Positions 1-64,000 of a stretch of DNA of 64,000 nt are shown in pieces. The stretch is from assembly GCF_024323335.1 (NCBI RefSeq), contig NC_066585.1:341063346-341127345 (forward strand), read 5' to 3'. The notes under the pieces were generated by a model that worked only from the letters and a program-made list of their open reading frames with translations, was not told the origin of the DNA and searched no databases. Source of the stretch: Lathyrus oleraceus (lineage: Eukaryota; Streptophyta; Magnoliopsida; Fabales; Fabaceae). The position numbers and the translations under genes were made by a program. Each line of letters starts with the position of its first letter. Within the stretch, counting starts at the first letter, position 1.

Positions 1-2095
1 CTTATTGATTCAACGGCCATTAACTTTGCGTCGGCTCCTAATGTTGTCAACAATCCTATGCCGCAACATGGTAGAGCAAATGTTAACAAGGTTGAAGGAG
101 AAGTCAAATTAGTCAAGGAGGTGTTGAAGATGAAGACTCCGCTGTTAGAAATCAAAGAATACTTTCTAAAGGCAGATGTTTTCCCCGACTGTGTGAGCGG
201 TTGTTTGGGTTGTGTTGCAGAAAGTGGGGGTTGTGTGAAGCTGCAGCAGGGTATCAAGGCCTTGCTTAATGATGGTATCCTCCAAGCTGAAGACTTATCT
301 CCCCAAAGGTCTGTTGAAGGGGTTGTTGAAAGGGTTGTTGAAAATGCAGATGTTGATCCTCTCTTTCCGAAAGATGCTGAAGAATTTACAAATGTTGTTC
401 CTGCTGATTTTGTAATTCTCAATGATGTAATTAATTTTTCTGATGTTATTGCTGATATTCCAAACATGGTGTTTGATTCTGATGTACTTGCTGAACTTGA
501 TTCCGATGTTTCGGATGTTTGTGTTTCAATGAATAAGATTTCTGAGTATGACTGTGACGTTGCCACTATCACAATTTTCTACCCGACCACTCAGATCAGT
601 GCGCCAATAGCGCAACCAGTACCACCAGTGCGACCGCATCAATCCACTATGACCATCACGACCCCTAGTCCTTTACCTTTCATCAGCGAAAGGGCCATTC
701 CTTGGCATTACGGGGGGAGTGTGTACACGCATGATCATGGAGTGGAGCAGCCACTGAAAGTAGAAGAGGTGCAGGATCAGAAGTCTGAACTTGGAGTTGA
801 GTTAAAAGATCCCATAGTGGACAATGTTGGTGGAATCGGGCGATTCACCAGAAGTGGTAGACTATTCTCACCACCGATTACCCAACCTGATAGTGCTGAC
901 GCTGCGGCGAAGGCCAAAGGCAAGCAAGTTGTGAATGAGGGTACCTCTGCACCACAGGCTGGCTCTAAGCCTGCTTTTGCGAAGGATGTGGACGAACTTT
1001 TGAGAATTATAAAGAAAGCGATTACAAGGTAGTCGATCAGTTGATTCAGACGCCATCCAAGATATTTATTCTCTCACTCCTGCTGTGTTCGGAGGCACAA
1101 AGGGAGGAACTCCTGAAGGTCCTTAATGCTGCATATGTGCCTCAGGAGATCTCAGTGAACCAACTAGAAGGGATCGTTGCAAATGTTCATACAAGCAACG
1201 GGTTGGGTTTTATTGATTCTGACTTGACGCCAGCTGGACGCGATCATAACAAGGCTTTGCACATCTCGATGGAGTGTAAAGACACTGTGCTATCCCATGT
1301 TTTGGTGGATATAGGTTCCTCTCTCAATGTGCTACCCAAGAGAACCCTGTCAAGGTTAGATGTAAAAGGTTTGATCTTGAAGCCTTCCGATCTTGTGGTA
1401 AGAGCCTTCGATGGTTCTAAGAGGTCGGTGTTCAGAGAGGTAGAATTGCCAATTTAGATTGGATCACAAACCTCTAACATCGTATTCTATGTGATGGATA
1501 TCAGTCCTTCGTATAGCTGCTTATTGGGTCATCCTTGGATCCACAATGCTGGGGCAGTCTCCTCGACCTTGCATCAGAAGATCAAGTTCCCGGTCAACGG
1601 AAGAATTATCACTGTCTGTGGTGAGGAGGATATTCTGGTCAGTAACCTGTCTACATTCAAGTATGTAGAGGTAGAAGGTGAGATTCATGAGACCCTGTGT
1701 CAGGCCTTTGAGGAAGTTCAAGTAAGGGTTGCAGCTCCAGTGTAAGAGGTTGAAGCAGGTGCATCTTTGTCGTCCTTCAAGCAGGCACAGGCCTTGGTAA
1801 ATTCAGGTGCTGCTCCCGGTTGGGGATGTCTAGTGGATTTACCTGTAAAGGAAGACAAGTTTGGGATTGGGTATCAGCCGGCATTGACTTCTACAACTTC
1901 AACGCCTCAGACTCGTCAGGGGCCGATTACTGTCTCCAGTGCTGGCATCATTCAGTACGGCCAGGTCTCTGCAATCAACAAAGAAGATGGGGATAGTGAT
2001 TGCGACATTGACAACTGGGTGCGTCAAAGGGTCCCGGGTGAAGTTCTCCGCAACTGGTCTTCTGAAGAGATTATCCAAGTCACTCTTCTTAAAGA
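1..2095 (+). pseudogene. Ogre A gag-protease exon (3' part), broken
   Basis: The frame is open from base 1 and carries the Ogre linker between gag and protease (Cys-rich stretch around 190-240, and an AIPWHYGG motif near 690). A one-base deletion in an A-run near 1017 shifts the frame; it then continues into an aspartic protease with HNKALHIS near 1246 and DIGSSLNVLPK from 1308. The active-site triplet reads D-I-G instead of the usual D-T-G. Further stops lie at 1455-1457 and 1743-1745. The tail ends in an acidic linker at 2000-2095. The exon end is placed at the GA|GTAATT donor, because the same junction in element C joins its two frames correctly. Confidence 0.9.
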
Positions 2096-2279
2096 GTAAT
2101 TTTCTTTGTTTATTCATGCATATCCAAGTCTTACGTTCCGCTCAGGGCGTGATAACACATTGTAGGGCTCATCTATGTGAATACCTGCATTTTTTATCAT
2201 AAATAAAGGACGTCTTTTTGCATTTAAATATTTTGTTCACTGTCTTTCTATTTTTGCAGTTTTCAAAAATCAAAAATAT

Positions 2280-2326
<47 letters not shown>

Positions 2327-2393
2327 TTGGCAATGTTTTGTTTAGTTTCCACTTCTTGTTCACACTCATAAGCACATACCATCACTCATGCAG
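2096..2393 (+). other. Intron between protease and RT of Ogre A
   Basis: The donor is GA|GTAATT (GT at 2096) and the acceptor is TGCAG ending at 2393. The TAA at 2097-2099 that closes the upstream frame lies within the donor, so unspliced RNA stops there. Two exon-1 bases plus the first exon-2 base make the junction codon, the same phase as in element C. A pure (TA)n tract runs from about 2283 to 2322. A spliceable intron at this position is a known mark of Ogre elements. Confidence 0.85.
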
Positions 2394-5300
2394 ATGCACG
2401 TCACCGGATCCTATTGATAACAGTTCTGCTATGGCTCGCTTCGACTTTGAATATCCAATCTTTCAAGCTGAAGAAGAGGGTGATGGAGACTGTGAACTCC
2501 CTGAAGAACTTGCCAGGTTATTAAAACAGGAGGAAAGGGTCATTCAACCGCATCAAGAGTCTGTTGAAGTGATTAATCTAGGCACCGAGGACGCCAAGAG
2601 AGAAATCAAGATAGGGGCTGCTTTGGAAGATAATGTGAAGAAGGGGCTGATTGAATTGCTGCAAGAGTATGTTGACATCTTCGCTTGGTCTTATCAGGAC
2701 ATGCCAGGGCTTGACACAGACATTGTAGTACACCGTTTGCCTCTCAAAGAGGATTGTCCTCCGGTCAAGCAGAAGCTCAGAAGAACAAGACCAGAGATGG
2801 TTGTCAAGATAAAGGAAGAAGTGAAAAAATAGTTCGATGCAGGGTTTTTAGCGGTTACAAATTATCCTCCATGGGTTGCAAATATCGTTCCAGTACCTAA
2901 AAAGGATGGAAAGGTACGGATGTATGTTGACTACCGGGATCTGAACAGAGCTAGTCCTAAAGATGATTTCCCATTACCTCACATTGACGTTTTGGTGGAT
3001 AACACGACTCAGTTCTCGGTATTCTCCTTCATGGATGGCTTTTCTGGCTATAATCAAATTAAGATGGCACCAGAAGACATGGAGAAGACAACTTTCATAA
3101 CCCCATGGGGCACCTTCTGCTACAAGGTGATGCCGTTTGGTCTGAAAAATGTTGGGGCAACATATCAACGAGCTATGGTAACTCTTTTCCATGATATGAT
3201 TCATCATGAAACCGAGGTTTATGTTGATGATATGATTGCCAAATCTCAGATGGAAGAAGAACATTTGGTGAATTTGCAGAAATTGTTTGAGCGTTTGAGG
3301 AAATTCAAGCTGAGGCTTAATCCGAACAAGTGTACTTTCGGGATGAGATCTGGAAAACTGCTGGATTTTATTGTTAATGAAAAAGGGATTGAGGTGGATC
3401 CGGCCAAAGTGAAAGCGATACAAGAGATGCCTGAGCCAAGAACAGAAAAACAAGTCTGTGGTTTCTTAGGAAGGTTGAACTACATTACAAGGTTCATCTC
3501 TCACCTAACAGCCACGTGTGAGCCAATATTCAAATTGTTGAGAAAAGATCAGGCCATTAGGTGGAATGATGATTGCCAAAGGGCTTTCGAGAAGATAAAA
3601 GAGTATTTGCAGAATCCTCCAATCCTTATGCCTCCAGTCCCAGGGAGACCGTTGATTATGTATTTGACAGTACTTGATAATTCCATGGATTGTGTTCTAG
3701 GTCAACACGACGAGACAGGTAGGAAAGAGCATGCCATCTACTACCTGAGTAAAAAAATTCACAGATTGTGAGTCGAGATACTCAATGCTTGAAAGACATG
3801 TTGTGCACTTGCATGGGCTGCTAAGCGATTGAGATAATACATGCTAACTCACACGACCTTAATGATCTCCAAAATGGATCCAGTCAAGTATATATTTGAG
3901 AATCCAACTCTCATCGGAAGGGTTGCTCGTTGGCAAATGGTACTGACAGAGTACGACATCCAGTATACATCCCAGAAAGCCATCAAAGGGAGTATTCTGT
4001 CAGACTATTTTGCTCAGCAGCCGATTGATGCTTATGAGCCGATGAAGTTTGATTTTCCGGATGAAGACATCATGTTCCTTAAGATGAAAGACTGTGAAGA
4101 GCCAGTTGTTGAGGAGGGACCTGATCCAGATGAAAAGTGGACTTTAATGTTTGATGGGGCCGTCAATGCCAAAGGAAGTGGAATTGGTGCTGTAATTACC
4201 ACTCCGAAAGGTGCCCACATGCCTTTCACCGCTCGTCTGACTTTTGAGTGCACCAATAATGAAGCTAAGTATGAAGCCTGTATCTTGGGTATCGAGCAAG
4301 CCATTGATTTGAGAATCAAGACTTTGGACATCTTCGGAGATTCAGCTCTAGTGATCAATCAAGTGAATGGTGATTGGAATACTCTCCAGCCTAGTCTGGT
4401 CCCCTACAGAGATTATACGAGAAGACTGTTGACTTTCTTCACAACAGTAAAGCTATATCATATACCTCGTAATGAGAACCAGATGGCAGATGCTCTTGCT
4501 ACTCTGTCCTCCATGATCAAGGTGATTCGGTGGAACTATGCTCCCAGGATCGATGTTATGCGTCTTGATAGGGCCGCGTATGTGTTTTCTGCTGAACTGA
4601 TAGTTGATGACAAGCCCTGGTATCACGACATCAAGTGCTTTCTGAAGAATCAAGAGTACCCTGCAGGGGCATCCAACAATGATAGAAAGACTTTGAGAAG
4701 ATTGGCAGGCAGTTTCTTCTTGAACAAAGATGATGTGTTGTATAAGAGGAACTTCGACATGGTTTTGCTCAGATGCGTGGATAGACACGAAGCAGACATG
4801 TTAATGCAGGAAGTTCATGAAGGCTCCTTCGGTACTCATGCCGGCAGACATGCAATGGCTAAGAAATTGTTGAGAGCGAGTTGTTACTAGATGACCATGG
4901 AATCTGATTGTTTCAAATATGCTCGGAAGTGTCATAAATGCCAGATTTATGCTGATAAGGTGCATGTGCCGCCAAATCCTCTGAATGTGATGTCTTCGCC
5001 GTGGCCGTTTGCTATGTGGGGCATTGATATGATTGGAAAGATTGAGCCGAATGCTTCCAATGGGAATCGCTTCATCCTTGTTGCCATCGACTATTTCACC
5101 AAGTGGGTCGAAGCAGCATCATTTGCGAAGGTCACCAGACATGTGGTTGCCCGATTCATCAAAAAAGAAATCATTTGTCGTTATGGGATTCCCGAAAGAA
5201 TCATTACTGATAATGGTTCTAGTCTCAATAACAAAATGATGAAAGAGTTGTGCAAGAACTTCAACATTCAACATCACAACTCTTCCCTTTATCGTCATAA

Positions 5301-5872
5301 GATGAACGGTGTTGTTGAGGCAGCAAATAAGAACATAAAGAAGATTGTGCAGAAGATGGTCGTTACGTATAGAGATTGACATGAGATGCTACCCTTCGCC
5401 TTGCATGGGTACCGTACTTCAGTACGTACATCGACCAGGGCAACCCCTTATTCCCTTGTGTATGGTATGGAAGCAGTCCTACCTGTTGAAGTTGAGATTC
5501 CTTCTCTAAGAGTCATGTTGGATGTCAAGTTAGACGAAGCAGAATGAATGGGTTCGGGCAAGGTTCAATGAGTTGAGTATTATCGAAGAGAAGCGGATGG
5601 CAGCCATTTGTCATGGGAAATTGTATCAGAGTCGGATGAAAAGAGCCTTTGATCAGAAAGTGCATCCTCGATGCTTCCAAGTCGGAGATTTAGTGTTGAA
5701 AAGGATCCTTCCTCCTAAGACAGATCACAGGGGCAAGTGGACTCCTAACTATGATGGACCGTATATTGTCACCAAGGTTTTTGATGGTGGAGCCTTAATG
5801 CTTGCAACTATGGATGGTGAAAACTTCACTTCCCCTGTGAATTCAGACACAGTTAAAAAATACTTCGCATAA
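2394..5872 (+). pseudogene. Ogre A pol exon: RT, RNase H, integrase, broken
   Basis: In order: linker starting at the DPIDNSSA region (2410), RT with VDYRDLN near 2923 and intact YVDD at 3219-3230, the degenerate RT-linked RNase H ending near 3760, the extra Tat-type RNase H (FDGAVNAKGSG near 4150, GDSALVI near 4340, MADALATLS near 4485), the integrase zinc region (CHKCQIYAD near 4930), D at WGIDMIG, D at TDNGSSLNN (5205), E at NGVVEAANKN (5305) and the GPY region near 5755. Damage: stops at 2830, 3835, 4888 and 5377; an extra A in the A-run near 3757 offset by a missing base near 3797; a GAAT duplication near 5543. In the RNase H, the catalytic Glu of the AEYEA motif reads AKYEA. Confidence 0.93.
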
Positions 5873-5883
5873 AATAGACCCGT

Positions 5884-6072
5884 TGGACGATAAAAAGAAT
5901 AGTCCAGGCAAAAAAATGGGCATCCTAGCGAACCAAGAAAATGAAAAAGGTTTAGGCAAAAGTTAGGGATTAAAAAATGAAAAGATTGTACACCCGGTAA
6001 GTTGAAAACCTGAAAGGGCAACTTAGGCAAAAATGGGTATCCCGGAGGATTGAAAACCCGAAAGGGCGATCC
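5884..6072 (+). other. Hairpin array directly after the pol stop (A)
   Basis: Four inverted repeats begin 11 bases after the pol stop: TGGAC/GTCCA (5884-5888 with 5902-5906), AACC/GGTT (5931-5934 with 5949-5952), TAAGTTG/CAACTTA (5998-6004 with 6019-6025) and GGATTG/CGATCC (6047-6052 with 6067-6072). The last two share one architecture: outer stem, AAAA bulge on the 5' side, 3-bp inner stem, GAAA loop. Each is followed by (A)GGCAAAA, twice leading into GTTAGGGATTAA. Elements B and C have the equivalent set at the same place. Function is unknown. Confidence 0.7.
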
Positions 6073-6727
6073 AGGCAAAAGTTAGGGATTAAGCGAATGG
6101 CTGCGTTCTGAGTAGTTCTGAATACCATCTCGTGTCGATAACCAGAAACTTCCGAAGGATAGGAAATAGTCCAATCACCTTTTTCGGAAAGCTGATCATC
6201 TGGAGGATCTTGAAGACGAGCGAATCATAGCAGAATTGGAACCCGATAGAAATCCATTTCACATTGCCATTAGATTAATTTATGTTTTTATCTGTTGTGC
6301 AATTACCTATTTCCAGGGATTGCTTCCTGATGTAAATACCTATTTAGAGGCCACTCAATTAATAAAATCATGTTATTCAGTGCATCTTTGTGTTCATTTT
6401 CATTTTTACTGTTTTGTTTGCAAAAATGACGTCCGAATTTTTGATAAACATTGCATCATGAAACATAAGAGCTTTACAGGTACGTGCTTAATAAACATTG
6501 AAAATTGCTGTAAATTTTAAGTGCTTTGGATCGTCTATTCAGAACAGGTACACTCGGGGCATTTCCTTAAGGTTCCCAGTAGATGATCGCGGTTGTTTTT
6601 CTTCAAGAGTGGGTATTTGGTATCGTATCCTTGCAGAGCTTATCCGAGCGTTGGATTCTTCAATCCCCAGCAGGCTTTCACTGCTGTCTTCCCCAAGCAT
6701 TTGTTTCAGATTATACGTTCACTAGTA

Positions 6728-6826
6728 GAGTCGACAGTGTCTGACTGTATATCCCCAACGGAGTTGACAGTGTCTGACTGTATATCCCTAGCGGAGTTGA
6801 TAGTGCCAGACTGTATCTTCCCAGCA
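6728..6826 (+). repeat. 33-bp tandem repeat, 3 copies, in A 3' UTR
   Basis: Units start at 6728, 6761 and 6794, with the core GACAGTGTCTGACTGTAT. The third copy has diverged. Confidence 0.8.
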
Positions 6827-7471
6827 GAAGCGGCTGCTCCTCAGACTTCGATGCTAGATCGATGATCTCGATGCTAGACCCATGGTCTCTTTCCTTGAAG
6901 CAGAATCTCGGTACCGTATCGGTGTTTGCTTCCCCTGCTGAGTCGTCTCTCTCGCAGATTATGGTTGCCATAACCACTGTCGCTTTCCTCAGCAGCAAGT
7001 TTTCAGTGCCATTCTCTCCCCAGTCAGAGCCTCGGTATTTTATTATTTTCCAGAACACCGTGTGGCGGGTCATTTCCCCACAGAGTTCTTTGTGTTGTGC
7101 ATCTCCTACAGCCTTGTCAGGGTCCAGAAGATGGTGATCATTTCCCCAGCAAAATTCCTTGCCTCAGCTTGGCGTTCTCTCTAATCAAGCATTTCGCATC
7201 CTTGCATGTAGAATCATATTGCATTGCATCCTCCCAAATTGCGTAGTATTTCCATTTTCATGGAGCATTACACCATTGAAAAATTCAAACATACGCATGT
7301 AAAGCATAAGGAATTCTCGGTATCCCAAGTGATAAGCCAGAAGTTGTTTCCAGTACTCAGACTGAAGATTGTTCATGACTTATCTTTATTATTCCCAGCA
7401 GGGGTCGTTGGCCCACGTGCCGCCTCAATTATCATTTTCCCTATTTCTGCCGATGCTGACAGGCATGAAAG

Positions 7472-7840
7472 TTTCTGGTATTCAGACCAAAGTGTCATTC
7501 AGGCCAGTTTTTCGATGTTCAGATCGAAGAAGTTTCCGACGTTCAGGTCGACGCAACTTGTGGCATTCAGGCCAAGTTTCCGGTATTCAGACCGAAGTGG
7601 CATTCAGGCCAGTTTTCCGATGTTCAGGTCGAAGAAGTTTCCGACGTTCAGGTCGATGCAACTTGTGGCATTCAGGCCAAGTTTCCGGTATTCAGACCGA
7701 AGTGGCATTCATGCCAGTTTTTCGATGTTCAAATCGAAGAAGTTTCCGACGTTCAGGTCGATGCAACTTGTGGCATTCAGGACAAGTTTCCGGTATTCAG
7801 ACCGAAGTGGCATTCAGGCCAGTTTCCCGGTGTTCAGCCC
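7472..7840 (+). repeat. 105-bp tandem repeat, about 3.5 copies, in A 3' UTR
   Basis: Unit starts are at 7472, 7577, 7682 and 7787, exactly 105 bp apart, and copies differ by only a few bases. Each unit is built from degenerate shorter repeats around TTCAGRYCGA, about 20-25 bp long. 3' UTR tandem repeats of Tat/Ogre elements are a reported source of satellite DNA in legumes. Confidence 0.9.
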
Positions 7841-8171
7841 GATGTTTAATAATCAAGTATCGTCTGATGCTCAGATCGAAGACATTTCCGGTATTCAGAT
7901 TGATGAGCGGCATTCAGGCCATGGTTATTTCTGTGTTACCATTTATTTTGGAATTCAGGCTAACATTCCTTGTTTCGGTGTTCAGACCGACTCTCACCGT
8001 ACCATAATGGTTCTTTTTCAAGACCACCTCTTAGCTGATTCTGACAGGCATTATTGCTTCTTTTTTTCACTTCAGCGTAAATTTTCGGGCTTTTATCGTA
8101 TTCAATCACTTGATACCTCGAAAGTGCGAAAGCCATTGCTATCTTCCTTTCGGGTTTCCAGTTGATTGAAT

Positions 8172-8180
8172 AGGGGCAGC
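8172..8180 (+). promoter_or_regulatory. Polypurine tract (A)
   Basis: AGGGGCAGC directly precedes the LTR start TGTAATACCCC. The identical 9-mer precedes the LTRs of B (41851-41859) and C (31364-31372, minus strand). By position this is the plus-strand DNA synthesis primer. Confidence 0.8.
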
Positions 8181-9590
8181 TGTAATACCCCAAAATTTAC
8201 CCTTCATTTTTCCTGGAAGCATGGGATTATGTTTTACACTTCATTAGCAACATATTAGGTCATACTCATTGCATACTGAATTAGTGACATGGAGATCAGG
8301 TTTTGATCGATCACTCCTTAACAGAAGGAGCCCACACAAAGCAAGATTGAGAATTGGACTTCATTTTCTAAGTATACAAGTCTCAAGGGTCTCAGGGGGG
8401 TCCAAGTATCTTATTATGGTCCTCAGTTCATCAGTGAAGGATTCAAAGCTATCAGAGTGTTCATCTGGATTTAATCAGAAATTAGGGTTTCATGGCTACC
8501 TACAACAGGCAATGTTTGGTTGGAAGTACAGGAGCTCATCCATGTCATGATTAGAGAGGCATCTTGGCCTAGGAAGATTCATAATTATCTCAGAAAGATC
8601 CAATGTCAATCAGTGCAATCAGTTCTTGATCATTTTGCCCTAAAACTAGGGTTTGGTATAAAATCAATTTATTTCTGATTCTTTGGGTGAAACTCTTTTC
8701 CATGGACTTCCATATGTCCACAAGGGTCTACATACAAAAAATCAGCTCTTTATTTGAGCTAGAAGTGCTTCAATTGATCAATGGAATCGGGAATCAGACA
8801 GTTTGGGAAAAGTCAACTGTGGGGCCAGAAAAGTCAACTCCTGACATTTTGAGAGTGGAATCTCAAAATCCATGCCCAGGGGATCCTACATGTGAAATTT
8901 GATCAAGGTTGTATCATGGATTCATCATTTAATCAGGAATTGGAAAAGTTACTTAATTTGGAAATGGTTGACTTTCCATTTATGGCAAGTTTTCATGATC
9001 GTTGCACTCATTTTAAGCCCATTTTTCATCAAGATAAAAGATACATTTGAAAATTTCTCCAACATGAAAGTTGTTCCTCTTGTTCCAAGCTTTCTAGACA
9101 TATAAAGTTTGCTCCATTTGGATTAGAATTGATAAAGTTATGCTTAGTCAAAGTGAGACATTTGTTTAGGACACTTAGAAAAATTTCTAAGTCCAAAATC
9201 TTCCAAATTTGTCAAGACTTCGTGGCCAGTTTTCTTGCACTTAAAGGCATTATTTGAAAATAATTTCTTCACAACAATTGTACCTTGCCATGTCCTATTT
9301 CACATCCTTTTGGAATCATCTCATTTGGATCCATGGTTTGAGAGATACATTCATTTAAAGTGGGCACCATGACTTGATTTTCTAGGCAGATTTTGGGCCT
9401 GGCTGGCCCAATCAGATTTTCTAAAGCATGTTGCACAAACCAGTCATGTTTTTTTACCTCTTTTGGCCATGCACTGGACAGCCATTCACTTAAGTTTGGC
9501 CCAAAATAACAACATTTTACACTTCACTTCACACTTTTATTCTTATGGATAAATCACTTATTAAAAGGCCCATGAGAACACCTAATCCAC

Positions 9591-9600
9591 CCTATTTAAG
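9591..9600 (+). promoter_or_regulatory. TATA-like box in the A LTR
   Basis: CCTATTTAAG stands just upstream of AAACCCTAACCCTGAAG, a composition common around legume Ogre transcription starts. By position the start would lie near 9620-9630. Inference from motif only. Confidence 0.5.
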
Positions 9601-10080
9601 AACCTGAAACCCTAACCCTGAAGGAGCATTGGAATTTCGTGGCCAAGTGGCAAAGCTTCATCACATATCAGATTCCATTCCACTTCTATTTTCCATTAGG
9701 TAATCATCTCTTCCATGGCCATGTTTTGATATATCTACGCTTGCTTACCATGTTCATCACCATTAATCCTTCCATTTTCGTATTTCTTTTTCTTATTTCA
9801 AATATTTTCTTTGTCCATAAAATTACCCAAAAATATTTTTCACTTTTCTTAACGTTTTATTTAATTTTATATCATTTTTATTTTCGTATTTGTTTAATAT
9901 TAATATTTTATTTTAATTATTTATTATAACTGGTCCATTTTAACACACTTTTTTTATTGATTTTATTTTTCTGACTTAAAATTATTGTTAGCATTTGATT
10001 TTAGGGATGAAGGTTGACCACTATCTCATGGTAACCCTGACCTTTTATTGGAATTTTATTTCACATTTTCAATTTATTTT

Positions 10081-10800
10081 GGATTTATTTTTGACCTAGT
10101 TTGGTTGCTGGACTTTTAATTTGTTTTCTGTTTTATTTTAATTAATTCACATACCAATTTTCATTATTTTTAAAATCTTTTTGGCGGATGATGATTTCCT
10201 GACCCCACATTATTTAGTTTAATTTTTAATAATTTTCTTGATTAATTTACTATTTATTCTTGATTTATTTCTAGCCTAGTCTCATTAATGGACTTTAAAT
10301 TTGACTTCTGTTTTATTTTAATTAATTCACGTACCAATTTTCATTATTTTTAAAATATTTTTAGGGGATGATGATTTCCTGATCCCACCTTATTTATTTT
10401 AATTTTTCATAATTTTATTGATTAATTTACTATTTATTCTAGATTTATTTCTGACCTAGTCTCATTAATTGACTTTTGGTTTGACCTCTGTTTTATTTTA
10501 ATTAATTTATGTACCAATTTCCGTTATTTTTAAAATCTTTTTGGGGGATGATGATGTACTAAGCCCACCTTATTTAGTTTAATTTTTCATAATTTTCTTG
10601 ATTAATTTACTATTTATTCTTGATTTATGTTTGACCTAGTCTCATTAATTGACTTTTGGTTTGACCTCTGTTTTATTTTAATTACTTTATGTACCAATTT
10701 TCGTTATTTTTAAAATCTTTTTGGGGGATGATGATATCTTGACCCCACCTTATTTAGTTTAATTTTTCATAATTTTATTGATTATTTTCTATTTATTTGT
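10081..10800 (+). repeat. 180-bp tandem repeat, 4 copies, in A LTR
   Basis: Four AT-rich units begin at 10081, 10261, 10441 and 10621 with exactly 180-bp spacing. Landmarks in each are TTTGACCTAGT or a close variant near the start, GTACCAATTT (ATACCAATTT in unit 1) and GGATGATGAT. The first unit is the most diverged. Confidence 0.88.
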
Positions 10801-11919
10801 TATTTTTTAAGTTGACTTGAATTTTTAGTTGACTTCTTTATGATCGATGTTTGATTTAGGGATTGCTTATGGCAATTGAAGATATCTTTTGATCCTCCCT
10901 CGTTCATCTCATATGCCATGTATTAGAGGCCTTTTACCTTAATTTTATTTGGTCCTTACCTCATTTCCTGATTAAATTATTCAGTGGACCCTTCGTGTGC
11001 ATATTTTCATTTGTTTGATTCATCTGTTATCTTTTACACTTGTTTCTCTCATTCATGCTTTCTATTGCTTGATTATTTAACATGTTCATACTCCCATGAA
11101 TTGTTTAAATGCTCCATTATTTGATTCTTTGGTTTGATTATATATTGTTTATTTATCCGATCTGATTTATAACTGTTGCCTACTTGTATGATGTATGAGG
11201 CATATATTCTTATTGTTTGTTTGCCATGAACAATCCCCATTCATAACAAAATGTACCCCTCTCCCATAAAGTGTATAATATTTATTTCTTTATTTCTTTA
11301 GTCACCTGTTAATACAAGAATTAAAACGAACATCCGATAACCATTTCAAAATAAGATCAGAAGCTCGATCCAACGTCGAGTAATCATTTTCAAAACTTAA
11401 TAGAACCAGCACGCATTCATCCATCCTCTTGTAAGTCGATTGCCTCAGGCATCGCCATCTACCTGTAAGTTGATTGCCTCCAGCATCACCATCTACCCTT
11501 ATCCGTAACTCCTCTCCGCGCTCCATCTGTCGACTCTTGTTCCGTTTAGGTAGCACCCATTAGGTAGAACCCTTTGTATGATAACATAGGTAGAATTCCC
11601 TTATTCTTTGCATGCTAACGTTAGGTAGATGTTCCCCTTTGTAAATCTTAACACATAGGTCCATATTGCATGAAAACTCTAGAGCAGAGCTTCCCCACTT
11701 TTCGACCTTCCGTGCGTCTCCGATCTTGTGGCATGTCAGTCCATTCTATTACAAAGAGGTAACTACCTAAGACTCGATTCAACGAGCTGCGACACCTACT
11801 GCTAGGACGTTGAACACACTGCCCACCCTCGTTTGACACAACTGGTGTCCTCTTTTGTAAGTCCATGTTCATATGGAAATCCTTAACCCCTAGTTAGCCG
11901 AACTATGTTTTGCTCTGAT

Positions 11920-12033
11920 TCTCATTCCAGATGAGATACGTAGGCATAAGACGCGACGTCTTACCGAGCACACTTCTCTTTAACTCATAGGTAGCCGAGC
12001 TACGAAGACTCTGATTCTCATACTCATATGAGA
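11920..12033 (+). other. Two stem-loops of the CTCAT..ATGAG family in A LTR
   Basis: TCTCAT/ATGAGA (11920-11925 with 11931-11936) and TCTCATA/TATGAGA (12016-12022 with 12027-12033). Both follow a (CC)GA(A)CTA..GCTCTGATT-like sequence and precede TACRTAGGCA. The same arrangement occurs three times in the B LTR with other stem sequences. Confidence 0.6.
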
Positions 12034-12383
12034 TACATAGGCAGTAGATGCGACATCCTTGCGAGTCATTTTCTTTTAACCTTCCTTTTAGTAAATAGTA
12101 CTTTAGATATACCTATACCCTTTAGACTAGAACAACACTTATGAAAAGGGCTCCCTAAGAGTACCTAGGATGTTTTGGGTGCTTAAAACCTTCCCATTGC
12201 ATAACCAACCCCCTTACCCAGATCTCTGATATTTTTACTAGTTTTTGATTCGATAAAACTTTTAGGGTTTTGTTCGCTTTATAACCATTCCTTTGGATAA
12301 ATAGAAGTGCGGTGGCGAGTCGACTTGTATGGTTTATCTTGGATTTAGTCAATATCTCTAATGGTAACGAATACCCCGCTACA

Positions 12384-13565
12384 ATTGTGAGTAACTATTT
12401 GGTCAACCTTGGCTCCTAACTGGGTAATCAGTTCGCTAATGTGAATGTTCTGGTTCATGAACTCTTTGTTTTGTTGGGTTTGAGTAGTGATAAAATTTTC
12501 CATAATTTTCTCAAGGCTCGGCTTTGGTGGCACAGGTTGCATAGGTTGATTTGGTCTTGGGGCTTGGTAACCTGGTTGTCTCGGAGGTGTAGTATTTTGG
12601 ATAAGGTTATTGTTCTTATAGGAGAAGTTTGGGTGATTCCTCCATCCAGGGTTATAGGTATTCGAATATGGGTTCCCTTGGGCGTAGTTCACTTGCTCAG
12701 AGTTGGTTTCATTTAAGAGACTGCATTCTGCAGACTGGTGTCCTTTGGTTCCACATATCTCACAATCCGACGAAATTGCAGCTACAGTATTCGGGTTTAT
12801 GCATATATGCTCGACCTTGAGGGCCAACGCGTCCATTTTAGCTTGCATCCTGTCTATAGAGCTTAACTCATGTGCTCCTCCTTGGGCTTCCTTCTTCTCA
12901 ACTGTCACTCGTTCGACTCCCCATGATTGATGGTTTTGAGCCATATCCTCGATGAAGGCACTAGCTTCAGGGTAAGGTTTGTTCATCAGTGCACCGCCTG
13001 CGGCAGCGTCGATGGTTATCTTAGTTTTATAATGAAGTCCATTATATAAGGTCTGAATGATTAACCAATTTTCTAAACCATGATGTGGGCATGCTCTTAA
13101 CAACTCTTTATATCTCTCCCAAGCTTCGAACAACGATTCTCCTTGGTTCTGGGTAAATCTTTTTATGTGGTTTCGAAGAACAGCGGTCTTACTTGGGGGA
13201 AAGTATCTAGCCAGGAATACTTTTCTAAGGTTTTCCCAAGTTATTATGGAATTGGGTGGAAGGGAATCTAACCATGATAGGGCTTTATCTCTGAGGGAGA
13301 AAGGGAATAATCTTAAATTGATTGCCTCGGGAGAAGCTCCATTGGTTTTAAAAGTGTCTGCTAATTGGAGAAAGATTTTTAAATGTTGGTTTGGGTTCTC
13401 AGTAGCGAGACCTGCGAATTGTCTCTGTTGCACTAGTTGCAACAGGGAGGGTTTAAGTTCGAAATTATTTGTTGGGATGGTTGGGTTTACTATACTAGAA
13501 TTAGGTTCTTTGTTGGATGGTTAGGCGAAGTCCTTAAGAGGTCTTTGGTTTTGATCTTCGGTCAT
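12384..13565 (-). pseudogene. Athila-type gag, interrupted
   Basis: The start is taken at ATG 13565-13563 (MTEDQNQRP). Codon 15 is a TAA (13523-13521); the frame then stays open. It carries the usual Athila gag pattern: NFELKPSLLQLVQQ, LRLFPFSLRDKALSWL, WENLRKVFLARYFPPSK, FEAWERYKELLRACPHHG and, further on, a zinc knuckle around CEICGTKGHQSAEC. After a Pro/Gln/Asn-rich tract the frame is cut by the end of the element A LTR at 12383. Gag packages the genome in cytoplasmic virus-like particles. Confidence 0.9.
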
Positions 13566-13730
13566 AGCTCTCCTAATTCTATGGAAAAATAAACGTGCAC
13601 GAGCATAACGTTCAGGTTCCGCCAGAGGATATACTAAGCTTCCGGTGCTACAAGTCCTTCGCATTGACCGGCAGGTAACAACCTAAGTCTAAACGATATA
13701 ACAACAGGGTACGAAATTTGACGAAATTGG

Positions 13731-13748
13731 TCCCCGGCAACGGCGCCA
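13731..13748 (-). promoter_or_regulatory. PBS of the Athila-like element (tRNA-Asp type)
   Basis: On the minus strand this reads TGGCGCCGTTGCCGGGGA, the primer-binding site usual for plant Athila elements and reported as complementary to tRNA-Asp. It lies six bases inside the LTR end. Confidence 0.9.
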
Positions 13749-13754
13749 AAAACT

Positions 13755-15401
13755 TGATGCGTTGTTTTTCGCAAGTGTACGAACGCGTCAGAGTAATATA
13801 AAAGATTGTCGAATCCACAGAGACCAAATGTCAATCTATCGTTATCTATTGTTATGGTGTTTATCTAAGGTAATCGAAACAGGGTTTTTAAGAGTGCACA
13901 ATGAAAAATAAAGTATTAAATTCAATTCAATTAATAAAGACAGGTTCGAATGTAATTCACATAATCAATTAATAATCCAATTACTTGCTAATAGAATTAC
14001 TTATGGACAGTGTTTCCTACTTTGAAAAGAACCAATTTAACGGGAACTGTCGCTTTCGCGTATTCAGAACCGAGTTGTACTCCCTAATCAAACCCTCTTA
14101 TTGTCACTTATAAAAAGGCACGCATTGCGTTAGAGTAGTAAACCTATTTTTAAGAAATATAGTACCTTGACTAAGTTGAAAATTACTTTGACCTGGATTT
14201 CTTAACCAAAAGAGGTTCTCACGAACCAGACTCTAAACTTATAAACACGTCCGAAAATAGTTTCAAAATTACTTTTCTTTTTAAGTTAAAAACTCCTAAT
14301 GAACTAAACAAAGCACTTTCGCTATATTTGAAATAGTTAAAAACAACTAAGTTTAGACAAACGTCGGACGGCTTTCGATCTTACCCAATGGAAATTAAGT
14401 GCGGGAAAACTTAAGTTGAAAGTCAAAATAGCCCTTAAGTGTTTCTACGAACAATTGTACGGATTATCGGTTCAATTACGATCCTTACATTCTAACCTTT
14501 ATAGGTTTAGCTAGACATGGTAAAGTAAAGATGCATTTTAATTTAAATAAAAGTAGTGCGAGTGCGAGAAGTTAAATAAAAGTAGTGTGGTGCAAGAAGT
14601 AAATAAAAGTAGTGTAGTGCGGAAAATAAACGAAGTAAAGACGGTGCGGGACAGTAAACAAAGTAAAGGCAGTGTGGGAAATAAATAAAGTAAAGTGCGA
14701 GTGTGGGAAAGTAAACAAAGTAAAGGCAGTGCGGGAAATAAATAAAGTAAAGTGCGAGTGCGGGAAAGTAAAGTAGACAAAGGTAAAGCAATAAAACCTG
14801 CTCCAATCGGAGGGTCGAATAAAGTGCGTAACAGAAATAAAAATGGTGGCAGTATTAACTTCCTTCCAAAGTGCTCCAAACTCGATTACAGACTCGATTA
14901 CACAGTTGTGGCAACACTCTGATGTGAAGCGATTACCACTTTTACACAATACTGATATATGCCTAGTTGTAACTAAGTTTGGATGAAGAAACAAAATGAA
15001 GTCAAGGCTCTATTTATAGGCAAGCAAAATAATGGAAATGACAAGGATGCCCCTAAGTTTGAAAATGGGAGGGAAACATTTTGTTCTTGTGGCGCCCGCC
15101 ACAAGAGGAAATTGTGGCGCCCAAGTGGAGATAGTGGGAGATGTGGCAGTTGAGGAGAAGTTGGAACTGGGACACATCATGGTTGGACCCTTGACGCCAG
15201 CCACAGTGGGAGCCACAAGTGTAAAATCCTGATTTTTAGGCTTTTTAGCTCATTTTCACTCCTTTTCTCGATCGGGGCTCCGATTAGACTGAAAACCTGA
15301 AAACAAAGAAAAACATAGTAATAACATAACAAAATAACAATAAAACAACTAATATGCATGCGAAATCGGAGTCGAAAATACGGTGAATTTCAGTGTCATC
15401 A
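13755..15401 (-). repeat. 5' LTR of the Athila-like element (1647 bp)
   Basis: It is bounded by TGATG/CATCA inverted ends. A TATA box reads CCTATAAATAG on the minus strand at 15010-15020. A degenerate array of GTGCGGGAAATAAATAAAG-type units (57-bp period where clearest, 14672 and 14729) fills about 14557-14790. The stretch 13860-14520 holds nothing I recognise. Confidence 0.85.
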
Positions 15402-16981
15402 ATTAGGCTAATTAGATTGTTGGTTCAATTAGGTTAATAAATCTTGATTTTAGGATTTGATTAGCATATTAGGATTTAAATAGAATTTTCCTTAGAATTA
15501 ATTAGGATTTTTCCTTAGAATTTTAATTAGGAATTTTGTTAGGTTTAATTAGAAACAAATAGGATTGATTAAATTTAGAATCATCCCATTTTCAACATTA
15601 GGATTAGAATTCATCTTTAGGATTTAATCAACTTTAAACCATGGTTAGAATTTGATATATTTTGCAATTGAGCATTTTGCCCTTTATGGCCTTATTTTGT
15701 TATTTTTGTGTAAAATTGTATGCTCCCCTTAGGATTAGAATGCAATTAATTTTAGGACTTAACATAGAATTTTAGTCATGATTTTAATCAATACTTTGAC
15801 ATGCTCCCTTAGGATTTCTAATCTAACTTAGAATATTCAATCAATCCCTAATGCATGATCCCTTAGGTTAGTCTCTAACAATTACTAACTTCAATTAGAT
15901 CCAAACTTAGTTCCCTTCAAAACTAAAACCAAACCCCCAATTAAATTGATCAAAAGCAATTTTGATTAATTAAATCCTTTGAACTTGTATAATCCCCCAG
16001 TCTAATTAAGTGACCAAAAGACCCTTGGTCACTTAGTGGAACTTTTCTTTCACGCTGTGGAGCTCAAGTCCTCAAGACAAGATCTTCAATCAAGGCATCT
16101 TCGGTCATATCAAGCAGCGGATTATTCAAGCACATCAAAAGTGGCGTCTTCAACTTTCAAGCACATCAAAGGTGACGTCTTCAACTTTCAAGAACATCAA
16201 AGGTGGCATCTTCAATACTTGTTAAATCAAAGTTAGAAGTGTGTGACACGAGCCTTAAGCAATAGAGAATGAGTGGGACTGGAGTATTCCTACCCCCATT
16301 CTGAGTATCTTTGGGTATGGGATGTATGACCCAGCGCTCATCGTATTCACCTCTATTCATAGACTTTAGCACAATTCTAATCATACGATTGACAAGTCTC
16401 TCTTCACAAAGCAAAAGCAACAAAAGCAAGGATAACTTTAACAACTTATCAATCATGAATCAAGTTGTACGAGACAAGCCTTAAGTAATGGAGAAAGAGT
16501 GGGACTGGAGTATTCCAACCCCCATTCTAAGTATCTTTGGGTATGGGACGTATGACCCAGTGCTCATCGTATTCACCTCCGTTCATAGACTTTAGTGCAA
16601 TTCGAATCTAACGATTGATAAAGTCTTCATCTTCCCTACCAGAAACAACTACAAAGACACTCCTTTCTCCACTTAAAGTTTAAGACAAGGATTACATGCC
16701 ACGAGCCTTAAGTGGTAAAGAAGGAATGAGACTGGAGCTTTCCTACACTCATTCTGGATATCTTTGGGTGCGAGACGTTTGGCTCGTTGCTTATCGTATC
16801 CACCTTTACCCATAGACTTTAGGGTGATTCTTATCCAGTAACTATCAAGTCTATCCATTCTTCATTCTATTCAATTCTCAATCATTCCATTCAAATCATT
16901 CCAATCTCAATCATCCATTTCTTTTTCCTCCAATCAATTTCTTTTCAGCCCTAGTGGGCTGAACTACGAAAGCTCTGATTT

Positions 16982-18450
16982 CCTCATTGCACAATGAGGG
17001 TACGTAGGCAGGAGAACCCGGTTTCTTCGCGAGCTATCTTATTTATCAATTTACTTTTTCTATCCAATTCTCCATTCACACAACCTATACCATCTTTTTG
17101 AGATCAATCATACTGCTCCTTGGACTCCTTGTCCATCCTTTTAGGAAGTCCTAAGGACAGTCCATCTCTTCAATCGAGAGTTGTTTGGCTCTCATCCCAA
17201 ACGCTCACTTCATCTTTGTTTGACTCTCATCCCAAACACTAACTTCATCCTTGTCTGGCTCTCATACCAAACACTAACTTCATATTTGTTTGGCTCTCAC
17301 CCCAAACACTTAATTCAGTCTTTCTTTTCGGCTTTACCTTATAGTGGCGGTCCACTAGTCCATGTATTGGTAAATGCCTACCTACCTCTTCGATTGAGAG
17401 TCTATCCTTCTCTTGGATCCAAGATACTATCCTGAGTTGATCTCAAATTGCGAATTCCACAGCAAGTGATACAATCCTCCCTTGTGTGTTTGTCTTGTGA
17501 GACCCCGTTGCTTAGACAAACATCTCTCTTCCTTTCTGCTCGTAGTTCTGAACTACGAATGCTCTGACTTTCTCATTTCACGATGAGAATATGTAGGCAC
17601 GAGGATGTGAATCCTTGGCGAGCATACTTCTAATTATTCATCATTCGCCTTAGGGCATCATTCATATCTTTCACAATCCGTTATCTACTTTCGATCATAA
17701 ACCATTCACCCAGTGACATACTGTCTTTTGACATCGAAATACACTTTCCTTGGAATTCCTAACATATCCTTTTAAGACGCCTAACGAATAGTATGCATTT
17801 CACGCCTAGAGTTATTTGGCTCTCATCCCAAATATCTAATTCCTTCTTTTTAGCTAAAACCCTACAGTGGCGGTCCGCTAGTCCACGTATTGGTTAACGT
17901 TGTTTCCCTCTATGGTAGAAATATCATTTCTCTTATGGATTCCAATACACTTCCACCTTTCGATTTCAAACAATACTTATTCAGTCACTCAGCACTAGAT
18001 ACTCTATTTTGTGACTTCGGTCACTTCACTCCATTCATTTCCATGATACCTTCATATTCTACCTTCACCCACTTCATGTGATATACCTATTCTTTGAGCC
18101 AAATACATTATACCTTTGTGCTCCATCTTGTACTCTTTTTGTGAACCAAGAGCCGATTTGTTCGTCTTGTCAGACCCTGTAGTTTAGACAAACATCTCCT
18201 TACTTACTTTTGCAGTCGTACTTAGGCAACCCTTTCTTTTCAGTTATTCCAATACAGTGATACAAGTGTTATACGCCCTCACTGGTTGGTTGACACCAGT
18301 TTTACTCTTGGGTTCACATTTTCACCCCTTGTTGGAGTTCAAATCACACAATCCTTTGGTTCATACCATACTTTCTATCACACTCTTTCCACCTCCTGCC
18401 TCTAGTTCCTTGAACTACGAAGCTCTGAATTCCTCATTGCACTATGAGGA
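16982..18450 (+). other. Three stem-loops of the CTCAT..ATGAG family in B LTR
   Basis: CCTCATTG/CAATGAGG (16982-16989 with 16992-16999), TTCTCAT/ATGAGAA (17570-17576 with 17583-17589) and TCCTCAT/ATGAGGA (18431-18437 with 18444-18450). Each follows GAACTACGA(A) and GCTCTGA, and precedes TACGTAGGCA or a one-base variant. The 3' LTR copy keeps the first perfectly and has one arm mismatch in each of the other two (near 52855 and 53716). Confidence 0.65.
17182..17320 (+). repeat. 35-bp tandem repeat, 4 copies, in B LTR
   Basis: Unit starts are 17182, 17217, 17252 and 17287, with the core GGCTCTCATCCCAAAC. The homologous array is near 52443-52580 in the 3' LTR. Confidence 0.85.
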
Positions 18451-18766
18451 TACATAGGCATGACGGCCCTAATCCTCACCGATCACTTTATCTATTTCCC
18501 TTCCTTTCCCCTTATTCTTTTGCGAGTAATCTCTAGTTAACACCTATTCGAGCGAGAACAATCAAAACGGTTCCCATGGAGTACCATGGATGTTTGGGGT
18601 GCTAATACCTTCTCCTTGCATAACTGACTTCCTTACCCAGTATATCTCTTTTCCCCGGGTTTTATCGATGTTTTCCCTTCCCTTTGGGGATAAATAAAGT
18701 TTGATGGCGACTCTGTTGTATGTTCGAGCATGCGATACGTTCGGGTATATTTCCGCTAGCTTCAGC

Positions 18767-18784
18767 TGGCGACTCTGCTGGGGA
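18767..18784 (+). promoter_or_regulatory. PBS of Ogre B
   Basis: TGGCGACTCTGCTGGGGA lies two bases after the LTR end. C (39434-39451) and D (58098-58115) have the identical 18-mer on the minus strand. For Ogre elements the primer is reported to be tRNA-Arg. Confidence 0.88.
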
Positions 18785-19439
18785 TACTTCATTACTGGGA
18801 GTATTTCCTAGTCTCTAAAAGGATTCAAGCCTAGTTTAGGTTGTTCCCTCGCTAGTTTAAGTGCTTAACTCATAGTTATACTCGCTTTTATTTATCGCAT
18901 TCGCTTTATATTATGGATATATTTGTTACACTGTTGTTGGGATGGGTTTAGACTACATGAGAGGAAAGCTCTATACCCGAGCTTAGTATATACATAGGTT
19001 AGATTTGTGGATAGTCGTGTATACCTGCGTTTCGCGCGTTGGGGGTCACGAGAACCACCCCCATACTAGATTCACTTGGAAGTACTTTTGTCCTGTAAGT
19101 ATTCACTATGACAGGGTATTTTCATTTCGAGTCGATGACTCTGGGAGACCTTCTAGGGACCACCTTGGAGCATAGTCCACACCTGTGAGGGAGATATGGG
19201 TTTTCATTGAAGGAAACCATAGACTCTACCTACCTTGATACTCATGCTACGTCAAACTTTTGAACTTACAACATGTGGCATTTACAGATTGTCTAGAACT
19301 TTCCAGGGTTCCGACCCCATGTGACTTATTATCATATCATCATTGCATTATCATTCATCATGACCAATTTTTTTGCATATGCATGTCTTTTCCAAGAATC
19401 CAAGAGTCCAGTCTATTCACCAAGCAATTGCAGCGAAGC
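18785..19439 (+). other. 5' leader of Ogre B
   Basis: Untranslated sequence between PBS and ORF1. I see no repeat, hairpin set or coding signal that stands out. Confidence 0.6.
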
Positions 19440-21221
19440 ATGAATCCCGAGAGAAAAAGCATCCACAATTACAAGTTTGTGGAACCTCCATTGGCTGTGT
19501 TGAAAGGACTTGGGGCACATTTAGACCTGACTCAAAAAGACGCCTTCAAGGAAACATATGGTAACCTGCTGGGAATTCTGAACACCGAGGTCAACATCAC
19601 CGCTGTGCACACCTTGGTGCAGTTCTACGATCCACCACTAAGGTGCTTCACTTTCCAATATTATCAGCTAGCGCCGACATTGGAAGAGTATTCTCATATT
19701 TTGGGTATCAGGATAAAGAACCAGGTGCCCTACATCCGCACTAAGGAACTTCCTGAATATCGAGAACTTGCTGAAGCTCTGCATATGGGAAAGAAGGAGA
19801 TAAAATTGAACCTGAAACCAAAAGGTGGAATCCATGGCTTCACCTCTAAGTTTCTCGTAGACAAAGCTATCACTTTTTCTGAAGCTGGAAGTTGGACGAC
19901 CTTCAACGCCCATCTAGCTTTACTCATCTATGGGATTGTCTTGTTTCCGAATATGGAGGAGTTCGTAGACTTGGCTGCCGTTCACATCTTCTTGACTCAG
20001 AACCCGATTTCCACTCTTCTTGCTGATACTTACTATTCCATTCACGTAAGGACCTAGAAGAAGAAAGGGACTATCGTATGTTGCACCCCTTTACTGTATA
20101 GATGGTTTATTTCGCAGCTACCCAGTGAAGGTCCCTTAGTTGAGAACAAAGATAATCTGAAATGGCCCGAGAGGATCATGTCCTTAAAAGCCGAAGACAT
20201 CCCTTGGTATTCTTGAGTGTATGATGGTGTCAAGCTCATCCTCAATTGTGGGGAGTTTCCTAATGTGCCTCTTCTTGGTATAAAAGGAGGAATCAACTAT
20301 AACCCGAGGTTAGCATTACGATAACTTAGATATCCTATGGTGGACAAACCTGATCTCGAAAGTGTAAAAGGTTTTGTTTTGTACGAAGGAGTCGAAGAGC
20401 CAGAGTTGATCAAGAAGATTGTCAAGGCTTGGGGGTCGATTTATCCTCAAGGAAGAGCAAAGATGGGTAAGAAGAATTGTATCGCCAAGGAAGCATACAC
20501 CAATTGGGTCAAGAGCAGAGTCAGTGAGGTCTTATTTCCATTCCCACCCGAACCATCCATGAACCTCCAATCTTCTGAGCCAGAGAACCAGCCAAATTCT
20601 GAGATGGATGAATTGAAGAAGGTTATCAAGACTCTAGAGAAAGAGAATGTCGATCTCAAATCTAAGCTTGCTAAGATCTCATTGGAGAAAGAGACCTTGA
20701 AATTCAATTTGAATCGGAAAAGAGACCGAGTTCGTCAAGATGATGATGAGGTATAGACCGAGGTTTTCAAAAGACTCAAAGTGGGTGACACCCTCAAAGG
20801 GACTTATGCCAGTCTGACGACCAAAAAGAAGCAGTTGGCCGAAGCCCAATACCGAGCTGGTAAAGCAGAACTAGAACACATGGAGCAAATAAAGAAACTT
20901 CAAAGCCTGCTAGAAGCTTGTAAGAAGGAGTTAAAGGATGAAAGAAGCCGCAGCAAACAGCTAGAAGTCACCCTTCACCAGAACCAGGACGAGCTGAATC
21001 AGAGGCTAGAAGAGATCCAAAAGCTGAAGGAGCAATCACATGGGAACCCGAACGACATCAACATATAGTTGAATAAGCGTCCTGAAGACCCCTCCGACCG
21101 AGGGAAGACAGTTGTGAACAACCCCCCATCTGAAGAAAGTGCGATGTTGGGAAAATGGGGCGCCTTCCTGTCTCCCAAATCACAAGCTTACTATGAGGAG
21201 TTGTTATCTAATTGTTTCTAG
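19440..21221 (+). pseudogene. Ogre ORF1 of B, five internal stops
   Basis: The start is the ATG at 19440 (MNPERKS), where similarity to ORF1 of D begins. One frame runs to TAG 21219-21221 with internal stops at 20055, 20214, 20322, 20754 and 21066. The N-terminal two thirds match D's ORF1 (LVQFYDP, RCFTF, YQL, TLEEYSHILGI, GEFPNVPL, GINYNP). The C-terminal third (about 20580-21050) is Lys/Glu/Leu-rich and probably coiled coil. ORF1 upstream of gag is a known Ogre feature without established function; plant domains of unknown function of this type exist, but I cannot name one with certainty. Comparison with D suggests the 20214 and 20322 stops came from Trp and Gln codons. Confidence 0.85.
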
Positions 21222-21604
21222 CTGCTTGTATTTCAGTAGATTGAGGTCTGATCGAACTGATGTGATCTTCTTGTAGCCAATAGGCATTTTCTTGATGTAT
21301 TTGTATTCTGTTTTATTGACATGGAATAAAAGAGTTTCTCGATTATTGGCTTTATAAACTGTCTCTCTTTATTCGCTTCATAATTGCTTGTGTTAAATAG
21401 ACTCGCGAATTCCTTGGAATTTTATCTTTACAAAAAAATAGTAATGTTAAATGCACATATCAAATCTTTTTGCATGCATACATGCATCCATGCATATACT
21501 TGCCAAAAGCTGTCAGAAAACAAAATGCTTACACTCGCCGTTTTACTGCAGCAACAACGGCGACTCGTCATCCGTACTACACACGCTCCAGCAAATCTAA
21601 GATC
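21222..21604 (+). other. Spacer between ORF1 and gag of B
   Basis: About 380 bases, T-rich, with ATG-rich short frames. No feature is recognised apart from an in-frame run just upstream of the gag ATG. Confidence 0.55.
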
Positions 21605-24600
21605 ATGACCGAATACGAAGCCGACAACGCTGCTGTCTGTGAATCCCTTGCTCAGGTGCAAGGAGAGATGAACTTGTTCAGGGGCAACATGGAGACCATC
21701 CTTTAGCTCCTCCAATCTCAGAGGAACCCTGCCTCTACTATTGCCAACGTCACCCGTGCTGCTGGGGTGACCATTCCTGATACAGCTGTTGGCACTATCG
21801 TCGACCCTCCGGCAGAAACTATGGTGCCTAACTCTGGAAACCGCCAGGTGGTCCCCATAGATCCTGCTAGGCTTGTTGCTTCCTATCCATGGGGAATGCC
21901 TCCACACCTTGTTGCTAGCCTCACTAGTGGGGGAGCTTTCTTCCCTCATTCGACTCTTACTGTTGCTGCTGGAAACTCTGGTTTCCCTTGGGTTCTCCCC
22001 GCTCTCCAAACTACCCTAGTCATTGTTGCTGACCCGGAGGACAACCAGGGTCAGGTCCCTGACAACCTCCCCAATGACAAAGAAGACTACCGAGGCCCGC
22101 GCCTCCATTTCCAACTGCCCAGTCAGGCAGGGGCACCTCAGGACCCCAATGCTCAATCTGGATTGCAATATTACCAACCTGCTACTGCTGCTCAGATCGT
22201 GCCACCAGGTTTCTCTTACCCGCCAATGTGGTTCAACCCGAGCATGCCAGCGCCAATCGCTCCTGAAGTCTCTCGACCGGCCAGCCAGGTCGCTCCTCCT
22301 GTTGTTGATCCGGCCAAATCGGTGGATTACCAACTCTTGGACAATAGAATAAGGGCCATTGAGGGCTTCTCTTCTTTTGGCATAGATGCTTGAGACCTCT
22401 TCTTGGTCCCGAACGTGGTGTTGCCTCAAAAGTTCAAGGTGCCCGATCTCCCCAAGTCCAAAGGCCTTAGCTGTCCCCGCAGTCATCTCACTATGTACTG
22501 TAGGAAGATGGCTTTGCACATTGATAACGACAACCTCCTGATTCATTGCTTCCAAGACAGCCTGACTGGGGCTTCCTTGGATTGGTATATGAGTTTGGAG
22601 CGCTCAAAGATCCGATCATGGAGGGACCTCTCCGAGGCATTTTTGAAACAATACAAGTACAACCTTGACATGGCTCCAACAAGGCTTCAACTACAGAACC
22701 ATTCGCAAAGATCTAATGAATCCTTCAAGGAATATGCTCAATGGTGGCGCGAAATGGCGTCTAGGGTTCGACCAGCACTATCTGACAATGAGTTGGTTGA
22801 CATCTTCATGGGTACACTGCAAAGGCTGTATTTTGAGAAAATGATTGGCAGATCATCAACAAACTTCGCCAATATGGTTACTATTGGGGAACATGTTGAA
22901 AGTGGGATGAAATCAGGGAAGATAATAGACACGACCATACAACAAACAGTCAATAAGAGACCACATGGGGGCTTCGCAAAGAAGAAGGAGGGGGAGGCAA
23001 ACGTTGTAATGGCGAAGGCTCGCCCCCGATATCGAGTTCTAATGACCCCTATGCCATACTATCCTTATCCGTCTGTCGCCGCAGCTCAATACCAGCAACT
23101 GCCTTTCCAGTATCAACCACAGAGAAGCAATCAACAATCAGCTCCTACTCAGAAAGATCAGAATCGATAATACAACCGTGACAATAGAGGGCAGAATCAG
23201 GGGCAGAATAACAGAGGAAATTATGGCAAGCGCACTCAGTATGACAAGATCCCAGTACCTTATACTGACTTGGTACCGTATTTGATCCATGTGGGGGGCA
23301 TTGTGCCAAAAGAAATCCCTCAGGTCGTGCTGCCTTACCATTATAAACATAACCCCAACACCTCATGCGCCTACCACGTCGGTCACGTGGGACATTCCAC
23401 CGAAGATTGTTGGCCATTAAAAAACAAAATACAAGACTTGGTTGATAGGAAAATCTTGACCTTCTCGGAGGAAAAGCCAAACGTAAAGACAAATCCTCTA
23501 CCTAATCATGATGGTCCCACGGTCAGTGTCGTCATTGAAGAAGAACCCGCAGAGCCTGTGAAGTGGGTCGAGGAGATGAAAACTCCGTTATCCGTTGTGT
23601 TGAGAAAACTTGAAGAATTCGGGTTTTTAGAAGGAGTACATAATGATTGCTTAGTATGTGAGTCTGATCCAGATGGTTGTGAGCAATTGAGAGAATGTGT
23701 GTAAGAATTGATGAATCAATGGTTAGTACAGTTCTCTAAGTCTAAAGCAGCCGAAGAGGTAGCAGTAATTGAACCGATAACAATCGTATACAGGAAGAAG
23801 AAGGTTGAAACTCCTCCCAAGAGGATTCAGCTGATTCATTTCCGTGTTCCAACTCCGTTCCCGTATCAGAATACCAAGGCAATACCTTGGAATTATGAGA
23901 CCACAACGTACTTGGGAGGAAAAGAAATTTGCATTCCTGATACAGAGATCGTCAACATCGCTGGAGCGGGAGGCATTACTCGAAATGGTCGTGTATTCAC
24001 TCCTAAATACACTCCTAGGGTGTCTCCAGCATCCACAGTTGCCTCGCCTAAAGAGAAGGCAACCCTTACGCCGACTCCGCAAGCAAAGACAATTGTACTC
24101 GCCACTCCGACCGTGACGACTGCTCCGGTGTTGACGAGAGTTATTGACAATGATAAAGCAGCAAAGGCCGAAGTCTCCAAGGGTAAAGGGTCGATGATTG
24201 AAAAAGAACAGTCTGATGATCACAAGAAGAGTATCACATTTGAGGAAAGTCAGGAATTCCTCAAACTAATCAGAAAGAGTGACTTCAAGATTGTTGAACA
24301 GTTGAATTAGACGCCTTCCAAAATATCAATTTTGTCTTTGCTATTGAGTTCTGAGGCTCATCACAAAGCATTGCTGAAAGTTCTAAATACCGCTCACGTG
24401 ATGCAAGATATCACGGTCGATCAATTTGACGACGTGGTTGCCAACATCACCGCCAGCAGGTATCTGGGATTTAATGAAGCAGAGTTACCTCCTAAGGGAA
24501 AGGCCCACAATAAAGCACTACATATTTCGGTCACGTGTACTGACTCCCTCTTATCACGAGTCCTTGTTGATATTGGATCCTCGCTTAATGTACTGCCAAA

Positions 24601-25354
24601 ATCTACATTAAGTCAGCTACAGTTTAAGGGGCCCGAGATGAGAACCAGTGCATTGATTGTTAGAGCTCTCGACGGTTCCCGAAGGTAGGTAATTGGGGAG
24701 GTCGATTTGCCTATTTGTGTTGGACCACACCAGTTCGATATTACTTTTTAAGTCATGGACATCAACCCAGCCTACAGTTGTTTGTTGGGCCGACCTTGGA
24801 TTCATGCCGCTGGGGCAGTCACTTCTACTTTGCATCAGAAGTTGAAGTACTTGATAGATGACAAGCTGGTAATTGTGTGTGGGGAAGAAGATTTGTTGGT
24901 CAGTGAACTCTCCTCCTTCAGATATGTTGAAACAGATGAGGGGATCGTCAAGGTTCCGCTCCACTGTCTAGAATTTGAAGATGTCAGTTCCGCCTCCGCC
25001 AACAACAATCAATCATCTGATACCATCCTATCCTCAGCGAAGAGTGCCAAGCAGACATTGGAGAAAGGCTCGCTTCCCGGTTGGGGCAAGGTCGTCGATA
25101 TGTCAGAAAAGCGCGACATGTTTGGTATCGGTTATCACCCAGCAACACGCAAGGTGAGTTCGAAGGAAAAGCAATTCAACCCGGTCAAGTTCAGTAGTGC
25201 CGACTATCAAAATGAGCATACCGTAGCAGTCATCGGAGAGTCTAGTGGTAATAAGCCAGGGGCACCCAGCCTTGTTTGCAGATGTCCTCCAGGATTCAAG
25301 CTTCCCAATTGGACGGCCACCGTGATACTTATGGTGTACTCGGAAAAAACATAA
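21605..25354 (+). pseudogene. Ogre B gag-protease exon, seven internal stops, one frame
   Basis: ATG 21605 (MTEYEADNA) opens the frame, which is kept without frameshift to 25354. Parts: Pro-rich matrix-like region to about 22330; capsid region with PNVVLPQKFKVPD, FQDSLTGASLDWY and FKEYAQWWREMA (22410-22930); zinc knuckle CAYHVGHVGHSTEDC near 23367; Cys-rich linker near 23640; AIPWNYETT near 23880; protease DIGSSLNVLPK from 24569; and tail. Stops are at 21704, 22391, 23168, 23702, 24308, 24686 and 24750. The stop at 24308 sits where A has a Gln codon. The protease triplet is D-I-G, as in A. No clear splice donor remains at the end, unlike A and C. Confidence 0.92.
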
Positions 25355-25599
25355 TGCATTTTGTTTTCTCCGTCCCTCGTCCCTGCCCGAGACGAGAGGA
25401 TAGCTTGTAAGGGCCCCCATGTTTAAAAGTATTATGTGAATAAATAAAAGTACTTTTTTGCATGCAAAACTCGTGTTCCTTTTCTTTCAGTTATTTTTCG
25501 TTTTCACTAAAAACAACGAAATGGCAAAAGATTTCTTTTTCTTTTTCCACTTTTTCTCAACAAAAAAAAAGCATACTAAAATAAGCTCATCATATGCAG
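25355..25599 (+). other. Intron region of Ogre B
   Basis: The acceptor ATATGCAG ends at 25599 and the exon continues in the same phase as in A and C. The donor GA|GTAATT is not preserved (GAAAAAACATAATGC region near 25344), so the site is probably degraded. Confidence 0.65.
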
Positions 25600-28488
25600 A
25601 GCAAATAAAATCAATGATTACAACGTGGCTAAAACCAATTGTGAATCTGGACTTCCAATCAACCAAGCTGAAGACGACAATGAGGAAGATTGCGAATTAC
25701 CAGTTGAACTAGCACGACTCCTTGAGCACGAAGAGAAAGAGATTCAGCTATACAAAGAACTAGTGGATGTTATTAACTTGGGTTCTGAAACTGACAAGAG
25801 GGAGGTAAAAGTTGGGGCATCTCTCGCCAAGCATGTACACTCTGAGTTGGTAGATCTGTTGCGTGAATATGTCGACGTCTTTGCTTGGTCATATCAAGAT
25901 ATGCCAGGGTTGGACACCAGCATTGTTGAACATCATCTACCGCTCAAGCCCGAATATCCTCCAGTCAAGCAGAAGCTCAGAAAGACCAGACCTGATATGG
26001 CACTCAAGATCAAGGAAGAGGTTAAAAAGCAGCTAGATGTTGGCTTCTTAGCCATTTATGAGTATCCGCAGTGGGTTGCTAATATCGTTCCAGTTCCTAA
26101 GAAAGATGGTAAAGTCAGAATGTGTGTAGACTATCGAGACCTCAATAGAGCCAGCCCAAAGGATGACTTCCCTTTGTCTCATATTGATGTTTTGGTCGAC
26201 AACACAACTCAATTCTCCTTCTTTTCTTTCATGGATGGTTTCTTCGGGTACAATCAGATAAAGATGTCACCAGATGATATGGAGAAGACAACCTTTATCA
26301 CACCTTGGGGAAATTACTGCTACAAAGTCATGCCACTCGGCTTGAAGAATGCAGGGGCAACATATTAACGTGCCATGGTAACACTCTTTCACGACATGAT
26401 TCATGAAGAGATCGAGGTTTATGTTGACAACATGATTGCCAAATCCAGGTCTGAGGAAGATCACTTGGTAAATCTGAGAAAGTTATTTGTCAGACTCCGA
26501 AAGTTTAAACTGCGTCTGAATCCGACTAAATGTACTTTTGGGGTCCGATCAGGTAAACTCCTGGATTTCATAGTCAGTCAGAAGGGTATTGAGGTTGATC
26601 AAGACAAAGTTCGAGCCATCCAAGATATGCCAGCTCCCCAAACAGAAAAAGAAGTTAGAGGCTTCCTTGGATGACTTAATTACATCTCCAGATTCATATC
26701 TCACCTGACAGCTACCTGCGAACCAATTTTCAAGTTGTTGAGAAAGAACTAATCGATTGTGTGGAACAACGATTGCCAAGGGGCATTCGATAAAATAAAA
26801 AAGTACTTGCAAGAACCACCAATATTGGTACCACCGGTTCCTGGTAGACCACTCATTATGTATCTGACAGTGTTGGATGAATCCATGGGATGCGTTTTGG
26901 GTCAACATGACGACACAGGCAAGAAAGAACATGATATCTACTATCTCAGCAAGAAATTCACTAAATGTGAGACCCGTTACTCACTTTTAAAGAAGACTTG
27001 ATGTGCCTTGACTTGGGTTGCTCGACGCCTGAGACAATATATGCTTTGCCACACTACTTTATTGATATCCAAGATGGATCCGATAAAGTATATATTTGAA
27101 AAGCCTGTTGTTACTGGTAGAATTGCCCGGTGGCAAATGCTGCTAACCGAGTATGATATACAGTATGTGACTCAGAAAGCAATAAAAGGGAGTGTTCTGT
27201 CTGACTTAGATGTACCAGCACATTGTCTAGCAATTGATGCCGATCCTGACGACATAAAGACGTTTTTGGAGAAACAACAATATCTCGAGGGTATATCCAT
27301 TACCGATAAGAAAGCTCTGAGAAGACTCTCTTCTAAGTTCTTCCTAAATGGTGATGTACTATACAAGAGGAATTATGATTCCGTACTACTCAGATGCGTA
27401 GATAGACACGAAGCTAGTACAATCATAAGGTCCATACACGAAGGCTGCGAGGGTGTACATGCGAAGGGTCCTGCTATGGCCAAGAAGATCCTCCGGGATG
27501 GTTATTATTAGACGACAATGGAGGTTGATTGCTACAACTTTGTGAAAAGATGCCATAAGTGTCAGATATATGGTGATAAGATATTTGTACCACCAACTCC
27601 ATTGAACGTTCTAACTTCTCCATGGCCTTTTTCTATGTGGGGCATCGATATGATTGGGATGATAGAACCCAAAGCTTCCAATGGACATCGATTCATCCTA
27701 ATCGCTATCGATTACTTCACGAAATGGGTCGAGGCTGCTTCATATGCCAATGTCACTCCACAAGTGGTTACTCAGTTTATCAGGAAGGAGATAAGCTACC
27801 GCTATGGGATACCTAGCAAGATCATCACTAATAACGCCAGTAATCTCAACAACACTATGATGAGGGAGTTGTGCGAGAATTTAAGATCGAGCACCACAAC
27901 TCTTCACCATATCAGCCCAAGATGAATGGTGTTGTAGAAGCAGCTAACAAGAATATTAAGAGGATCGTCCAGAAGATGCTCAAGACATACAAGGACTGGC
28001 ATGAGATGTTACCTTTCGCTTTACATGGTTACAGAACTTTAGTCCGCACATCCATTGGGGTAACTCCGTACTCTCTAGTTTATGTGATGGAGGCCGTCCT
28101 ACCAATCGAAATTGAGATTCCTTCACTCAGAGTCATCATGGAAGCAGATCTTGATGAAGCTGAATGGGTTCAATCTCGGTATGACCAACTGAATCTAATT
28201 GAAGAGAAGCGTTTGACGGTCGTGTGTCATGGTCAGTTATACCAAAGACGTCTCAAACAAGCTTTTGATAAGAAGGTTCTTCCTCGGTCATACCATGTTG
28301 GAGACCTTGTGCTCAAGAGATATTCTGCCATTCACTCGGACCCGCGAGGCAAATGGACTCCCAACTATGAGGGACCTTTCATAGTCAAAAAGGCCTTCTC
28401 AGGTGGGTCTCTAATCCTCACAACAATGGATGGGGAAGATTTGCCCTCGCCAGTGAATGTAGACATAGTCAAAAAATATTATGCCTAA
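25600..28488 (+). pseudogene. Ogre B pol exon, aRNase H deleted, broken
   Basis: RT has VDYRDLN near 26130, but the catalytic motif at 26419-26430 reads YVDN instead of YVDD. Stops are at 26366, 26672, 26750, 26999 and 27509. At about 27205 the frame passes from KAIKGSVLSD straight to LDVPAHCLAID: roughly 560 bp, encoding the extra Tat-type RNase H in A and C, are absent and the frame is kept. Integrase follows: zinc region CHKCQIYGD, WGIDMIG, NNASNLNN (the catalytic Asp position reads Asn), a one-base deletion near 27885, then NGVVEAANKN and the GPF region. In C the same stop positions read Gln, Arg or Trp. Confidence 0.92.
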
Positions 28489-29240
28489 AAAGAAATGATG
28501 AAAAGCCCGCTCGGTTAACCTCCGCAAGGTGAATCTAGGAAAAAGTGGTTATCCCGATGGACCAAAAAATGATTTGTCCATGCAAAAGTTAGGGAATATA
28601 GATGAAGCTCGATAAGTCGAAAACCCGAAAGGGCAGCTTAGGCAAAAAGGAGCATCCTGGTGGACAAAAAGAATCGAAAGATCCAGGCAAAAGTTAGGGA
28701 TAAAGGCATTGACTGTGATCCTTGAGTCTACATGTTACAAGCTAGATATCAGAGGGTCAAGAATCGATCCAGTCACCGTCAGCCGAAGCAAGGCATTGAG
28801 ATTCATATTATATGGTAGATTAAGGCCAATGTTGTAATCAATGGAGAAAATCATACAAAAATATTTCCCATTGCCATTTCAATTATTTTTTCAATTTTTA
28901 CAACATCCTCATTAAGGGCGTTTGCATCCTTGTACTCAACATATTTACAGATTCCATATCAATAAAATTCAGTTTATTCCACCAAACGTGTTTGTTCTAT
29001 GTTTTGTATGCAAAATAACTGACTTGTCTTAATCACATAATGCTCTAAAATTTCGGGGAACAATAAAAAGCTACATTAAAGAGAAATAATTTGCATTACC
29101 ATTGAAATCCGATGAACCTGATAGGTGATTGGTGACTCAACGGTAATGTTACTTGAATACCTGTGACATTCAATTGACTGGGGGCACCATGGGAACTCCA
29201 ACCTTTCAGTGTTCCTTAACAGGCAGGGGATTCCGTGATG
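28489..29240 (+). other. 3' UTR of Ogre B, left part, with hairpins
   Basis: Hairpin set: TGGAC/GTCCA (28558-28562 with 28576-28580); TAAGTCG, AAAA bulge, CCC, GAAA, GGG, CAGCTTA (28613-28640, one C.A mismatch in the outer stem); and a degraded last hairpin with a GAAA loop at 28676-28679 between TC and GA, inside TGGA/TCCA (28661-28685). The remainder to the C insertion shows no structure or coding signal. It resumes at 41580. Confidence 0.65.
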
Positions 29241-29245
29241 GCAGC
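29241..29245 (+). repeat. Target site duplication of C, left copy
   Basis: GCAGC immediately before the LTR end TGTCATAC; the same five bases follow the other LTR at 41575-41579. Confidence 0.85.
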
Positions 29246-30845
29246 TGTCATACGGTGAACTGGACTTTAGGTATTTTGCTTTTTATCGCAATGTCGCGGT
29301 TAGCAAGAGTCGCCACCGACTTTTCTTTTATCCCATAAGGAAAGGTGGAAAAGAACAGGAAAGACCTTAATTTTAAATTCTTAGGTTCGGGAGGTACTTT
29401 ATACGAAGGGAAGGTGTTAGGCACCCTTCGTATCCATGGTTATCCATGGGCTCTTAATTGCTCAATCATTTATGTTTTCTTTGTTTGAAAAAAAGCGGTT
29501 GAGAAATGTATGAAAATGTTTAGAAAATGAGAATTTAACTTTGTAATGATTCTTGCATGAATGTATACAAAGTAGTTATCTCGTTTAAGTTAGAAAATAG
29601 TTTAGAAAAATATAACTCGGCAATGATCCTAGTACGGATGTATGCTAAGTGGTGATTTTCCAAAAGAAGACGTTTGAAAGGTGCGAGGTATGAAAAGTAT
29701 ATTTTTTAGGTTATGACTGAGCAATTAAGGTTATACCTGTCCGAGGTCTTTCCGGGCATTTCCCATCCTTATGAGGGTAAAACTGTCCTTACTATTGAGA
29801 AGTAAGTAATTTTATCCTTGGGATGTTGAAGGGTCATCGTAGGGTCATCGATCGGTCATTGAAGGCAACAGTTGTGAGGATACCATAGCATTCGAAGGGA
29901 CTATCATCATTTAACCGTAGGCTACGCCGAAGGGACATCGAGGGACAAAATCGTATTTTCGAAGGCAACATCCGAGGGACCATGATTTATTCTATGATGA
30001 TTTAATCGAAGGGCCATTGCTAAGTGTATCCCCACATTCGCGGGACATGACCGATTTATACCGTAGTACCGTAAGGCCGCAAAAAGAGGTCCAAGATCAC
30101 TTATTTAAAGGTCATATTTTAAAGTCAATTAAGTAATTAAGTCCATACTAAAATCAATACATTAAAATTAATACATTGAAATTAAGACATTAAAATTAAC
30201 ACATTAAAATTAATTAGGCCACTTAGGGTGAGTCTCCACAAGGGTATCCCACAAATAAAGTGGAAGACCTAAACAGCAATCTTTTCCTGGGACATATGAA
30301 CCTTTGCAAAATTCAGCAAACGGGTTAGAACACCAAATCGGGGTGTAATCGAAGATTACACCAAAATAGTAATAGTATCAGGTAAGCAAAGCATAGTTAT
30401 AGTAAAACAGGTCAGATGGGCAAAGATCACAACAAAGCGAAGAAACAGCGGCATCCATTATAACAATTCAAAGTATCCAGGCATACTTAAGTCCACATGC
30501 AAAAACCTCAAATATATTTATGAATTAAATTATGATATCACATGCAAGTTAAGAACATAAAGCGATATCGCATGCAAATTAAGAAAATGAAGCTATAATA
30601 GTAATGCAAACCTGTTTGCAATCGAGTTACAATCTTGAGTTGGCGAGCCGGATTGAATTGGACGGAGGTAGCTTTGCGGCCGCCGGCTTTTCCTTCAGGG
30701 TTTCCTTTAGGGTTACCCGGGGTAAGTTAAACAGTAGTCTTGTAAAACACAATGCCTAAGCTGTTGGAAAAGTAAATGTGCAAAAGCGAAAACGGCCACG
30801 GAAAAAGGAATGTGAAAAAGCTCCCTTTTTAGGTTTTCAAGGTGG

Positions 30846-30855
30846 CTATTTATAT
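30846..30855 (-). promoter_or_regulatory. TATA box in C 3' LTR
   Basis: The minus strand reads ATATAAATAG, about 510 bp from the LTR start, so U3 is about 0.5 kb and R-U5 about 1.6 kb. Confidence 0.7.
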
Positions 30856-30990
30856 TAGTGTCATTAGGTCATGCATGTTGCCCAAAAAGTCTTCAACGTG
30901 CGCATGGATATAGTGGATGCAGGGCCCAACATTCCTCAACGGATCTTCAAATCTCCGAAGCGTTACCTGCGCCTACAAAGTAGGGGAATG

Positions 30991-31124
30991 GTGTGACGTT
31001 CGTCACACCATGTGTGACGCCCGTCCCATGGGTGTGCTGCGTGACGCTCGTCACGCCTTCTGTGACGCCCGTCACAAGGCTGTGTTGCGTGACGCTCGTC
31101 ACGCCCTCTGTGACGTCCGTCACA
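30991..31124 (-). repeat. Six TGACG..CGTCA palindromes upstream of the TATA box (3' LTR)
   Basis: Palindromes at 30991-31008, 31013-31028 (one arm mismatch), 31039-31056, 31061-31076, 31087-31104 and 31109-31124. Centres are 21, 27, 21, 27 and 21 bp apart, a 48-bp higher period alternating 18-mers and 16-mers. TGACG is the core bound by plant TGA-type bZIP factors, so an enhancer role is plausible but untested. Short Val/Thr-rich ORFs here are repeat artefacts. Confidence 0.8.
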
Positions 31125-31363
31125 GGCACAACATTTGTGTCTTGCGCTTTGGGCTGGGCTTTGCTGTTTGGTTCGTTTTCTTTTCTTTTTGCACCCCTTT
31201 TCTCCGCTTCCAAATAAACCACTTTCATATTATCACTGGGTGAGCGTGTAGGCCAGTTTGGGTCATTCGCGAGCTGGGCCTTTGTTCCTTTAAGTGTCAT
31301 AAAATGAGTCGGAGTGCCCTGAAATGTCTTGAAATATTAATGGGCAAATTTTGGGGTATGACA

Positions 31364-31372
31364 GCTGCCCCT
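31364..31372 (-). promoter_or_regulatory. Polypurine tract of C
   Basis: Minus strand AGGGGCAGC directly before the LTR start TGTCATACCCC. Confidence 0.82.
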
Positions 31373-31775
31373 GTTCAATATTCTTGAACCGAGAGAGTAG
31401 AATGGTATGTGCCGTTCGTGGTCTGGAGGTGAAAGATTATTGAACACTAGAATGCCCCGAAATTTTGCACTTGCCAATTAGTCTTGGTGGAGATGGGCTT
31501 AAAGATACCATCCAAGAAACTTGCTGAGGAGATTTCCAGATTGTGTCACCATTATGCTGTTGACTTCGTCGGGGAGTCAGAGTATGCTATACTGCTGGGG
31601 ATAAGGGATCAGAATAGATCGTACATTAGACCGTGTCTGAAGACCAGAGTGGGCTATCCATTAGGCAGATGACCTTGCTGAGGATGAAAAATCAGAACGG
31701 ATCGTACGCTAGATTGTATCTGAGTTGAAGATCCAAATGGGTCTTATGAGAGCCTGTATTGGAGTTGCAGGATGA

Positions 31776-32340
31776 GCCGTCCATTAGGCTGAATCTGATG
31801 ATAAAAGGGGGTAGTCGTACACTAGACTACACTTCAGACATGTACCGTACACTAGGTAGCATCTGAGGAGACAAAGGTCTTAATTGGGTCGTTCATTAGA
31901 CCGTATCAGAGCAGAATGAGCCGTCCATTAGGCCGAATCTGATGATAAAAAGGGGGTAGTCGTACACTAGACTACACTTCAGAAATGTACCGTACACTAG
32001 GTAGCATCTGAGGAGACAAAGGTCTTAATTGGGTCGTACATTAGACCGTATCAGAGCAGAATGAGCCGTCCATTAGGCCGAATCTGATGATAAAAGGGGG
32101 TAGTCGTACACTAGACTACACTTCAGAAATGTACCGTACACTAGGTAGCATCTGAGGAGACAAAGGTCTTAATTGGGTCGTTCATTAGACCGTATCAGAG
32201 CAGAATGAGTCGTCCATTAGGCCGAATCTGATGATAAAAAGGGGGTAGTCGTACACTAGACTACACTTCAGAAATGTACCGTACACTAGGTAGCATCTGA
32301 GGAGACAAAGGTCTTAATTGGGTCGTACATTAGACCGTCT
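31776..32340 (-). repeat. 144-145-bp tandem repeat, about 4 copies, in C 3' UTR
   Basis: Unit starts are at 31776, 31920, 32065 and 32209. Copies are nearly identical and contain shorter related words (CGTACACTAG, TTAGRCCG). It is analogous in place, but not in sequence, to the 105-bp array of A. Confidence 0.9.
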
Positions 32341-32487
32341 TGAAATAGTTGAAGGAATCATACGTTGGGCTGAATCAGAATGAACCGTATGTTAGGCTGT
32401 ATCTGATAATATCTGTACATGTTGTACTTGCAATAAATGTCTGGGATGGGCTTAAAGATGCCATCGTTAGGAGGATACTGAACTGTA

Positions 32488-32633
32488 GTCAGAATGAATG
32501 TCCCGGGAATTGTATCTGAGATACATATCTGGATCTTGTACATAATTGATAGAGGTGTCTGTCTGAATGAATGTTCCCGTGAATTGCATCTGGAATATGT
32601 ATCTGAGTCTTGTCTGTGATTGATAAAGGCGTC
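32488..32633 (-). repeat. 73-bp direct repeat, 2 copies, in C 3' UTR
   Basis: The units begin GTCAGAATGAATG at 32488 and GTCTGAATGAATG at 32561 and are imperfect. Confidence 0.65.
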
Positions 32634-33536
32634 TGCCTGGATGAGCCTTTTACTTTGACTATATCAGGAGGATAATTAACCCGCAAAGAAAGGTTAGCTT
32701 TATGCCATGTCATGATGCATGAGATATTTTATGCTTTCGAAAATAAATGCGAATGTTGTATGCATGCGTATGATGTGAAATGATGTAAGGAATGAGTTAT
32801 GCGTATGAGAAGTTCTGCTTGGAGACTCTACTGGGGAAAATAAATCCCCATCTACTGATTGGAGATACTTGTAATGATGACCCTTTCGCGGCAGGGGGTT
32901 GTTGACTTGGTCTGATGGCGGCAATATTCAACAGAGCCTGGCGGGGGATGGAGGAGAGGATCAATCTGTCTGATGGTGCCAACCTCTGTTGGGGGATAGC
33001 TGGCTGTGCCGGGGAATACTGCTCACTTCTTCTGGGGAAGAACAGGCTTGCTGGGGGAAGAGAATTGGTAGTGGGCTCATCGGGAGCATGATTAGACCTT
33101 ATCCTCGATCCCAAAGTCTTGTAGTAACTGCTATTGCTATTCTATGTACGTATTTTTGATAAACATTGATCATATTCAAATGCACATATTAATTCAAATT
33201 AAATCAATGGACATTTACGCAACCAAAACAGAAAAGTAAAAACAAAAGCATCTTTTTTTTTGAAAGAGGGTTGTATTGATTTTGAAAGGAGGCCTATAAA
33301 CAGGCAATTTGTGTACAAGGAGACAGAAATCCTAGTAAGAGGAAATTGTCGAAAACAAAGAGAAAGCTATGTGGAAGAAGTCCTATTGATTTCAAGCCTA
33401 CTACTGTCATTATGTCTTCGAGCATCTCATCCCTTGCTGTCGGATAGAAGTGATTGGCTTGGTCAGTCCCTCGAACTTGGATGAAAGTTGACTGAGAATG
33501 GGACATAGTCATACGCTTTAATCCCTAATTTTTGCC

Positions 33537-33705
33537 TGGACCGCCTTTTCAGGTTTTCAGTCCACCAGGATACCCTTTTGTGCCCAAGCCGCCTTTTCAG
33601 GTTTTCGACTTGCCGGGTGTACATTTTTTATATATCCCTAATTTTTGCCCGAACCCTTTTGATTCGCCGGGATGCCCTTACTTTTGCCTAGATACGTCGA
33701 TCTAG
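33537..33705 (-). other. Hairpin array directly after the pol stop (C)
   Basis: In element order: CTAGAT/ATCTAG (33705-33700 with 33693-33688, loop 6), CGAATC/GGTTCG (33666-33661 with 33655-33650, loop 5), CAAGTCG-AAAA-CCT-GAAA-AGG-CGGCTTG (33612 to 33585) and TGGACTG-AAAA-CCT-GAAA-AGG-CGGTCCA (33564 to 33537). All four stems are complete if G.U pairs are allowed. GGCAAAA or GGCACAAAA follows most of them. The set matches A and B in order and shape with changed stem bases. Confidence 0.75.
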
Positions 33706-33715
33706 CGAGTCTCTT

Positions 33716-36700
33716 TTATGCGTAGTATTTTTTAACTATGTCCGCGTTCACGGGATGTGGGAAGTCTTCACCATCCACTGTAGCAAGTATCATGGCTCCA
33801 CCAGAGAATACCTTCTTAACTACAAATGGCCCTTCGTATGTGGGAGTCCATTTGCCTCTGGGATCACTTTGGGGTAGAATGATACGCTTGATCACCAAGT
33901 CGCCAGTTTGATACACCTGTCTCTTGACTCTTTTGTTAAATGCCTGGGTCATGCGCTTCTGATATATCTGTCCATGACAAACAGCCGCCAGTCTCTTCTC
34001 ATCGATCAAGTTTATCTGATCGAGTCGCGTCTGAATCCATTCATCTTCATCTAAGCCCGCCTCTTTCATGATCCTTAGGGAGGGAATCTGAACTTCCACT
34101 GGTAAAACGGCTTCCATTCCATAGACTAAAGAGAAAGGAGTTGCCCCTGTCGAAGTGCGTACTGAAGTGCGATAACCGTGAAGGGCAAACGGTAACATCT
34201 CATGCCAGTCTTTGTATGTTACCGTCATCTTTTGTATGATCTTCTTGATATTCTTATTAGCAGCTTCTACGGCGCCATTCATCTTTGGCCGGTACGGAGA
34301 AGAGTTGTGATGCTTAATTTTGAACTGCGTGCAGAGTTCAGTAATCATCTTGTTGTTCAAATTAGTACCATTATCAGTGATAATTCTTTCAGGGATGCCA
34401 TATCGACAAATAAGACTATTCTTGATGAACCGTGCCACCACATTCTTGGTGACAGAAGCGAATGAGGCCGCCTCTACCCACTTTGTGAAGTAATCAATAG
34501 CGACGAGAATGAAGCGATGTCCATTGGAAGCCGTAGGTTTAATCTCTCCGATCATATCGATGCCCCACGTTGCAAATGGCCAAGGAGCTGTCAACACGTT
34601 CAATGGAGCAGGAGGCACATGTACTTTGTCCGCATAGATCTGACACTTGTGACAGGTTCTGGAGTGACGGTGGCAATCCGCTTCCATGGTAGACCAATAA
34701 TACCCTGATCTCAGAATCTTCTTGGCCATTGTATGTCCATTAGAATGAGTCCCAAAAATACCGTCATGCATGTCTTCCATAATCCTTTCTGCTTCCTTTT
34801 TATCCACACAGCGAAGCAGAGTCGAATCATGATTACGTTTGTATAACACTCCGTTACTCAGAAAGAATTTAGCGGAGAACTTCCTCAGGAATTTTCTGTC
34901 CTTGATGGATGCCCCTTCAGGGTATTCCTGAGCTTCTAAATATCTTCTTGCGTCGTGGAACCAAGGTTTCTCCTGTACCTTCTCAGTGTTAAGTCCATAA
35001 CAGTAAGCTGGTTCATCTGACCGTCCGATGGTAATCATGGGAGCTTCGCTGCCCCATCTGACTCTGAACATAGATGACATGGTAGCTAATGCGTCTGCCA
35101 ACTGGTTTTCCTCTCGTGGAATATGTTCAAATGTTACCTCTTCAAAATATGGGATTAATGTCATCACCTGCTCTCGATAAGGGATGAGATTTGGATGTTT
35201 AGTATCCCATTCCCCGTTGATCTGACTGATTACCAAGGCCGAATCTCCGTACACACTCAAAAACTTGATTCGCCAATCTATAGCAGCTTTGAGTCCAAAA
35301 ATACATGCTTCATACTCAGCCATATTATTGGTACAATGGAAACATAGTCTAGCCGTGAGAGGTGTATGGTAACCTCCGGGAGAAATGAGTACAACCCCAA
35401 CACCATGGCCCAATGCATTAGAAGATCCATCAAAGACCATAGTCCATCGGGATCCCCATTCGGGTCCTTCATCTGGTTTAGGTTTTCCATTATCAGTAAC
35501 AAGCATGACATCCTCATCTGGGAACTCAAAATTCATAGATTGGTAATCGTCCACCGCTTGATGAGCCAAGTGATCAGCTAGCACGCTTCCTTTGATTGCT
35601 TTCTGGGTAGTGTACTGGATATCGTACTCTGTTAAGATCATCTGCCATCTCGCTATTCTTCCGGAGAGGGCAGGCTTCTCGAACATGTATTTGATGGGAT
35701 TCATCCTAGAAATCAACAAAGTGGTCTGATTCAACATATACTGTCTTAGTCGGCGAGCAGCCCAGGCCAAAGCACAGCAAGTTCTCTCGAGCAGTGAGTA
35801 TCTTGTTTCACAGTCGGTAAACTTTTTGCTCAGGTAGTATATGGCATGCTCTTTTCGACCAGACTCGTCATGTTGCCCCAATACGCACCCCATTGAATTT
35901 TCTAACACGGTCAAATACATGATTAGAGGTCTTCCTTCAACTGGTGGTATCAGAATCGGAGGTTCCTGGAGATATTTCTTGATTTTGTCAAAAGCTTCTT
36001 GACATTCCTCATTCCATATCATCTTTTGATTTTTCCTCAGTAGCTTGAAGATGGGTCTGCAAGTAGCGGTCAAGTGGGAGATAAATCGAGCAATGTAGTT
36101 CAAGCGTCCCAAGAAACCTCTGACTTCTTTCTCCGTACGGGGAACTGGCATTTCTTGAATAGCCTTCACTTTAGCCGGGTCAACCTCGATTCCTTTACCG
36201 CTGACAATAAAGCCCAAGAGTTTACCGGATCTCACTCCAAAAGTGCATTTGTTTGGATTCAATCTCAACTTGTACTTCTTCAACCTCTCGAACAGTTTGT
36301 ATAAGTGATCGAGATGTTCTTCTTCAGCATGAGATCTAGCTATCATGTCGTCCACATATACTTCTATCTCATGATGAATCATATCATGGAACAAAACCAC
36401 CATAGCACGCTGGTACGTTGCCCCAGCGTTCTTTAGACCAAATGGCATTACTTTATAACAGAACGTGCCCCATTGCGTCACAAACGTAGTCTTCTCCATG
36501 TCCTCAGGCGCCATCTTAATCTGGTTGTAACCCGAGAATCCATCCATGAATGAGAATACTTTGTGTTGAGCGGTGTTATCTACCAGAACATCAATGTGCG
36601 GGAGCGGAAAGTCGTCTTTGGGACTTGCTTTATTCAGGTCTCGGTAATCTACGCACATTCGCACCTTACCATCCTTCTTTGGCACAGGCACCACATTAGC

Positions 36701-37187
36701 AACCCATTGAGGATAAGAAGTAACGGCTAGGAAACCGGCATTGAATTGTTTCATAACCTCGGCTTTGATTTTCTCAGACATTTCGGGACGCATGCGGCGA
36801 ACCTTTTGCTTGACAAGACGGCAGTCTTCCTTCGTAGGCAGCCGATGCACCACTATATTAGTATCCAACCCGGGCATGTCTTCATAAGACCAAGCAAAAA
36901 CCTCCACATAGTCGTGCAACATCTGGATCAACCTTACTTTCACACTACTTTCCAAATCTGCTCCTATTTTGACTTCTTTTCTGTCTACCTCAGTACCCAG
37001 GTTTACGATTTCGAGGGACTCTTCATGCGGCTGTATAATCCTTTCCTCTTGCAGTAACAATCTGGCAAGCTCTCCAGGGACTTCACAATCTTCCTCACTT
37101 CCATCTTCGGCTTGGTAGATCGGATTTTCAAAGTCATAATGAACAGTAGCGGAATTATTATCAATAGGATCCAGAGTGGATACGGAT
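33716..37187 (-). CDS. C pol exon: RT, RNase H, integrase (intact)
   Basis: Open from the TTGCAG acceptor to TAA 33718-33716, 1156 complete codons before the stop. RT has VDYRDLN near 36640 and YVDD at 36347-36358. The degenerate RT-linked RNase H ends near 35830. The second, Tat-type RNase H has FDGSSNALGHG near 35410, AEYEA, GDSALVI and LADALATMS. Integrase has an HHCC zinc region, D at WGIDMIG near 34560, D at TDNGTNLNN near 34360, E at NGAVEAANKN near 34270, and a GPF motif near 33830. No chromodomain is seen. Spliced to the gag exon it makes a continuous 1525-residue frame. Expected role: cDNA synthesis and integration in Gag particles, but with no protease to cut the polyprotein. Confidence 0.93.
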
Positions 37188-37398
37188 CTGCAATTTGTTA
37201 CGTGAGTGTGTGCAAGAAAGCATAGCTTATTTGAAAAATAACAGGAAAGATAAAGAGCGCAATATTTGAATGCAAAAAAGTCCATTGATTTATTGAATAT
37301 GAATATGCTTATGAAAAATGACAAACCCTTAAAATTAGCTATTATGCCCCGGGTATAGACACAATGCTTTGAAGCACTAAAATAGCAATAACAATTAC
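37188..37398 (-). other. Intron between gag and pol of C
   Basis: Donor GA|GTAATT with GT at 37398-37397; acceptor TTGCAG ending at 37188. The gag-frame stop TAA (37397-37395) is inside the donor. Removing 211 bases joins the frames exactly. No TA tract is present, unlike A. Confidence 0.85.
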
Positions 37399-38504
37399 TC
37401 CTGACTAAAGGAAATCGGGATAGTGTCTTCAGCCTTCCAATTATTGGGTCCGTCACCAATTGTTGGGAAAATCCAGCTATCCAAGTCATAATCGTTATCA
37501 GTATCTTCCACAGCATTGACAGTCTCGTCATGATTAGGCAGAGGGGCAGTGATGCCATTAGGAGTCTCCGGAGGATCAAAGATAGTCGCCTGTATCTTCC
37601 CACTTCGAATGCCACTTTCAACATGTTCACCTGTTAATATAAGTTCAGTGAAACCCAATGAGGAACTCCTCAATAGATGGCTGTAGAATGGGCCAGTCAG
37701 TGTGCTCATGAACATGTCCACTAATTCTCGATCAGTCATAGGGGGTTTGACTCTGCCAGCCAAATCTCTCCACTTTTGAGCATATTCTTTGAAACTTTCT
37801 TTAGATCCCATAGTCATATTCTGCAACTGTAGCCGAGTAGGCGCTAGTTCAGAATTATACTGGTACTGTTTATAGAAAGCAGTTGCTAAATCAGTCCATG
37901 TGTGGATGTCAGAGCTCTCGAGCTGATAATACCACTCCAATTGTGTGCCAGACAGACTCTCTTGGAAGAAATGGATCCAGAGCTTCTTATTAGTGGTATA
38001 CGGCTGAATCTTTCTCACGTAAGCTCTCAGATGCATCTGAGGACAAGATGCCCCATCATACTGAATGAAAGCGGGGACCTTGAATTTGCGAGGAATGATC
38101 ACATCGGAGACTAGACCCAAACTTTCAAAATCCAGACCGGGCGCCTTCTGACCTTCCATAGCTAGCATGCGTTCTTCCAGCAACTTGTACTTGCCATCTT
38201 TTGGAGAGTACTGTTCATTCTCGTAATCTTCATCGTCATCCTCAGGGTTGAAAGGATCAGCATTCTCATCTTCTGAATCTGTCTCTGTTTCCTCTTCTTG
38301 ATCCTTCGGAATTCTGACTTTGATTCCCGCAGCCTGTCCTTTAAGCCTTCTTCCCGGGTTAATGTAACTCACAGCTTTCTTGTCTTTCTTTTTCTCGAGC
38401 AAGAGAGCTTTCAGTTCCTCCTGCCCCCTGGATAAGTTCAAGATCATCTCCTGGAGTTGAGCATTCTGAGCATGGAGATCCTTGACAGTTTGTTCGAGGT
38501 CCAT
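37399..38504 (-). CDS. C gag exon, fused to the pre-intron tail, protease absent
   Basis: ATG 38504 (MDLEQTVKDL) opens a Leu-rich, probably coiled-coil N-terminus (residues about 1-50), then an acidic stretch (about 85-115), the capsid region (FQESLSGTQLEWYYQL, FKEYAQKWRDLAG, MTDRELVDMFMSTL, about 150-300) and SGIRSGKIQATI. The protein then passes at about residue 310 into the short acidic tail that in A lies between protease and intron (VNAVEDTDNDYDLDSW). In B about 2.3 kb separate these two points, including zinc knuckle and protease. Unspliced RNA ends at TAA 37397-37395, giving 369 residues. Confidence 0.9.
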
Positions 38505-38636
38505 TTTTCTGTTTGGAGGAAAACCGTGAGAACACTGATCCCTTTAGAGTACCTGTTATGCTATGTTATGCTATGCAATGCATGAAATGTTTTCAAGGCC
38601 TTTTGGAATTTAACTTTGCATAAACTACCGAAAAGG

Positions 38637-38668
<32 letters not shown>

Positions 38669-39433
38669 GTTTTTTTTTTTTGTTTTTTTTTTTTTGTTTT
38701 TTTTTTTCATACAAAACAGAGCAAAGTTAAATCCCTAAGTCCTTGAAATGGTTAGTACAATGTTATGATGTCATGATGTTATGATGTTATGATGTTATGA
38801 GGTTATGATGTTATGATGTTATGATGTTATGAGGTTAAATAAATAACAAGCACAAGCAAGTCACACAACCATCATTCCTAGGTTTTAAGGCTTGCATGAG
38901 TTCCATAGGTAAGTACCCTCCCCACTGAAGTTTGGTTGGTTCAACCTGTCCTAGAATAGTAACTGGGTTCTAGAAGGATCTCAGATCATCGACCTTTCTT
39001 TGGGTCCACTTCAGTGCAACACCAAGTGGTTGACCGAAGCTTTCCTAAAGTCCAATCTCAAAGAGTGTAGCATCGAGTATCAACCAACCTCAGTCGGAAC
39101 CGAAGCCAGTTATCTCACTACTTTCTAATGGCTAGGATGAGTCAATTAGGGTTCTAAAGGTCTGGTTAATGCTTTGATGACACCACGCGGAAGCCAAATT
39201 TTTCCTCAAATAACATGAGGACCATCAGGACAACCAAAGTGTCACATTAACCGTAGCTATCATTTTGACCATTCCAGTATACGCCGGATAGTCGCGATGA
39301 TCTATTGCTACTTACCTAAGGTACACTAGATCCGGGTGTAGGATCTTTCACTCAAAGCCCCCTTAAAAGAAGGAATAATAAAACATAAATGATTTTTTTT
39401 TTTTTTTTTTTTAAGATGGACCTCTCTTTGTAG
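38505..39433 (-). other. 5' leader of C
   Basis: Non-coding; no ORF1. It holds a run of T with single G interruptions on the plus strand (38642-38707), an imperfect (TATGATGT)n tract of 8-bp units at about 38763-38836, and another T-run at 39392-39412. Otherwise I see nothing in it. Confidence 0.65.
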
Positions 39434-39451
39434 TCCCCAGCAGAGTCGCCA
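39434..39451 (-). promoter_or_regulatory. PBS of C
   Basis: The minus strand reads TGGCGACTCTGCTGGGGA, four bases inside the LTR; identical to the PBS of B and D. Confidence 0.88.
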
Positions 39452-39455
39452 GTTC

Positions 39456-41574
39456 TGTCATACGGTGAACTGGACTTTAGGTATTTTGCTTTTTATCGCA
39501 ATGTCGCGGTTAGCAAGAGTCGCCACCGACTTTTCTTTTATCCCATAAGGAAAGGTGGAAAAGAACAGGAAAGACCTTAATTTTAAATTCTTAGGTTCGG
39601 GAGGTACTTTATACGAAGGGAAGGTGTTAGGCACCCTTCGTATCCATGGTTATCCATGGGCTCTTAATTGCTCAATCATTTATGTTTTCTTTGTTTGAAA
39701 AAAAGCGGTTGAGAAATGTATGAAAATGTTTAGAAAATGAGAATTTAACTTTGTAATGATTCTTGCATGAATGTATACAAAGTAGTTATCTCGTTTAAGT
39801 TAGAAAATAGTTTAGAAAAATATAACTCGGCAATGATCCTAGTACGGATGTATGCTAAGTGGTGATTTTCCAAAAGAAGACGTTTGAAAGGTGCGAGGTA
39901 TGAAAAGTATATTTTTTAGGTTATGACTGAGCAATTAAGGTTATACCTGTCCGAGGTCTTTCCGGGCATTTCCCATCCTTATGAGGGTAAAACTGTCCTT
40001 ACTATTGAGAAGTAAGTAATTTTATCCTTGGGATGTTGAAGGGTCATCGTAGGGTCATCGATCGGTCATTGAAGGCAACAGTTGTGAGGATACCATAGCA
40101 TTCGAAGGGACTATCATCATTTAACCGTAGGCTACGCCGAAGGGACATCGAGGGACAAAATCGTATTTTCGAAGGCAACATCCGAGGGACCATGATTTAT
40201 TCTATGATGATTTAATCGAAGGGCCATTGCTAAGTGTATCCCCACATTCGCGGGACATGACCGATTTATACCGTAGTACCGTAAGGCCGCAAAAAGAGGT
40301 CCAAGATCACTTATTTAAAGGTCATATTTTAAAGTCAATTAAGTAATTAAGTCCATACTAAAATCAATACATTAAAATTAATACATTGAAATTAAGACAT
40401 TAAAATTAACACATTAAAATTAATTAGGCCACTTAGGGTGAGTCTCCACAAGGGTATCCCACAAATAAAGTGGAAGACCTAAACAGCAATCTTTTCCTGG
40501 GACATATGAACCTTTGCAAAATTCAGCAAACGGGTTAGAACACCAAATCGGGGTGTAATCGAAGATTACACCAAAACAGTAATAGTATCAGGTAAGCAAA
40601 GCATAGTTATAGTAAAACAGGTCAGATGGGCAAAGATCACAACAAAGCGAAGAAACAGCGGCATCCATTATAACAATTCAAAGTATCCAGGCATACTTAA
40701 GTCCACATGCAAAAACCTCAAATATATTTATGAATTAAATTATGATATCACATGCAAGTTAAGAACATAAAGCGATATCGCATGCAAATTAAGAAAATGA
40801 AGCTATAATAGTAATGCAAACCTGTTTGCAATCGAGTTACAATCTTGAGTTGGCGAGCCGGATTGAATTGGACGGAGGTAGCTTTGCGGCCGCCGGCTTT
40901 TCCTTCAGGGTTTCCTTTAGGGTTACCCGGGGTAAGTTAAACAGTAGTCTTGTAAAACACAATGCCTAAGCTGTTGGAAAAGTAAATGTGCAAAAGCGAA
41001 AACGGCCACGGAAAAAGGAATGTGAAAAAGCTCCCTTTTTAGGTTTTCAAGGTGGCTATTTATATTAGTGTCATTAGGTCATGCATGTTGCCCAAAAAGT
41101 CTTCAACGTGCGCATGGATATAGTGGATGCAGGGCCCAACATTCCTCAACGGATCTTCAAATCTCCGAAGCGTTACCTGCGCCTACAAAGTAGGGGAATG
41201 GTGTGACGTTCGTCACACCATGTGTGACGCCCGTCCCATGGGTGTGCTGCGTGACGCTCGTCACGCCTTCTGTGACGCCCGTCACAAGGCTGTGTTGCGT
41301 GACGCTCGTCACGCCCTCTGTGACGTCCGTCACAGGCACAACATTTGTGTCTTGCGCTTTGGGCTGGGCTTTGCTGTTTGGTTCGTTTTCTTTTCTTTTT
41401 GCACCCCTTTTTCTCCGCTTCCAAATAAACCACTTTCATATTATCACTGGGTGAGCGTGTAGGCCAGTTTGGGTCATTCGCGAGCTGGGCCTTTGTTCCT
41501 TTAAGTGTCATAAAATGAGTCGGAGTGCCCTGAAATGTCTTGAAATATTAATGGGCAAATTTTGGGGTATGACA
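39456..41574 (-). repeat. 5' LTR of C (2119 bp)
   Basis: Direct repeat of 29246-31363 with the same 8-bp inverted ends. The TATA box is at 41056-41065 and the palindrome array at 41201-41334, both identical to the other copy. Confidence 0.95.
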
Positions 41575-41579
41575 GCAGC
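41575..41579 (+). repeat. Target site duplication of C, right copy
   Basis: GCAGC, matching 29241-29245. Confidence 0.85.
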
Positions 41580-41859
41580 ATTGGCACCAATTGAAACTTC
41601 TCGGCAATCATGTTCTAATCTTCGATGACGAGTCGAAATTCCTACCACAATAAAGACTCATCCCTACAAAAGCATGCATCATAAAAAATAAGCATACCTC
41701 ATGCACTACATAAAGCATATCCTTCACACTAGTAATAAAGCCAATCATTTGGTCCGACAAATTTTGGGCACATAGGTATTTAATCCTCTTCTACCTTGAA
41801 TACCTGGAAAGCTTCCCCAATTCTTGTATTCAGGTCCAAGAAGATTAAATAGGGGCAGC
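41580..41859 (+). other. 3' UTR of Ogre B, right part, with polypurine tract
   Basis: This continues the B 3' UTR interrupted by C. It ends with the polypurine tract AGGGGCAGC at 41851-41859, directly before the LTR start. Confidence 0.75.
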
Positions 41860-42897
41860 TGTTGTACCCCTAAATTCGCCCTCCCCTTTCTCACCTATGT
41901 ATCTAATCACTTGATCAAGAGATGACTTGCATACATCCATGACTCATCTACATGAATCATTCCTCATGGATTCAAAAGAAACTTGGACCCAATAAGCTAG
42001 GGCTCACACAGGTATCAAAGTCCAAAGGCATGGTTTGATTCATGTCATCAGCATGGGGGATGTGAAACCCTAATAATGGTGGTGAAGGTTTGACTTCAAC
42101 AAAGTTGTGACTAGACAACCTGGGGCATTCAAAACCCTGATTTCTCAAGGCAGGATCTCTTGGAGCTTCCCTAGGCCTCATCTTGGTCTCCAAAGCCCTA
42201 ATCAGGAGATGGTGATCAGATGAACTTGGTGGCTTGATTGTGTACCTTTCTTGGAGCATTGGTCTTAGTTCAAAGTCAATGGTGTTCTTCATTTGGTTGT
42301 GGACACATCTTGGATCCTGGTCATCTGAGCATTCAAACCGCATGTGTTTCAAGCCACTTGTTAGTCATGCCATTGGTTCATGGACACTTTGTCAAAACCC
42401 TAGCCTTGTGGTCTCATTTGATGGCTTTGTTCATGTACATTGTTAGTCAAGTTATTTTTCAAAAGTCTAACATCCAAGTCATAAAACAAGACAGTTTGGA
42501 AACCAATTGCAATCATTTTTCAAACCATTTCAATCCATTTCATGTCATTTTAAAGCATTACATACGATTCCATACAAGAAAATACAAATTTGAAATTTTG
42601 ACCAAACTGTTGACTTTGGTCAACAATTGACTTTTTGGTCAACTTTGACCAAAGTCAACCCAAAACCTAAGGCCCTAAATTTTCACCTTAATCAATAAAC
42701 CATTGTCCATTTACAAGAAAATACCCAAAAAATGAAGTTTTGACCAAATGTTGACTTTGGTCAACAGTTGAATTTTTGGTCAGCTTTGACCAAAGTCAAC
42801 CTCCCCGTTTTTTTTTACCATCAAAAACCTAATCTAACCCATTTGGCCTTGATGCTTCATTCAAAGGTTTTGATTTTGATATACTTGTGTTTGGTTT

Positions 42898-43505
42898 CAC
42901 TACGCCAAAAACTGGAATAGACAGCGCCCCTTAGAGGGCGCTTTATTACAAAAGCGCACTCTAAAGTGAAGAGAAAAAATAAGGAGCATACTACTGGAAT
43001 AGACAGCGCACTTTAGAGGGCGCTTTTGTAACAAAGCGCACTCTAAAGTGAAGCGAAAAAATAATGAGGAAATGGAGGGACACCAATAGAGGACGCTTTA
43101 TTGAAAGCGCCCTCTAAAGGTAACCTTAGAGGGCGCTTTTAAAAAAGCGCTCTCTATGTCCATGTACATTTCCAATTTAGAAGGCGCTTATGGAAAGCCT
43201 TAGAGAGCGCTTTTAGAAGCGCCCTCTTAGGACCCCTTTAGAGGGCGCTTTTGTAACAAAGCGCCCTCTAAAGTGAAGCCAAAAAAAAATAATGAGGAAA
43301 TGGATGGACACCAATAGAGGGCGCTTTAATGAAAGCGCCCTCTAAGGTTACCCTTAGAGGGCGCTTTTAAAAAAGCACTCTCTAAGTCCATGTACATTTC
43401 CAGTTTAGAAGGCGCTTTTGGAAAGCCTTAGAGAGCGCTTTCAGAAGCGCCCTCTTAGGCCCCCTTTAGAGGGCGCTTTTTTTACAAAAGCGCCCTCTAA
43501 GGTCC
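42898..43505 (+). repeat. Left terminal and subterminal repeats of the CACTA
   Basis: TTAGAGGGCGCTTT recurs in both orientations, often as a pair forming a short hairpin. A unit of roughly 230 bp is duplicated: 43060-43240 resembles 43300-43480. Such subterminal motifs are the usual TNPA binding sites in CACTA elements. Confidence 0.85.
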
Positions 43506-43562
43506 CCTTTAGTAAACATTAAAATTATAACATATACTGCATGTCTCTTTATTTTCCCTCTC

Positions 43563-43568
43563 TATAAG
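43563..43568 (+). promoter_or_regulatory. Putative TATA box of the CACTA gene
   Basis: TATAAG just inside the left subterminal repeats, followed by a CT-rich stretch (43580-43800) typical of a plant 5' UTR, about 600 bp before the first ATG. A 5' UTR intron is possible. Confidence 0.4.
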
Positions 43569-44181
43569 CTATTTCGTTTACGTAACTGGGTTTTCTCTCT
43601 ACTGCGATTACTCTCTACTGCGATTACTCTCGTCCTCCGTTCGTTCTCCCTCCCTCACCGTCGTCGTCGCCGTCGCCTTTTTCTACTGCTGCGTTCACGT
43701 TCACTGAGTTATCTGCGTCCACCATCACTGTTCACTTTCTTCTCCATCGTTACCGTCACCTTGAAGGTATTTCTCTTCTCCATCGTTACCGTTCACTTTC
43801 TTCATGTGTTTGATTAGGGCATTTTCTAAACTTAGTTTTACATTTTGTGCATTATGTTGATTAATGTTGTTTAGGGCAAACTGAGTTTTTTATTTCTGAT
43901 TGAAAACTGATATCATTTGAAGTGTGTTTGAGCTTGTGCTTGGAAGTTTGATGATTATGGATGCAAGTTTGTTCATGTTCCAAACACCATAAGTTTGCAT
44001 TGGTCTTTTGTATGCAGTAGGTGTGTGTGAGTTTGTATTCAATAATGATAAAAAAAAAGAGTTTAGATTGTTGTAACATGAGAGAAATGGAAGGTATATG
44101 AATGTGTTTTTTGTGTAGCTTCACGAATATGGTCATTGTCTTACTTGGGTCTTATTGAATCATTTCTATATTACAGATAAA

Positions 44182-47100
44182 ATGGCTAACCAAGACGATA
44201 CCCATGACGCGAATGGATCACGTAACAATGTTGAAAAAGAAATCAAACGAGGATTGACTGTTATGAAGTCAATCATTCGTGCAAGAGACAAGGGTGTAAA
44301 ATTTGAAGTACATTGGAGTGCTGAAGACCAACTAATTGAGCCTAACGGTTCAATGTTGGCAAGTTACATTGGTTTCCTTGTTCGACAACATATTCCGATT
44401 ACATGTGATAATTGGAGAAGTCCGGAATTGAAGGTTGGCAAAGAAAAAATATGGTCCGAGATACAGGTACTTACCATATATTGTTATATGTTTTTTTTGT
44501 TGACTATTTGTTGACCATATATTGTTATAATATTACTTATAATAACACACTCCATGTGTATGTTTTTTAGAGATCCTTTCACATCGATGAAAGCCGGCAA
44601 AAATATTGTATTCAATTGGCTGGAAAAATACTCCGAGGATTTCGATCCTTTTTGTCCAACAAATTTCTCAAGGATGAGGAAGGAAAATTTGTTGAAGCGA
44701 ACGGCCAATGAAGTATGCCGAGATTATTTCAGCCGATGAATGGGATAACTTTGTCGCCAAACGAAGAAACGAAAAATTCCATGTAATGTCTATTAATTAT
44801 GGTATTATACAATTGTTAAGTTACTTGGTTCTAATATGCCTTAAACTTTTTTATCCAGGAAGTAAGCGACAAAAATCGGAAAAGGGCATCAAAACCCGCG
44901 TATCCGTACAAAAAAGGGCGTACGGGATATGCACGGTTACAACAAAGAATTGTGAGTATATTCAAATGCTATGAGCTTATACATTGTCACAATATGTTAT
45001 AATTGATGATCTTATAATCTAATTCAATGTGTAGCTAGCCGAGGAGAAAAGTGACGCAACATCTCTTCCGGAGCACGTATTATGGAAGGTTGCTCGGGTT
45101 GGGAAGGATGGGGCTGTCGTTGAAGCGGTCCAAAATGTTTATGACGAATGTGTAAGTATATGTAACATTATTTCTTTAATTATATCGAAAATTTTGTTAG
45201 ACATATAATTCATTTTTAATCTCCTCTAATAATATTTCAGGAGACTTTATCCCAAACCTTACCTTCAACCGAGGTCCAGGATTGCAGGAGCGTACTTAGT
45301 CGAGTACTAAATGTTCCTGAGTATTCCGGTCGTGTGAGGGGTAAGGGTTTTGGTGTGACTCCGTCGTCATTTTATAAAAAACCAAAAACAAAAAATCCTA
45401 CCAACAAAGAGGTGATGGAGACCTTGGCGGAGTTAAGGGCACAAGTACTCCAACTGCAAAACGAGAATGCAAGGTATAGAGAGGAAAGGTGCGCTTCCGA
45501 GGCAAAAGATACTAGTGACCGAGCTAGTATCAATTGTCAACCGAAATTTCCCGAGGTAATTATATATGTTATTATGAAATTAAAATAGCACTTTTTTACT
45601 TGACACATATACACGTTAACAATAACATTTATTATTGGTTTAGGGCATTTCACCTCGTCAGCTGTATCTATCGTCACCAACTTATCGCATAGTTGGCAAG
45701 GGAAAAGTGCACAATACTTCGGGTGAATTACTTCACCATAATCCCCTCCCGGTGGGATATATGAAAGTTTCGGTTGACCTTGTATTAGATACGGACGCCC
45801 TTCTACCATTACCTGACGTTGTTTCAGAGACAACGTTGATGCGAGATGCAGTCGGATCCTTTGTTGGTTGGCCGTCAGATCTAATTTTCCCAGATGCCGA
45901 GGTATATATGTTCTAAATGATTATGAATATTTAGTATTCACATTTCAATTCAGCTACAATTATGATATTTAATCAATCCTTATTACATGGTAATGTTAGA
46001 CTCCTACAAGACCCACACATAAAGTTGGTAAAGGGATTTCAAGACGCATCGAGTCGGTTGCATCTTAAAAAGAGGTACAAATATATATACCCATTTAATT
46101 ATATACGCAACGATTCTGTTGCATCACAAAAAATCATGATTTATTTTATATGAATTTTTAGGTTCCAGGTCGAAAGTTGAAAAGCGCTGGTAAGGATATT
46201 CCAACGACGTCCGGGACAAAATCTCAAATTATGATGCGTCTTGAGAAAATGGTGGAAGAGTCCGATATTATGCACGGGGCCATTCGTAGTATAGATTTTG
46301 ATGAAGGTGTTTTCGGAATTGCTCATTTCGAAATAATTGCAAAGGAGGACATGCAACAACTTTTTGAACACGACGAATTGGGCATCGCTGTCATTCATAC
46401 ATACATATGGTACTCCGATCAATCTATAATTTACTTAGTTGAACAATTTATTTACACATTTCAATGAGTAGTCTAATGTTTATTATGTTTCTATTTAAGG
46501 TATATGTATGACACATTGATGTGGGGAACTGAATTGTGTAACCGTTTCAATTTTATTGCTGCTTCCCGTATCAACGCAACGTTAATAACGAAAAATCCAA
46601 CATCCGTAAAGAATGATCTAGTCGATAGATTCATGGCGGCCGGCGATAATACTACACCTAGTTTGTATTTTTTACCATTTAATTCTGGCAACGGGTTAGA
46701 TTTTCTTTCTAATAATTTCATTCTAATCTATGTATATCTTTTACGTAGAAAATTTTCATTCATCTAAATTTTTGTTTTATTTTACAGTGGTCACTGGGTG
46801 TTGGTTGCTATGGATCTTTTGAGACTCATAGTGTATTATCTGGATTCGTTATCGGGTGATTGGAGTAAATATCCGAGTATGAAGAAGACGGTTGACGCGT
46901 AAGTGAAATTCCCCTAAATATTCGTGTGTATTTGTATATTTAATTATGTCTGTCAGATTGATCTCAATATACGTTTTTATTTTGTTAGGGCAATACTAAA
47001 ATTTAGATCGAAAAAGAATTATCGTAACAGGAAGGACATTACCTGGGTCAGAGTTGAGGTATATATTAAGTATCTTATTTTTGCTTAATTATAATAGTGT

Positions 47101-47452
47101 TTATTTTTTGCTTATAATAGTGTTTGTAAGAAATTAACTATATATATATTGTTTTTTTTCTGTGTAGTGTCCTCAGCAAAACAATTCGGTCGATTGCGGA
47201 TTTTTTGTATTGAGATTTATGAGAGATATCATTGCGTTGAATCGTATAGACATCCCAAAAATGGTATGGAATAATAACTTAGGGTTTATTTTAATATTAT
47301 CGGATATTTCATCTAATTTGTTACTAAATCTTGAATATGTTTTATTCTCTTAATTGTAGTACTTTGACGAATACAAATCTTACTCAAGAGCTCATTTGGA
47401 TGAAATGAAGGATGAATTGTGTCAATTCATTATTGATCAAAGAATCATATAG
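44182..47452 (+). pseudogene. CACTA gene: TNPA-like region fused to Ulp1-type (C48) protease
   Basis: Thirteen exons fit by frame and splice sites: 44182-44466, 44571-44782, 44859-44951, 45035-45151, 45241-45555, 45644-45901, 46000-46074, 46162-46409, 46500-46688, 46788-46898, 46989-47058, 47168-47263 and 47360-47452. Exons 1-5 resemble plant En/Spm TNP1-type proteins (GRVRGKGFGVTPSSF, then a coiled coil). Exons 10-13 form a Ulp1 cysteine protease with His in GHWVLVAMD, Asp in YYLDS, Gln in CPQQN and Cys in DCGFFVLRF, so the catalytic set is complete. Defects: one base missing in exon 2 near 44703, TAA at 46066 in exon 7, and no GT donor after exon 9. Ulp1 enzymes cut SUMO-like conjugates; the target here is unknown. 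Confidence 0.82.
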
Positions 47453-47809
47453 CTAGGTTGTATATTGTTGTACATATATGTATGGAATGTTGTTGTTGTA
47501 TGTTGTTGTTGTATATATGTTGTATATTGTTGTTGTACTAGTTTTACTAAATCATGAATATGTTATTGTATATTGTTGATCAAAGAATCATATATTAATG
47601 TTGTATATATGGAGGATTAATGTTGTATATAAATGGATTCATGTTGTATATATCAATGGATTAATGGTGTATAACATTGGATTAAAGGATGAAATCAATA
47701 TGAATTTTACACTTTTGCAGCATGCGAACAGGTTCCCAATTAAATACCCACTGCTTTTCAAACAAATTTTTTTAAAATAACTAACACTTAAACACTTTAC
47801 ATTGACAAC
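47453..47809 (+). other. 3' flank of the CACTA gene
   Basis: TGT- and TAT-rich low-complexity sequence, probably 3' UTR and spacer. No other feature is seen. Confidence 0.5.
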
Positions 47810-48169
47810 TTTAGAGGGCACTTTGTCCAGAAAGCGCCCTCTAAGGTGGCTTTACATTGACAACTTTAGAGGGCGCTTTATCCAGAAAGCGCCCTCTAAG
47901 GTGGCTCTCTAAGGTGGCTTTACATGACAACTTTAGAGGGCGCTTTATCCAGAAAGCGCCCTCTAAGGTGGCCCTTTATGAACCACTCCAGAGGGCGCTT
48001 TTTTCTGAAAGCGCACTAGAATGTGGCCCTTAAAGGGCCACTTTAGACAGCGCTTTCTCCAGGAAAACAAAGCGCTGTCTTTACCTATGCCAGCGCCACT
48101 TTAGAGGGCGCTTAAAAGCGCTGTTATAGGCCAAAATAAGCGCCCTCTTTTCCCTTATTTGGCGTAGTG
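47810..48169 (+). repeat. Right terminal and subterminal repeats of the CACTA
   Basis: Four or more hairpins of the type TTAGAGGGCGCTTT-atccag-AAAGCGCCCTCTAA (for example 47866-47899), then the terminal TTTGGCGTAGTG. Confidence 0.85.
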
Positions 48170-48172
48170 TTT

Positions 48173-50348
48173 CTTCATTTTTAAGTAATTTGGCTCATGA
48201 TCAATCTCATGTCCACCATGCCATATATGTTGTTGCACCTCCCACCCTAACTCCATCTGGCCAAACATGTCCAGCAACCACATAAACATGGCCTGGGATA
48301 CCTTGAAGTGCACCATGAAACCTAACTTAATCCAAAACGCGGCAAGAAGGAAAAGCTCACCAGGGTTGCAGGCACATGAACCTTGTCCTGCCTTGCTTGC
48401 TGCTGTTGCCAATGCAAAATCCACGCATCATGTTTATGCCTATAAACCAATGCCTAGCCTCATGTGTAGAATCACAACACCCTGAAGCCTATACAGTAGG
48501 CCATAACCCTGCAGTGAATATGCACCAACACACAACCTTCTTGCCAACATCATTTTTGCAATGAATATGGTGGTTCAAAGCAAGGACCAATTGTAGAATC
48601 CTCCTGCAGCAGTTGGAAAACCATAACATTACATCATCAAGTAATGGTCTTTTAATCATAAGCATAGCAGTCCAATTCAACTAACATTCATAACAACCAG
48701 CCTATGCTAATTGACCAGCCACAACCTAGTAACATACCGGTGGGAACACTGCTGTGCAAAACCAGACCAAGGTTGAACTTAGGGGAAGGGAAATACGTGG
48801 ATAAGGTATGCTGCAGAATGGAGCAACATTAAACCTGCAATCATCATCATCATTCCCCATTGGAAGCATATGCTGCTAACTCAAGCCATCAGCCCAACTT
48901 GCCTTGCCATACTATGATTGTACCCACCTGCATCAAGCCAAATTACCATAGCTTGTTGTAGTAATCCAGGTGAAAGCATGTCAAACCAGTGAAGTTGAAA
49001 AGAAGAACCTGCTACCAGTTGCAACCATCATGCATCAGCACCACTGTCAATTGAGCCTACAACCTTGCAATCAATCCAGACCTGCTACAAAACAATGGTC
49101 ATCAATATCCACTGCAATGCAAGCTCAAACAAGTCTACAAAGTGCCTACTGCTACAAAAGCCATGATGAAACAGTTCATGCCACACAACACCAAAATAGC
49201 ATACCAGGTCATGAAACTAGCCAAGTGCAAAGGCATAACATAATCCTGCAGAACCAACGCATTCAAGAAATTCAGTCATGGAAACAACGAGCCATCACAT
49301 AGCACTATCAACCTAGCATCATCACATCATACACCTACAATAAAGCATACCTGTTGTAGCCAGTCATATCATGACAACAACATTATCATACAAACTACAT
49401 CATAAATACCAAATCATGGAAGACACAGCAGGATACTTCATCAAGGAGCAAATGCCAAACAATATAGGGTGTGAAGTTTGAATCCATACCATACACACTT
49501 GAAACCACTGCCTGCATGACAAACTTGAAACATGGGCTGAAAATACCAGCTGTAGTCACCTTCAACCCAATGCCAGGACATGATGTGTGAAATACATTGG
49601 TCTTGCCTCCTGCAAGCCACAAGAAAGATTACAACATGAGCTCACAGGCAGGATATAACCAATCAATTCCAATCCATTTCCAACTCAAGCACATGGTTGT
49701 TACCTTGCATTTCAATGAGAAAACCAGACTTATCAACTTACCACATGCTGAACTGGAAGAAGGATTCAACATAATATGCAAATGTGGAGCAGTAGTGCAT
49801 CTTCACAGCTGTGACACACCTCAAACCCAAACTTGTCCAAGCCTGCATTAAGATGCTTCCCCTGTCAGTTATGGATAAACCTTGATTTTAACATGATTTG
49901 CCAATGCAAGGCCCTTTCAACTATGTTGCAGCAAAACCAATAAGAATAAGGCATCGAATACAAACAGTAAAAATTAAACTCATGAAACATTGAACTAAAG
50001 CATCACATTCATCATTTCAAAATATAAACCAAATACAATTACCAGTTCAAAAGGTTACTTTTGACCTAAGGACCTGATCTCCTAACTCCAATTTAAAATG
50101 TCACATGCTATAGCCAGTTGGAGTATCAAAGTCATCAGCTTCATACCAAAGCCATTACACCTCATTTCAAGCCAAGCTAAACCATTCAAATACACTTGCA
50201 ACTTGGACAACAGGTCACCACTTAACTTGCTCCACTTAAAAGCCACCTGCAACAGCCAGTTAGAATTCTTTTCAGTCATTCATTGATCAATTAAAAAACC
50301 AACTTAACTGACTGAGTTGATTCTAACTAACTGATTCTAACAACCTCA
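48173..50348 (+). other. B 3' LTR interior, no gene seen
   Basis: C- and A-rich unique-looking sequence (many CCAAACC and ACCATC words). Frames are short (84 and 110 codons) and match nothing I recognise. The homologous part of the left LTR lies outside the window, so I could not compare it. Confidence 0.5.
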
Positions 50349-50660
50349 TGGCGCCCACCACAAGAGGAAATTGTAACGCCCAAGTGTAGATAGTGGGAGA
50401 TGTGGGAGATGAGGAGAAGTTGGAACTGGGACACGTCATGGTTGGACCCATGACGCCAGCCACAGTGGGAGCCACAAGTGTAAAATCCTGATTTTTAGGT
50501 TTTTTAGCTCATTTTCACTCCTTTTCTCGATCGGGGCTCCGATTAGACTGAAAACCTGAAAACAAAGAAAAACATAGTAATAACATAACAAAATGAGAAT
50601 AAAACAACTAAAATGCATGCGAAATCGGAGTCGAAAATACGGTGAATTTAAGTGTCATCA
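50349..50660 (-). repeat. Fragment of an Athila LTR (312 bp) in the B 3' LTR
   Basis: It matches 15090-15401, the first 312 bp of the Athila LTR in element orientation, at about 96% (about 13 differences by eye). Its right edge (GTCATCA|ATTAGG) is the same as in the left copy. Its left edge breaks into sequence unrelated to Athila. Confidence 0.85.
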
Positions 50661-53600
50661 ATTAGGCTAATTAGATTGTTGGTTTAATTAGGTTAATAAA
50701 TCTTGATTTTAGGATTTGATTAGCATATTAGGATTTAAATAGAATTTTCCTTAGAATTAATTAGGATTTTTCCTTAGAATTTTAATTAGGAATTTTAGTT
50801 AGGTTTAATTAGAAACAAATAGGATTGATTAAATTTAGAATCATCCCATTTTCAACATTAGGATTAGAATTCATCTTTAGGATTTAATCAACTTTAAACC
50901 ATGGTTAGAATTTGATATATTTTGCAATTGATCATTTTTCCCTTTATGGGCTTCTTTTGTTATTTTTGTGTTAAAATTGTATGCTCCCCTTAGGATTAGA
51001 ATGCAATTAATTTTAGGACTTAACATAGAATTTTAGTCATGATTTTAATCAATACTTTGACATGCTCCCTTAGGATTTTTAATCTAACTTAGAATATTCA
51101 ATCAATCCCTAATGCATGATCCCTTAGGTTAGTCTCTAACAATTACTAACTTCAATTAGATCCAAACTTAGTTCCCTTCAAAACTAAAACCAAACCCCCG
51201 ATTAAATTGATCAAAAGCAATTTTGATTAATTAAATCCTTTGAACTTGTATAATCCCCCAATCTAATTAAGTGACCAAAAGACCATTGGTCACTTAGTGG
51301 AACTTTTCTTTCACGCTGTGGAGCTCAAGGCCTCAAGACAAGATCTTCAATCAAGGCATCCTCGGTCATATCAAGCAGCGAATTATTCAAGCACATCAAA
51401 GGTGGCGTCTTCAACTTTCAAGCACATCAAAGGTGGCGTCTTCAACTTTCAAGAACATCAAAGGTGGCATCTTCAATACTTGTTAAATCAATGTTCGAAG
51501 TGTGTGACACGAGCCTTAAGCAATAGAGAAGGAGTGGGACTGGAGTATTCCTACCCCCATTCTGAGTATCTTTAGGTATGGGACGTATGACCCAGTGCTC
51601 ATCGTATTCACCTCTATTCATAGACTTTAGCACAATTCTAATCATACGATTGACAAGTCTCTCTTCACAAAGCAAAAGCAACAAAAGCAAGGATAACTTC
51701 AACAACTTATCAATCATGAATCAAGTTGTACGAGACGAGCCTTAAGTAATGGAGAAGGAGTGGGACTAGAGTATTCCTACCCCTATTCTAAGTATCTTTG
51801 GGTATGGGACGTATGACCCAGTGCTCATCGTATTAACCTCCGTTCATACACTTTAGTGCAATTCGAATCTAACGATTGATAAAGTCTTCATCTTCCCTGC
51901 CAGAAACAACTACAAAGACTCTCCTTTCTCCACTTGAAGTTTAAGACAAGGATTACATGCCACGAGCCTTAAGTGGTAAAGAAGGAATGAGATTGGAGCT
52001 TTCCTACACTCATTATGGATATCTTTGGGTGCGAGACGTTTGGCTCGTTGCTTATCCTATCCACCTTTACCCATAGACTTTAGTGTGATTCTTATCCAGT
52101 AACTATCAAGTCTATCCATTCTTCATTCTATTCAATTCTCAATCATTCCATTCAAATCATTCCAATCTCAATCATCCATTTCTTTTGCCTCCAATCAATT
52201 TCTTTTCAGCCCTAGTGGGTGGAACTACGAAAGCTCTAATTTCCTCATTGCACAATGAGGGTACGTAGGCAGGAGAACCCGGTTTCTTCGCGAGCTATCT
52301 TATTTATCAATTTACTTTTTCTATCCAATTCTCCATTCACACAACCTATACCATATTTTCGAGATCAATCATACTGCTCATTGGACTCCTTGTCCATCCT
52401 TTTAGGACGTCCTGAGGACAGTCCATCTCTTCAATCGAGAGTTGTTTGGCTCTCATCCCAAACGCTCACTTCATCTTTGTTTGGCTCTCATCCCAAACAC
52501 TAACTTCATCCTTAGTTGGCTCTCATCCCAAACACTAACTTCATCTTTGTTTGGTTCTCACCCAAAACACTTAATTCAGTCTTTCTTTTCGACTTTACCT
52601 TATAGTGGCGGTCCGCTAGTCCACGTATTGGTAAATGCCTACCTACCTCTTCGATTGAGAGTCTATCCTTCTCTTGGATCCAAGATACTATCCTGAGTTG
52701 ATCTCGAATTTCCAATTCCCCAGCAAGTGATACAATACTCCTTGCATTCCAGTATTGCAATCCTCCCTTGTGTGTTTGTCTTGTGAGACCCCTTTGCTTA
52801 GACAAACATCTCTCTTCCTTTCTGCTCGTAGTTCTGAATTATGAATGCTCTGACTTTCACATTTCATGATGAGAATACGTAGGCACGAGGATGCGAATCC
52901 TTGGCGAGCATACTTCTAGTTATTCATCCTTCGCCTTAGGGCATCATTCATATCTTTCACAATCTGTTATCTACTTTCGATCATAAACCGTTCACCCAGT
53001 GACATACTGTCTTTTGACATCGAAATACACTTTCCTTGGAATTCCATACATATCCTTTTAAGACGTCTAACAAATAGTCAGCATTTCATGCCTAGAGTTG
53101 TTTGGCTCTCATCCCAAACACCTAATTCCTTCTTTTTAGCTAAAACCCTACAGTGGCGGTCCGCTAGTCCACGTATTGGTTAACGTTGTTTCCCTCTATG
53201 GTAGAAATCTCATTTCTCTTATGGTTTCCAATGCACTTCCACCTTTCGATTTCAAACAATACTTATTCAGTCACTCATCACCAAATACTCTATTCTGTGA
53301 CTTCGGTCACTTCACTCCATTCATTTCCATGATACCTTCGTATTCTACCTTCACCCACTTCATGTGATATACCTATTCTTTGAGCCAAATACATTATACC
53401 TTTGTGCTCCATCTTGTACCCTTTTTGTGAACCAAGAGTCGATTTGTTCGTCTTGTCAGACCCTGTAGCTTAGACGAACATCACCTAACTTACTTTGCAA
53501 CTATATTTAGGCAACCCTTTCTTTTCGGTTATTCCAATACAGTGATACAAGTGTTATACGCCCTCACTGATTGGTTCACACCAGTTTTACTCTTGGGTTC

Positions 53601-54049
53601 ATATTTTCACCCCTTGTTGGAGTTCAAATCACACAATCCTTTGGTTCAAATCATACTTTCTATCACACTCTTTCCACCTCCTGCCTCTAGTTCCTTGAAC
53701 TACGAAGCTCTGAATTCCTCTTTGCACTATGAGGATACGTAGGCATGAGGGCACTAATCCTCACCGAGCACTTTATCTATTTCCCTTCCTTTCCCCTTAT
53801 TCTTTTGCGAGTAATCTCTAGTTAACACCTATTCGAGCGAGAACAATCAAAACGGTTCCCATGGAGTACCATGGATGTTTGGGGTGCTAATACCTTCCCC
53901 TTGTATAACCAACTTCCTTACCCAGTATATCTATTTTCCCCGGGTTTTATCGATGTTTTCCCTTTCCTTTGGGGATAAATAAAGTTCGATGGCGACTCTG
54001 TTGTATGTTCGAGCGTGCGATACGTTCGGGTATATTTCCGCTAGCTTCA

Positions 54050-55439
54050 CCATCATGGAAGTGGTTCTGGAATTTGTGGCAGATTTGTTGGTTGGAGAAG
54101 GTTCTTGAGAACCAAAGATGGATATAACTCAGCATATGACATAGGAATAGGGTCAAAAGAGACCTTCATCCTCTCAAAGTTCTATTGTTGTTGATTATTG
54201 TTGGTGTTGTTGTTGTAGTTATTTGTTCTTTGTTGTGGTTGTTGTTGATGTTGTTTTTGAACTGGAACTGATTGGTTGTTGTAAAATACTAGAATAATGG
54301 ATGATACCTGATGATGATGTTGACGTGGTTGTGGACTTCTTCTAACATGAGGCCTCCTCTGCCTCCCAACTGGTACTACATTGGTTTCACCTTCTTTTTT
54401 CCTGGAAAAACTGTTACCATACCTCTTGCTCTAAGATACCTCCTCCTTAGACAAACGTCCCTCACAAACACCCTCTTCTAACATCATCCCCATGTTTACC
54501 ATTTCGGTAAAATCACTGGGGGCACTAGCAATCATGCGTTCGTAATAAAACGAACTCAGGGTCTTAAGGAAAATCTTAGTCATCTCTTTTTCTTCCAACT
54601 GAGGGTTGATATGAGCAGCAAGCCATCTCCACCTCTGGGCGTACTCTTTGAACGTCTCTTTATCTTTATGAGACATCTACCTTAGCTGGTCCCTATCTAG
54701 TGCCATATCCACATTGTATTTTTATTGTTTCACAAATGCCTCACCCAAATCATTGAACATGCGAACACTTGCACTATCCAATCCTATGTACCACCTTAGA
54801 GCGGCACCAATCAGACTGTCCTGAAAGTAGTGAATCAATAACTAATCATTATCAGTTTGCATCGACATTGGCATACATGACGAGATGGCTAAGTGGACAA
54901 GTATTTCCTTTATACTTTTCAAAGTCAGGGACTTTGAACTTCATCGGGATCTTGACATTAGGCACTAGGCAGAGCTCGACAGCACTCTTACCAAACAAAT
55001 CTTTTCCCCTCAAGGTCTTCAACTCCTTTCGTAGGTCAAGGAATTGGTCTTTCATCTCATCCATCTTCTCATAAACATCTGGACCCTCGGACGACTCAGA
55101 ATGGTAGATGGTATCCTCAACACGAGGCAGAGTGTGAATAACTGGAGGCGGAACAGACATGATCGGCCTAGATTCCGACATGGAAGCAAAAGTAGGTGCA
55201 AACTCTTCGAGCACAAAGTTTGGCGGCATTCCCCACGGGAATCCGGCAGGCATGGCTGGAGCAAACTGAGTGGCAGGTACGGTTAAAGCAACAACTTCTG
55301 AAATGACAGTCCTTTTTGGAGGAGGAGTTGTAGGCGTTGGAGAAGATTTACTCTGAGCAGCTAGGACAGACTCCATTCTGGAAGTCAAGCGGGCAATCTC
55401 GTCCTTCAACTCTCGGTTCTCTTGTTCCAAGTGTTCCAT
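54050..55439 (-). pseudogene. Ogre D gag, broken and interrupted
   Basis: ATG 55439 (MEHLEQENRELKDEIARL) starts a coiled coil, followed by a Pro-rich region with FPWGMPPNF, then the capsid region (PNVKIPMKFKVPDF). A frameshift near 54858 and stops near 54830, 54720 and 54676 follow; FKEYAQRWRWLAAH is still clear. After a stop at 54428-54430 comes an Asn/Gln-rich tail (54180-54260) and the Ogre gag motif DPIPMSYAELYPSL, cut at 54050 by the end of the B LTR. Confidence 0.88.
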
Positions 55440-55738
55440 GATTCTCGAATGATTGGCGTGAGTATTGTATCGATGAGTAAGCTTGGCTGAAGCACAGAAG
55501 AATGACCAATAAGACATCTGGCGGAAGAAAAACCTGTTGTACAAATGATGCATGAAATGCAGTGCTTTGATTGTTTTTAATTCCAAGGAACGTACTATTT
55601 TATTTGCAAATATATAATAATAACAATTACAACAATTTGATTGACAATAAAAATTTCTTTTACTTATATAATTTGAAAGGATTACACTGAGTACAACTTC
55701 AGAAACCAAAATACAAATACAAGAGAAAAGGAGACTAA
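55440..55738 (-). other. Spacer between ORF1 and gag of D
   Basis: About 300 AT-rich bases, in frame with gag for much of their length but unlike any Ogre protein. I read them as untranslated. Confidence 0.5.
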
Positions 55739-57250
55739 TTATCCTAAGGATCCCCTAACAACGGTGTCAGATGATCTGGCTGTAGGCGCGTACTTCCTTC
55801 GGATGCGTCGGATCTCGGACTCAAATGATGTCTTCATCTGAGCCTTCTCGAGGACAAGCTGATCAACAATCTTCTTCCAAGCACCAGAAGGTTGAGGTAT
55901 ACTAGAGGAAGATGGACCATATAGTTCTCTCTGTCTCTTCATTGCTCGGTCTTCAAGAAGTTCATTGAGTGCATATTTATCCTTAGAATCAAGCTGAAAC
56001 TCCTCATGCTTTCTGCTCAAAGCATGTAACCTCTTTTCCCACATATCCTTCTCTTGCTTCATCTTGGCGATTGCGTCTTCCAACTCCTCTATATCTTAGT
56101 TAGAGAGAGTTAATGGCTCAACCACAACCATAAACATAGGTCTCTCACAAGCATAAGGCATCTTCAATTCCAAAGCTCTCTTCTTCACCCAAAGAGTGTA
56201 TGCTTCCAAAGCTACACACTTGCATGGACCAAGCTCGGATCTTCCTTTCCTATGCACATTATGCCAAGCATGCACAATCTTCTGCTTCAAAAGTTGGGGA
56301 TCTTTACCCTCTTGATAGAAAAGACCTTTTAACTGAGTGTTATTAGGTTTGTCTCTCAAGGGGAACCCAAGTTGACGACGATCCAAAGCAGGGTTGTAGT
56401 TGATTCCTTCTTGTGTACCACTGAGAGGCACATTAGAGAATTCACCACAACTATCAATAATATCCAAACTACTCAATGAAAAATCATACCAAACTATATC
56501 ATCATTGGTGAGATATATAAGTCTCTGAGACCATCGTAGATACTGTTTCTTCTCCACAAAAGCAGGCGTCTAAGGCAAGTGTGAAATAAACCACTTGTAC
56601 AGAAGAGGAACACAGCATACAATTGTTCCACCACCTTTAGAATTCCTCAGATGCAAAGAGAAATACATATAACCCAACAAAGTAAGTACATGATTCCCAA
56701 TCAAGAAGATTCTAATGGCATTAACATCAACAAAATCGTCAATGTTAGGGAACAAAGCCAAACCATAGATGAGAAACACAAATATGGATTCGAAAGCATC
56801 CACACTACCGGCTTGAGCAAAGGAAGTAGCTTTCCCAATAAGGAACTCAGAAGTCAACCCAAACATTCCTTCTTTCTTCACCCAATGAGCCTCAATCTCA
56901 TACTTCTTCAGATGAAGAGTTTTAGCTATAATATGAGATCTGGGAATCTCTTCCAATCCACTAAATGGCACTTTGTTAGAAACAGGTATTCCCAAGAGAT
57001 GGGCATACTCCTCTAACGTAAGCACAAGCTGATAATCAGGAAAAGTGAAGCAACGGTAGAGAGGGTCATAAAACTGAACCAACACACTCAGGAGTCCTTC
57101 AACTACATTAGTAGATAACATAGACAAAAGCTTCCCATGGCGTTGCTTGAAGTCCAAGGGATCTAATACAAAGGATGATAGCTTCCTTAACTCTTTCAAG
57201 TCGGAACATCTGAAACTGTACTTCTTAGTGTTCCTTCGTCCATAATCCAT
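55739..57250 (-). pseudogene. Ogre ORF1 of D, two internal stops
   Basis: ATG 57250 (MDYGRRNTKKYSF) opens one frame of 504 codons to the stop at 55739-55741. Stops after HLP (near 56570) and after TLSN (near 56093) probably replaced Gln codons. Conserved with ORF1 of B: LVQFYDP, RCFTF, YQL, TLEEYAHLLGI, GLTSEFLIGKA, GEFSNVPL, GINYNP and EAYTLWVKKR. The C-terminus (about 56080-55760) is charged and coiled-coil-like. Role unknown; the protein is specific to the Ogre branch. Confidence 0.88.
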
Positions 57251-58097
57251 GGTCTAAAAATATTTGCAAATAAGACCTCGGTTCCTTGAAATTATTTTTT
57301 GTGTGATGAATGTTATGATGCGCATGAATGCATGAATGCAACAATCACAAATAAGGGATCACACACAAGGAAAACAAAGATCAAGGGATGAATCAAGTCA
57401 TTGTCAAGATCAATCAGCCATTTTGGTGGATTATGGCTTTCACCATATCAACACCCAAGTTCCATTGATATTGACAAGACTTGATTGGATCAACCAAGAA
57501 TCAAGGGTTTCTTGCGAGTCACGAGCACGAGGTCAGGTTAAGAACCATCCCAAAGGAGTGTACTAAGGATAAAACCTGTAGATCATGTTCTAAAAAGTTC
57601 CCAGAGTCTTAATTCCATCTATCAGATATTACAGGTTAGGATGACTCGCTCATCAACCCATAATATTCTCAAGAGAAACTCGTCTGAGTGTAGTATCGCG
57701 TAACAACTGATATCAAGTCTACGCCTAAATAGTCTCTGCTCTACGTCCTAAATAGGCCAAGTTGGGTTAAATATTCTATGGTCCTCAGCTTCTTGGACCC
57801 CAAATTATAGAAAGTAATGTCTAACCACAAATAACTTGTGTGACATTCATAACTCCAAAAGGGTCTCCATTTAGTAGATGGGTCTCAAACCAACTTGTTA
57901 AGGACTACTCCACAGAAGTCGAACATGACTATACCATCCTCCTATCTTAATTTCACTCAAGTTCGGGTTAGAACTTATCTCACCACTCAGAGATCACCAA
58001 GCACAACAAGAAGATTATATCACACAAACAAATATACAAACATCAAATATACAATTATATACAGATAAAAAAGTAGGCTAAACCCACTGAGGACTAC
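57251..58097 (-). other. 5' leader of D
   Basis: Non-coding between PBS and ORF1; nothing recognised. Confidence 0.6.
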
Positions 58098-58115
58098 TCC
58101 CCAGCAGAGTCGCCA
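58098..58115 (-). promoter_or_regulatory. PBS of D
   Basis: The minus strand reads TGGCGACTCTGCTGGGGA, nine bases inside the LTR. Confidence 0.87.
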
Positions 58116-58124
58116 CTTAATTTC

Positions 58125-59524
58125 TGTAGCGGTAAGTTCATGACTATTAAGCTATGGATAAACTTAATGTTAATAAAACCAGAGTCGCCACCGCTCTTTT
58201 ATTGTTTCCAAAGGAAAAGAGAAAAGTACGAACAAAACCCAAAGATAAGAAGTTTTCAAATCAAAACTAATAAAATGCCAAAGATTACATGAAAGGGGGT
58301 TGGTTACACAAAAGGAAGGTGTTAGCACCCAAAGTGTCCTAGATACTCCTAGGGAACCCTTTTTTTATGTGTGTATGTGTTTTGGCATAAAAGATGTTTG
58401 CAATAAATAGAGTGGGGAGATGAGAAAAGAATTCATTAATTATATTTTTGTGTTTGACAAGACCTTCGGACTTGTGCCTATGTACCAACATAAAAATGAG
58501 AGATCAAAACCTCGTAGTCCGTGGTATCAATTTCAAATTGAGTGAATTGCTTTTAACAAAAACTTAAGTTTGAAAGAGGCCCAAAAGGCCTAAAAGAGTT
58601 TGAATGAGTGTTAGTTCTTTTTGTCTTTTGAAATTTTAAGTCAAGTATGGTTAAGTTCATTTACAAGTTTGTATTAAGAAAAGAAGTTTAAAAAAATGCA
58701 ATGGCATAAGGCCAAAGTTTCTAATTTTCAATAAAGTCTAAGTTTAAAAAAAATCACAAGCAAAGAAGATTTTAAAAGAGGGGAGAGATTTGAAATTTAA
58801 TAAGTGGGAGGAGATGAAGAGACTAATCCTAAGCAAAAGTTTAAAAAAGTTAAGAATTGAAAAGATCTGACCGGTGGGATGCAATCCAATAGACAAGAAT
58901 GTCATATAGAAACCCACTTTTCCTTTGGACTTTGAAATCAAGCAATATCAATAAGCAAGTAACAAAATGAAGAGCAAGGCATCAAATAAAGATAGCCACA
59001 TCCAAGCTAGCCACTTCATAGTCTTCTTCAAAATCTTCCCTGTGTATCAGATGACATACTCCTTGAATGGCTCAGAATAAGGCATTAGACACAGGTTCAA
59101 AGTCACATTTGCATCAGGACCATGTAGCAGATGAACTCAAAAGGGATCTCAATACTTGCATCGAATGAGAGTTCAATTAACAATGACTTGGCTTCAGAAA
59201 AGTTGGCATTTGCCAAGTCCTTTTGCATAGGGAGTGTTGCCTAATTCTAAGTCCAAGTTTCAAATCAAATCCAACAGTCCACACAAACATTTTTTAGGGT
59301 TTTTGTTTATTATTATGTATTTTAAGGTCTTAAGACCACAAACACAAACAAGGTACACAGACAAATATATGTAATAACAATTATATGGCTCAAGTGAGCA
59401 AAGTAAAAATGGCATTAAAATAAACAAGTTAAATGATGTGAATAATGCCAAATGATAAAAGAGCTTGAATGTGCATAAGGTAAATGACTTGAATTTTAAA
59501 GTTAGTCAAATGTTAGTTGATTAG
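58125..59524 (-). repeat. 5' LTR of D, R-U5 side, truncated by E
   Basis: The inner LTR end reads CTTACCGCTACA on the minus strand, like the end of the A LTR. The block GGAAGGTGTTAGCACCC near 58314 is the conserved Ogre LTR block. The rest is A-rich with no gene. The U3 side would lie beyond element E. Confidence 0.75.
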
Positions 59525-60890
59525 TGTTGGTGTAAGCCCTAGAGACCAATACTTTTAGTACTTGTATCGAATTACTTATTAATAATAAAAGGTTTTTTTC
59601 TTTATTATGTTTGTTTAATAAAGTGCCTAGAATAGCTAGTCCATTTAATGTATCAAGTGTGACTTAATCATGAGATCCCATTAAACATAAAGACACTATT
59701 CTTAAAGTATCTGTAGTCGAGCTTTATTGTGAAGTAGGATAACATTAAAGCATTAAGACTATTATGTATATAGACTGATGATCACATCTCATGGATCATG
59801 GATAAGCAGTTATCAAGTCTTAAACATAGGTATAAATATTAAGAGTAATATTTATATTGGATTGACCCGCTATGAGAATACTATATAGAATGTTATGCAA
59901 AGTGTCATAAGTTATTCTCATGGTGATAATGGTGTATATCACCCTTCGACCTGAAACCACTATGGATCCTAGATGTAGAGTCGATTGCCTTATTGTTGAT
60001 CAAACATTGTCCGTAACTAGATGACCATAAAGACAGTTGATGGGTACTCCACAAAGCATGCTGAGGGACATGAGTGACCTAGATGGAATTTTCCCATCCT
60101 GCGTAATAGGATAAATGCCTACGGGCCTATTATTGAACTGGATAAGGATGACACGGTCTATGGCTTGTGTTCAATATAGGCATAAGGGCAAAAGGGTAAT
60201 TGTACACATAAGTATTATCACAAAAGGATTTGTCATATCACATGACATTTTCGTGTCTTGGGTAGCAGGGATGTGTTGCTAGATACTGTTCACTGTTTAT
60301 TATATTAAATACGTGATTTGATATAATAGCTAATGTCGCGACAACCTACAGGGTCACGCACAAAAGGACGGATTGATGAGAGATAGAGTAAATAAGGAAC
60401 ACCATAAGGTACGATGCACTTAAGTGAATTGTAGAACATCAAAAGGTATGGTGCACTTAAGTAGAATACGAAATATGGTAAGGTACCACGTGCTTAAGTA
60501 ATATTGGTATATCATAAGATATGGGCCATATACACTTAAGTGGGCTTTTTAGCTTGCAACCCACACAAGTGGTTCTATAAATAGAACCCTTGTGTTGAAG
60601 CATTTGTTAAGTTTTAATTTTGTTTTTCTCTCTCTCTCTCTCTCTCACTCAAAGCCTTCATTCGTAGCAGCTAGCACTGAGATTGAAGGAATTCGTTCGT
60701 GTGGACTGAGTAGAGGCGTTGTCACCATTCAACATTCGTGATCGCTCCGTAGATTTGCATCAAAGGTTTCAATATCCACAAGAGGTAATGATTCTATCAC
60801 TGATCATGCCCATTCCTAAGGATCACTAAAGGAGAAATTTTTAAATTTCGCTGTGTTTTGGGCAGCGGAACCCCCGGCTAACTCTGCGTA
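59525..60890 (+). repeat. 5' LTR of copia E (3' edge uncertain)
   Basis: The start TGTTGGTGTAAG is clear. A TATA box TATAAATAG is at 60576-60584, followed by a (CT)n tract near 60630-60650. I did not find a standard initiator-Met PBS, so the inner edge near 60890 (GGGCAGCGGAAC) is only an estimate. Confidence 0.6.
60576..60584 (+). promoter_or_regulatory. TATA box of copia E
   Basis: TATAAATAG; transcription would start near 60610, just before the CT tract. Confidence 0.7.
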
Positions 60891-61882
60891 ATGTGATCAG
60901 TCGCCAAAATTTAATTTGATTTATTTAATTAACAGAATTTAAATTAATAATAATAATAATTTGTTTATGATTATTGTCTTGTGGTGATCGGTTATGGCCT
61001 TAGTTTTCCTTTATTTTGTTTTGGGATTTTAAAATACGACATGCGTGTCGTGTCTCTTTTTTTAATCTCTTAATGTAACTTCTTTTCTCATCTCACTCCC
61101 TCGTATATAAAACGAGTTTCTTTTATGTAATGTAATGTTATGAAGAAAGAGAAGAGTAGAATATAAAAGGAGGACAACCTTAAAGATCTTGCTTGGAGAA
61201 GCTTAGATCGTTATTAGGTTAGCTTAGGTTCTCTCATTGGCTTGGAGAACAATTGTGTCAAGGGCCATAACTATTTCATTTTGTATGTTGATGCATGTGA
61301 ATGTATGTTGATGCATGTGAGAGACGATTTATATGATAAATAAGCTGGTGAGATCAGAATAATTTCAAATTCCCTCAAATTAAATATTAAGTTTATGCTT
61401 TCCAAGTTTTAGCACTCATCAAGACTAGTATCGAATAATGTAGGTTTCGCCTACGCGAGGTGCATATTCTATATTAGTAAGGTGCGATGGGATAATTGTA
61501 ATATCCAATTTCTAAAATAATGGATAAAACTTAACTAAACAAATTATAATAAGATTATATATGTTTAGAAGCAGGAGTTGGAAATGATCCATGTGATGGA
61601 TTGGAATAAGGTGTTATTCACCAAACTAAAATATTCGAGAGTTGTATTAGATACAATTGGAAGGAGTTCCTACCTAAATAACCTAGTTTTGTGTAATCCG
61701 CCTACGTGGACTTAAAACAAAGTGAAATGTAGATCTCGACCCACTAGAAAATCTTCCAACGGGATTTTCCGAATCAAATGGTGAGGATCATTTGTTTTGA
61801 GTAAAATAGTGGGAGCATAATTAAAGGCCTAATTAAATATGTTATTGATACTTATATTTTCATTATTTTCATGTAGATTACC
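60891..61882 (+). other. Leader of copia E
   Basis: Non-coding. It contains a second TATA-like word (TATATAAAAC near 61104) and ends TTTCATGTAG|ATTACC directly before the gag ATG, which looks like a splice acceptor. Nothing else is recognised. Confidence 0.5.
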
Positions 61883-64000
61883 ATGACAACAAACACCTCT
61901 AACAACATTTTGCGATCAATCCTTGATAAGGAAAAATTATCTGGGATAAATTTTCTAGATTGGCACCGAAATCTGAGGATTGTCCTCAAACATGATAGAA
62001 AGTTGTATGTCTTAGAGAAACCTGTTCCTGAAGAGGAACCTCCTAGTTCTGCACCTAAGGCAGAAAGAGATGCTTATAAGAAGCATGTCGATGAGGCCAA
62101 TGAAACTGTTTGCCTCATGCTAGCTACCATGAACTCAGAGTTGCAAAAGCAACATGAGAATATGGCGGCGTTCAATATGATTGAACACCTGAAGATGCTC
62201 TATCAAGAGCAAGCAAGACATGAAAGGTTTGAAGTTTCAAAAGCCCTTTTTCAAGGCAAGTTAGCTGAGGGAGCCCTTGTAGGTCCCCATGTGCTCAAGA
62301 TGATTGGGTATGTGGAGAACCTTGAGAGGTTGGGTTTTCCCCTCGGAAAGGAACTTGCGACTGATTTGATCTTGCAATCGTTGCTAGATAGATTCAATCA
62401 ATTTGTCCTTAATTTCAATATGAATGATATGGACAAATCTTTTCCTGAACTGCTAGCCATGTTAAGAATTACTGAGCATAATCTGAAGTCAAAAGGGAAG
62501 TCCATTCTGATGATCGGAAATGGAAAGAGACAGAACAAAAGACCCACCAAGCAGGGTGATAAAGGGAAAGGCAAGGAAGTTTCCAAACCCAAACCCAAAC
62601 CCACGGCTCTTGCTTTGAAGCCTAGTGGAGGCATAACAAAGGAAGGCACCTGCTTCCATTGCGTTAAGACTGGACACTATAAGAGAAACTGCCAAAAGTA
62701 CCTAGAAGATAAGAAGAATGGAGTAGAGACTTCAACTTCAGGTATTTTTGTTATTGAAATTAATTTATCTACTTCTGCATCATGGGTATTAGATATTGGA
62801 TGCAGCTCTCACATTTGTACCAATGTGCTGGGGCTAAAAAGGAGTAGAGATTTGGCAAAAGGTGAAGTTGACCTACAAGTTGGCAATGGAGAAAAGGTTG
62901 TTGCTTTAGCCATAGAAACTTATGTATTGACTTTACCTAGTGGTTTAATAATTCAGTTAGAGAACTGTTATTATGTACCTGCAATTAGCAGGAATATTAT
63001 TTTTGTTTCTTGTTTAGACAAGTTTGGTTTTTTATTTATAATAGAGAACAATTGTTGCTCCACTTATTTGAATGATATATTCTATGCTACTGCACAAATG
63101 AACAATTGACTATATGTCCTTGATCTTGAAATGCCTATTTATAACATTAATATTAAAAGGATGAAACCTAACGAGTTAAATCCAACTTACCTTTGACATT
63201 GTTGATTAGGCCACATAAATGAGAAACGCATTTACAAACTCCACAAAGATGGACTCTTGGACTCTTTTGATTATGAATCATATGAGACATGCAGATCTTG
63301 TTTAATTGGAAAGATGACAAAGTCTCCATTCATAGGAAAAGGTGAAAGAGCTGATGATCTTTTGGCTCTCATAGATACTGATGTATGTGGACCACTGAAC
63401 ATACAAGCCAGAGGAGGTTTTCAGTACTTCATCACATTTACTGATGATTTCAGTAGATATGATTATGTGTATTTGATGAAACACAAATCAGAGTCCTTTG
63501 AAAAGTCCAAGGAATTCAAGAATGAAGTACAAAACCAACTAGGTAAGAATATTAAAACTCTTCGATCAGATCGAGGTGGTGAGTATTTAAGCCTAGAGTT
63601 TGATGACCATCTGAAAGAGTGTGGGATCCTATCCCAACTTGCTCCTCCTAGAACACCCTAATGGAACGGTGTATCTGAGAGAAGAAATCGAACCTTGTTA
63701 GACATGGTCTTATCCATGATGAGTCACGCCGATCTTCCAAACTCCTTTTAGGGACATGCACTATTGACAGCAGCTTACACACTTAACCGTGTTCCATCCA
63801 AAAAGGTTGAGAAGACACCATATGAGACATGGAGTGGTAAGAAACCACATATGTCTTATATGAAGATTTGGGGTTGCGAAGTTGATGTGAAACGATAAAT
63901 TTCAACTAAGCTTGAGCCTGAATCTGACAAATGCTTATTTGTGGGGTATCCTAAAGAAACAAGAGGGTATTATTTATACAATCCTTCTGAGGGAAAAATG
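61883..64000 (+). pseudogene. Copia E gag-protease-integrase, six in-frame stops
   Basis: ATG 61883 (MTTNTSNNILRSIL). Gag with LFQGKLAEGALVGPHVLKM; zinc knuckle CFHCVKTGHYKRNC at 62651-62692; protease WVLDIGCSSHIC with the triplet at 62792-62800 reading D-I-G; the integrase zinc pattern with its His pair near 63197 and 63212 and CRSC near 63291; D at IDTDVCGPL, D at RSDRGGEY near 63568 and E at SERRNRTL near 63680. Stops at 63107, 63194, 63203, 63659, 63749 and 63896; most fit Trp, Arg or Gln codons changed by one transition. No frameshift is seen. RT would follow outside the window. Confidence 0.92.

Follow-up and report, generated by a model that had tools for sequence, protein, structure and literature searches.

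In the RNA of Tat/Ogre-type retroelements, the untranslated region that follows pol opens with a structured RNA domain, which is present as an array of two to four tandem modules across copies, keeps its place at the pol stop codon and undergoes paired changes that preserve its stems. The structure is real and far more widespread and regular than had been noted in a first-pass annotation of the same DNA, and we assign a probability of roughly 0.93 to its being selected as RNA. Present tens of thousands of times, it would then perhaps rank among the most numerous selected RNA structures of this plant genome. Because it covaries and comes in thousands of natural versions, such a cis-acting RNA provides a handle on binders, RNA stability, export and packaging.

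Host elements and anatomy of the array

The window, by which we mean the whole 64-kb stretch of DNA that was analysed, is part of contig C7 of a 3.80-Gb assembly and contains three Tat/Ogre-type elements, A and B on the plus strand and C on the minus strand. Their pol stop codons are located at 5870..5872 (A, +, the protein end being KKYFA), 28486..28488 (B, +) and 33716..33718 (C, -); the pol frames of A and B are broken and that of C is open over 1304 aa. Pfam places RT, RNase H, a second, aRH-like RNase H and integrase in the C pol (33716..37630, -), in the order RT_RNaseH 567-669, RVT_3 743-851 and integrase from 942, with RVT_3 presumably corresponding to aRH as judged from its place. The second (aRH) RNase H assigns C to the Tat clade of Ty3/gypsy, and its location between RH and INT is that of Ogre/Retand, a feature that does not separate Ogre from Retand; the aRH definition of Tat is that in the excerpted text of PMC6317226, and Ogre proper is recognised by a short intron gap between its gag-pro and RT-INT ORFs. 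Because the mechanically called ORFs of C (gag 37395-38504, pol 33716-37630) overlap in different frames with no gap between them, protease and splice sites are unlocated, and the A and B frames are broken, we use the label Tat/Ogre-type and not Ogre proper. The LTRs of C (29245-31368 and 39455-41579) share 99.86% identity across 2,125 bp, so that C is young, and GCTGC flanks the element on both sides, the 5-bp target duplication of a Ty3/gypsy LTR element. C (29245-41579) has integrated into the 3' part of B and is enclosed by the B LTRs (15090-18764 and 50349-54049, 95.7% identical); from the coordinates the distance between pol stop and 3' LTR is ∼2.3 kb in C and ∼9.5 kb in B without the C insertion. 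Between C and the B 3' LTR are two tandem, partly palindromic repeat clusters, 42911-43505 and 47795-48062, around AGAGGGCGCTTT..AAAGCGCCCTCT. The sole match in an Rfam scan of the window is the plant C/D snoRNA snoR71 at 13075-13181 (+; 47.5 bits, E 1.5e-6), opposite a gag-like ORF at 12345-13442 (-); no Rfam family reaches its gathering threshold in the array, where three weak matches (E 2.7-9.2) fall far below the thresholds.

Four tandem modules follow the pol stop in each of A, B and C, which confirms, and enlarges, the hairpin series that the first-pass annotation had described as common to the three elements. The span then given in A, 5884-6072, does hold the array and is clipped at both ends, the true span being 5878-6089. 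All modules are built on one plan, in which an outer stem encloses a short link on the 5' side, an upper stem and, on the 3' side, a conserved unpaired strand, (A)GGCAAAA plus a few letters; modules 3 and 4 (module 4 in A and C only) add an AAAA bulge, a 3-bp inner stem and a GAAA loop. Of modules 3 and 4, the upper and inner portions had been recognised earlier, and the sequence does contain the bulge, inner stem and loop just named, and GGCAAAA, as described; the enclosing outer stems, ACCC/GGGT and ATCCY/GGGAT, had been missed. These outer stems, together with the kinship of modules 1-2 with modules 3-4, are new.

In A, module 1 (5878..5921, +) comprises the outer stem CCC/GGG (ACCC/GGGC), the upper stem TGGAC/GTCCA and the 3' strand GGCAAAAAAAT, and module 2 (5922..5970, +) comprises ATCCT/GGGAT, GAACC/GGTTT and GGCAAAAGTTA. 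Module 3 (5992..6038, +) has ACCC/GGGT as outer and TAAGTTG/CAACTTA (from 5998) as upper stem, followed by the AAAA bulge, CCT/GGG, the GAAA loop and GGCAAAAAT; the corresponding parts of module 4 (6039..6089, +) are ATCCC/GGGAT, GGATTG/CGATCC, AAAA, CCC/GGG, GAAA and AGGCAAAAGTTA. Each even module of A begins one base past the end of the odd module (5921/5922, 6038/6039), and because they adjoin directly the two could stack end to end.

Modules 1 and 2 of B occupy 28504..28598 (+), module 1 being unlike the AGCC/GGCT plus CTAGATT/AATCTAG form of most other B-type copies; among the 20 B-type copies of sample (iii), below, it is closed by AGCC/GGCT in 17. Module 3 (28607..28653, +) pairs GCTC/GAGC on the outside and TAAGTCG/CAGCTTA (from 28613) above, with the single mismatch, C-A, that had been reported for it. 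Module 4 (28654..28701, +) combines the outer stem ATCCT/GGGAT with a basal TGGA/TCCA and a short apex. This fourth hairpin had been called degraded; its apex CCY-GAAA-RGG is indeed absent, as it is from 20/20 B-type copies, making the short apex a family trait, and 13/20 of these copies retain the basal TGGA/TCCA with every letter unchanged. On the minus strand, modules 1 and 2 of C (33632..33711, found by fold and by model R1, below) form TAGAT/ATCTA and, within an outer ATCCC/GGGAT, CGAATC/GGTTCG; module 3 (33572..33618, -) consists of ACCC/GGGT, CAAGTCG/CGGCTTG (from 33612, minus), CCT/AGG and GAAA, and module 4 (33521..33571, -) of ATCCT/GGGAT, TGGACTG/CGGTCCA, CCT/AGG and GAAA. The arms previously listed for the third hairpin in A, B and C, and for the fourth in A and C, are thus all in the sequence. 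Outer stems of modules 2 and 4 follow ATCCY/GGGAT, with GGGAA and the loss of one pair in B module 2, and the loosest outer stem is that of module 1 (ACCC/GGGC in A, ACTC/GGGC in C, unclear in B). Folds of single sequences recover the outer stem for module 2 in A, B and C, module 3 in C, module 4 in A and C and module 1 in A and B, and RNAalifold, unprompted, gives it for modules 2, 3 and 4 from the three-copy alignment with flanks.

Folding and occurrence in the genome

Model R1, which represents modules 3+4 of A, B and C, finds modules 1+2 in all three elements, with E values of 1.8e-10 in A (5877-5972, +), 1e-8 in B and 4.6e-7 in C, the next best match in the window having E 0.08. The three-copy alignment folds at -29.5 versus -13.7 +/- 3.4 kcal/mol for column shuffles (z -4.6, 0/1000 as low), with an RNAalifold covariation term that, taken alone on three copies, is ordinary (532/1000 shuffles as good). 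Over the 12 modules, own upper arms pair at 68/84 positions versus 56.3 when the arms are re-dealt, and 7/100,000 deals do as well; the corresponding fractions are 2/720 for modules 3+4 alone and 60/720 for modules 1+2 alone. Standard pairs make up 95.2% of the pair cells in the three copies, which show 6 double changes, a number attained by 7/500 shuffles. Single modules as a rule fold no better than shuffles (n=12, z -1.81 to +0.56; for the best of them 6/200 shuffles are as good), and the single-sequence folding energies of whole blocks provide no support (z -1.19, +0.53, -0.94).

Throughout the 3.80-Gb genome the inner motif GAAAACCYGAAAGGG occurs in 39,127 + 39,136 exact copies (78,263), versus 6 + 7 (13) for the reversed control, and the pol tail AARAARTAYTWYGCNTAA in 26,601 + 26,313 versus 3 + 7 for its control; with 52,914 exact pol tails, elements with such a pol end are very abundant. 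Among the 48 motif-chosen loci of sample (i), corresponding to 46 distinct arrays (L043/L044 and L048/L049 overlap), a recognisable pol end lies just upstream in 45, L078 and L085 have pol remains, and L051, where the retrieved stretch falls short of pol, has the pol tail matched at its place. Sample (ii) consists of 70 loci chosen by the 18-nt pol tail only, among 100 listed, namely the first 30 together with 40 that were hand-picked, not at random, from the remaining 70; all lie within the initial 8.3 Mb of a single contig. The array is present in 70/70, and at each locus every match falls on the same strand, downstream of the pol tail. Sample (iii) comprises 20 of 150 scored relatives of the B pol, from contigs C1 to C7, and both module pairs are found in 20/20 of these B-type copies. 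Since inclusion in any of the samples depended on a well-preserved pol end or motif, decayed copies are under-represented. Loss of the array from most young intact copies, which the first-pass annotation had named as evidence that would speak against it, was not observed: the young element C, with an open pol, keeps its array, as do 70/70 copies with the exact 18-nt pol tail, and of the copies C is the one dated by its LTRs. The array is a useful annotation marker for the pol ends of Tat/Ogre-type elements. Three of the pol ends, L108-L110 (G000:C1:1962566, 1970300 and 1978035), have identical array scores and a regular spacing of ∼7.7 kb and are for these reasons probably a tandem array of an element segment.

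The carriers of the array belong to the Tat clade (Ogre, Retand). The excerpted text of PMC6317226 covers the ORFs, intron, primer sites and tandem repeats of Tat clades, and the array is not among these; in the open-licence literature neither a description of the array nor its motif letters were found, with most subscription papers outside this scope, so that novelty is unproven. A pattern search of a viral contig collection gave 0 matches, and in a protein search of viral contigs 2 stretches matched a pattern, neither of them confirmed; a relaxed pattern applied to genome contigs gave 40 stretches, all 40 bacterial or archaeal by title, with no tblastn pol match and no module context.

Paired changes, strand and conservation

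Stem variants were tabulated in 73 primary arrays, the 70 of sample (ii) together with A, B and C. The odd outer stem reads ACCC/GGGT in 42, GCTC/GAGC in 17, ACTC/GAGC in 4 and ACTC/GAGT in 3, and the even outer stem reads GTCTC/GAGAC in 25, ATCCC/GGGAT in 21 and ATCCT/GGGAT in 18; between families the outer stems switch as pairs, ACCC/GGGT to GCTC/GAGC and ATCCC/GGGAT to GTCTC/GAGAC. Upper stems occur in 18 (odd) and 20 (even) forms. The AAAA bulge is kept in 66/73 odd and 67/73 even modules and a GNRA loop in 63/73 and 56/73, respectively, and the stem frame with its GGCAAAA strand recurs in more modules than does the apex. Three loci of the GTCTC family, L053, L060 and L067, carry a second module pair whose inner stem differs and whose loop is not GNRA (CCCCACCTTGGGG type in L060, where the apex is CCCC/GGGG), and from these different apices it appears that an apex is exchangeable above a stem that is retained.

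When further copies are aligned, the fraction of standard pair cells is 93.5% for the window copies plus motif-selected loci (45 distinct matches), 93.9% for the window copies plus sample (ii) (110 distinct) and 92.3% for 136 distinct matches (152 matches, of which the best 150 were aligned, L109 and L110 being omitted as repeats of L108), with 172, 422 and 557 double-change cells versus 53.8, 152.8 and 193.5 in shuffles, values of both kinds that are reached by 0/500 shuffles in all three sets and that are to be read with the caveat that the alignments are fitted to the model and lean towards structure. By cruder measures, further pair types are matched by 141/500 shuffles (45-match set) and 35/500 (136-match set), and the number of pairs with a double change by 6/500 (136-match set).

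In order to take the tree into account we used our own R-scape-like script, in which parsimony substitutions on a tree are re-dealt per branch to columns by rate and evaluated by a G-test with APC. On the pol-tail tree there are 14 pairing-keeping double changes versus 1.08 expected (largest of 400 simulations, 4), and with all rows 21 versus 1.89 (largest simulation, 7); over all versions the aggregate is 13-21 versus 1-2 expected, and 0 of 400-500 simulations yield as many. Pair by pair, 0/29 pairs are significant for the primary arrays on the pol-tail tree and 1/29, an outer pair, for all rows, from which we conclude that the power of the single-pair test is low. Pooling the modules presumes that they are mutual duplicates, as supported by their shared motifs and by the model R1 matches, and it gives 5/14 pairs at E<0.05 (two outer, three upper) and 14 double changes versus 1.16 in a set of 124 distinct modules kept of 254, those with >8 gaps having been dropped. 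Inclusion of the B-type copies (179 distinct modules retained from 300, with 28 excluded because of gaps) gives 3/14 pairs (two outer, one upper) and 13 double changes versus 1.17. No pair outside the structure, and none in the inner stem, is significant in any tree-aware test. The first-pass annotation had expected covariation above the phylogenetic level; this holds in aggregate in every version run, and, once the modules are pooled, for several of the outer and upper pairs, and it fails for nearly all pairs taken one at a time and for the inner stem throughout. Its proposal of selection on RNA shape is supported by the aggregate signal, for paired bases change together and the RNA shape itself therefore appears to be kept by selection.

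With respect to strand, the 73 primary arrays contain 171 G-U versus 19 A-C cells, as expected for sense RNA. Counted by events the G-U:A-C ratios are 35:19 (p 0.13) and 47:25 (p 0.013), an excess that amounts to a lean and is not proof of the sense strand; the same test is flat on the 12 window modules (7 G-U, 6 A-C) and becomes informative only with more copies. Selection on structure in the sense RNA is well supported. Third positions of the last 84 pol codons are 39, 43 and 35% identical (A-B, A-C and B-C), and 50 columns from +133, covering modules 3-4, are 80, 82 and 80% identical. The whole block, gaps counted, gives 57, 69 and 59%, low values that arise because modules 1-2 are much less conserved, and beyond the block (A positions 225-500 after the stop) identity is 46, 46 and 40%.

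It might be argued that the modules, which look like tandem duplicates, are a neutral repeat or a DNA-level palindrome with no RNA role, and both the folding of single sequences no better than shuffles and the per-pair covariation, mostly below significance, would fit such a view. Already disfavoured, it is rendered very improbable by paired changes far above tree-aware simulations, by conservation of modules 3-4 above that of third codon positions and by the preference for G-U over A-C cells.

The array is non-coding, with stops in the first <=200 nt in 67, 69 and 70 of 70 copies for the three frames. Read-through of the pol stop was dropped as a candidate, as no frame is open downstream as a rule and CARYYA is absent after the stop in 70/70. 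Also dropped were a decoy 5' splice site, a motif with G at +5, since AG followed by GCAAAA lacks that G, and a polypurine tract, the array letters being absent before the 3' LTRs of B and C.

Possible roles at the pol stop codon

The first model position lies 2-34 nt after the pol stop in 70/70 copies of sample (ii), the type of position held by the RSE of Rous sarcoma virus, an RNA stabiliser directly downstream of a stop codon according to the excerpted text of PMC5580461. Because the array starts <=34 nt from the stop in every one of these copies, ahead of kilobases of untranslated RNA, our tentative preference, held at clearly less than even odds, is for a multivalent protein-binding, post-stop stability element like the RSE. 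Fixed unpaired letters recur on stems whose letters vary, and this suggests a multivalent protein site, in which the unpaired A-rich strands and loops of several modules would jointly bind a protein, of the host or Gag, with the stems serving only to present the unpaired letters. So occupied, the array would coat the RNA just behind the terminating ribosome and keep it from decay, and a role of this kind in RNA fate at termination is favoured by the constant proximity to the stop codon. That the array might be a plant counterpart of the RSE, a modular retroelement RNA domain coupled to translation termination, is a more doubtful proposition. Both adjoin a retroelement stop codon and have a long RNA tail (excerpted text of PMC5580461); the RSE follows gag, extends over ∼400 nt and is a tested stabiliser, whereas the array follows pol, is modular, comes from a plant and is known from sequence alone; the likeness is one of position.

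Several points count against a post-stop stability role. The array may be found at the stop merely as the first free non-coding space, translation of unspliced Ogre RNA would end at gag-pro, far upstream, and a peak of AATAAA downstream (see below) hints at a short 3' UTR, where protection matters less. Packaging and export are close rivals. As a packaging element, an unlikely role in our estimation, the tandem hairpins would be bound by Gag, which would thereby select full-length RNA for the particle. Several like modules with fixed unpaired letters do resemble a multivalent binding site, and the number of modules varies, with 2 to 5 GGCAAAA-like motifs in the first 330 nt in 64/70 copies; however, packaging needs no position tied to the stop codon, and among the 48 motif-selected loci, a small sample, there is no array without pol remains, so that pol-less derivatives keeping the array were not seen. 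Tandem hairpins that bind coat protein, with a fixed short single-stranded motif between them, are found at the 3' end of alfalfa mosaic virus RNA; tandem hairpins and a fixed motif are common to both systems, and the motif, host and replication differ, making this an analogy.

Nuclear export of unspliced or intron-poor RNA, in the manner of the CTE or the mouse RTE/MTE, would be a further role, which we consider less likely still. The CTE of MPMV, which contains repeated internal loops, lies behind the last gene, as do retroviral export elements more generally, and this speaks for an export role. Against it, the plant RNA export machinery differs from that of CTE/RTE/MTE hosts, plants are not known to have a clear NXF1, and the array bears no Rfam likeness to a known export element. 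The IAP RTE and MusD MTE are cis-acting structured export RNAs (excerpted text of PMC12786077), and the array too is a putative cis-acting structured RNA, with no sequence likeness shown. Consistent with export, Ogre transcripts of pea and Medicago are only partly spliced (excerpted text of PMC6317226); according to the excerpted text of a 2025 review (PMC12786077), the export of plant LTR-element RNA has yet to be studied directly.

Finally, the array could tune an internal poly(A) site ∼400-510 nt downstream, or termination/recycling, which is an improbable role for it. Control of translation is disfavoured by the absence of CARYYA in 70/70, read-through being unlikely, and control of the 3' end by the absence of AATAAA from C within 700 nt after the stop and from 21/70 copies at 250-620 nt. 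In its favour, 3'-end control would separate an mRNA pool from genomic RNA, and BARE elements use separate RNA pools (excerpted text of PMC3735527). AATAAA occurs 250-620 nt after the stop in 49/70 copies (L089-L158) versus 20.9 expected from first-order resampling (largest of 200, 36), with a peak ∼380-540 nt behind the pol stop and, in several copies, TTTGTA-like letters before it. The peak is possibly an internal poly(A) site well before the LTR, and it makes an internal 3' end, and with it a distinct pool of mRNA, more likely. The window has AATAAA at 6361-6366 in A and 28961-28966 in B.
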